Assembly (NCBI GenBank): GCA_963681505.1
Contig: OY811989.1
Coordinates: forward strand, 5,928,000 to 5,991,999
DNA length: 64,000 nt
DNA from: Eunapius fragilis
Taxonomy: Eukaryota > Porifera > Demospongiae > Spongillida > Spongillidae
Direction: 5' to 3'
Made by a program: the position numbers and the translations under genes. The notes under the pieces are model-generated. The model searched no databases. It worked only from the letters and a program-made list of their open reading frames with translations, and was not told the origin of the DNA. Numbering within the stretch: position 1 is the first letter of the stretch; every line of letters starts with the position of its first letter. Positions 1 to 64,000 of this stretch are shown piece by piece.

Positions 1-3000
1 AATCCCACTACCAATCCCACTACCAATCCCACTACCAATCCCACTTCCAATCCCACTACCAATCCCACTACCAATCCCACTACCACTACCACTACCAATC
101 CCACTACCAATCCCACTACCAATCCCACTACCAATCCCACTACCAATCCCACTACCAATCCCACTACCAATCCCACTACCAATCCCACTACCAATCCTAC
201 TACCAATCCCACTACCAATCCCACTACCAATCCCACTACCAATCCCACTACCAATCCCACTACCAATCCCACTACCAATCCCACTTCCAATCCCACTACC
301 AATCCCACTACCAATCACACTACCAATCCCACTACCAATCCCACTACCAATCCCACTACCAATCCCACTACCAATCCCACTACCAATCCCACTACCAATC
401 CCACTACCAATCCCACTACCACTACCACTACCAATCCCACTACCAATCCCACTACCAATCCCACTACCAATACCACTACCAATCTCACTACCAATCCTAC
501 TACCAATCCCACTACCAATCCCACTACCAATCCCACTACCACTACCAATCCCACTTCCAATCCCACTACCAATCCCACTACCAATCACACTACCAATCCC
601 ACTACCAATCCCACTACCAATCCCACTACCAATCCCACTACCAATCCCACTACCAATCCCACTACCAATCGCACTACCAATCCCACTACCAATCCCACTA
701 CCAATCCCACTTCCAATCCCACTACCAATCCCACTACCAATCACACTACAAATCCCACTACCAATCCCACTACCAATCCCACTACCAAACCCACTACCAA
801 TACCACTACCAATGTCACTACCAATCCTACTACCAATCCCACTACCAATCCCACTACCAATCCCACTACCACTACCAATCCCACTTCCAATCCCACTACC
901 AATCCCACTACCAATCACACTACCAATCCCACTACCAATCCCACTACCAATCCCACTACCAATCCCACTACCAATCCCACTACCAATCCCACTACCAATC
1001 CCACTACCAATCCCACTACCACTACCACTACCAATCCCACTACCAATCCCACTACCAATCCCACTACCAATACCACTACCAATCTCACTACCAATCCTAC
1101 TACCAATCCCACTACCAATCCCACTACCAATCCCACTACCACTACCAATCCCACTTCCAATCCCACTACCAATCCCACTACCAATCACACTACCAATCCC
1201 ACTACCAATCCCACTACCAATCCCACTACCAATCCCACTACCAATCCCACTACCAATCCTACTACCAATCCCACTACCAATCCCACTACCAATCCCACTA
1301 CCAATCCCACTACCAATCCCACTACCAATCCCACTACCAATCCCACTACCAATCCCACTACCAATCCCACTACCAATCCCACTACCAATCCCACTACCAA
1401 TCCCACTACCAATCCCACTACAAATCCCACTACCAATCCCACTACCAATCCCACTACCAAACCCACTACCAATCCCACTACCAATCCCACTACCAATCCC
1501 ACTACCAATCCCACTACCAATCCCACTACCAATCCCACTACCAATCCCACTACCAATCCCACTACCAATCCCACTTCCAATCCCACTACCAATCCCACTA
1601 CCAATCCCACTACCACTACCACTACCAATCCCACTACCAATCCCACTACCAATCCCACTACCAATCCCACTACCAATCCCACTACCAATCCCACTACCAA
1701 TCCCACTACCAATCCCACTACCAATCCTACTACCAATCCCACTACCAATCCCACTACCAATCCCACTACCAATCCCACTACCAATCCCACTACCAATCCC
1801 ACTACCAATCCCACTACCAATCCCACTACCAATCCCACTACCAATCCCACTACCAATCCCACTACCAATCCCACTACCAATCCCACTACCAATCCCACTA
1901 CCACTACCACTACCACTACCAAACCCACTACCAATCCCACTACCAAGCCCACTACCAATCCCACTACCAATCCAACTACCAATCCCACTACCAATCCCAC
2001 TACCAATCCCACTACCAATCCCACTCCCAATCCCACTACCAATCCCACTACCAATCCCACTACCAATCCCACTACCAATCCCACTGCCAATCCCACTACC
2101 AATCCCACTACCAATCCCACTACCAATCCCACTACCAATCCCACTACCAATCCCACTACCAATCCCACTACCAATCCCACTACCACTACCACTACCAATC
2201 CCACTACCAATCCCACTACCAATCCCACTACCAATCCCACTACCAATCCCACTACCAATCCCACTACCAATCCCACTACCAATCCCACTACCAATCCCAC
2301 TACCAATCCCACTACCAATCCCACTACCACTACCACTACCAATCCCACTACCAATCCCACTACCAATCCCACTACCAATCCCACTACCAATCCCCCTACC
2401 AATCCCACTACCAATCCCACTAACAATCCCACTACCAATCCCACTACCACTACCACTACCACTACCAATCCCACTACCAATCCCACTACCAATCCCACTA
2501 CCAATCCCACTACCAATCCCACTACCAATCCCACTACCATTCCCACTACAAATCCCACTACCAATCCCACTACCAATCCCACTACCACAACCACTACCAC
2601 TACCACTACCAATCCCACTACCAATCCCACTACCACAACCACTACCACTACCACTACCAATTCCACTACCAATACCACTACCAATCCCACTACCAATCCC
2701 ACTACCAATCCCACTACCAATCCCTCTACCAATCCCACTACCAATCCCACTACCAATCCCACTACCACTACCACTACCAATCCCACTACCAATCCCACTA
2801 CCAATCCCACTACCAATCCCACTACCAATCCCACTACCACTACCACTACCAATCCCACTACCAATCCCACTACCGATCCCACTACCAATCCCACTACCAA
2901 TCCCACTACAATCTCACTACCAATCCCACTACCAATCCCACTACCAATCCCACTACCAATCCCACTACCAATCCCACTACCAATCCCACTACCAATCCCA

Positions 3001-6000
3001 CTACCACTACCACTACTATTACCAATCCCACTACCAATCCCACTACCTCTACCACTACCACTACCAATCCCACTACCAATCCCTTTACCAATCCCACTAC
3101 CAATCCCACTACCAATCCCACTACCAATCCCACTACCAATCCCACTACCACTACTACTACAAATCCCACTACGATTCCCACTACCACTACCACTACCAAT
3201 CCCACTACCAATCCCACTACCACTACTACTACCAATCCCACTACCAATCCCACTACCAATCCCACTACCAATCCCACTACCACTACCACTACCACTACAA
3301 ATCCCACTACCAATCCCACTACCAATCCCACTACCAATCCCACTACCAATCCCACTACTAATCCCACTACCAATCCCACTACCACTACCACTACCACTAC
3401 CAATCCCACTACCAATCCCACTACCAATCCCACTACCACTACCACTACCAATCCCACTACCAATCCCACTACCAATCCCACTACCAATCCCATTACCAAT
3501 CCCACTACCAATCCCACTACCAATCCCACTACCAATCCCACTACCAATCCCACTACCACTACCACTACCATTCCAACTACTAATCCCACTACCAATCCCA
3601 CTACAAATCCCACTACCAATCCCACTACCAATCCCACTACCTATCCCACTACCACTACCACTACCAATCCCACTACCATTCCTACTACCACTACCACTAC
3701 CAATCCCACTACCAATCCCACTACCACTACCACTACCAATCCTACTACCACTACCACTACCAATTCCCCTACCAATCCCACTACCACTAGAATTTCCACT
3801 ATAAATCCCACTACCAATCCCACTACCACTTCCACTACTTCTACCAATGCCACTACCAATCCCACTACCAATCCCACTACCAATCCCACTACCAATCCCA
3901 TTACCAATCCCACTACCACTACCACTATCAAACCCACTACCAATCCCACTACCACTACCACTACCACTAGCAATCCCACTACCAATCCCACTACCAATCC
4001 CTCTTCCAATCCCACTACCAATCCCACTACCACTACCACTACCAATCCCACTACCAATCCCACTACCAATCCCACTACCAATCGCACTACCAATCCCACT
4101 TCTAATCCCACTACCAATCCCACTACCAATCCCACTACCATTCCCACTACCACTACCACTACCAATCCCACTACCAATCCCACTACCACTACCACTACCA
4201 ATCCCACTACCACTACCACTACCAATTCCCCTACCAATCCCACTACCACTAGAATTTCCACTATAAATCCCACTACCAATCCCACTACCACTTCCACTAC
4301 TTCTACCAATGCCACTACCAATCCCACTACCAATCCCACTACCAATCCCACTACCAATCCCATTACCAATCCCACTACCACTACCTCTATCAAACCCACT
4401 ACCAATCCCACTACCACTACCACTACCACTACCAATCCCACTACCAATCCCACTACCAATCCCTCTTCCAATCCCACTACCAATCCCACTACCACTACCA
4501 CTACCAATCCCACTACCAATCCCACTACCAATCCCACTACCAATCGCACTACCAATCCCACTTCTAATCCCACTACCAATCCCACTACCAATCCCACTAC
4601 CAATCCCACTACCAATCCCACTACCAAACCCACTACCAATCCCACTACCAATCCCACTACCAATCCCACTACCAATCCCACTACCAATCCCACTACCAAT
4701 CCCACTACCAATCCCACTACCAATCCCACTACCAATCCCACTACCAATCCCACTACCAATCCCACTACCACTACCACTACCACTACCAATCCCACTACCA
4801 ATCCCACTACCAATCCCACTACCAATCCCACTACCAATCCCACTACCAATCCCACTACCAATCCCACTACCAATCCCACTATCAATCCCACTACCAATCC
4901 CACTACCAATCCCACTACCAATCCCACTACCAATCCCACTACCAATCCCACTACCAATCCCACTACCACTACCACTACCACTACCAATCCCACAACCAAT
5001 CCCACTACCAATCCCACTACCAATCCCACTACCACTACCACTACCACTACCAATCCCACTACCAATCCCACTACCAATCCCACTACCAATCCCACTACCA
5101 ATTCCACTACCAATCCCACTACCAATCCCACTACCAATCCCACTACCAATCCCACTACCAATCCCACTACCAATCCCACTACCAATCCCACTACCAATCC
5201 CACTACCAATCCCACTACCAATCCCACTACCAATCCCACTACCAATCCCACTACCAATCCCACTACCAATCCCACTACCACTACCACTACCACTACCAAT
5301 CCCACAACCAATCCCACTACCAATCCAACTACCAATCCCACTACCAATCCCACTACCAATCCCACTACCAATCCCACTAGCAATCCCACTACCAATCCCA
5401 GTACAACTACCACTACCAATCCCACTACCAATCACACTACCAATCCCACTACCAATATCACTACCAATCCCACTACCAATCCCACTACCAATCCCACTAC
5501 CAATCCCACGACCAATCCCACTACCAATCCCACTACCAATCCCACTACCAATCCAACTACCAATCCCACTACCACTACCACTACCATTACCAATCCCACT
5601 ACCAATCCCACAACCTCTACCACTACCACTACCAATCCCACTACCAATCCCACTACCAATCCCACTACCACTACCACTACCACTACCAATCCCACTACCA
5701 CTACCAATCCCACTACCACTACAACTACCACTACCAATCCCACTACCACTACCACTACCAGTCCCACTACCAATCCAACTACCAATCCCACTACCAATTC
5801 CACTACCAATCCCACTACCAATCCCACTACCACTCCCACTACCAATCCCACTACCACTACCACAACCAATCCAACTACCAATCCCACTAAAAATCCCACT
5901 ACCAATCCCACTACCAATCCCACTACCAATCCCACTACCAATCCCACTACCACTACCACTACCAATCCCACTACCAATCCCATTACCAAACCCACTACCA

Positions 6001-9000
6001 ATCCCACTACCAATCCCACTACCCATCCCACTACCAATCCCACTACCAATCCCACTACCACTACCTCTACCAATCCCACTACCAATCCCACTACCACTAC
6101 CACTACCACTACCAATCCCACTACCACTACCACTACCAATCCCAATACCAATCCCACCACGACTTCCACTACCAATCCCACTACCAATCCCACTACCAAT
6201 CCCACTACCACTACCACTACCACTACCAATCCCACTACCAATCCCACTACCAATCCCACTACCAATCCCACTACCAATCCCACTACCACTACCACTACCA
6301 CTACCAATCCCACTACCAATCCCACTACCAATCCCACTACCAATCCCACTACCAATCCCACTACCAATCCCACTACCATTCCCACTACCAATCCCACTAC
6401 CAATCCCACTACCAATCCCACTACTACTACCACTACCACTACCACTACCAATCCCACTACCAATACCACTACCAATCCCACTACCAATCCCACTACCACT
6501 ACCACTACCACTACCAATCCCACTACCAATCCCACTACCAATCCCACTACCATTCCCACTACCAATCCCACTACCACTACCACTACCACTACCAATCCCA
6601 CTACCAATCCCACTACCAATCCCACTACCAATCCCACTACCAATCCCACTACCAATCCCACTACCATTCCCACTACCAATCCCACTACCAATCGCACTAC
6701 CAATCCCACTACCACTACCACTACCACTACCACTACCAATCCCACTACCAATACCACTACCAATCCCACTACCAATCCCACTACCAATCCCACTACCAAT
6801 CCCACTACCAATCCCACTACCAATCCCACTACCAATCCCACTACCACTACCACCACCAATCCCACTACCAATCCCACTACCAATCCAACTACCAATCCCA
6901 CTACCAATCCCACTACCACTACCACTACCAATCCCACTACCAATCCCATTACCAATCCCACTACCAATCCCACTACCAATCCCACTACCAATCCCACTAC
7001 CAATCTCACTACCAATCCCACTACCAATCCCACTACCAATCCCACTACCAATCCCACTACCAATACCACTACCAATCCCACTACCAATCCCACTACCACT
7101 ACCACTACTATTACCAATCCCACTACCAATCCCACTACCTCTACCACTACCACTACCAATCCCACTACTAATCCCTTTACCAATCCCACTACCAATCCCA
7201 CTACCAATCCCACTACCAATCCCACTACCACTACTACTACAAATCCCACTACGATTCCCACTACCACTACCACTACCAATCCCACTACCAATCCCACTAC
7301 CACTACTACTACCAATCCCACTACCAATCCCACTACCAATCCCACTACCAATCCCACTACCACTACCACTACCACTACCAATCCCACTACCAATCCCACT
7401 ACCAATCCCACAACCAATCCCACTACCAATCCCACTACTAATCCCACTACCAATCCCACTACCACTACCACTACCACTACCAATCCCACTACCAATCCCA
7501 CTACCAATCCCACTACCACTACCACTACCAATCCCACTACCAATCCCACTACCAATCCCACTACCAATCCCACTACCAATCCCACTACCAATCCCACTAC
7601 CAATCCCACTACCAATCCCACTACCAATCCCACTACCAATCCCACTACCAATCCCACTACCAATCCCACTACAAATCCCACTACCAATCCCACTACCAAT
7701 CCCACTACCAATCCCACTTCCAATCCCACTACCAATCCCACTACCAATCCCACTACCATTCCCACTACCAATCCCACTACCAATCCCACTACCAATCCCA
7801 CTACCACTACCACTACCACTACCACTACCAATCCCACTACCATTCCCACTACCACTACCACTACCAATCCCACTACCAATCCCACTACCACTACCACTAC
7901 CAATCCCACTACCACAACCACTACCAATTCCCCTACCAATCCCACTACCACTAGAATTTCCACTATAAATCCCACTACCAATCCCACTACCACTTCCACT
8001 ACTTCTACCAATGCCACTACCAATCCCACTACCAATCCCACTACCAATCCCACTACCAATCCCATTACCAATCCCACTACCACTACCACTATAAAACCCA
8101 CTACCAATCCCACTACCACTACCACTACCACTACCAATCCCACTACCAATCCCACTACCAATCCCTCTTCCAATCCCACTACCAATCCCACTACCACTAC
8201 CACTACCAATCCCACTACCAATCCCACTACCAATCCCACTACCAATCGCACTACCAATCCCACTACTAATCCCACTACCAATCCCACTACCAATCCCACT
8301 ACCAATCCCACTACCAATCCCACTACCAATCCCACTACCAATCCCACTACCAATCCCACTACCACTACCACTACCACTACAAATCCCACTACCACTACCA
8401 ATCCCACTACCACTACAACTACCACTACCAATCCCACTACCACTACCACTACCAGTCCCACTACCAATCCAACTACCAATCCCACTACCAATTCCACTAC
8501 CAATCCCACTACCAATCCCACTACCAATCCCACTACCAATCCCACTACCACTACCACAACCAATCCAACTACCAATCCCACTAAAAATCCCACTACCAAT
8601 CCCACTACCAATCCCACTACCAATCCCACTACCAATCCCACTACCACTACCACTACCAATCCCACTACCAATCCCATTACCAAACCCACTACCAATCCCA
8701 CTACCAATCCCACTACCAATCCCACTACCAATCCCACTACCAATCCCACTACCACTACCTCTACCAATCCCACTACCAATCCCACTACCACTACCACTAC
8801 CACTACCACTACCAATCCCACTACCACTACCACTACCAATCCCACTACCAATCCCACTACGACTTCCACTACCAATCCCACTACCAATCCCACTACCAAT
8901 CCCACTACCACTACCACTACCACTACCAATCCCACTACCAATCCCACTACCAATCCCACTACCAATCCCACTACCAATCCCACTACCACTACCACTACCA

Positions 9001-11670
9001 CTACCAATCCCACTACCAATCCCACTACCAATCCCACTACCAATCCCACTACCAATCCCACTACCAATCCCACTACCATTCCCACTACCAATCCCACTAC
9101 CAATCCCACTACCAATCCCACTACCACTACCACTACCACTACCACTACCAATCCCACTACCAATACCACTACCAATCCCACTACCAATCCCACTACCACT
9201 ACGACTACCACTACCAATCCCACTACCAATCGCACTACCAATCCCACTACTAATCCCACTACCAATCCCACTACCATTCCCACTACCAGTACCACTACTA
9301 ATCCCACTACCAATCCCACTACCAATGCCACTACCAATCCCACTACCAATCCCATAACCAATCCCACTACCAATCCCACTACCAATCCCACTACCAATCC
9401 ACTACCAATCCCACTACCACTACCACTACCAATCCCACTTCCAATCCCACTACCCATCAAACTACCAATTCCACTAGCAATCCCACTACCAATTCCACTA
9501 ACAATCCCACTACCACTACCACTACCAATCCCACTACCAATCCCACTACCAATCCCACTACCAATCCCACTACCAATCCCACTACCACTACCACTACCAC
9601 TACCAATCCCACTACCAATCCCACTACCAATCGCACTACCAATCCCACTACCAATCCCACTACCAATCCCACTATCACTACCACTACCAATCCCACTACC
9701 AATCCCATTACCAATCCCACTACCAATCCCACTACCAATCCCACTACCAATCCCACTACCAATCCCACTACCAATCCCACTACCACTACCTCTACCAATC
9801 CCACTACCTATCCTACTACCAATCCCACTTCCAATCCCACTACCAATCCCACTACCAATCCCACTACCAATCCCACTACCACTACCACTACCACTACCAA
9901 TCCCACTACCACTACCACTACCAATCCCACTACCAATCCCACTACCAATCCCACTACCAATCCCACTACGACTTCCACTACCAATCCCACTACCAATTAC
10001 ACTACCAATCCCACTACCACTACCACTACCACTACCAATCCCACAACCAATCCCACTACCAATCCCACTACCAATCCCACTACCAATCCCACTACCAATC
10101 CCACTACAATCCCACTACCAATCCCACTACCAATCCAACTACCAATCCCACTACCAATCCCACTACCAATCCCACTACCAATCCCACTACCAATCCCACT
10201 ACAAATCGCACTACCAATCCCACTACCACTACCACTACCAATCCAACTACCAATCCCACTACCAATCCCACTACCAATCCCACTACCAATCCCACTACCA
10301 ATCCCACTACCAATCCCACTACCACTACCACTACCAATCCCACTACCAATCCCACTACCAATCCCACTACCAATATCACTACCAATCCCACTACCACTAC
10401 CACTACCAATCCCACTACCAATCCCATTACCAATCCCACTACCAATCCCACTACCAATCCCACTACAAATCCCACTACCAATCCCACTACCAATCCCACT
10501 ACCACTACCTCTACCAATCCCTCTACCAATCCCACTACCAATCTCACTACCAATCTCACTACCAATCCCACTACCAATCCCACTACCAATCCCACTACCA
10601 ATCCCACTACCAATCCCACTACCACTACCACTACCATTACCAATCCCACTACCAATCCCACTACCTCTACCACTACCACTACCAATCCCACTACCAATCC
10701 CACTACCAATCCCACTACCACTACCACTACCACTACCAATCCCACTACCACTACCACTACCAAACCCACTACCAATCCCACTACCAATCTCACTACCAAT
10801 CCCACTACCAATCCCACTACCAATCCCACTACCAATCCCACTACCACTACCACAACCAATCCCACTACCATTCCCACTACCACTACCACTACCAATCCCA
10901 CTACCAATCCCACTACCACTACCACTACCAATCCCACTACCACTACCACTACCAATTCCCCTACCAATCCCACTACCACTAGAATTTCCACTATAAATCC
11001 CACTACCAAACCCACTACCACTACCACTACTTGTACTAATCCCACTACCAATCCCACTACCAATCCCACTACCAATCCCACTACCAATCCCACTACCAAT
11101 CCCACTACCAATCCCACTACCAATTCCACTACCAATCCCACTACCAATCCCACTACCAATCCCACTACCAATTCCACTACCAATCCCACTACCACCACCA
11201 CTACCAATCCCACTACCAATCCCACTACCAATCCCACTACCAATCCCACTACCACTACCACAACCAATCCCACTTCCAATCCCACTACCATTCACGCAAC
11301 CACTACAATTACCACTGTTAATCCCACTACCAATCCCACTACCACTCCCTCTACCAATCCCACTACCACTACCACTACTACTACCAATCCCACTACCACT
11401 ACCACTACTAATCCCCCTACCAATCAGAGTACCACTACAATTACCACTACCAATCCCATACCAATCCACTACCAATCCCACTACCACTACCACTACCACT
11501 ACTAATCCCACTATTTCTACCACTACCACTACCAATCCCATTACCAATCCCACTACCGCTACCACTACCAATCCCACTACCACTACCAATCCCACTTCCA
11601 CTACACTACCAATCCCACTACCAATCCCACTACCACTTCAATTACCACTACCAATCCCGCTACCAATCCC
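1..11670. repeat. Minisatellite array A (12-bp unit with 6-bp short form)
   Basis: Tandem array of ACCAATCCCACT, on the minus strand AGTGGGATTGGT, interspersed with a 6-bp short form ACCACT that equals the unit minus AATCCC. Short forms come in runs of one to four, so the array reads like a string of two symbols. The plus strand is almost free of G apart from point variants. Point variants are frequent (AATCTC, AATTCC, AATCGC, ACTTCC), while shifts out of the 6-bp register are rare: one near 2908, one near 9399 and a few in the degenerate last 400 bp. The array runs off the left edge. Long open frames on both strands are products of the repeat composition and are not annotated as genes. Confidence 0.97.
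271..1230. repeat. Local duplication inside array A (offset 600 bp)
   Basis: Positions about 271-630 recur at about 871-1230 with a constant offset of 600 bp, including matching rare variants (AATCACAC, the AATACC/AATCTC/AATCCTAC cluster, and ACTTCC). The rows at 301-600 and 901-1200 are the same by eye. A third, partial copy of the variant cluster lies near 790-840. This is a local higher-order repeat made by unequal exchange. Confidence 0.8.
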
Positions 11671-12955
11671 TTATGGCGGGATCAATCCCCATCAATTCGG
11701 CGCATTTCGGCACGCATGGACGGTTTGGTGCCCTTCGGCTGGACAAATCTGTAACAATTCGGCGCAATTCGGCGTGGTACGACCGATTGCTGCACATTCA
11801 CGGGATCAATCTGTATCAATTCGGCGCAATTCGGTGCGCATGGACGGATTGGTGCGCTTCGCAGGGATCAATCTGCAACAATTCGGCACAATTCGGCGCG
11901 CTGCGACGGATTGCTGCATTATCGCGGGATCAATCTGCAATAATTCGGCACAATTCGGCGCGCTGCACTTTAACGGGTTCAATCTGTAACAATTCAGAGC
12001 AATTCGCGCGCTGCAACGGATTGGTGCACTTTTGCGGGATCAATCTGCAACAATTCGGCACAATTCGGCGCGCTGCGACAGATTGCACCACTTTCGCGGA
12101 ACCAATCTGTAACAATTCGGCGAGCTGCGACGGATTGCTGCACTTTCACGGGATCAATCTGTAACAATTCGGCGCGCAGCGACGGATTGGTGAACTGTCG
12201 CGGGGGCAATATGCAACAATTCGGCACAATTCAGCACGCTTGAACCGATTGCTGCACTTTCACGGGTTCTATCTGTAACAATTCGGCGCATTTCGGCGCG
12301 CATGGACGGATTGGTGCGCTTCGGCTGAACCAATCTGTAACAATTCGGCGCAATTCGGCGTGGTACGACCGATTGCTGCACATTGACGGGATCAACGTGT
12401 AACAACTCAGCGCAATTCGGCGCGATGCGACAGATTGTTGCACTTTCACGGGAACAATCTGTATCAATTCGGCGCGCTGCCTCGGATTGCTGCATTACCG
12501 CGGGATCAATCTGCAACAATTCGGCACAATTCGGCGCGCTGCGACAGATTGCACCACTTTCGCGGAACCAATCTGTAACAATTCGGCGCGCTGCAACGGA
12601 TTGCTGCACTTTCACCGGGACAAATCTGTAACAGTTCAGCGCAATTCGGCGCGCTGCGACGGAATCCTGCACTTTTGCAGGATCAATCTGTAACAATTCG
12701 GCGCAATTCGGCGTGGTGTGACCGATTGCTGCACATTCACGGGATCAATCTGTAACAACTCAGCGTAATTCGGCGCGCTGCGACGGATTGCTGCACTTTT
12801 ATGGGATCAAGCTGTAACAATTCGGCGCAATTCGGAGCGCTGCGACGGATTGGTGCACTTTCGCGGGAGCAATCTGCAACAATCTGCAACTATTCGGCAC
12901 AATTCGGCGCGCTGCGACCAATTGCTGCACTTTCACAGGTTCAATCTGTAATAAT
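11671..12955 (+). repeat. 62/51-bp CpG-rich tandem repeat island
   Basis: About 20-23 diverged monomers lie between the two minisatellite arrays. The full unit is about 62 bp, starts GGATCAATCTGTAACAATTC, and carries the words GGCGCAATTC, GGCGCGCTGCGACGG and ATTGCTGCACTTTC. A shorter form of about 51 bp lacks the internal GGCRCAATTC word. Monomers differ by roughly 10-20% by eye, so this array is older or less homogenised than its neighbours. Both edges are sharp: AATCCCTTATGGCGGGATCA at the left and TGTAATAATACCAATCCC at the right. No RNA gene or promoter is recognisable. Short open frames in it end at random and are not called. Confidence 0.93.
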
Positions 12956-15060
12956 ACCAATCCCACTACCAATCCCACTACCAATCCCGCTAGCAATCCC
13001 ACTACCAATCCCACTACCAATCCCACTACCAATCCCACTACCAATCTCACTACCAATCCCACTACCAATCCCACTACCAATCCCACTACCAATCCCACTA
13101 CCAATCCCACTACCAATCCCACTACCAATCCCACTACCAATCCCACTACCAATCCCACTACCAATCCCACTACCACTACCACTACTATTACCAATCCCAC
13201 TACCAATCCCACTACCTCTACCACTACCACTACCAATCCCACTACCAATCCCACTACTAATCCCACTACCAATCCCACTACCAATCCCACTACCAATCCC
13301 ACTACCAATCCCACTACCAATCCCACTACCAATCCCACTACAACTACTACTACCAATCCCACTACCAATCCCACTACCAATCCCACTACCAATCCCACTA
13401 CCACTACCACTACCACTACCAATCCCACTACCAATCCCACTACCTATCCCACTACCAATCCCACTACCAATCCCACTACCAATCCCACTACCAATCCCAC
13501 TACCACTACCACTACCACTACCAATCCCACTACCAATCCCACTACCAATCCCACTACCACTACCACTACCAATCCCACTACCAATCCCACTACCAATCCC
13601 ACTACCAATCCCACTACCAATCCCACTTCCAATCCCACTACCAATCCCACTACCAATCCCACTACCACTACCACTACAAATCCAACTACCAATCCCACTA
13701 CCAATCCCACTACAAATCCCACTACCAATCCCACTACCAATCCCACTACCTATCCCACTACCACTACCACTACCAATCCCACTACCATTCCCACTACCAC
13801 TACCACTCTCAATCCCACTACCAATCCCACTACCACTACCACTACCAATCCCACTACCACTACCACTACCAATTCCCCTACCAATCCCACTACCACTAGA
13901 ATTTCCACTATAAATCCCACTACCAATCCCACTACCACTTCCACTACTTCTACCAATGCCACTACCAATCCCACTACCAATCCCACTACCAATCCCACTA
14001 ACAATCCCATTACCAATCCCACTACCACTACCACTATCAAACCCACTACCAATCCCACTACCACTACCACTACCACTACCAATCCCACTACCAATCCCAC
14101 TACCAATCCCTCTTCCAATCCCACTACCAATCCCACTACCACTACCACTACCACTACCAATCCCACTACCAATCCCACTACCAATCCCACTACCAATCCC
14201 ACTACCAATCCCACTACCAATCCCACTACCATTCCCACTACAAATCCCACTACCAATCCCACTACCAATCCCACTACCACAACCACTACCACTACCACTA
14301 CCAATCCCACTACCAATACCACTACCAATCCCACTACCAATCCCACTACCAATCCCACTACCAATCCCTCTACCAATCCCACTACCAATCCCACTACCAA
14401 TCCCACTACCACTACCACTACCAATCCCACTACCAATCCCACTACCAATCCCACTACCAATCCCACTACCAATCCCACTACCACTACCACTACCAATCCC
14501 ACTACCAATCCCAATACCGATCCCACTACCAATCCCACTACCAATCCCACTACCAATCTCACTACCAATCCCACTACCAATCCCATTACCAATCCCACTA
14601 CCAATCCCACTACCAATCCCACTACCAATCCCACTACCAATCCCACTACCAATCCCACTACCAATCCCACTACCAATCCCACTACCAATCCCACTACCAC
14701 TACCACTACTATTACCAATCCCTCTACCAATCCCACTACCTCTACCACTACCACTACCAATCCCACTACCAATCCCTTTACCAATCCCACTACCAATCCC
14801 ACTACCAATCCCACTACCAATCCCACTACCAATCCCACTACCACTACTACTACAAATCCCACTACGATTCCCACTACCACTACCACTACCAATCCCACTA
14901 CCAATCCCACTACCACTACTACCAATCCCACTACCAATCCCACTACCAATCCCACTACCAATCCCACTACCTCTACCACTACCACTACAAATCCCACTAC
15001 CAATCCCACTACCAATCCCACTACCAATCCCACTACCAATCCCACTACTAATCCCACTAC

Positions 15061-18000
15061 CAATCCCACTACCACTACCACTACCACTACCAATCCCACT
15101 ACCAATCCCACTACCAATCCCACTACCACTACCACTACCAATCCCACTACCAATCCCACTACCAATCCCACTACCAATCCCATTACCAATCCCACTACCA
15201 ATCCCACTACCAATCCCACTACCAATCCCACTACCAATCCCACTACCACTACCACTACCATTCCAACTACAAATCCCACTACCAATCCCACTACAAATCC
15301 CACTAACAATCCCACTACCAATCCCACTACCTATCCCACTACCACTACCACTACCAATTCCACTACCATTCCCACTACCACTACCACTACCAATCCCACT
15401 ACCAATCCCACTACCACTACCACTACCAATCCTACTACCACTACCACTACCAATTCCCCTACCAATCCCACTACCACTAGAATTTCCACTATAAATCCCA
15501 CTACCAATCCCACTACCACTTCCACTACATCTACCAATGCCACTACCAATCCCACTACCAATCCCACTACCAATCCCACTACCAATCCCATTACCAATCC
15601 CACTACCACTACCACTATCAAACCCACTACCAATCCCACTACCACTACCACTACCACTACCAATCCCACTACCAATCCCACTACCAATCCCTCTTCCAAT
15701 CCCACTACCAATCCCACTACCACTACCACTACCAATCCCACTACCAATCCCACTACCAATCCCACTACCAATCGCACTACTAATCCCACTTCTAATCCCA
15801 CTACCAATCCCACTACCAATCCCACTACCATTCCCACTACCACTACCACTACCAATCCCACTACCAATCCCACTACCACTACCACTACCAATCCCACTAC
15901 CACTACCACTACCAATTCCCCTACCAATCCCACTACCACTAGAATTTCCACTATAAATCCCACTACCAATCCCACTACCACTTCCACTACATCTACCAAT
16001 GCCACTACCAATCCCACTACCAATCCCACTACCAATCCCACTACCAATCCCATTACCAATCCCACTACCACTACCACTATCAAACCCACTACCAATCCCA
16101 CTACCACTACCACTACCACTACCAATCCCACTACCAGTCCCACTACCAATCCCTCTTCCAATCCCACTACCAATCCCACTACCACTACCACTACCAATCC
16201 CACTACCAATCCCACTACCAATCCCACTACCAATCGCACTACCAATCCCACTTCTAATCCCACTACCAATCCCACTACCAATCCCACTACCAATCCCACT
16301 ACCAATCCCACTACCAAACCCACTACCAATCCCACTACCAATCCCACTACCAATCCCACTACCAATCCCACTACCAATCCCACTACCAATCCCACTACCA
16401 ATCCCACTACCAATCCCACTACCAATCCCACTACCAATCCCACTACCAATCCCACTACCACTACCACTACCACTACCAATCCCACTACCAATCCCACTAC
16501 CAATCCCACTACCAATCCCACTACCAATCCCACTACCAATCCCACTACCAATCCCACTACCAATCCCACTACCAATCCCACTACCAATCCCACTACCAAT
16601 CCCACTACCAATCCCACTACCAATCCCACTACCAATCCTACTACCAATCCCACTACCAATCCCACTACCAATCCCACTACCAATCCCACTACCACTACCA
16701 CTACCACTACCAATCCCACAACCAATCCGACTACCAATCCCACTACCAAACCCACTACCACTACCACTACCACTACCAATCCCACTACCAATCCCACTAC
16801 CAATCCCACTACCAATCCCACTACCAATTCCACTACCAATCCCACTACCAATCCCACTACCAATCCCACTACCAATCCCACTACCAATCCCACTACCAAT
16901 CCCACTACCAATCCCACTACCAATCCCACTACCAATCCCACTACCAATCCCACTACCAATCCCACTACCAATCCCACTACCAATCCCACTACCAATCCCA
17001 CTACCACTACCACTACCACTAACAATCCCACAACCAATCCCACTACCAATCCAACTACCAATCCCACTACCAATCCCACTACCAATCCCACTACCAATCC
17101 CACTAGCAATCCCACTACCAATCCCAGTACAACTACCACTACCAATCCCACTACCAATCACACTACCAATCCCACTACCAATATCACTACCAATCCCACT
17201 ACCAATCCCACTACCAATCCCACTACCAATCCCACGACCAATCCCACTACCAATCCCACTACCAATCCCACTACCAATCCCACTACCACTACCACAACCA
17301 TTACCAATCCCACTACCAATCCCACAACCTCTACCACTACCACTACCAATCCCACTACCAATCCCACTACCACTACCTATCCCACTACCACTACAACTAC
17401 CACTACCAATCCCACTACCACTACCACTACCAGTCCCACTACCAATCCAACTACCAATCCCACTACCAATTCCACTACCAATCCCACTACCAATCCCACT
17501 ACCAATCCCACTACCAATCCCACTACCACTACCACAACCAATCCAACTACCAATCCCACTAAAAATCCCACTACCAATCCCACTACCAATCCCACTACCA
17601 ATCCCACTACCAATCCCACTACCACTACCACTACCAATCCCACTACCAATCCCATTACCAAACCCACTACCAATCCCACTACCAATCCCACTACCCATCC
17701 CACTACCAATCCCACTACCAATCCCACTACCACTACCTCTACCAATCCCACTACCAATCCCACTACCACTACCACTACTACTACCAATCCCACTACCACT
17801 ACCACTACCAATCCCACTACCAATCCCACTACGACTTCCACTACCAATCCCACTACCAATCCCACTACCAATCCCACTACCACTACCACTACCACTACCA
17901 ATCCCACTACCAATCCCACTACCAATCCCACTACCAATCCCACTACCAATCCCACTACCAATCCCACTACCAATCCCACTACCACTACCACTACCACTAC

Positions 18001-18780
18001 CACTACCAATCCCACTACCAATACCACTACCAATCCCACTACCAATCCCACTACCACTACCACTACCACTACCAATCCCACTACCAATCCCACTACCAAT
18101 CCCACTACCAATCCCACTACCAATCCCACTACAAATCCCACTACCACTACCACTACCACTACCAATCCCACTACCAATCCCACTACCAATCCCACTACCA
18201 CTACCACTACCAATCCCACTACCATTCCCACTACCACTACCATTACCAATCCCACTACCATTCCCACTACCACTACCACTACCAATCCCACTACCATTCC
18301 CACTACCACTTCCACTACTTCTACCAATGCCACTACCAATCTGACTACCAATCCCACTACCAATCCCACTACCAATCCCACTACCAATCCCACTACCACT
18401 ACCACTACCAATCCCGCAACCAATCCCACTACCACTACCACTACCACTACCACTACCAATTCCCCTACCAATCCCACTACCACTAGAATTTCCACTATAA
18501 ATCGCACTACCAATCCCACTACCACTACCACTACTTCTACCAATCCCACTACCAATACCACTACCAATCCCACTACCAATCCCACTACTAATCCCACTAC
18601 CAATCCCACTACCACTACCACTACCAATCGCACTACCAATCCCACTACCAATCCCACTACCAATCCCACTACCAATCCCACTACCAATCCCACTACCAGT
18701 ACCACTACCAATCCCACTACCAATCCCACTACCAATCCCACTACCAATCCCACTACCAATCCCATTACCAATCCCACTAC
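15061..18780. repeat. 3,720-bp tandem duplication, copy 1
   Basis: First copy of a direct tandem duplication inside array B. The rows starting at 15061 and 18781 match, as do those ending at 18780 and 22500, and the match breaks just outside these limits. The length is exactly 310 units of 12 bp. Confidence 0.88.
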
Positions 18781-21700
18781 CAATCCCACTACCACTACCA
18801 CTACCACTACCAATCCCACTACCAATCCCACTACCAATCCCACTACCACTACCACTACCAATCCCACTACCAATCCCACTACCAATCCCACTACCAATCC
18901 CATTACCAATCCCACTACCAATCCCACTACCAATCCCACTACCAATCCCACTACCAATCCCACTACCACTACCACTACCATTCCAACTACAAATCCCACT
19001 ACCAATCCCACTACAAATCCCACTAACAATCCCACTACCAATCCCACTACCTATCCCACTACCACTACCACTACCAATTCCACTACCATTCCCACTACCA
19101 CTACCACTACCAATCCCACTACCAATCCCACTACCACTACCACTACCAATCCTACTACCACTACCACTACCAATTCCCCTACCAATCCCACTACCACTAG
19201 AATTTCCACTATAAATCCCACTACCAATCCCACTACCACTTCCACTACATCTACCAATGCCACTACCAATCCCACTACCAATCCCACTACCAATCCCATT
19301 ACCAATCCCACTACCACTACCACTATCAAACCCACTACCAATCCCACTACCACTACCACTACCACTACCAATCCCACTACCAATCCCACTACCAATCCCT
19401 CTTCCAATCCCACTACCAATCCCACTACCACTACCACTACCAATCCCACTACCAATCCCACTACCAATCCCACTACCAATCGCACTACTAATCCCACTTC
19501 TAATCCCACTACCAATCCCACTACCAATCCCACTACCATTCCCACTACCACTACCACTACCAATCCCACTACCAATCCCACTACCACTACCACTACCAAT
19601 CCCACTACCACTACCACTACCAATTCCCCTACCAATCCCACTACCACTAGAATTTCCACTATAAATCCCACTACCAATCCCACTACCACTTCCACTACAT
19701 CTACCAATGCCACTACCAATCCCACTACCAATCCCACTACCAATCCCACTACCAATCCCATTACCAATCCCACTACCACTACCACTATCAAACCCACTAC
19801 CAATCCCACTACCACTACCACTACCACTACCAATCCCACTACCAGTCCCACTACCAATCCCTCTTCCAATCCCACTACCAATCCCACTACCACTACCACT
19901 ACCAATCCCACTACCAATCCCACTACCAATCCCACTACCAATCGCACTACCAATCCCACTTCTAATCCCACTACCAATCCCACTACCAATCCCACTACCA
20001 ATCCCACTACCAATCCCACTACCAAACCCACTACCAATCCCACTACCAATCCCACTACCAATCCCACTACCAATCCCACTACCAATCCCACTACCAATCC
20101 CACTACCAATCCCACTACCAATCCCACTACCAATCCCACTACCAATCCCACTACCAATCCCACTACCACTACCACTACCACTACCAATCCCACTACCAAT
20201 CCCACTACCAATCCCACTACCAATCCCACTACCAATCCCACTACCAATCCCACTACCAATCCCACTACCAATCCCACTACCAATCCCACTACCAATCCCA
20301 CTACCAATCCCACTACCAATCCCACTACCAATCCCACTACCAATCCTACTACCAATCCCACTACCAATCCCACTACCAATCCCACTACCAATCCCACTAC
20401 CACTACCACTACCACTACCAATCCCACAACCAATCCGACTACCAATCCCACTACCAAACCCACTACCACTACCACTACCACTACCAATCCCACTACCAAT
20501 CCCACTACCAATCCCACTACCAATCCCACTACCAATTCCACTACCAATCCCACTACCAATCCCACTACCAATCCCACTACCAATCCCACTACCAATCCCA
20601 CTACCAATCCCACTACCAATCCCACTACCAATCCCACTACCAATCCCACTACCAATCCCACTACCAATCCCACTACCAATCCCACTACCAATCCCACTAC
20701 CAATCCCACTACCACTACCACTACCACTAACAATCCCACAACCAATCCCACTACCAATCCAACTACCAATCCCACTACCAATCCCACTACCAATCCCACT
20801 ACCAATCCCACTAGCAATCCCACTACCAATCCCAGTACAACTACCACTACCAATCCCACTACCAATCACACTACCAATCCCACTACCAATATCACTACCA
20901 ATCCCACTACCAATCCCACTACCAATCCCACTACCAATCCCACGACCAATCCCACTACCAATCCCACTACCAATCCCACTACCAATCCCACTACCAATCC
21001 CACTACCACTACCACAACCATTACCAATCCCACTACCAATCCCACAACCTCTACCACTACCACTACCAATCCCACTACCAATCCCACTACCACTACCTAT
21101 CCCACTACCACTACAACTACCACTACCAATCCCACTACCACTACCACTACCAGTCCCACTACCAATCCAACTACCAATCCCACTACCAATTCCACTACCA
21201 ATCCCACTACCAATCCCACTACCAATCCCACTACCAATCCCACTACCACTACCACAACCAATCCAACTACCAATCCCACTAAAAATCCCACTACCAATCC
21301 CACTACCAATCCCACTACCAATCCCACTACCAATCCCACTACCACTACCACTACCAATCCCACTACCAATCCCATTACCAAACCCACTACCAATCCCACT
21401 ACCAATACCACTACCCATCCCACTACCAATCCCACTACCAATCCCACTACCACTACCTCTACCAATCCCACTACCAATCCCACTACCACTACCACTACTA
21501 CTACCAATCCCACTACCACTACCACTACCAATCCCACTACCAATCCCACTACGACTTCCACTACCAATCCCACTACCAATCCCACTACCAATCCCACTAC
21601 CACTACCACTACCACTACCAATCCCACTACCAATCCCACTACCAATCCCACTACCAATCCCACTACCAATCCCACTACCAATCCCACTACCAATCCCACT

Positions 21701-22500
21701 ACCACTACCACTACCACTACCACTACCAATCCCACTACCAATACCACTACCAATCCCACTACCAATCCCACTACCACTACCACTACCACTACCAATCCCA
21801 CTACCAATCCCACTACCAATCCCACTACCAATCCCACTACCAATCCCACTACAAATCCCACTACCACTACCACTACCACTACCAATCCCACTACCAATCC
21901 CACTACCAATCCCACTACCACTACCACTACCAATCCCACTACCATTCCCACTACCACTACCATTACCAATCCCACTACCATTCCCACTACCACTACCACT
22001 ACCAATCCCACTACCATTCCCACTACCACTTCCACTACTTCTACCAATGCCACTACCAATCTGACTACCAATCCCACTACCAATCCCACTACCAATCCCA
22101 CTACCAATCCCACTACCACTACCACTACCAATCCCGCAACCAATCCCACTACCACTACCACTACCACTACCACTACCAATTCCCCTACCAATCCCACTAC
22201 CACTAGAATTTCCACTATAAATCGCACTACCAATCCCACTACCACTACCACTACTTCTACCAATCCCACTACCAATACCACTACCAATCCCACTACCAAT
22301 CCCACTACTAATCCCACTACCAATCCCACTACCACTACCACTACTAATCGCACTACCAATCCCACTACCAATCCCACTACCAATCCCACTACCAATCCCA
22401 CTACCAATCCCACTACCAGTACCACTACCAATCCCACTACCAATCCCACTACCAATCCCACTACCAATCCCACTACCAATCCCATTACCAATCCCACTAC
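18781..22500. repeat. 3,720-bp tandem duplication, copy 2
   Basis: Second copy, immediately adjacent to the first. Relative to copy 1 it lacks one 12-bp unit near 19300 and gains one near 20940-21000, so the total length is unchanged. I noticed only a couple of point differences (near 21410 and 22345) over 3.7 kb, which implies a very recent event or a collapsed or expanded assembly. Confidence 0.88.
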
Positions 22501-22973
22501 CAATCCCACTACCAATCCCACTACCAATCCCACTACCAATCCCACTACCACTACCAATCCCACTTCCAATCCCACTACCCATCAAACTACCAATCCCACA
22601 AGCAATCCCATTACCAATTCCACTAACAATCCCACTACCACTACCACTACCAATCCCACTACCCATCAAACTACCAATCCCACTAGCAATCCCATTACCA
22701 ATTCCACTAACAATCCCACTACCAATCCCACTACCAATCCCACTACCAATCCCACTACCAATCCCACTACCAATCCCACTACCAATCCCACTACCAATCC
22801 CACTACCAATCCCACTACCAATCCCACTACCAATCCCACTACCAATCCCACTCCCAATCCCACAACCAATCCCACTACCAATCCCACTACCAATCCCACT
22901 ACCAATCCCACTACCACTATCACTACCACTACCAATCCCACTAATACATCTCTATGGGAAATAATGACTATCT

Positions 22974-24152
22974 TAGCATCGAGGTGTTGATGAGACATGC
23001 AATATGAGTAAACCACTGCACACATGGAAGACAGCAGTAACCATTCCTCTATCTGTTTTAAATGCCACCCCGAGCATACCATCTTTGGTATGTGTTTACC
23101 AAGCGATTCAAAAGTAGGTTCCCACCCATACATTTCTTTGGGAAATTTTTGACTATCTTAGCATCGAGGTGTTGATGAGACATGCAATATGAGCAAACCA
23201 CTGCACACATGGAAGATAGCAATTACCATTCCTTTATCTGGTTTATATGCCACCCCGAGCATACCTGCTTCGGTATGCGTTAACCAAGCGATTCAAAAGT
23301 AGGTTCCCACCCATACATTCCTATGGGAAACCACCCATACATCTCTATGGGAAATAATGACTATCTTAGCATCGAGATGTTGATGAGACATGCAATATGA
23401 GCAAACCACTGCACACAAGGAAGATAGCAGTAACCATTCCTCTATCTGTTTTAAATGCCACCCCGAGCATACCAGCTTTGGTATGGGTTTACCAAGCGAT
23501 TCAAAAGTAGGTTCCCACCCATACATTTCTATGGGAAATTTTTGACTATCTTAGCATCGAGGTGTTGATGAGATATGCAATATGAGTAAACCACTGCACC
23601 CATGGAAGATAGCAGTAACCATTCCTCTATCTGTTTTAAATGCCACCCCGAGCATACCAGATTTGGTATGGGTTTACCAAGCAATTCAAAAGTAGGTTCC
23701 CACCCATACATTCCAATGGGAAACCACCCATACATCTCTATGGGAAATAATGACTATCTTAGCATCGAGGTGTTGATGAGACATGCAATAGGAGCAAACC
23801 ACTGCACACATGTAAGATAGCAGGAACCATTCCTCGATCTGTTTTAAATGCCACCCCGAGTATACCTGCTCATGTATGGGTTAACCAAGCAATTCAAAAG
23901 TAGGTTCCCACCCATACATTTCTATGGGAAATTTTTGACTATCTTAGCATCGAGGTGTTGATGAGATATGCAACATGAGCAAACCACTGCACACATGGAA
24001 GATAGCAGTAACCATTCCTCTATCTGTTTTAAATGCCACCCCGAGCATACCAGATTTGGTATGGGTTTACCAAGCAATTCATAAGTAGGTTCCCACCCAT
24101 ACATTCCAATGGGAAACCACCCATACATCTCTATGGGAAATAATGACTATCT
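22974..24152. repeat. Dimer higher-order repeat (185+208) x3
   Basis: The first six intervals of the satellite read 185,208,185,208,185,208, that is three 393-bp dimers. The dimer regularity stops at 24153, where three consecutive 185-bp monomers follow. Confidence 0.85.
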
Positions 24153-25100
24153 TAGCATCGAGGTGTTGATGAGACATGCAATAGGAGCAAACCACTGCAC
24201 ACATGTAAGATAGCAGGAACCATTCCTCGATCTGTTTTAAATGCCACCCCGAGTATACCTGCTCATGTATGGGTTAACCAAGCAATTCAAAAGTAGGTTC
24301 CCACCCATACATTTCTATTGGAAATTTTTGACTATATTAGCATCGAGGTGTTGATGAGACATGCAATATGAGCAAACCACTGCACACATGGAAGTTAGCA
24401 GTAACCATTCCTGTATCTGTTTTAAATGCCACCCTGAGCATACCGGCTTTGGTATGGGTTTACCAAGCGATTCAAAAGTCGGCTCCCACCCATACATTTC
24501 TATGGGAAATTTTTGACAATCTTAGCATCGAGGTGTTGATGAGATATGCAATATGAGCAAACCACTGCACACATGGAAGATAGCAGTAATCATTCCTCTA
24601 TCTGTTTTAAATGCCACCCCGAGCATACCAGATTTGGTATGGGTTTACCAAGCAATTCAAAAGTAGGTTCCCACCCATACATTTCTATGGGAGATTTTTG
24701 ACAATCTTAGCATCGAGGTGTTGATGAGACATGCAATATGAGCAAACCACTGCACACATGGAAGATAGCAGTAACCATTCCTTTATCTGGTTTAAATGCC
24801 ACACCGAGCATACCTGCATTGGTATGGGTTAACCAAGCTATTCAAAAGTAGGTTCCCAACCATACATTCCAATGGGAAACCTCCCATACATCTCTATGGG
24901 AAATAATGACTATCTTAGCATCGAGGTGTTGATGAGACATGCAATAGGAGCAAACCACTGCACACATGTAATATAGCAGGAACCATTTCTCTATCTGTTT
25001 TAAATGCCACCCCGAGTATACCTGCTCATATATGGGTTAACCAAGCAATTCAAAAGTAGGTTCCCACCCATACATTTCTATGGGAAATTTTTGACAATCT

Positions 25101-27042
25101 TAGCATCGAGGTGTTGATGAGACATGCAATATGAGCAAACCACTGCACACATGGAAGATAGCAGTAACCATTCCTTTATCTGGTTTAAATGCCACCCCGA
25201 CCATACCAGCTTTGGTATGGGTTTACCAAGCGATTTAAAAGTAGGTTCCCACCCATACATTTCTATGGGAAATTTTTGACTATTTTAGCATCGAGGTGTT
25301 GATGAGACATGCAATATGAGCAAACCAATGCACACAAGGAAGTTAGCAGTAACCATTCCTTTATCTGGTTTAAATGCCACACCGAGCATACCTGCATTGG
25401 TATGGGTTAACCAAGCTATTCAAAAGTAGGTTCCCAACCATACATTCCAATGGGAAACCTCCCATACATCTCTATGGGAAATAATGACTATCTTAGCATC
25501 GAGGTGTTGATGAGACATGCAATAGGAGCAAACCACTGCACACATGTAATATAGCAGGAACCATTCCTCTATCTGTTTTAAATGCCACCCCGAGTATACC
25601 TGCTCATATATGGGTTAACCAAGCAATTCAAAAGTAGGTTCCCACCCATACATTTCTATGGGAAATTTTTGACAATCTTAGCATCGAGGTGTTGATGAGA
25701 CATGCAATATGAGCAAACCACTGCACACATGGAAGATAGCAGTAACCATTCCTTTATCTGGTTTAAATGCCACCCCGACCATACCAGCTTTGGTATGGGT
25801 TTACCAAGCGATTTAAAAGTAGGTTCCCACCCATACATTTCTATGGGAAATTTTTGACTATTTTAGCATCGAGGTGTTGATGAGACATGCAATATGAGCA
25901 AACCACTGCACACATGGAAGATAGCAGTAACCATTCCTCTATCTGTTTTAAATGCCACCCCGAGCATACCAGCTTTGGTATGGGTTTACCAAGCGATTCA
26001 AAAGTTGGTTCCCACCTATACATTCCTATGGGAAACCACCCATACATCTCTATGGGAAATAATGACTATCTTAGCATCGAGGTGTTGATGAGACATGTAA
26101 TATGAGCAAACCACTGCACACATGGAAGATAGCAGTAACCATTCCTCTATCTGTTTTAAATGCCACCCCGAGCATACCAACATTGGTATGGGTTCACCAA
26201 GCGATTCAAAAGTAGGTTCCCACCCATACATTTCTATGGGAAATTTTTGACTATCTTAGCATCGAGGTGTTGATGAGACATGCAATATGAGCAAACCAAT
26301 GCACACAAGGAAGTTAGCAGTAACCATTCCTTTATCTGTTTTAAATGCCACCCCGAGCATACCTGCTTTGCTATGGGTTAACCAAGCGATTCAAAAGTAG
26401 GTTCCCACCCATACATTCCACTGGGAAACCACCCATACATCTCTATGGGAAATATTGCCTATCTTAGCATCGAGGTGTTGATGAGACGTGCAATATGAGC
26501 AAACCACTGCACACATGGAAGATAGCAGTAATCATTCCTCAATCTGTTTTAAATGCCACCCCGAGCATGCCAGCTTTGGTATTGGTTAACCAAGCGATTC
26601 AAAAGTAGGTTCCCACCCATACATTCCTATGGGAAACCACCCATACATTTCTATGGGAAATAATGACTATCTTAGCATCGAGGTGTTGATGAGACATGCA
26701 ATAAGAGCAAACCACTGCACACATGGAAGATAGCAGTAACCATTCCTCTATGTGTTTTACATGCCACCCCGAGAATACCAGCTTTGGTATGGGTTTACCA
26801 AGCGATTCAAAAGTAGGTTCCCACCCATACATTTCTATGGGAAATTTTTGACTATCTTAGCATCGAGGTGTTGATGAGACATGCAATATGAGCCAACCAC
26901 TGCACACATGGAAGATAGCAGTAACCATTCCTTTATCTGGTTTAAATGCCACCCCGACCATACCAGCTTTGGTATGGGTTTACCAAGCGATTTAAAAGTA
27001 GGTTCCCACCCATACATTTCTATGGGAAATTTTTGACTATTT
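25101..27042. repeat. 10-mer higher-order repeat, copy 1 (1,942 bp)
   Basis: Ten monomers with lengths 185,208,185,185,208,185,208,208,185,185, totalling 1,942 bp. The same ordered pattern, with the same monomer variants in the same positions, recurs at 28383, 30324, 34780 and 36722. Confidence 0.85.
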
Positions 27043-28382
27043 TAGCATCGAGGTGTTGATGAGACATGCAATATGAGCAAACCACTGCACACATGGAAGA
27101 TAGCAGTAACCATTCCTCTATGTGTTTTAAATGCCACCCCGAGCATACCAGATTTGGTATGGGTTTACCAAGCAATTCAAAAGTAGGTTCCCACCCATAC
27201 ATTTCTATGGGAAATTTTTGACAATCTTAGCATCGAGGTGTTGATGAGACATGCAATATGAGCAAACCACTGCACACATGGAAGATAGCAGTAGCCATTC
27301 CTTTATCTGGTTTAAATGCCACACCGAGGATACCTGCATCGGTTTGGGTTAACCAAGCTATTCAAAAGTAGGTTCCCAACCATACATTCCAATGGGAATC
27401 CACCCATACATCTCTATGGGAAATAATGACTATCTTAGCATCGAGATGTTGATGAGACATGCAATATGAGCAAACCTCTGCACACATGGAAGATAGCAGT
27501 AACCATTCCTCTATCTGTTATAAATGCCACCCCGAGCATACCAGCTTTGGTATGGGTTTACCAAGCGATTTAAAAGTAGGTTCCCACCCATACATTTCTA
27601 TGGGAAATTTTTGACTATTTTAGCATCGAGGTGTTGATGAGACGTGCAATATGAGCAAACCACTGCACACATGGAAGATAGCAGTAACCATTCCTCTATC
27701 TGTTTTAAATGCCACCTCGAGCATACCAGCTTTGGTATGGGTTTACCAAGCGATTCAAAAGTAGGTTCCCACCCATACATTTCTATGGGAAATTTTTGAC
27801 TATCATAGCATCGAGGTGTTGATGAGATATGCAATATGAGCAAACCACTGCACACATGGAAGTTAGCAGTAACCATTCCTTTATCTGTTTTAAATGCCAC
27901 CTTGAGCATACCTGCTTCGGTATGGGTTAACCAAGCGATTCAAAAGTAGGTTCCCACCTATACATTCCTATGGGAAACCACCCATACATCTCTATCGGAA
28001 ATAATGACTATCTTAGCATCGAGATGTTGATGAGACATGCAATATGAGCAAACCACTGCACACATGGAAGATAGCAGTAACCATTCCTCTATCTGTTTTA
28101 AATGCCACCCCGAGCATACCAGATTTGGTATGGGTTTACCAAGCAATTCAAAAGTAGGTTCCCACCCATACATCTCTATGGGAAATAATGACTATCTTAG
28201 CATCGAGGTGTTGATGAGACATGCAATAGGAGCAAACCACTGCACACATGTAAGATAGCAGGAACCATTCCTCTATCTGTTTTAAATGCCACCCCGAGTA
28301 TACTAGCTCATATATGGGTTAACCAAGCAATTCAAAAGTAGGTTCCCACCCATACATTTCTATGGGAAATTTTTGACAATCT

Positions 28383-31300
28383 TAGCATCGAGGTGTTGAT
28401 GAGACATGCAATATGAGCAAACCACTGCACACATGGAAGATAGCAGTAACCATTCCTTTATCTGGTTTAAATGCCACCCCGACCATACCAGCTTTGGTAT
28501 GGGTTTACCAAGCGATTTAAAAGTAGGTTCCCACCCATACATTTCTATGGGAAATTTTTGACTATTTTAGCATCGAGGTGTTGATGAGACATGCAATATG
28601 AGCAAACCACTGCACACATGGAAGATAGCAGTAACCATTCCTTTATCTGGTTTAAATGCCACACCGAGCATACCTGCATTGGTATGGGTTAACCAAGCTA
28701 TTCAAAAGTAGGTTCCCAACCATACATTCCAATGGGAAACCTCCCATACATCTCTATGGGAAATAATGACTATCTTAGCATCGAGGTGTTGATGAGACAT
28801 GCAATAGGAGCAAACCACTGCACACATGTAAGATAGCAGGAACCATTCCTCTATCTGTTTTAAATGCCACCCCGAGTATACCTGCACATATATGGGTTAA
28901 CCAAGCAATTCAAAAGTAGGTTCCCACCCATACATTTCTATGGGAAATTTTTGACAATCTTAGCATCGAGGTGTTGATGAGACATGCAATATGAGCAAAC
29001 CACTGCACACATGGAAGATAGCAGTAACCATTCCTTTATCTGGTTTAAATGCCACCCCGACCATACCAGCTTTGGTATGGGTTTACCAAGCGATTTAAAA
29101 GTAGGTTCCCACCCATACATTTCTATGGGAAATTTTTGACTATTTTAGCATCGAGGTGTTGATGAGACATGCAATATGAGCAAACCACTGCACACATGGA
29201 AGATAGCAGTAACCATTCCTCTATCTGTTTTAAATGCCACCCCGAGCATACCAGCTTTGGTATGGGTTTACCAAGCGATTCAAAAGTTGGTTCCCACATA
29301 TACATTCCTATGGGAAACCACCCATACATCTCTATGGGAAATAATGACTATCTTAGCATCGAGGTGTTAATGAGACATGTAATATGAGCAAACCACTGCA
29401 CACATGGAAGATAGCAGTAACCATTCCTCTATCTGTTTTAAATGCCACCCCGAGCATACCAACATTGGTATGGGTTCACCAAGCGATTCAAAAGTAGGTT
29501 CCCACCCATACATTTCTATGGGAAATTTTTGACTATCTTAGCATCGAGGTGTTGATGAGACATGCAATATGAGCAAACCAATGCACACATGGAAGTTAGC
29601 AGTAACCATTCCTTTATCTGTTTTAAATGCCACCCCGAGCATACCTGCTTTGCTATGGGTTAACCAAGCGATTCAAAAGTAGGTTCCCACCCATACATTC
29701 CACTGGGAAACCACCCATACATCTCTATGGGAAATATTGCCTATCTTAGCATCGAGGTGTTGATGAGACGTGCAATATGAGCAAACCACTGCACACATGG
29801 AAGATAGCAGTAATCATTCCTCAATCTGTTTTAAATGCCACCCCGAGCATGCCAGCTTTGGTATTGGTAAACCAAGCGATTCAAAAGTAGGTTCCCACCC
29901 ATACATTCCTATGGGAAACCACCCATACATTTCTATGGGAAATAATGACTATCTTAGCATCGAGGTGTTGATGAGACATGCAATAAGAGCAAACCACTGC
30001 ACACATGGAAGATAGCAGTAACCATTCCTCTATGTGTTTTACATGCCACCCCGAGAATACCAGCTTTGGTATGGGTTTACCAAGCGATTCAAAAGTAGGT
30101 TCCCACCCATACATTTCTATGGGAAATAATGACTATCTTAGCATCGAGGTGTTGATGAGACATGCAATAGGAGCAAACCACTGCACACATGTAAGATAGC
30201 AGGAACCATTCCTCTATCTGTTTTAAATGCCACCCCGAGTATAGCAGCTCATATATGGGTTAACCAAGCAATTCAAAAGTAGGTTCCCACCCATACATTT
30301 CTATGGGAAATTTTTGACAATCTTAGCATCGAGGTGTTGATGAGACATGCAATATGAGCAAACCACTGCACACATGGAAGATAGCAGTAACCATTCCTTT
30401 ATCTGGTTTAAATGCCACCCCGACCATACCAGCTTTGGTATGGGTTTACCAAGCGATTTAAAAGTAGGTTCCCACCCATACATTTCTATGGGAAATTTTT
30501 GACTATTTTAGCATCAAGGTGTTGATGAGACATGGAGCAAACCACTGCACACATGGAAGATAGCAGTAACCATTCCTTTATCTGGTTTAAATGCCACACC
30601 GAGCATACCTGCATTGGTATGGGTTAACCAAGCTATTCAAAAGTAGGTTCCCAACCATACATTCCAATGGGAAACCTCCCATACATGTCTATGGGAAATA
30701 ATGACTATCTTAGCATCGAGGTGTTGATGAGACATGCAATAGGAGCAAACCACTGCACACATGTAAGATAGCAGGAACCATTCCTCTATCTGTTTTAAAT
30801 GCCACCCCGAGTATACCTGCTCATATATGGGTTAACCAAGCAATTCAAAAGTAGGTTCCCACCCATACATTTCTATGGGAAATTTTTGACAATCTTAGCA
30901 TCGAGGTGTTGATGAGACATGCAATATGAGCAAACCACTGCACACATGGAAGATAGCAGTAACCATTCCTTTATCTGGTTTAAATGCCACCCCGACCATT
31001 CCAGCTTTGGTATGGGTTTACCAAGCGATTTAAAAGTAGGTTCCCACCCATACATTTCTATGGGAAATTTTTGACTATTTTAGCATCGAGGTGTTGATGA
31101 GACATGCAATATGAGCAAACCACTGCACACATGGAAGATAGCAGTAACCATTCCTCTATCTGTTTTAAATGCCACCCCGAGCATACCAGCTTTGGTATGG
31201 GTTTACCAAGCGATTCAAAAGTTGGTTCCCACATATACATTCCTATGGGAAACCACCCATACATCTCTATGGGAAATAATGACTATCTTAGCATCGAGGT

Positions 31301-32259
31301 GTTAATGAGACATGTAATATGAGCAAACCACTGCACACATGGAAGATAGCAGTAACCATTCCTCTATCTGTTTTAAATGCCACCCCGAGCATACCAACAT
31401 TGGTATGGGTTCACCAAGCGATTCAAAAGTAGGTTCCCACCCATACATTTCTATGGGAAATTTTTGACTATCTTAGCATCGAGGTGTTGATGAGACATGC
31501 AATATGAGCAAACCAATGCACACATGGAAGTTAGCAGTAACCATTCCTTTATCTGTTTTAAATGCCACCCCGAGCATACCTGCTTTGCTATGGGTTAACC
31601 AAGCGATTCAAAAGTAGGTTCCCACCCATACATTCCACTGGGAAACCACCCATACATCTCTATGGGAAATATTGCCTATCTTAGCATCGAGGTGTTGATG
31701 AGACGTGCAATATAAGCAAACCACTGCACACATGGAAGATAGCAGTAATCATTCCTCAATCTGTTTTAAATGCCACCCCGAGCATGCCAGCTTTGGTATT
31801 AGTTAACCAAGCGATTCAAAAGTAGGTTCCCACCCATACATTCCTATGGGAAACCACCCATACATTTCTATGGGAAATAATGACTATCTTAGCATCGAGG
31901 TGTTGATGAGACATGCAATAAGAGCAAACCACTGCACACATGGAAGATAGCAGTAACCATTCCTCTATGTGTTTTACATGCCACCCCGAGAATACCAGCT
32001 TTGGTATGGGTTTACCAAGCGATTCAAAAGTAGGTTCCCACCCATACATTTCTATGGGAAATTTTTGACTATCTTAGCATCGAGGTGTTGATGAGACATG
32101 CAATATGAGCCAACCACTGCACACATGGAAGATAGCAGTAACCATTCCTTTATCTGGTTTAAATGCCACCCCGACCATACCAGCTTTGGTATGGGTTTAC
32201 CAAGCGATTTAAAAGTAGGTTCCCACCCATACATTTCTATGGGAAATTTTTGACTATTT
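28383..32259. repeat. 10-mer higher-order repeat, copies 2 and 3 in tandem
   Basis: Copy 2 is 28383-30323 (1,941 bp, with one 184-bp monomer) and copy 3 is 30324-32259 (1,936 bp, with one 202-bp monomer carrying a 6-bp loss near 30530). Monomer order matches the unit at 25101. The two copies abut directly. Confidence 0.87.
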
Positions 32260-34201
32260 TAGCATCGAGGTGTTGATGAGATATGCAATATGAGCAAACC
32301 ACTGCACACATGGAAGATAGCAGTAACTATTCCTCTATCTGTTTTAAATGCCACCCCGAGCATACCAGATTTGGTATGGGTTTACCAAGCAATTCAAAAG
32401 TAGGTTCCCACCAATACATTTCTATGGGAAATTTTTGACAATCTTAGCATCGAGGTGTTGATGAGACATGCAATATAAGCAAACCACTGCACACATGGAA
32501 GATAGCAGTAGCCATTCCTTTATCTGGTTTAAATGCCACACCGAGCATACCTGCATCGGTTTGGGTTAACCAAGCTATTCAAAAGTAGGTTCCCAACCAT
32601 ACATTCCAATGGGAAACCACCCATACATCTCTATGGGAAATAATGACTATCTTAGCATCGAGATGTTGATGAGACATGCAATATGAGCAAACCTCTGCAC
32701 ACATGGAAGATAGCAGTAACCATTCCTCTATCTGTTATAAATGCCACCCCGAGCATACCAGCTTTGGTATGGGTTTACCAAGCGATTTAAAAGTAGGTTC
32801 CCACCCATACATTTCTATGGGAAATTTTTGACTATTTTAGCATCGAGGTGTTGATGAGACGTGCAATATGAGCAAACCACTGCACACATGGAAGATAGCA
32901 GTAACCATTCCTCTATCTGTTTTAAATGCCACCCCGAGCATACCAGCTTTGGTATGGGTTTACCAAGCGATTCAAAAGTATGTTCCCACCCATACATTTC
33001 GATGGGAAATTTTTGACTATCTTAGCATCGAGGTGTTGATGAGATATGCAATATGAGCAAACCACTGCACACATGGAAGTTAGCAGTAACCATTCCTTTA
33101 TCTGTTTTAAATGCCACCTTGAGCATACCTGCTTCGGTATGGGTTAACCAAGCGATTCAAAAGTAGGTTCCCACCCATACATTCCTATGGGAAACCACCC
33201 ATACATCTCTATCGGAAATAATGACTATCTTAGCATCGAGATGTTGATGAGACATGCAATATGAGCAAACCACTGCACACATGGAAGATAGCAGTAACCA
33301 TTCCTCTATCTGTTTTAAATGCCACCCCGAGCATACCAGATTTGGTATGGGTTTACCAAGCAATTCAAAAGTAGGTTCCCACCCATACATTTCTATGGGA
33401 AATTTTTGACAATCTTAGCATCGAGGTGTTGATGAGACATGCAATATGAGCAAACCACTGCACACATGGAAGATAGCAGTAGCCATTCCTTTATCTGGTT
33501 TAAATGCCACACCGAGCATACCTGCATCGGTTTGGGTTAACCAAGCTATTCAAAAGTAGGTTCCCAACCATACATTCCAATGGGAAACCACCCATACATC
33601 TCTGTGGGAAATAATGACTATCTTAGCATCGAGATGTTGATGAGACATGCAATATGAGCAAACCTCTGCACACATGGAAGATAGCAGTAACCATTCCTCT
33701 ATCTGTTATAAATGCCACCCCGAGCATACCAGCTTTGGTATGGGTTTACCAAGCGATTTAAAAGTAGGTTCCCACCCATACATTTCTATGGGAAATTTTT
33801 GACTATTTTAGCATCGAGGTGTTGATGAGACGTGCAATATGAGCAAACCACTGCACACAAGGAAGATAGCAGTAACCATTCCTCTATCTGTTTTAAATGC
33901 CACCCCGAGCATACCAGCTTTGGTATGGGTTTACCAAGCGATTCAAAAGTAGGTTCCCACCCATACATTTCTATGGGAAATTTTTGACTATCTTAGCATC
34001 GAGGTGTTGATGAGATTTGCAATATGAGCAAACCACTGCACACATGGAAGTTAGCAGTAACCATTCCTTTATCTGTTTTAAATGCCACCTTGAGCATACC
34101 TGCTTCGGTATGGGTTAACCAAGCGATTCAAAAGTAGGTTCCCACCCATACATTCCTATGGGAAACCACCCATACATCTCTATCGGAAATAATGACTATC
34201 T
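32260..34201. repeat. 5-mer higher-order repeat (971 bp) x2
   Basis: Two consecutive units of 185,208,185,185,208, at 32260-33230 and 33231-34201, each 971 bp. The same five-monomer order also occurs at 27043-28013. Confidence 0.85.
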
Positions 34202-34779
34202 TAGCATCGAGATGTTGATGAGACATGCAATATGAGCAAACCACTGCACACATGGAAGATAGCAGTAACCATTCCTCTATCTGTTTTAAATGCCACCCCG
34301 AGCATACCAGATTTGGTATGGGTTTACCAAGCAATTCAAAAGTAGGTTCCCACCCATACATTTCTATGGGAAATTTTTGACAATCTTAGCATCGAGGTGT
34401 TGATGAGACATGCAATATAAGCAAACCACTGTACACATGGAAGATAGCAGTAACCATTCCTTTATCTGTTTTAAATGCCACCCCGAGCATACCTGCTTCG
34501 GTATTGGTTAACCAAGCGATTCAAAAGTAGGTTCCCACCCATACATTCCTATGGGAAACCACCCATACATTTCTATGGGAAATAATGACTATCTTAGCAT
34601 CGAGGTGTTGATGAGATATGAAATATGAGCAAACCACTGCACAAATGGAAGATAGCAGTAACCATTCCTCTATCTGTTTTAAATGCCACCCTGAGCATAC
34701 CAGCTTTGGTATGGGTTTACCAAGCGATTCAAAAGTAGGTTCCCACCCATACATTTCTATGGGAAATTTTTGACAATCT

Positions 34780-37700
34780 TAGCATCGAGGTGTTGATGAG
34801 ATATGCAAAATGAGCAAACCACTGCACACATGGAAGATAGCAGTAATCATTCCTCTATCTGTTTTAAATGCCACCCCGAGCATACCAGATTTGGTATGGG
34901 TTTACCAAGCAATTCAAAAGTAGGTTCCCACCCATACATTTCTATGGGAGATTTTTGACAATCTTAGCATCGAGGTGTTGATGAGACATGCAATATGAGC
35001 AAACCACTGCACACATGGAAGATAGCAGTAACCATTCCTTTATCTGGTTTAAATGCCACACCGAGCATACCTGCATTGGTATGGGTTAACCAAGCTATTC
35101 AAAAGTAGGTTCCCAACCATACATTCCAATGGGAAACCTCCCATACATCTCTATGGGAAATAATGACTATCTTAGCATCGAGGTGTTGATGAGACATGCA
35201 ATAGGAGCAAACCACTGCACACATGTAAGATAGCAGGAACCATTCCTCTATCTGTTTTAAATGCCACCCCGAGTATACCTGCTCATATATGGGTTAACCA
35301 AGCAATTCAAAAGTAGGTTCCCACCCATACATTTCTATGGGAAATTTTTGACAATCTTAGCATCGAGGTTTTTATGAGACATGCAATATGAGCAAACCAC
35401 TGCACACATGGAAGATAGCAGTAACCATTCCTTTATCTGGTTTAAATGCCACCCCGACCATACCAGCTTTGGTATGGGTTTACCAAGCGATTTAAAAGTA
35501 GGTTCCCACCCATACATTTCTATGGGAAATTTTTGACTATTTTAGCATCGAGGTGTTGATGAGACATGCAATATGAGCAAACCACTGCACACATGGAAGA
35601 TAGCAGTAACCATTCCTCTATCTGTTTTAAATGCCACCCCGAGCATACCAGCTTTGGTATGGGTTTACCAAGCGATTCAAAAGTTGGTTCCCACCTATAC
35701 ATTCCTATGGGAAACCACCCATACATCTCTATGGGAAATAATGACTATCTTAGCATCGAGGTGTTGATGAGACATGTAATATGAGCAAACCACTGCACAC
35801 ATGGAAGATAGCAGTAACCATTCCTCTATCTGTTTTAAATGCCACCCCGAGCATACCAACATTGGTATGGGTTCACCAAGCGATTCAAAAGTAGGTTCCC
35901 ACCCATACATTTCTATGGGAAATTTTTGACTATCTTAGCATCGAGGTGTTGATGAGACATGCAATATGAGCAAACCAATGCACACATGGAAGTTAGCAGT
36001 AACCATTCCTTTATCTGTTTTAAATGCCACCCCGAGCATACCTGCTTTGCTATGGGTTAACCAAGCGATTCAAAAGTAGGTTCCCACCCATACATTCCAC
36101 TGGGAAACCACCCATACATCTCTATGGGAAATATTGCCTATCTTAGCATCGGGGTGTTGATGAGACATGCAATATGAGTAAACCACTGCACACATGGAAG
36201 ATAGCAGTAATCATTCCTCTATCTGTTTTAAATGCCACCCCGAGCATGCCAGCTTTGGTATTGGTTAACCAAGCGATTCAAAAGTAGGTTCCCACCCATA
36301 CATTCCTATGGGAAACCACCCATACATTTCTATGGGAAATAATGACTATCTTAGCATCGAGGTGTTGATGAGACATGCAATATGAGCAAACCACTGCACA
36401 CATGGAAGATAGCAGTAACCATTCCTCTATGTGTTTTACATGCCACCCCGAGAATACCAGCTTTGGTATGGGTTTACCAAGCGATTCAAAAGTAGGTTCC
36501 CACCCATACATTTCTATGGGAAATTTTTGACTATCTTAGCATCGAGGTGTTGATGAGACATGCAATATGAGCCAACCACTGCACACATGGAAGATAGCAG
36601 TAACCATTCCTTTATCTGGTTTAAATGCCACCCCGACCATACCAGCTTTGGTATGGGTTTACCAAGCGATTTAAAAGTAGGTTCCCACCCATACATTTCT
36701 ATGGGAAATTTTTGACAATCTTAGCATCGAGGTGTTGATGAGATATGCAAAATGAGCAAACCACTGCACACATGGAAGATAGCAGTAATCATTCCTCTAT
36801 CTGTTTTAAATGCCACCCCGAGCATACCAGATTTGGTATGGGTTTACCAAGCAATTCAAAAGTAGGTTCCCACCCATACATTTCTATGGGAGATTTTTGA
36901 CAATCTTAGCATCGAGGTGTTGATGAGACATGCAATATGAGCAAACCACTGCACACATGGAAGATAGCAGTAACCATTCCTTTATCTGGTTTAAATGCCA
37001 CACCGAGCATACCTGCATTGGTATGGGTTAACCAAGCTATTCAAAAGTAGGTTCCCAACCATACATTCCAATGGGAAACCTCCCATACATCTCTATGGGA
37101 AATAATGACTATCTTAGCATCGAGGTGTTGATGAGACATGCAATAGGAGCAAACCACTGCACACATGTAAGATAGCAGGAACCATTCCTCTATCTGTTTT
37201 AAATGCCACCCCGAGTATACCTGCTCATATATGGGTTAACCAAGCAATTCAAAAGTAGGTTCCCACCCATACATTTCTATGGGAAATTTTTGACAATCTT
37301 AGCATCGAGGTTTTTATGAGACATGCAATCTGAGCAAACCACTGCACACATGGAAGATAGCAGTAACCATTCCTTTATCTGGTTTAAATGCCACCCCGAC
37401 CATACCAGCTTTGGTATGGGTTTACCAAGCGATTAAAAAGTAGGTTCCCACACATACATTTCTATGGGAAATTTTTGACTATTTTAGCATCGAGGTGTTG
37501 ATGAGACATGCAATATGAGCAAACCACTGCACACATGGAAGATAGCAGTAACCATTCCTCTATCTGTTTTAAATGCCACCCCGAGCATACCAGCTTTGGT
37601 ATGGGTTTACCAAGCGATTCAAAAGTTGGTTCCCACCTATACATTCCTATGGGAAACCACCCGTACATCTCTATGGGAAATAATGACTATCTTAGCATCG

Positions 37701-38663
37701 AGGTGTTGATGAGACATGTAATATGAGCAAACCACTGCACACATGGAAGATAGCAGTAACCATTCCTCTATCTGTTTTAAATGCCACCCCGAGCATACCA
37801 ACATTGGTATGGGTTCACCAAGCGATTCAAAAGTAGGTTCCCACCCATACATTTCTATGGGAAATTTTTGACTATCTTAGCATCGAGGTGTTGATGAGAC
37901 ATGCAATATGAGCAAACCAATGCACACATGGAAGTTAGCAGTAACCATTCCTTTATCTGTTTTAAATGCCACCCCGAGCATACCTGCTTTGCTATGGGTT
38001 AACCAAGCGATTCAAAAGTAGGTTCCCACCCATACATTCCACTGGGAAACCACCCATACATCTCTATGGGAAATATTGCCTATCTTAGCATCGGGGTGTT
38101 GATGAGACATGCAATATGAGCAAACCACTGCACACATGGAAGATAGCAGTAATCATTCCTCTATCTGTTTTAAATGCCACCCCGAGCATGCCAGCTTTGG
38201 TATTGGTTAACCAAGCGATTCAAAAGTAGGTTCCCACCCATACATTCCTATGGGAAACCACCCATACATTTCTATGGGAAATAATGACTATCTTAGCATC
38301 GAGGTGTTGATGAGACATGCAATATGAGCAAACCACTGCACACATGGAAGATAGCAGTAACCATTCCTCTATGTGTTTTACATGCCACCCCGAGAATACC
38401 AGCTTTGGTATGGGTTTACCAAGCGATTCAAAAGTAGGTTCCCACCCATACATTTCTATGGGAAATTTTTGACTATCTTAGCATCGAGGTGTTGATGAGA
38501 CATGCAATATGAGCCAACCACTGCACACATGGAAGATAGCAGTAACCATTCCTTTATCTGGTTTAAATGCCACCCCGACCATACCAGCTTTGGTATGGGT
38601 TTACCAAGCGATTTAAAAGTAGGTTCCCACCCATACATTTCTATGGGAAATTTTTGACTATTT
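34780..38663. repeat. 10-mer higher-order repeat, copies 4 and 5 in tandem
   Basis: Two abutting copies, 34780-36721 and 36722-38663, each exactly 1,942 bp with the same ten-monomer length order as the unit at 25101. Private variants such as GATATGCAAAATGAG and the TTTTTATGAGAC variant occur at the same place in both copies, so this pair arose by a recent tandem duplication. Confidence 0.9.
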
Positions 38664-41137
38664 TAGCATCGAGGTGTTGATGAGACATGCAATATGAGCA
38701 AACCACTGCACACATGGAAGATAGCAGTAACCATTCCTCTATCTGTTTTAAATGCCACCCCGAGCATACCAGCTTTGGTATGGGTTTACCTAGCAATTCA
38801 AAAGTAGGTTCCCACCCATACATTTCTATGGGAAATGTTTGACTATCTTAGCATCGAGGTGTTGATGAGACATGCAATATTAGCAAACCACTGCACACAT
38901 GGAAGATAGCAGTAACCATTCCTCTATCTGTTTTAAATGCCACCCCGAGCATACCAACATTGGTATCGGTTCACCAAGCGATTCAAAAGTAGGTTCCCAC
39001 CCATACATTTCTATGGGAAATTTTTGACTATCTTAGCATCGAGGTGTTGATGAGACATGCAATATGAGCAAACCAATGCACACATGGAAGTTAGCAGTAA
39101 CCATTCCTTTATCTGTTTTAAATGCCACCCCGAGCATACCTGCTTTGCTATGGGTTAACCAAGCGATTCAAAAGTAGGTTCCCACCCATACATTCCACTG
39201 GGAAACCACCCATACATTTCTATGGGAAATAATGACTATCTTAGCATCGAGGTGTTGATGAGACATGCAATATGAGCAAACCACTGCACACATGGAAGAT
39301 AGCAGTAACCATTCCTCTATGTGTTTTACATGCCACCCCGAGAATACCAGCTTTGGTATGGGTTTACCAAGCGATTCAAAAGTAGGTTCCCACCCATACA
39401 TTTCTATGGGAAATTTTTGACTATCTTAGCATCGAGGTGTTGATGAGACATGCAATATGAGCCAACCACTGCACACATGGAAGATAGCAGTAACCATTCC
39501 TTTATCTGGTTTAAATGCCACCCCGACCATACCAGCTTTGGTATGGGTTTACCAAGCGATTTAAAAGTAGGTTCCCACCCATACATTTCTATGGGAAATT
39601 TTTGACTATTTTAGCATCGAGGTGTTGATGAGACATGCAATATGAGCAAACCACTGCACACATGGAAGATAGCAGTAACCATTCCTCTATCTGTTTTAAA
39701 TGCCACCCCGAGCATACCAGCTTTGGTATGGGTTTACCTAGCAATTCAAAAGTAGGTTCCCACCCATACATTTCTATGGGAAATGTTTGACTATCTTAGC
39801 ATCGAGGTGTTGATGAGACATGCAATATTAGCAAACCACTGCACACATGGAAGATAGCAGTAACCATTCCTCTATCTGTTTTAAATGCCACCCCGAGCAT
39901 ACCAACATTGGTATCGGTTCACCAAGCGATTCAAAAGTAGGTTCCCACCCATACATTTCTATGGGAAATTTTTGACTATCTTAGCATCGAGGTGTTGATG
40001 AGACATGCAATATGAGCAAACCAATGCACACATGGAAGTTAGCAGTAACCATTCCTTTATCTGTTTTAAATGCCACCCCGAGCATACCTGCTTTGCTATG
40101 GGTTAACCAAGCGATTCAAAAGTAGGTTCCCACCCATACATTCCACTGGGAAACCACCCATACATCTCTATGGGAAATATTGCCTATCTTAGCATCGAGG
40201 TGTTGATGAGACGTGCAATATGAGCAAACCACTGCACACATGGAAGATAGCAGTAATCATTCCTCTATCTGTTTTAAATGCCACCCCGAGCATGCCAGCT
40301 TTGGTATTGGTTAACCAAGCGATTCAAAAGTAGGTTCCCACCCATACATTCCTATGGGAAACCACCCATACATTTCTATGGGAAATAATGACTATCTTAG
40401 CATCGAGGTGTTGATGAGACATGCAATATGAGCAAACCAATGCACACATGGAAGATAGCAGTAACCATTCCTCTATGTGTTTTAGATGCCACCCCGAGCA
40501 TACCAGCTTTGGTATGGGTTTACCAAGCGATTCAAAAGTAGGTTCCCACCCATACATTTCTATGGGAAATTTTTGACTATCTTAGCATCGAGGTGTTGAT
40601 GAGACATGCAATATGAGCCAACCACTGCACACATGGAAGATAGCAGTAACCATTCCTTTATCTGGTTTAAATGCCACCCCGACCATACCAGCTTTGGTAT
40701 GGGTTTACCAAGCGATTTAAAAGTAGGTTCCCACCCATACATTTCTATGGGAAATTTTTGACTATTTTAGCATCGAGGTGTTGATGAGACATGCAATATG
40801 AGCAAACCACTGCACACATGGAAGATAGCAGTAACCATTCCTCTATCTGTTTTAAATGCCACCCCGAGCATACCAGCTTTGGTATGGGTTTACCAAGCAA
40901 TTCAAAAGTAGGTTCCCACCCATACATTTCTATGGGAAATTTTTGACAATCTTAGCATCGAGGTGTTGATGAGACATGCAATATGAGCAAACCACTGCAC
41001 ACATGGAAGATAGCAGTAAACATTCCTCTATCTGTTTTAAATGCCACCCCGAGCATACCAACATTGGTATGGGTTCACCAAGCGATTCAAAAGTAGGTTC
41101 CCACCCATACATTTCTATGGGAAATTTTTGACTATCT
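38664..41137. repeat. Right-end higher-order repeats rich in short monomers (948 and 1,156 bp)
   Basis: From 38664 the order is 185,185,185,208,185 (948 bp), then 185,185,185,208,208,185,185 (1,156 bp), then further short runs. Matching variants recur at offsets of 948 bp (38456 to 39404) and 1,156 bp (39404 to 40560). This end of the array therefore uses a different higher-order unit from the middle. Confidence 0.78.
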
Positions 41138-42160
41138 TAGCATCGAGGTGTTGATGAGACATGCAATATGAGCAAACCAATGCACACATGGAAGTTAGCA
41201 GTAACCATTCCTTTATCTGTTTTAAATGCCACCCCGAGCATACCTGCTTTGCTATGGGTTAACCAAGCGATTCAAAAGTAGGTTCCCACCCATACATTCC
41301 ACTGGGAAACCACCCATACATCTCTATGGGAAATATTGCCTATCTTAGCATCGAGGTGTTGATGAGACGTGCAATATGAGCAAACCACTGCACACATGGA
41401 AGATAGCAGTAATCATTCCTCAATCTGTTTTAAATGCCACCCCGAGCATGCCAGCTTTGGTATTGGTTAACCAAGCGATTCAAAAGTAGGTTCCCACCCA
41501 TACATTCCTATGGGAAACCACCCATACATTTCTATGGGAAAAAATGACTATCTTAGCATCGAGGTGTTGATGAGACATGCAATATGAGCAAACCACTGCA
41601 CACATGGAAGATAGCAGTAACCATTCCTCTATGTGTTTTACATGCCACCCCGAGCATACCAGCTTTGGTATGGGTTTACCAAGCGATTCAAAAGTAGGTT
41701 CCCACCCATACATTTCTATGGGAAATTTTTGACTATCTTAGCATCGAGGTGTTGATGAGACATGCAGTATGAGCAAACCACTGCACACATGGAAGTTAGC
41801 AGTAACCATTCCTTTATCTGTTTTAAATGCCACCTCGAGCATACCTCCTTCGGTATGGGTTAACCAAGCGATTCAAAAGTAGGTTCCCATGCACCCATAC
41901 ATTCCTATGGGAAACCACCAATACATCTCTATGGGAAATAATGACTATCTTAGCATCGAGGTGTTGATGAGACATGCAATATGAGTAAACCACTGCACAC
42001 ATGGAAGATAGCAGTAACCATTCCTTTATCTGTTTTAAATGCCACCTCGAGCATGCCTGCTTCGGTGTTGGTTAACCAAGCGATTCAAAAGTAGGTTCCC
42101 ACCCATACATTCCTATGGGAAACCACCCATACATCTCTATGGGAAATAATGACTACCTAT

Positions 42161-44064
42161 GTTCATTGGAACATGCCGAACCAATTGGCCGAATTGGTGC
42201 GGCATGTCCCAATGAATTGATGCCAATTGGGCCAATTGGTTCCATCTAACCAATTGGCGCGATATGTACTATTTAAGCCAATTGGGCCAATTGGTTCCAC
42301 GGGCCCAATTGGTGCGATATGTCCCAATGAATTGATGCCAATTGGGTAAATTGGTTCCATCGGCCCAATTGACGCGATAAGTACAATTTATGCCAATCGG
42401 GCCAATTGGTTCCAATGGCCCAATTGGTGCGGTATGTCCCAATGAATTGATGCCAATTGGGCCAATTGGTTCCATCCGCCCAATTCGCGCGATATGTCCT
42501 AATGAAATGATAACAATTGGGCCAATTGGTTCTACTGGCCCAATTGGCGCGATATGAACAATTTACGCCAATTGGGCCAATTGATTCCACGGGCCCAATT
42601 GGTGCGATATGTCCCAATGAATTGATGGCAATTGGGCCAATTGGTTCCATCAGCCCAATTGGCGCGATATGTCCAGATGAAATGATGCCAATTGGTCCGA
42701 TTGGTTCCACCGGCCCAATTGGCGCGATATGTACTATTTGTACCAATTGGGCCAATTGGTTCCACGGGCCCAATTGGTGCGATATGTCCCAATTAATTGA
42801 TGCCATTTGGGGCAATTTGTTCCATCTGCCCAATTGGCGCGATATGTTCTAATGAAATGATACCAATTGGGCCAATTGGTACCATCGGCCCAATTGGCGC
42901 GATATGTTCAATTTATGCCAATTGGGCCAATTGGTTCCACCGGCCCAATTGGCGCGGTATGTCCCAATGAATTGATGCCAATTGGGCCAATTGGTTCCAT
43001 TGGCCCAATTGGTGCGATATGAACTATTTATGCCAATTGGGCCAATTGGTTCAACAGGCCCAATTGGTGCGGTATGTCCCAATGAATAGATGCCAATTGG
43101 GCCAATTGGTTCCATCGGCCGAATTGGCGGGATATGTCCTAATGAATTGATGCCATTTGGGCCAATTGGTTCCACCTGCCCAATTGGCGCGATATGTACT
43201 ATTTATGCCAATTGGGCCAATTGGTTCCACGGGCCCAATTGGTGCGATATGTCCCAATGAATTGATGCCAATTTGGCCAATTGGTTCCATCTAACCAATT
43301 GGCGCGATATGTACTATTTATGCCAATTGGGCCAATTGGTTCCACGGGCCCAATTGGTGCGACATGTTCTAATGAAATGATACCAATTGGGCCAATTGGT
43401 TCCGCCGGCCCAATTGGCGCGATATGTACTATTTATGCCAATTGGGCCAATTGGTTCCACGGGCCCAATTGGTGCGATATGTCCCAATGGATTGATGCCA
43501 ATTGGGCCACTTGGTTCCATCGGCCCAATTGGCGCGATAAGTACAATTTATGCCAATCGGGCCAATTGGTTCCAATGGCCCAATTGGTGCGGTATGTTCC
43601 AATGAATTGATGCGAATTGGGCCAATTGGTTCCATCCGCCCAATTGGCGCGATATGTCCTAATGAAATGATGCCAATTGGGCCAATTGGTTCCACCGGCC
43701 CAATTGGCGCGATATGATCAATTTACGCCAATTGGGCCAATTGGTTCCACGGGCCCTATTGGTGCGATATGTCCCAATGAATTGATGCTAATTGGGCCAA
43801 TTGGTTCCATCGGCCCAATTGGCGCGATATGTACAATTTATGCCAATTGGGCCAATTGGTACCACCGGCCCAATTGTTGCGGTATGTCCCAATGAATTGA
43901 TGCCAATTGGGCCAATTGGTTCCACCGGCCCAATTGGCGCGATATGAACAATTTACGCTAATTGAGCCAATTGGTTCCACGGGCCGAATTGGTGCGATAT
44001 GTCCCAATGAATTGATGCCAATTGGGCCAATTGGTTCCACCGGCCCAATTGGCGCGATATGAAC
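42161..44064. repeat. 55/60-bp satellite, left segment
   Basis: Alternating monomers of about 55 bp (ending GTACAATTTATG) and 60 bp (ending GTCCCAATGAATTGATG) form a 115-bp dimer. Each monomer starts CCAATTGGGCCAATTGG, a near-palindrome made of two CCAATTGG palindromes, followed by GGCCCAATTGGCGCGATATG. The array follows the 185/208-bp satellite through a short transition (GACTACCTATGTTCATTGG) and is cut at 44064 by the retroelement, resuming at 48457. Confidence 0.95.
44060..44064. repeat. Target-site duplication, left copy (TGAAC)
   Basis: TGAAC directly left of the element is repeated at 48457-48461. Five bases is the usual size for Metaviridae integrases. The uninterrupted sequence in this satellite, GATATGAACAATTTACGC, contains the motif once. 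Confidence 0.93.
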
Positions 44065-44201
44065 TGTAGTGACCTAGTCACTCGTTTAAGCCGCTACAAG
44101 AGAGGTGAACATCTCGCTGCGTGACTGACTCAAAAAGTGATCATTGTTTCACGCGCATGCGCTAACATATTACAATTGACACCCACACACAATATATTAC
44201 A
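44065..44201 (-). repeat. 3' LTR (137 bp) of the Ty3/Gypsy element
   Basis: Matches 48320-48456 at 135 of 137 positions. In element orientation it starts TGTAATATATTG and ends CACTACA. A short purine-rich stretch (AGAAGGGG) lies just upstream in element orientation and is a possible polypurine tract, although it does not touch the LTR. Confidence 0.95.
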
Positions 44202-44267
44202 TCTAAAGTTCAACCCCTTCTAATGTCCTAACATATTACATATACTACAGCATGAGTTTAATCACCA

Positions 44268-47200
44268 TTAATGACCATAATAGTCTGGAGGCTTCCTCAC
44301 TCTTGTCGACCGACGCACTGGTGCTGAAATAGGCACTTGTGGATGTGGTATATCATTGTCCTCTGCACTCGCTACAGGAATACCAACAGTAGATGGAATA
44401 GAGGGAGGTACTTCAGGGGGAGCTTGAACACAAGGCTCCGATGAAGATGAATCAGCAGTAGGAACAGCTCTTTCGTCAGAAGAACTTGGTGAAACCACAG
44501 GGGGACTTGACGGACCTGATGTAATGTCATTAGGGTTGTTCACATAGACATCATCACTAGCGTCTACTTGAGAGTTGTGGCGGGCCCTCAGATGGTCTAT
44601 ATGTCTGCGGACTACTCCACTTCCAATCTTAACAGTATAGGAGAGAGGCCCGGTAACAGTGACAATGACTCCTGGAATCCACTTCTTGGGAAAACGAAAA
44701 TCCCGAACGTATACTAGGTCACCTTCAACAAACTTACGCTCACTGATACCCCGAGTATCATGATCCCGCTTCTGCGCGGCTTGGCGAGACTCCACTCGAA
44801 CAGCCAGGTCAGGATGCAAAATGTCAAGTCGGGAACGAGGGCGACGACCCAGCAAAAGTTCAGCCGGTGACGAACCTGTGGTACTGTGAGGAGTCAACCG
44901 GTACTTAAACAAGAAACAAGATAGTTTTGTTTCAATAGATCCTAGCTTTTGGTGTAGAAGACCCTGTTTGAAAGTCTGAACGGCTCTTTCGGCTAAACCG
45001 TTTGTTGAGGGATGATAGGGGGCAGACTTGACATGGATGATACCATTCTGACTCGTAAACAATCTGAACTCTTCACTCACGAAAGCCGGCCCATTGTCTG
45101 TTACTATCTTCCGTGGTACCCCATGAATTGCAAATATGCTCTTCAAACGCTCAATAGTAGGTACCGCTGATATCGACTTCATAAGGTGAACCTCGAGCCA
45201 CTTTGAGTGGGCATCAATCAACACCAAAAACATATGTCCCATGAATGGCCCTGCAAAATCAATATGCAAACGAGACCAGGGTTCTTGGGGCCATTCCCAT
45301 GGATGGAGAGGAGCCACTGGTGGCAGGAATCGAGATGACTGACAAGTGTCGCATTGCTTGACTACGTCCTCTATCTCTTTATCCATATTGGGCCACCACA
45401 CATATCCTCGAGCTAAGCCTTTCATCTTATTAATCCCTGGGTGCGATTCATGCAATTCTGCCAAGACTTGTTGCCTGCCCTGCGGTGGAATGATAACTCT
45501 AGCTCCCCACAACAAACAACCATCCAAAACGCTCAACTCATTCTTTCTCTGCTGATAGGAGCTCAAATCATCACCTAGATTTCCGCCAGGCCACCCACTC
45601 TTAACAAATCCTCGAACTCTCGACAGAACTGGGTCTCGGTCCGTCCAACCCCTAATTTGGCTAACCGTAATAGGAATGGTTGAGAGTAAGTCAAGCAAGG
45701 TAAGATCATCCCCAGGAGTGGATACGCAACTAATGGATTGTGGGCTGGGCAGACGGCTGAAGGCATCAGCATTGTCATGTTGAGCTCCAGACTTGTATCT
45801 GATTGAGTATTGGTACGTGCTAAGTGCTAAAGCCCACCTCTGTATTCTAGATGAGGCCATAGGTGGTATACCCCTATGTTCTCCAAATAAATAGATAAGT
45901 GGTTTATGGTCAGAAAAGATTGTAAAAGGACGACCATACAAGTACTGATGAAATTTGGAAACACCAAAGTATATAGCCAAAGCTTCCTTATCCAATTGGG
46001 AATAACCCTTTTCAGCAGGTGACAAGGTACGTGAAACAAATCCTATAGGTCTCTCCGATCCATCCTCCATTTCGTGGGACAGTACTGCCCCTATCCCGTA
46101 GGGTGAAGCATCACACGCCAGAAGGATTGGCTTGTGGCTATCATAATGCACCAAAAGAGCTGACGTCTTCAACATGTTTTTCCCAGCAGCAAACGCCTGC
46201 TCCTGTTCAGATGTCCAACTCCATTTCTGCTGTTTTCTCAACAATTGGTACAAAGAGGACAGCTTGGAGGCAAGGTTTGGCAAAAACTTGGAATATAATT
46301 AAGCAGTCCCAAGAAAGATTTTAATTCTGTGATATTCTTGGGTGATTGTGCTTCGTTTATTGCCTGAACCTTGGCATCGGTAGGGTGCAAACCTTCTCTA
46401 TCAATACGATGACCCAAATATTCTATAGACGAAGCCATGAATATACATTTTGCCTTTTTAAGCCGCAACCCACTTTCACCAAGTTTACATAGAGCCTTGT
46501 CTAAAGTATGTAAGTGTTCCTCTATCGATGCACCCGTTACCAGAATGTCATCAACGTACACCACTGTGTGATCTATACCCTGTAGCACACATTCCATAGC
46601 CCTCTGAAACATGGCTGGGGCCGATGCCACCCCAAAAGGTAATCGGTTGTACTCAAACAGACCTTTATGCGTGTTAATAGTAGTATATGCTTTGGAGGCA
46701 TCATCTAATCTCATCTGTTGATAAGCATTAGTCAAGTCAATTTTTGAGAATAAGCGGCCCCCTGACAAAGAAGCAAATAAGTCCTCTACTCGAGGAACAG
46801 GGTACGATTCCAATTTGGATGCCTGATTCACCGTTAGCTTATAGTCTCCACATATTCTAACTGTCCCATCCTCTTTCACTATTGGCACTATTGGTGCTGC
46901 CCAATCCGCAAAAGGCACAGGTCGAATCACCCCAGACGTCTCTAGACGTCTCAACTCCACCTCAATCTTATCCTTTAGGACATAAGGCACGGAACGGGCT
47001 TTATAAAACCTTGGACTAACCAGTGGATCAACTGAGAATTTAGCAAAAACTCCCTTCAAGGTTCCCAATTCATCCTGGAACAACACTCTATGCTTCTCCA
47101 ACAGCTCTTCCAGGTTCTTATTCACCCGTACATTGTGAATCTCCCCCCAATCAATCTTAATAACTTGCAACCAATTCCGGCCCAATAAGTTTGGTCCCTT

Positions 47201-47560
47201 TGAATTCACTACTAGCAACGGTAAACTGGCTGTTTGAGACTTATATGATACTACCACTTCTGCCACTCCCGCAATAGATAATGGCTCTCCTGTATAGGTG
47301 CTTAATCGAGTTGCCGTAGGATGCAACGTTGGCATTCCCTTTTCACACGATCCCCACAAATCCTCAAACATTTTTTTGCTGATTACAGTCATAGCAGCAC
47401 CCGTATCTAGTTCCATATCAATTCTAGCCCCGTTAATCTCCATGGGTACTATGAATGGCTGCACTTTGGGCAAACCCAACACATTTAATGTCTGTAAAAC
47501 CTCTTCCTCATTCTCTTCGTCGTTTATTCTATGAGTTTTCTCTACAGCATCTTCTCTCTT
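44268..47560 (-). pseudogene. pol: pol region of the Ty3/Gypsy element (protease, RT, RNase H, integrase)
   Basis: Retroelement polyprotein region that would process, reverse-transcribe and integrate the element. Visible parts, in element order: aspartic protease with its DTGA active site near 47,400; reverse transcriptase with the DLTNAYQQM and LPFGVASAP blocks and the YVDD catalytic motif near 46,550; RNase H with DASPYGIGAVL near 46,110 and SDHKPL near 45,910; integrase with an HHCC zinc-binding region near 45,450-45,340; integrase catalytic blocks HIDFAGP (near 45,260), TDNGPAF (near 45,090) and NGLAERAV (near 44,980); and a GPY/F-like module (GPLSYTV) near 44,640. The C-terminus ends in the basic RRSTRVRKPPD tail common in this group. 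Treated as a fossil: about one break overall, so this copy is probably not autonomous. Confidence 0.93.
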
Positions 47561-48271
47561 GTGAGTAACACCTCTACACACTTTGGCTAAATGCCCGCGT
47601 TTCCCACATTGACTACAGATTGCTCCCTTAAACCTACAAGATGAGGCATAATGGTTTCCTCCACATCTGTAGCATTCTATTACTTTTTTAGCCATATCCT
47701 TTGGTCTACTTCCTACCGCATTGATCACGGGGGGTACAGTGGTAGGCACAGAGGATTGTAACTCAATTGCATGTTTATTTGCAGATTCCACTGCTAAGGC
47801 TATTTGAAATGCCCTTGCGAATGTTAACTCAACCTCTCCTAGTAGGCGCCTCTGAATACGCTCGTCCTTCACCCCGCATACTACACGGTCTCTTAATACG
47901 TCCTGCAGAGTATCACCAAATGCACAATGTTCTGACAATTGTCTTAAAGCAGCTACAAAATCCGCAATGGACTCCCCTTCTCCCCTTACACGGGAATTAA
48001 ATTTGAACCGCTGCATAGGCTTTGGTTGGAGGTGGCTAGCCACTAACTCTACAATCTCCTTATAGGTTTTCTCATCTGGTTTAAGTGGTGTCGACAAATT
48101 TCGTATTAGTAGATACGTCGGCGCTCCACATGAACTCAGTAGAACGGCGCGTCGAGTCTCCTGTGTGTCGACTCCATTCGCCACAAAGTAGTGCTCAGCG
48201 CGCTCCACGTATGACCCCCACTCTTCTGTTCCTGGCACGAACTCCGGCAAAAACCCGTGTTTCGCCGCCAT
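47560..48271 (-). CDS. gag: gag-like part of the Ty3/Gypsy element
   Basis: Capsid-like protein region that would coat the element RNA in virus-like particles. The chosen ATG at 48271 gives MAAKHGFLPEF, about 50 bases inside the 5' LTR edge, so the leader is very short. The first 170 or so residues are gag-like, with helical charged segments and a KFNSRVRGEGESIADFVAAL stretch typical of metavirus retrotransposon gag. They are followed by two CCHC-type zinc knuckles at about 47,674-47,576 (CYRC... and CSQCGKRGHLAKVC). The region continues toward the protease without an obvious boundary, so the right limit given here is only approximate. Confidence 0.88.
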
Positions 48272-48319
48272 TTCGTGACAGCAAACAAAAGAGTTGTACT
48301 TTACCCTCGTCGCCAAAAA

Positions 48320-48456
48320 TGTAGTGTCCTAGTCACTCGTTTAAGCCGCTACAAGAGAGGTGAACATCTCGCTGCGTGACTGACTCAAAAAGTGATCATT
48401 GTTTCACGCGCATGCGCTAACATATTACAATTGACACCCACACACAATCTATTACA
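48320..48456 (-). repeat. 5' LTR (137 bp) of the Ty3/Gypsy element
   Basis: Pair of the LTR at 44065-44201 with two differences. In element orientation it is followed by TTTTTGGCGACGAGGG; the candidate primer-binding site starts TGG, as expected for pairing with a tRNA 3'-CCA end. I cannot name the tRNA with confidence. Confidence 0.95.
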
Positions 48457-48461
48457 TGAAC
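48457..48461. repeat. Target-site duplication, right copy (TGAAC)
   Basis: Right-hand copy of the 5-bp duplication. The satellite resumes with AATTTACGC exactly as expected after GATATGAAC. Confidence 0.93.
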
Positions 48462-49770
48462 AATTTACGCAAATTGGGCAAATTGGTTCCACAGGCCCAA
48501 TTGGTGCGATATGTCCCAATGAATTGATGCCAATTGGGCCAATTGGTTCCATCGGCCCAATTGGCGCGATATGTACAATTTATGCCAATTGGGCCAATTG
48601 GTTCCACGGGCCCAATTGGTGCGATATGTCCCAATGAATTGACGCCAATCGGGCCAATTGGTTCCATCGGCCCAATTGGCGTGATATGTACAATTTATGC
48701 CAATTGGGCCAATTGGTACCACTGGCCCAATTGTTGCGGTATGTCCCAATGAATTGATGCCAATTGGGCCAATTGGTTCCATCGGCCCAATTGGCGCGAT
48801 ATGTCCTGATGAAATGATGCCGATTGGGCCAATTGGTTCCACCGGCCCCATTGGCGCGATATGTACTATTTATGCCAATTGGGCCAATTGGTTCCACGGG
48901 CCCAATTGGTGTGATATGTCCCAATGAATTGATGCCAATTGGGGCAATTGGTTCCATCGGCCCAATTGGCGCGATATGTTCTAATGAAATGATACCAATT
49001 GGGCCAATTGGTTTCGCCGGCCAATTGGCGCGATATGTACTATTTATGCCAATTGGGCCAATTGGTTCCACGGGCCCAATTGGTGCGATATGTCCCAATG
49101 GATTGATGCCAAATGGGCCACTTGGTTCCATCGTCCCAATTGGCGCGATATGTACAATTTATGCCATTTGGGCCAATTAGTTCCACCGGCCCCATTGGTG
49201 CGGTATGTCCCAATGAATTGATGCCAATTGGGCCAATTGGTTCCATTGGCCCAATTGGTGCGATATGAACTATTTATGCCAATTGTGCCAATTGTTTCAA
49301 CGGGCCCAATTGGTACGGTATGTCCCAATGAATTGATGCCAATTGGGCCAATTGGTTCCATCGGCCCAATTGGCGCATATATACAATTTATGCCAATTGG
49401 GCCCAATTGGTTCCACAGGCCCAATTGCTGCGGTATGTCCCTATGAATTGATGCCAATTGGGCCAAATGGTTCCATCGGCCCAATTGGCGCGATATGTCC
49501 TAACGAAATGATGCCAAATGGACCAATTGGTTCCAACGGCCCAATTGGCGCGATGTGTACTATTTATGCCAATTGGGCCAATTGGTTCCACGGGCCCAAT
49601 TGGTGTGATATGTCCCAATGAATTGATGCCAATTGGGGCAATTGGTTCCATCGGCCCAATTGGCACGATATGTTCTAATGAAATGATAACAATTGGGCCA
49701 ATTGGTTCCATCGGCCCAATTGGCGCGATATGTACAATTTATGCCAATTGGGCCAATTGGTACCACCGGC

Positions 49771-50010
49771 CCAATTGTTGCGGTATGTCCCAATGAATTG
49801 ATGCCAATTGGGCCAATTGGTTCCACCGGCCCAATTGGCGCGATATGAACAATTTACGCCAATTGAGCCGATTGGTTCCACGGGCCCAATTGGTGCGATA
49901 TGTCCCAATGAATTGATGCCAATTGGGCCAATTGGTTCCACCGGCCCAATTGGCGCGATATGAACAATTTACGCAAATTGGGCAAATTGGTTCCACAGGC
50001 CCAATTGGTG
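49771..50010. repeat. Paralogous empty site of the retroelement insertion
   Basis: This stretch matches about 190 bp left of the element (offset 5,901) joined directly to about 50 bp right of it (offset 1,504). The private variants TTACGCAAATTGGGCAAATT and CCACAGGCCC are shared with the right flank. TGAAC occurs once, at 49961-49965. The offset difference (4,397) equals element length plus the 5-bp duplication, so this is the uninterrupted version of the insertion locus. Confidence 0.88.
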
Positions 50011-50869
50011 CGGTATGTCCCAATGAATAGATGCCAATTGGGCCAATTGGTTCCATCGGCCCAATTGGCGGGATATGTCCTAATGAAATGATGCCATTTG
50101 GGCCAATTGTTTCCACCGGCCCAATTGGCGCGAAATGTACTATTTATGCCAATTGGGCCAATTGGTTCCACTGGCCCAATTGGTGCGATATATCCCAATG
50201 AATTGATGCCAATTGGGCCAATTGGTTCCATCGGCCCAATTGTCGCGATATGTACAATTTATGCCAATTGGGCCAATTGGTTCCACCGGCCCAATTGGTG
50301 CGGTATGTCCCAATGAATTGATGCCAATTGGGCCAATTGGTTCCATCTAACCAATTGGCGCGATTTGTACTATTTATGCCAATTGGGCCAATTGGTTCCA
50401 CGGGCCCAATTGGTGCGATATTTTCTAATGAAATGATACCAATTGGGCCAATTGCTTCCGCCGGCCCAATTGGCATGATATGTACTATTTATGCCAATTG
50501 GGCCTATTGGTTCCACGGGCCCAATTGGTGCGATATGTCCCAATGGATTGATGCCAATTGGGCAAATTGGTTCCATCCGCCCAATTGGTGCGATATGTCC
50601 TAATGAAATGATGCCAATTGGGCCTATTGGTTCCACCGGCCCAATTGGCGCGATATGAACAATTTACGCCAATTGGGCCAATTCGTTCCACGGGCCCAAT
50701 TGGTGCGATATGTCCCAATGAATTGATGCCAATTGGGCCAAATGGTTCCATCGGCCCAATTGGCGCGATATTTTCTAATGAAATGATAACAATTGGGCCA
50801 ATTGGTTCCGCCGGCCCAATTGGCGCGATATGTACTATTTATGCCAATTGGGCCAATTGGTTCCACGGG

Positions 50870-53060
50870 CCCAATTGGTGCGATATATCCCAATAGATTG
50901 ATGCCAATTGGGCCCCTTGGTTCCATCGGCCCAATTGACGCGATATGTACAATTTATGCCAATAGGGCCAATTGGCTCCACCGGCCCAATTGGTGCGGTA
51001 TGTCCCAATGAATTGATGCCAATTGGGCCAATTGGTTCAACAGGCCCAATTGGTGCGGTATGTCCCAATGAATAGATGCCAATTGGGCCAGTTGGTTCCA
51101 TCGGCCCAATTGGCGGGATATGTTCTAATGAAATGATGCCATTTGGGCCAATTGGTTCCGCCGGCCCAATTGGCGCGATATGTACTGTTTATGCCAATTG
51201 GGCCAATTGGTTCCACGGGCCCAATTGGTGCGATATGTCCCAATGGATTGATGCCAATTGGGCCACTTGGTTCCATCGGCCCAATTGGCGCGATAAGTAC
51301 AATTTATGCCAATCGGGCCAATTGGTTCCAATGGCCCAATTGGTGCGGTATGTCCCAATGAATTGATGCGAATTGGGCCAATTGGTTCCATCCGCCCAAT
51401 TGGCGCGATATGTCCTAATGAAATGATGCCAATTGGGCCAATTGGTTCCTCCGGCCGAATTGGCGCGATATGATTAATTTACGCCAATTGGGCCAATTGG
51501 TTCCACGGGCCCAATTGGTGCGATATGACCCAATGAATTGATGCTAATTGGGCCAATTGGTTCCATCGGCCCAATTGGCGCGATATGTACAATTTATGCC
51601 AATTGGGCCAATTGGTACCACCGGCCCAATTGTTGCGGTATGTCCCAATGAATTGATGCCAATTGGGCCAATTGGTTCCACCGGCACAATTGGCGCGATA
51701 TGAACAATTTACGCGAATTGAGCCAATTGGTTCCACGGGCCCAATTGGTGCGATATGTCCCAATGAATTGATGCCAATTGGGCCAATTGGTTCCATCGGC
51801 CCAATTGGCGCGATATGTACACTTTATGCCAATTGGGCCAATTGGTATCACCGGCCCAATTTTTTGCGGTATGTCCCAATGAATTAATGCCAATTGGGCC
51901 AATTGGTTCCACGGGCCCAATTGGTGCGATATGTCCCAATGAATTGATGCCAATTGGGTAAATTGGTTCCATCGGCCCAATTGGCGCGATAAGTACAATT
52001 TATGCCAATCGGGCCAATTGGTTCCAATGGCCCAATTGGTGCGGTATGTCCCAATGAATTGATGCCAATTGGGCCAATTGGTTCCATCCGCCCAATTCGC
52101 GCGATATGTCCTAATGAAATGATAACAATTGGGCCAATTGGTTCTACTGGCCCAATTGGCGCGATATGAACAATTTATGCCAATTGGGCCAATTGGTATC
52201 ACCGGCCCAATTGTTGCGGTATGTCCCAATGAATTAATGCCAATTTGGCCAATTGGTTCCATCGGCCCAATTGGCGCGATATGTTCTAATGAAATGATAC
52301 CAATTGGGCCAATTGGTTCCGCCGGCCCAATTGGCGCGATATGTACAATTTATGCCAATTGGGCCAATTGGTTCCACGGGCCCAATTGGTGCGATATGTC
52401 CCAATGGATTGATGCCAATTGGGCCACTTGGTTCCATCGGCCCAATTGGCGCGATATGTACAATTTATGCCAATTGGGCCAATTGGTTCCACCGGCCCAA
52501 TTGGTGTGGTATGTCCCAATGAATTGATGCCAATTGGGCCAATTGGTTCCACCGGCCCAATTGGCGCGACATGTACTATTAATGCCAATTGGGCCAATTG
52601 GTTCCACGGGCGCGATTGGTGAGATATGTCCCATTGAATTGATGCCACTTGGGCCAATTGGTTCCATTGGCCATATTGGTGCGATATGCACTATTTATGC
52701 CAATTGGGCCAATTGGTTCCACCGACCCAATTGGCGCGATATGTACTATTTATGCCAATTGGGCCAATTGGTTCCACGGGCCCAATTGGTGCGATATGTG
52801 CCAATAAATTATTGCCAATTGGGCCAATTGGTTCCATTGGCCCAATTGGTGTGATATGAACTATTTATGCCAATTGGTTCAACAGGCCGAATTGGTGCGG
52901 TATGTCCCAATGAATTGATGCCAATTGGGCCAATTGGTTCCATCGGCCCAATTGGCGCGATATGCGTAATGAAATGATGCCAATTGGGCCAAGTGGTTCT
53001 ACCGGCCGAATTGGTGCGATATGAACAATGTATGCCAATTGGGTCAATTGGTTCCACCGG
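50870..53060. repeat. 2,191-bp tandem duplication in the 55/60-bp satellite, copy 1
   Basis: Direct tandem copy of the next 2,191 bp. Landmarks such as CGATATATCCCAATAGATTG (50881 and 53072), GATTAATTTACG, and the CCAATTTTTTGCGG variant recur at exactly this offset. I found no difference in the rows I compared. Confidence 0.9.
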
Positions 53061-55251
53061 CCCAATTGGTGCGATATATCCCAATAGATTGATGCCAATT
53101 GGGCCCCTTGGTTCCATCGGCCCAATTGACGCGATATGTACAATTTATGCCAATAGGGCCAATTGGCTCCACCGGCCCAATTGGTGCGGTATGTCCCAAT
53201 GAATTGATGCCAATTGGGCCAATTGGTTCAACAGGCCCAATTGGTGCGGTATGTCCCAATGAATAGATGCCAATTGGGCCAGTTGGTTCCATCGGCCCAA
53301 TTGGCGGGATATGTTCTAATGAAATGATGCCATTTGGGCCAATTGGTTCCGCCGGCCCAATTGGCGCGATATGTACTGTTTATGCCAATTGGGCCAATTG
53401 GTTCCACGGGCCCAATTGGTGCGATATGTCCCAATGGATTGATGCCAATTGGGCCACTTGGTTCCATCGGCCCAATTGGCGCGATAAGTACAATTTATGC
53501 CAATCGGGCCAATTGGTTCCAATGGCCCAATTGGTGCGGTATGTCCCAATGAATTGATGCGAATTGGGCCAATTGGTTCCATCCGCCCAATTGGCGCGAT
53601 ATGTCCTAATGAAATGATGCCAATTGGGCCAATTGGTTCCTCCGGCCGAATTGGCGCGATATGATTAATTTACGCCAATTGGGCCAATTGGTTCCACGGG
53701 CCCAATTGGTGCGATATGACCCAATGAATTGATGCTAATTGGGCCAATTGGTTCCATCGGCCCAATTGGCGCGATATGTACAATTTATGCCAATTGGGCC
53801 AATTGGTACCACCGGCCCAATTGTTGCGGTATGTCCCAATGAATTGATGCCAATTGGGCCAATTGGTTCCACCGGCACAATTGGCGCGATATGAACAATT
53901 TACGCGAATTGAGCCAATTGGTTCCACGGGCCCAATTGGTGCGATATGTCCCAATGAATTGATGCCAATTGGGCCAATTGGTTCCATCGGCCCAATTGGC
54001 GCGATATGTACACTTTATGCCAATTGGGCCAATTGGTATCACCGGCCCAATTTTTTGCGGTATGTCCCAATGAATTAATGCCAATTGGGCCAATTGGTTC
54101 CACGGGCCCAATTGGTGCGATATGTCCCAATGAATTGATGCCAATTGGGTAAATTGGTTCCATCGGCCCAATTGGCGCGATAAGTACAATTTATGCCAAT
54201 CGGGCCAATTGGTTCCAATGGCCCAATTGGTGCGGTATGTCCCAATGAATTGATGCCAATTGGGCCAATTGGTTCCATCCGCCCAATTCGCGCGATATGT
54301 CCTAATGAAATGATAACAATTGGGCCAATTGGTTCTACTGGCCCAATTGGCGCGATATGAACAATTTATGCCAATTGGGCCAATTGGTATCACCGGCCCA
54401 ATTGTTGCGGTATGTCCCAATGAATTAATGCCAATTTGGCCAATTGGTTCCATCGGCCCAATTGGCGCGATATGTTCTAATGAAATGATACCAATTGGGC
54501 CAATTGGTTCCGCCGGCCCAATTGGCGCGATATGTACAATTTATGCCAATTGGGCCAATTGGTTCCACGGGCCCAATTGGTGCGATATGTCCCAATGGAT
54601 TGATGCCAATTGGGCCACTTGGTTCCATCGGCCCAATTGGCGCGATATGTACAATTTATGCCAATTGGGCCAATTGGTTCCACCGGCCCAATTGGTGTGG
54701 TATGTCCCAATGAATTGATGCCAATTGGGCCAATTGGTTCCACCGGCCCAATTGGCGCGACATGTACTATTAATGCCAATTGGGCCAATTGGTTCCACGG
54801 GCGCGATTGGTGAGATATGTCCCATTGAATTGATGCCACTTGGGCCAATTGGTTCCATTGGCCATATTGGTGCGATATGCACTATTTATGCCAATTGGGC
54901 CAATTGGTTCCACCGACCCAATTGGCGCGATATGTACTATTTATGCCAATTGGGCCAATTGGTTCCACGGGCCCAATTGGTGCGATATGTGCCAATAAAT
55001 TATTGCCAATTGGGCCAATTGGTTCCATTGGCCCAATTGGTGTGATATGAACTATTTATGCCAATTGGTTCAACAGGCCGAATTGGTGCGGTATGTCCCA
55101 ATGAATTGATGCCAATTGGGCCAATTGGTTCCATCGGCCCAATTGGCGCGATATGCGTAATGAAATGATGCCAATTGGGCCAAGTGGTTCTACCGGCCGA
55201 ATTGGTGCGATATGAACAATGTATGCCAATTGGGTCAATTGGTTCCACCGG
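53061..55251. repeat. 2,191-bp tandem duplication in the 55/60-bp satellite, copy 2
   Basis: Second copy, abutting the first. The match ends near 55251 inside CCCAATTGGT, where copy 1 continues into GCGATATATCCC and the flank into CCGGTATGTCCC. The breakpoint therefore lies within the repeat unit, as expected for unequal exchange. Confidence 0.9.
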
Positions 55252-57115
55252 CCCAATTGGTCCGGTATGTCCCAATGAATTGATGCCAATTGGGCCAATT
55301 GGTTCCATGGGCCCAATTGGCGCAATATGTACAATTTATGCCAATTGGGCCAATTGGTTCCAATGGCCCAATTGGTGTGATATGTCTTAATGAATTGATG
55401 CCAATTGGGCCAATTGGTTCCATGGGCCTAATTGGCGCGACATATACTATTTATGCCAATTGGGCCACTTGGTTCCACGGGAGCAATTGGTGACATGTCC
55501 CATTGAATTGATGCCAATTGGGCCAATTGGTTCCATCGGCCCAATTGGCGCGATATATTTATGCCAATTGGGCCAATTGGTTCCACCGTTCCAATTGTTG
55601 CAGTATGTCCCAATGACTTGATGCCAATTGGGCCAATTGGTTCCACCGGCCCAATTGGCGCGATATGTACTATTTTGGCCCAATTAGTGAGATATGTCCC
55701 AATGAATTGATACCAATTAGGCCAATTGGTTCCATCGGCCCAATTGGCGCAATAAGTGCAATTTATGCCAATCGGTCCAATTGGTTCCAATGGCCCAATT
55801 GGTGCGATATATTGATGCCAATTGGGCCAATAGGTTCCATCGGCCCAATTTTGCGCGATATGTATAATTTATGCCAATTGGGCCAATTGGTTCCACCGGC
55901 CCAATTGGTGCGATATGTCCCAATGAATTGATGCCAATTGGGCCAATTGGTTCCATCGGCCCAATTGGCGCGATATATACAATTTATGCCAATTGGGCCA
56001 ATTGGTTCCACCGGCCCAATTGTTGCTTTATGTCCCTATGAATTGATGCCAATCGGGCCAATTGGTTCCATAGGCCCAATTGGCGCGATATGTCCTAACG
56101 AAATGATGCCAAATGGGCCAATTGGTTCCACCGGCCCAATTGGCGCGATATGTACTTTTCATGCCAATTGGGCCAATTGGTTCCATGGGCCCAATTGGTG
56201 CGATATGTCCCAATGAATTGAGGCGAATTGGGCCGATTGGTTCCATCGGCCCAATTGGCGCGATATGTACAATTTATGCCAATTGGACCAATTGGTTCCA
56301 CCGGCCCAATTGGCGCGGTATGTCCCAATGAATTGATGCCAATTGGGCCAATTGGTTCCATCGGCCCAATTGGCGCGATATGTACTATTTATGCCAATTG
56401 GGCCAATTGGTTCCACGGGCCCAATTGGTGCGATATGTCCCAATGAATTGATGCCAATTGGGTAAATTGGTTCCATCCGCCCAATTGGCGCGATAAGTAC
56501 AATTTATGCCAATCGGGCCAATTGGTTCCAATGGCCCAATTGGTGCGGTATGTCCCAATGAATTGATGCCAATTGGGCCAATTGGTTCCATCCGCCCAAT
56601 TGGCGCGATATGTCCTAATGAAATGATGCCAATTGGGCCAATTGGTTCCACCGGCCCAATTGGCGCGATATAAACAATTTACGCCAATTGGGCCAATTGG
56701 TTCCACGGGCCCAATTGGTGCGATATGTCCCAATGAATTGATGCCAATTGGGCCAATTGGTTCCATCGGCCCAATTGGCGCGACATGTACAATTTATGCC
56801 AATTGGGCCAATTGGTACCACCTGCCCCATTGTTGCGGTATGTCCCAATGAATTGATGCCAATTGGGCCAATTGGTTCCATCGGCCCAATTGGCGCGATA
56901 TGTCCTGATGAAATGATGCCAATTGGGCCAACTGGTTCCACCGGCCCAATTGGCGCGATATGTACTATTTATGCCAATTGGGCCAATTGGTTCCACGGGC
57001 CCAATTGGTGTGATATGGCCCAATGAATTGATGCCAATTGGGGCAATTGGTTCCATCGGCCCAATTGGCGCGATATGTTCTGATGAAATGATACCAATTG
57101 GGCCATTTGGTATCA

Positions 57116-57582
57116 TTTCAAGTGCACCAATCCGTCGCGCTGCGACCGATTGGTGCACTTATGCGGGATCTATCTGTAACAATTTGGCACAATTTGGCGC
57201 GTTGCGACGGATTGTAGCATTTTCGCGGAACCAATCTGTAACAATTCGGCGCGCTACAACGGATTGCTGCACTATCGCTGGATCAATCTGCAACAATTCG
57301 GGGCAATTCGGCGCGCTGAGACCGATTGTTTCACTATGGCGGGATCAATCTGCAACAATTAGGCGCAATTCGGTTCGCTGAGACGGATTGCTGCACTATT
57401 GCGGGATCAATCTGCAATATGTTATTCCGCACAATTCGGCGCGCTGCGACCGATTGCTGCACTTTGACGGCTTCAATCTGCAACAATTCAGCGCAATTCG
57501 GCGCGCTGCGACGGATTCCTGCACTTTCGCTGGATCAATCTGTAACAATTCGCGGCAATTCGGCGCGCCGAGACCGATTGCT
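57116..57582 (+). repeat. 62/51-bp tandem repeat, second island
   Basis: Same family and same orientation as 11671-12955: GGATCAATCTGCAACAATTC, GGCGCGCTGCGACGG and ATTGCTGCAC words recur over about eight monomers. It follows the 55/60-bp array directly and passes into G-rich minisatellite at GAGACCGATTGCTTAGTGG. Confidence 0.92.
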
Positions 57583-57960
57583 TAGTGGTAGTGGGATTGG
57601 TAGTGGTAGTGGTAGTGGGATTGGTAGTGGGATTGGTAGTGGTAGTGGTAAGGGCAGTTGGATTGGTAGTGGGATTGGTAATGGTAGTGGTAGTGGTAGT
57701 GGGATTGTTAGAGATAGTGGTAGAGGAAGTGGGATTGGTAGTGGTAATAGGAGTGGGATTGGTAGTGGGATTAGTAGTGGTAGTGGTAGAGGTAGTGGGA
57801 TTGGTTGTGGTAGTGGTAGTGGGATTGGTATTGGGATTGGTATTGAGATTGGTAGTAGTAGTGGTAGTGGTAGTGGGATTGGTAGTGGGAGTGGTAGTGG
57901 GATTGGTAGTGGTAGAGGTAGTGAGATTGGTATTGAGATTGGTAGTGGTAGTGGTAGTGG
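57583..57960. repeat. Inverted, diverged minisatellite block 1
   Basis: Same 12/6-bp family as arrays A and B but inverted: the plus strand now carries GGGATTGGTAGT and AGTGGT. It is more diverged than the large arrays (GGTATTGAGATT, AGAGGTAGT, AAGGGCAGT) and has a higher share of 6-bp short forms. Confidence 0.93.
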
Positions 57961-58070
57961 TTCAATCTGCAAAAATTCGGCACAATTCGGCGCGCTGCGA
58001 CGGATGCCTGTACTTTCGCAGGATCAATCTGTAACAATTCGGGGCAATTCGGCGCACCGAGACCGATTGC
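57961..58070 (+). repeat. 62-bp repeat pair between inverted minisatellite blocks
   Basis: Two monomers of the 62-bp family that match 57471-57582 at an offset of about 490 bp, including the junction word GAGACCGATTGCTTAGTGG. The 62-bp repeat and the G-rich block therefore duplicated together as a composite unit. Confidence 0.9.
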
Positions 58071-58178
58071 TTAGTGGTAGTGGGATTGGTAGTGGTAGTG
58101 GTAGTGGGATTGGTAGTGGGATTGGTAGTGGTAGTGGTAGTGGTAGTGGGATTTGTAGTGGTAGTGGTAGTGGTTGTG
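58071..58178. repeat. Inverted minisatellite block 2
   Basis: G-rich 12/6-bp repeat like 57583-57960 but truncated to about 108 bp. It runs into a GT-rich stretch. Confidence 0.92.
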
Positions 58179-58247
58179 GTGTGTGTGTACCAGGGGGTAC
58201 ATACATGTGTGTGTACTAGGGGGGTACATGTGTGTGTACCAGGGGAG
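58179..58247. repeat. GT-rich short tandem repeat (about 27 bp x3)
   Basis: Three imperfect copies of a unit containing TGTGTGTACCAGGGGGTACA. It marks the right edge of the minisatellite block. Confidence 0.7.
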
Positions 58248-58380
58248 TCACAGTGCCCGTGTCAATCAGTTTTTCAGGTACACGCTAATGCCAGCCGATC
58301 GGCTGTACGCTTTAGGTAAGATTACTAACGCGCGGATCGAGGTGTTCAATTAGACGCACTGGTTGACACGGGCACTGTGA
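58248..58380. repeat. Inverted repeat with 23-bp arms
   Basis: Left arm 58248-58270 begins TCACAGTGCCCGTGTCAA; right arm 58358-58380 ends TTGACACGGGCACTGTGA. Pairing is 22 of 23 bp, including 18 consecutive pairs at the outer end, with an 87-bp interior. No flanking target duplication is obvious. It could be a small MITE-like element, a structured RNA stem or a relic; the family is not recognised. Confidence 0.75.
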
Positions 58381-58899
58381 AGCAGGCAGATGGAGACTGC
58401 TGACGTCTTATTGAGAGGTAAGTATATGAGAGTGGTAAGAAGTATAAGACAATCTGTTTGTACGCGCGGATTGTGTGGAAGCCTGCGTTATCGAAGGGTA
58501 TCGTTGGAGTATTGACGATGGATAATTCTTTTTAGAGCCACCGCTTTTGATGTGAACAAAATGACTTTCCTATGTCCAACGTTTTTGAAAATTGAATTGA
58601 TTCCGTTGTTCAGGTACACACTAATGCCAGCCGATTGGTTATACGGTCTTAGGAAGGTGACTAGCGCTTTGGTAATGATATTCCAATCAGACGCTCTGGT
58701 GGACATGGATGCAGAGAAGCGCAGGCAGATGGATACTGTTTTTGTCCTCTGAAAAGTAAGTATATAAGAGTGTTACTAAGCACAGACAACCTTTTTGTAC
58801 AAGCGGGTTGTTTGGAAGTTGTGGTATTGATAATTCTTTTTTGAGCCATTGGACTGTCATGTATATCTTTTTAGTACGTTTAGTTATAGTGGTAGCCAA
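58273..58899 (+). repeat. Diverged direct duplication (period about 336 bp), otherwise low-copy sequence
   Basis: A segment starting TTCAGGTACACGCTAATGCC at 58273 recurs at 58609 (TTCAGGTACACACTAATGCC). Both copies share, in order, GCCAGCCGAT, CAGGCAGATGGA, GTAAGTATAT, TTTGTACNNGCGG, TTGTNTGGAAG and GATAATTCTTTTT. Identity looks like 65-75% with small gaps, so this is older than the satellite duplications. A GTAAGT word, a consensus-like 5' splice donor, is kept in both, but no exon can be supported. The rest of the interval to 58899 shows no gene or RNA I recognise. Confidence 0.7.
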
Positions 58900-61762
58900 T
58901 GGTTGTGACGCACGAGGGTGGCATGCTTGTGAAGCATTGGGATAGCATGCTTGTGACAATGGGGGTGCATGGGGGTAGCACACTCTTGATGCATGCGGTA
59001 GCATGCTTGTGATGCATGGGGGTAGCACACTTGTGACCCATGGGGGAAGCACACTTGTGATGCATGGGGTAGCACACTTGTGACACATCGGGGTAGCACA
59101 CTTGTAACGCATGGGGGTAGCACACTTGTGACGCATGGGGGTAACACACTTGTGACGCATGGGGGTAGCACACTTGTGACGCATGGGGGTAGCACACTTG
59201 TAACGCATGGGGGTAGCACACTTGTGACACATGGGGGTAGCACACTTGTGACACATGGGGGTAGCACACTTGTGACACATGGGGTAACACACTTGTGACG
59301 CATGGGGGTAGCACACTTGTGACACATGGGGGTAGCACACGTGACACATGGGGGTACCATGCTTGTGACGCATGGGGGTAGCACACTTGTGACACATGGG
59401 GGTGGCACACTTGTGACGCATGGGGGTAGCACACTTATGACGCATGGGGGTAGCACACTAGTGACACATGGGGGTGGCACACTTGTGACGCATGGGGGTA
59501 GCACACTTGTGACGCATGGGGGTGGCACACTTGTGACGCATGGGGGTAGCACACTTGTGACGCATGGGGGTGGCACACTTGTGACGCATGGGGGTAGCAC
59601 ACTTGTGACACATGGGGGTAGCACACGTGACACATGGGGGTACCATGCTTGTGACGCATGGGGGTAGCACACTTGTGACACATGGGGGTGGCACACTTGT
59701 GACGCATGGGGGTAGCACACTTGTGACGCATGGGGGTAGCACAATTGTGACGCATGGGGGTGGCACACTTGTGACGCATGGGGGTGGCACACATGTGACA
59801 CATGGGGGTAGCACACGTGACACATGGGGGTACCATGCTTGTGACGCATGGGGGTAGCACACTTGTGACACATGGGGGTGGCACACTTGTGACGCATGGG
59901 GGTAGCACACTTGTGACGCATGGGGGTAGCACACTTGTGACGCATGGAGGTAGCACACTTGTGACGCATGGGGGTAGCACACTTGTGACACATGGGGGTA
60001 GCTCACTTGTGACCCATGGGGGTAGCACACTTGTGACGCATGGGGGTAGCACACTTGTGACGCATGGAGGTAGCACACATGTAACGCATGGGGGTAGCAC
60101 ACTTGTGACGCATGGGGGTAGCACACTTGTGACGCATGGGGGTAGCACACTTGTGACGCATGGGTGTAGCACACTTGTGACGCATGGGGGTGGCTCACTT
60201 GTGACGCATGGGGGTAGCACACTTGTGACGCATGGGGGTAGCACACATGTAACGCATGGGGGTAGCACACTTGTGACGCATGGGGGTGGCACACTTGTGA
60301 CGCATGGGGGTAGCACACTTGTGACGCATGAGGGTGGCACACTTGTGACGCATGGGGGTAGCACACTTGTGACGCATGGGGGTAGCACACTTGTGACGCA
60401 TGGGGGTAGCACACTTGTGACGCATGGGGGTAGCACACTTGTGACACATGGGGGAATCACACTTGTGACGCATGTGGGTAGCACACGTGACACATGGGGG
60501 TACCATGCTTGTGACGCATGGGGGTAGCACACTTGTGACGCATGGGGGTAGCACACTTGTGACGCATGGGGGTGGCACACTTGTGACGCATGGGGGTAGC
60601 ACACTTGTGACGTATGGGGGTAGCACACTTGTGACGCATGTGGGTAGCACACTTGTGATGCATGGGGGTAGCACACTTCTGACACATGGGGGAATCACAC
60701 TTGTGACGCATGGGGGTACCATGCTTGTGACGCATGGGGGTAGCACACGTGACGCATGGGGGTAGCACAATTGTGACGCATGGGGGTAGCACACTTGTGA
60801 CGCATGGGTGTGGCACACTTGTGACGCATGGGGGTAGCACACTTGTGACGTATGGGGGTAGCACACTTGTGACGCATGGGGGCAGCACACTTGTGATGCA
60901 TGGGGGTAGCACACTTCTGACGCATGGGGGAATCACACTTGTGACGCATGGGGGTACCATGCTTGTGACGCATGGGGGTAGCACACTTGTGATGCATGGG
61001 GGAAGCACACTTGTAACACATGGGGGAATCACACTTGTGACGCATGGGGGTAGCACACTTATGACGCATGGGGGTAGCACACTTGTGACGCATGGGGGTA
61101 GCACACTTGTGACGCATGGGGGTAGCACACTTGTGACGCATGGGGGTACCATGCTTGTGACGCATGGGGGTAGCACACTTGTGACGCATGGGGGTAGCAC
61201 ACTTGTGACACATGGGGGTACCATGCTTGTGACGCATGGGGGTAGCACACTTGTGACGCATGGGGTGGCACACTTGTGACGCATGGGGTAGCACACTTGT
61301 GACGCATGGGGGTAGCACACTTGTGACGCATGGGGGTAGCACACTTGTGACGCATGGGGGTAGCACACTTGTGACGCATGGGGGGTAGCACACTTGTGAC
61401 ACATGGGGGTACCATGCTTGTGACGCATGGGGGTACCATGCTTGTAATGCATGGGGGTAGCACACTCGTGACCCATGGGGGTAGCACACTTTTGACGCAT
61501 GGGGGTAGCACACTTGTGATGCATAGGGTAGCATGCTTGTGACGCATGGGGGTAGCACACTCGTGAAGCATGCGGGTAGCACACTTGTGATGCATGGGGG
61601 TAGCACACTTGTGACACATGGGGTAGCACACTTGTGACGCATGGGGGTAGCACACTTGTGACGCATGGGGGTAGCACACTTGTGATGCATGGTGGCAGCA
61701 TATTTTTGACACATGGGGGTAGTATGCTTGTGACACAGGGGGGTACCATGGTTGTGACGCAG
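58900..61762. repeat. 24-bp satellite array (about 119 units)
   Basis: Tandem GCACACTTGTGACGCAT followed by GGGGGTA, 24 bp per unit, with variants GACACAT, GGTGGCAC, GTACCATGCTTG, AATCACAC and a 22-bp form GCACACGTGACACAT. The plus strand is G-rich. A marker pair (the 22-bp form followed by GTACCATGCTTG) recurs near 59333, 59619, 59809 and 60479, showing higher-order copies of irregular length. Because 24 is a multiple of 3, several frames stay open on both strands; none is a gene. Edges are degenerate. Confidence 0.95.
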
Positions 61763-62593
61763 GTGAAACTTATCCCGTTTCTCACCGTTCTGTTTTGCCA
61801 TCTCCTGTGATGCATACAGATTTGTCTGCTGCACAACTAGGGATGATCTGGAAACAATTTACTGAAAATCCACAAGGCATTGTATCTGGATCAATGTGAA
61901 ACAGGTCTATTGAAATTGATGGTAGCACTGGAATCTACTTCTACTGAGGTGATATCACAATCAAAGGTCTATCATTTGATACATCCTTATCTCTGGGTTT
62001 CATGAATTTCAATTTCCTCTTCCAGGTCACTGGGAGCTGCTTGTTATTGTTGTGCGTGTAAATGATTGTGGTTAGGCAATATACATGCACACACAGGCAC
62101 TTGGACTTCGTCATCATTTCCTGGTGGTACCTCAGGTTCTGGATCTACGTAGTTTACGGACATGGCAGGAAACTATCGTCACTACGACTCTTCAGCGCAT
62201 CGTTGCACTATTCATATCTAACAGCAAAAACTTCCGCCTCTCTATGTCGGTATAAAACACACTCGTCTAGCCAAGCACTCGTTACACGCCTTACGCTTTT
62301 TCTTACGCACGCAATGCGTGAGCATCTACAGAACACCTGCAATGACATCTTCGTGCCCGCGTACAATCTTTCACACGGCGCTTGGATGAGATATCGATAT
62401 ATAAACAATAGACGATGGGTGATGTTTCTTGCTTCTAAAACTAAGGACAATCACATCCTTAGTCTAAAAGTACCATACGGATTGGGATTATACAATAAAA
62501 CGCGGCTACTCGGGGGTATGTCGCCATGCCGCTTATAAGCGGCGTCCGCCGTACAAAGCACAATAATTTTGCCGCTTATAAGCGGCGTTCGCG
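61763..62593. other. Non-repetitive interval without a supported gene
   Basis: About 830 bp of ordinary composition between two satellites. A plus-strand open frame covers 62062-62538 (158 codons; an internal ATG at 62314 would give 74), with no recognisable domain and no support beyond length. A TATAAAA word lies at 62251-62257 and an AATAAA word at 62493-62498. There is also a hairpin ACTAAGGA / TCCTTAGT at 62440-62447 / 62456-62463. These could be chance or a remnant of a short transcription unit or mobile element. No tRNA, rRNA or known transposon motif is seen. Confidence 0.6.
62528..62586. repeat. Two identical 16-bp palindromes, 43 bp apart
   Basis: GCCGCTTATAAGCGGC occurs at 62528-62543 and 62571-62586, each a perfect palindrome followed by GT(C/T)CGC. 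They sit directly before the 32/34-bp palindromic satellite. Function unknown. Confidence 0.9.
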
Positions 62594-64000
62594 GTTAGGA
62601 GTGAAGTATGTTGGTATGTATGACTCCTGCAGGAGTCAAGAATCTCAATGTATGACTCTTGCAGGAGTCATGTATGTCAGTATGTATGACACCTGCAGGA
62701 GTCAAGTATCTCAATGCATGACTCCTGCAGGAGTCAAGTATGTCATGATGTATGACTCCTGCAGGAGTCAAATATCTCTATGCACGACTCCTGCAGGAGT
62801 CAAGTATATCCATATGTATGACTCCTGCAGGAGTCAAGTATCTCCATGCATGACTCCTGCAGGAGTCAAGTATGTTGGTATGTATGACTCCTGCAGGAGT
62901 CAAGTATCTCAATGTATGTCTCCTGCAGGAGTCCAGTATGTCAGTATGTATGACACCTGCTGGAGTCAAGTATCCCAATGCATGACTCCTGTAGAAGTCA
63001 AGTATGTTGGTATGTATGACTCCTGCAGGAGTCAAGTATCTCAATGCATGACTCCTGCAGGAGTCAAGTATGTCATTATGTATGACTCCTGCAGGAGTCA
63101 AGTATGTCATTATGTATGACTCCTGCAGGAGTCAAGTATCTCCATGTATGACTCCTGCAGTAGTCAATTATGTTGGTATGTATGACTCCTGCAGGAGTCA
63201 ATTATCTCAATGCATGACTCCTGCAGGAGTCAAGTATGTCATTATGTATGACTCCTGCAGGAGTCAAGTATCTCCATGTATGACTCCTGCAGGAGTCAAG
63301 TATGTTGGTATGTATGACTCCTGCAGGAGTCAAGTATCTCAATGTATGACTCCTGTAGGAGTCAAGTATGTTGGTACATATGACTCCTGCAGGAGTCAAG
63401 TATCTCAATGCATGACTCCTGAAGGAGTCAAGTATGTCATTATGAATGACTCCTGCAGGAGTCAAGTATCTCCATGTAAGACTCCTGCAGGAGTCAAGTA
63501 TAGTGGTATGTATGACTCCTGCAGGAGTCATGTATCTCAATGTATGACTCCTGTAGGAGTCAAGTATGGTGGTATGTATGACTCCTGCAGGAGTCAAGTA
63601 TCTCAATGCATGACTCCTGCAGGAGTCAAGTATGTCATGATGTATGACTCCTGCAGGAGTCAAGTATGTCATTATGTATGACTCCTGCAGGAGTCAAGTA
63701 TCTCCATGTATGACTCCTGCACTAGTCAAGTATGTTGGTATGTATGACTCCTGCAGGAGTCAATTATCTCAATGCATGACTCCTGCAGGAGTCAAGTATG
63801 TCATTATGTATGACTCCTGCAGGAGTCAAGTATCTCCATGCATGACTCCTGCAGGAGTCAAGTATATCCATATGTATGACTCCTGCAGGAGTCAAGTATC
63901 TCCATGCATGACTCCTGCAGGAGTCAAGTATGTTGGTATGTATGACTCCTGCAGGAGTCAAGTATCTCAATGTATGTCTCCTGCAGGAGTCCAGTATGTC
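62594..64000. repeat. 32/34-bp palindromic satellite (runs off the window)
   Basis: About 42 monomers, each carrying the perfect 18-bp palindrome TGACTCCTGCAGGAGTCA. Linkers alternate between AGTATCTCAATGTA-type and AGTATGTTGGTATGTA-type, giving monomers of 32 and 34 bp and a 66-bp dimer. The first monomer is degenerate (GGTTAGGAGTGAAGTATG). About 160 bp at 62780-62942 recurs at 63838-64000 with an offset of 1,058 bp. The 22-codon frames on both strands (66 bp is a multiple of 3) are artefacts. Confidence 0.95.

Follow-up and report, generated by a model that had tools for sequence, protein, structure and literature searches.

Two monomer lengths of a higher-order-repeat satellite in Eunapius fragilis are very probably inherited through copying of monomer blocks

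Why are almost all monomers of one satellite array either 185 or 208 bp long? The array lies in a window of 64 kb (by which we mean the whole stretch of DNA analysed, C19:5928000-5991999) on the 6,159,499-bp contig C19, in an assembly of 218.9 Mb in 24 contigs; its features are listed in Table 1. The primary anchor, CTTAGCATCGAGGTGTTGATGAGACATG with at most six substitutions permitted, has 99 matches from position 22972 to 41949, giving 98 intervals: 59 of 185 bp, 35 of 208 bp, two of 184 bp, one of 202 bp and one of 212 bp. This recount is identical to that of a first-pass annotation of the window, with 94 of the 98 intervals being 185 or 208 bp. Two alternative anchors placed on the same array gave 58 intervals of 185 bp, 36 of 208 bp, two of 184 bp, one of 179 bp and one of 212 bp. 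The mean pairwise identity of the 98 aligned monomers is 0.919 and that of adjacent monomers 0.907.

Table 1. Coordinates of the array, its higher-order units and its variant monomers in the window
Feature	Position	Strand	Basis
185/208-bp satellite array, a head-to-tail run of about 99 monomers	22943..42160	+	anchor spacing and monomer alignment
24-bp tandem pair, an example of what makes a 208-bp monomer	23307..23354	+	
Further 24-bp tandem pairs	23700-23747, 24093-24140, 26012-26059, and others		
184-bp monomer, one unit and short tail	28012..28195	+	anchor spacing, unit-tail table
Second 184-bp monomer, one unit and short tail	29953-30136		anchor spacing, unit-tail table
202-bp monomer, 6-bp loss	30507-30708		in the 10-monomer copy 30137..32072
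212-bp monomer, 208-bp form plus 4 bp inserted at the junction	41737..41948	+	anchor spacing, alignment
10-monomer higher-order unit, monomers 28-37	28196..30136	+	at least 98% match, monomer by monomer, to next copy
Next copy of the 28196..30136 unit, monomers 38-47	30137..32072	+	
10-monomer higher-order unit, monomers 62-71, 1942 bp	34778..36719	+	
Next copy of the 34778..36719 unit, monomers 72-81, 1942 bp	36720..38661	+	
12-bp array	1-22928		

Each monomer consists of a 151-bp core and a junction. The junction is made up of a 24-bp unit (CCCATA...TATGGG) that forms a hairpin and is present once or twice, in rare cases three times, and of a tail that exists in a long form or one base shorter. 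Monomers of 185 bp have one unit and the long tail, monomers of 208 bp two units and the short tail. One internal 24-bp duplication had been proposed as the origin of the long form: the data support it as the cause of the two peaks, but the net step is 23 bp, as 208 is 184 + 24 and the 185-bp form carries one extra, linked tail base (AAATTTTTGAC versus AAATAATGAC). To call the long form a second stable state is too simple: the 24-bp copy-number ladder (184/185, 208/209 and 232 bp) also yields 184, 209 and 232 bp, and forms of 199, 207 and 174 bp exist too. The unit folds on itself modestly better than shuffled sequences (z of -1.7 for one unit and -2.1 for two), and folding as the reason for copy-number change at the junction is plausible but unproven.

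The linkage between unit number and tail was followed in 657 monomers of the main family, drawn from the window and 18 other stretches of the genome. One unit with long tail (376) and two units with short tail (245) are the common combinations, two units with long tail (22) and one unit with short tail (6) the rare ones, and eight monomers (six of 199 bp, one of 174 bp and one of 184 bp) were left unclassed; r2 between unit number and tail is 0.83. A separate hand tally by tail length gave 376, 235, 23 and 7, with an r2 of 0.82. The 184-bp and 209-bp forms are recombinants of this linkage. Two intervals of 341 bp (stretch L025) and one of 2505 bp (an insertion in stretch L018) were excluded from the length counts. 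Stretches L010-L023 had been selected by match to a 185+208 query, which biases them in favour of these two lengths; the genome-wide pair counts given below are free of this bias.

The 98 monomers of the window fall into 27 types at 2% distance and 18 types at 3.5%, each type is nearly pure in length, and the string of types shows repeated blocks. At two places in the array a run of ten monomers matches the ten that follow it at 98% or above; other runs at this level comprise nine monomers at lag 50, nine at lag 17 and eight at lag 27, and at 72% of positions a monomer has the same length as the one ten places further on. Multi-monomer blocks are thus more alike than neighbouring monomers, as in a higher-order-repeat satellite, and these block-copied repeats support the strong homogenisation that the first-pass annotation had put forward. 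Because blocks are copied whole, the monomer lengths are not 98 independent draws: together with the purity of the types, the block copies indicate that the 98 lengths are copies of some 18-27 ancestral choices. Even when the junction is omitted, the nearest neighbour of a monomer by core alone shares its unit class in 95.7% of the 98 window monomers (53% expected) and in 93.8% of the 657 monomers (50.7% expected). Individual core sites show little association with unit class, as short-tract exchange predicts: the highest r2, reached at core site 126 in either case, is 0.197 over all arrays together and 0.297 for the window alone. Two deep monomer lineages, one per length, are rejected on these weak ties.

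Genome-wide, a 22-base pattern with up to two mismatches has 7834 forward and 7075 reverse sites and its reversed control none; if each site were one monomer, the satellite would make up about 1.3% of the genome. These 14909 sites and the non-coding, head-to-tail array of 19 kb have the high copy number and the organisation of satellite DNA. Monomer lengths were taken from pairs of exact 14-base anchors 155-238 bp apart, a count that misses monomers with a changed anchor. Of 9889 such pairs, 4701 are spaced by 185 bp and 4137 by 208 bp, together 8838 (89.4%), and the two sharp peaks that had been predicted for the genome are present. The other spacings are 155-184 bp (333), 186-207 bp (552) and 209-238 bp (166). 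The near-absence of single-base length changes, also claimed at first pass, holds for the window; across the genome, 1051 pairs (10.6%) have neither length.

Off-length spacings often recur as families among the first 100 places listed per class. The 199-bp form, a two-unit form minus 9 bp, accounts for 43 of 100 places listed of 552, all of them at C2 17.437-17.497 Mb; one 10-kb stretch of C9 has seven spacings of 207 bp and nine of 209 bp, and one on C10 has 12 of 209 bp. Among the matches listed, the three-unit form of 232 bp occurs at four places on C7; a string from its first two units matches exactly at those four places only and, with one or two changes, at 185 further ones, mostly ordinary two-unit forms where listed. 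In the set of 657 monomers, 53 depart from the two main lengths, and several of the deviating junctions are found repeatedly (8, 7, 7, 6, 5, 4 and 3 times). Off-length forms have thus spread and been amplified, indicating that length deviants are not barred from array growth.

A sister family, 83% identical to the main family in its consensus, has 160 + 57 places genome-wide with at most one mismatch. Its spacing is often 196 bp or a multiple among the places listed, and two stretches contain seven monomers of 196 bp, two of 193 bp and one of 192 bp. The sister junction resembles a two-unit junction minus 12 bp, and at C2 15.6007-15.6015 Mb there are two-unit (207 bp) and one-unit (183 bp) sister forms. 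The core length of 151 bp is kept in 649 of the 657 main-family monomers and in 7 of the 10 sister-family monomers.

From these data we consider it very probable that this is a higher-order-repeat satellite, probably subterminal, whose junction states are inherited through block copying and short-tract exchange. The sister junction and its 207-bp and 183-bp forms suggest that the 24-bp duplication would have preceded the split of the two families; after the split, the arrays would have grown by out-of-register copying of monomer blocks, while short-tract exchange between monomers carried a few length states along. The peaks would then be sharp because lengths are inherited, rather than because other lengths fail. 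Block copying largely accounts for the two-peak length histogram, separating inherited from selected length; the same data show small indels to be several-fold scarcer in tandem arrays than in dispersed DNA. So few small indels are not predicted by block copying alone, which explains the shortage only partly, and a constraint on core length would be the more direct explanation.

The shortage was measured between nearest repeat units. In the window, nearest monomers of the 185/208 array differ by 111 substitutions and 4 indels (72 pairs). The neighbouring satellites are quantised in length too (55/60, 32/34, 12/18/24/30 and 52/62/72 bp): the adjoining but unrelated 55/60-bp AATTGG satellite has 147 substitutions to 5 indels (128 pairs), the 24-bp array 38 to 9 (93 pairs) and the 32/34-bp array 27 to 0 (31 pairs). 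Across six groups of 185/208 arrays the count is 815 to 13 (window part 129:4), based on unique monomers only and with stretches L025, L040, L057 and L058 left out. The control, three copies of part of one dispersed element with one copy shared between comparisons, gave 54:6, 79:10 and 51:10. The shortage of small indels relative to this control is real (Fisher tests of 815:13 against 54:6, p = 0.001, odds ratio 7.0, and against 79:10, p = 2e-5, odds ratio 7.9; window 111:4 against 79:10, p = 0.048). The AATTGG satellite also differs from the control (147:5 against 79:10, p = 0.024), but not from the 185/208 satellite, whether in the window (p = 1.0) or across the array groups (p = 0.18), and on these numbers the shortage need not be special to the 185/208 satellite.

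Several further counts carry less weight. Contig-end repeats (122 substitutions and 24 gap openings in five alignments of 80-98% identity) were superseded as control by the dispersed element. All-pairs ratios, 11.2 for the 185/208 and 10.1 for the AATTGG satellite, are not relied on, since each ladder step counts as an indel. Parsimony on core trees of the 657 monomers gave 678 substitutions and 6 indels, values inflated by exchange between monomers and taken as support only. As a gauge of whether indel alleles are rarer than base alleles, 79 of 282 core base alleles are single, as are about half of some 11 distinct length events counted by hand, about seven of which fall in the 34-bp junction. 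Whole-array self-BLAST counts were set aside, as most runs passed one long, off-register alignment only (substitutions to small indels: window 1311:47, C2 96:0, C9 406:12 and C10 1136:15; AATTGG 500:38 and 208:12, with 27:0 in a high-identity run; 24-bp array 246:22, 66-bp 138:4 and 12-bp 698:62); read literally, these counts would put the 185/208 arrays below AATTGG in indels.

A general filter in homogenisation, by which heteroduplex loops from small indels are repaired or rejected while base changes stay, is compatible with block copying and may be at work, although we hold this tentatively. It fits the shortage shared by two unrelated satellites of the window and the indel-free 32/34-bp array, but less well the nearby 24-bp array with its nine indels, and ten sister-family monomers compared in all pairs (1040 substitutions to 76 indels) have a ratio nearer to dispersed DNA; in addition, the control is three copies of a single element. 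If the shortage is true across satellites, it bears on how differently homogenisation treats indels and base changes. Selection on length, suggested at first pass with phased nucleosomes as an example, would instead mean that the monomer phases a nucleosome, that register-shifting indels are removed and that the 24-bp unit provides a second linker length which is tolerated. Per substitution, indels are indeed some 7- to 8-fold fewer than in the dispersed element, and the length-stable core of 151 bp nearly matches a nucleosome core (147 bp) in size, with most of the hand-counted length events lying outside it in the junction. However, off-length forms are amplified, the AATTGG satellite is as indel-poor in the window with units far from nucleosome size, neither a 23-bp nor a 24-bp step amounts to a whole number of helical turns, and two lengths in irregular order cannot yield one regular spacing. 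In the one monomer tested, the 10-bp AA/TT/TA signal is not significant: 106 of 1000 shuffles reach its power, and the best period is 12.2. Nucleosome-phasing selection is therefore possible but unsupported here and needless for the data, and we regard it as unlikely.

Decidedly unlikely, too, is a scheme in which the 151-bp core is length-locked, by selection or by indel-rejecting homogenisation, and the 24-bp cassette is swapped as a two-state linker whose order writes chromatin spacing near chromosome ends. That indels were removed in consensus building is highly improbable: the assembly retains 1-bp variants (184, 186, 207 and 209 bp) as well as indels in dispersed copies, and spacings of 185 and 208 bp are present on both strands and in stretches of eight contigs (C2, C4, C9, C10, C14, C15, C17 and the window's C19).

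The window lies about 167-231 kb from the end of C19. Among the places listed, at most 100 per list, 65 clusters were made by hand, with low contig numbers favoured and clusters on one contig non-independent; 46 of the 65 are no more than 0.65 Mb away from a contig end, against an expected share of 0.124. Of the clusters within 0.3 Mb, 23 of 25 have the same orientation relative to the nearest end (p = 2e-5), while deeper clusters show no polarity (14/24 and 6/15, and one cluster, on C1, is mid-contig). The satellite is thus probably subterminal. By position alone it resembles subtelomeric satellites as a class, as outlined in parts of PMC8122249, in that many placed arrays are near chromosome ends; unlike that class, many arrays sit 0.3-2 Mb in from the contig end, and telomere repeats mark only some ends (of 40 contig ends read, 7 have clear TTAGGG arrays of at least nine doubled repeats, none of them on C19).

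The 185/208 array belongs to a known, ordinary kind of satellite. The sections of PMC8122249 on higher-order repeats describe near-identical multi-monomer blocks made of diverged neighbouring monomers, and the array shares this organisation, as well as nucleosome-scale monomers, with the alpha-satellite-type repeats of primate centromeres. Unlike alpha satellite it has two interspersed length classes and an irregular block order rather than one fixed higher-order repeat and, unlike its centromeric form, its placed arrays, known here from sequence alone, lie for the most part near contig ends. Length classes that coexist in one satellite, one short indel apart, are also found in the passages of Melters et al. 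2013 (PMC4053949) on switchgrass centromeric repeat variants (B1 175 bp, B2 166 bp, a 9-bp indel) and on cichlid repeats (237/206 bp, with the indel given as 29 bp); according to those passages the two switchgrass lengths are never mixed within a read, whereas 185 and 208 bp alternate within the array and within the higher-order unit. Among the titles and abstract openings listed in searches of the open-licence literature, none describes this 185/208-bp family.

Two other identities of the array were considered and rejected. Arithmetic would allow a coding frame, 24 being a multiple of 3 and 185 + 208 = 393 bp corresponding to 131 codons; stop-to-stop frames wholly inside 22943-42160 are all 113 aa or shorter. 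For an RNA gene array, an Rfam scan of 1.8 kb (22800-24600) gave six matches, the best of which scores 15.3 bits where the gathering score is 51. Satellite makes up most of the whole 64 kb; the window also contains the 24-bp and 32/34-bp arrays, and its AATTGG-rich array encloses a Ty3/gypsy-like element.

Besides the 185/208 array (the two-length satellite with monomers of 185 or 208 bp), further satellites of the window are likewise quantised in repeat length, as judged from the interval lengths of four arrays. The AATTGG satellite, the 55/60-bp array adjoining the 185/208 array, flanks a Ty3/gypsy-like LTR element on both the left and the right, and the element sits inside the array; by eye, its terminal stretches resemble each other.

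Coordinates of satellites, repeats and inserted elements
Feature	Location	Strand	Details
Satellite, 12/18/24/30 bp; CCACTA-rich array (left)	window 1-22928		quantised intervals
Satellite, 52/62/72 bp; 62-bp repeat (left)	window 11676-12955		quantised intervals
Satellite, 55/60 bp	window 42187-57111		164/178 intervals 55 or 60 bp
Ty3/gypsy-like LTR element	window, about 44065-48457	minus	protease, RT, RNase H, integrase domains
62-bp repeat (right)	window 57128-57582
TAGTGG array (right)	window 57583-58180
Satellite, 32/34 bp	window 62597-64000		41/41 intervals 32 or 34 bp
2.3-kb insertion in 185/208 array	L018, about 3750-6100 (C4:14203750-14206100)

Similar versions of a 62-bp repeat occur left and right in the window. 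Likewise, a TAGTGG array on the right corresponds to the CCACTA-rich one on the left; the arrangement resembles that of a single block after inversion and splitting.

Near-identical sequence (about 98-100% identity, up to 1.9 kb) is common to the contig ends L030, L039, L042, L045, L049, L053 and L033, L046, L059, with a 706-bp internal shift in some copies; telomere arrays are absent from these ends. An Rfam scan of six contig ends (L030, L033, L039, L042, L049, L028) and a Pfam search with a single frame of L030 gave no match.

The insertion within the 185/208 array on contig C4 has relatives on C19, C17, C1, C15, C2 and C4, and judging from these dispersed copies it is mobile-element-like.
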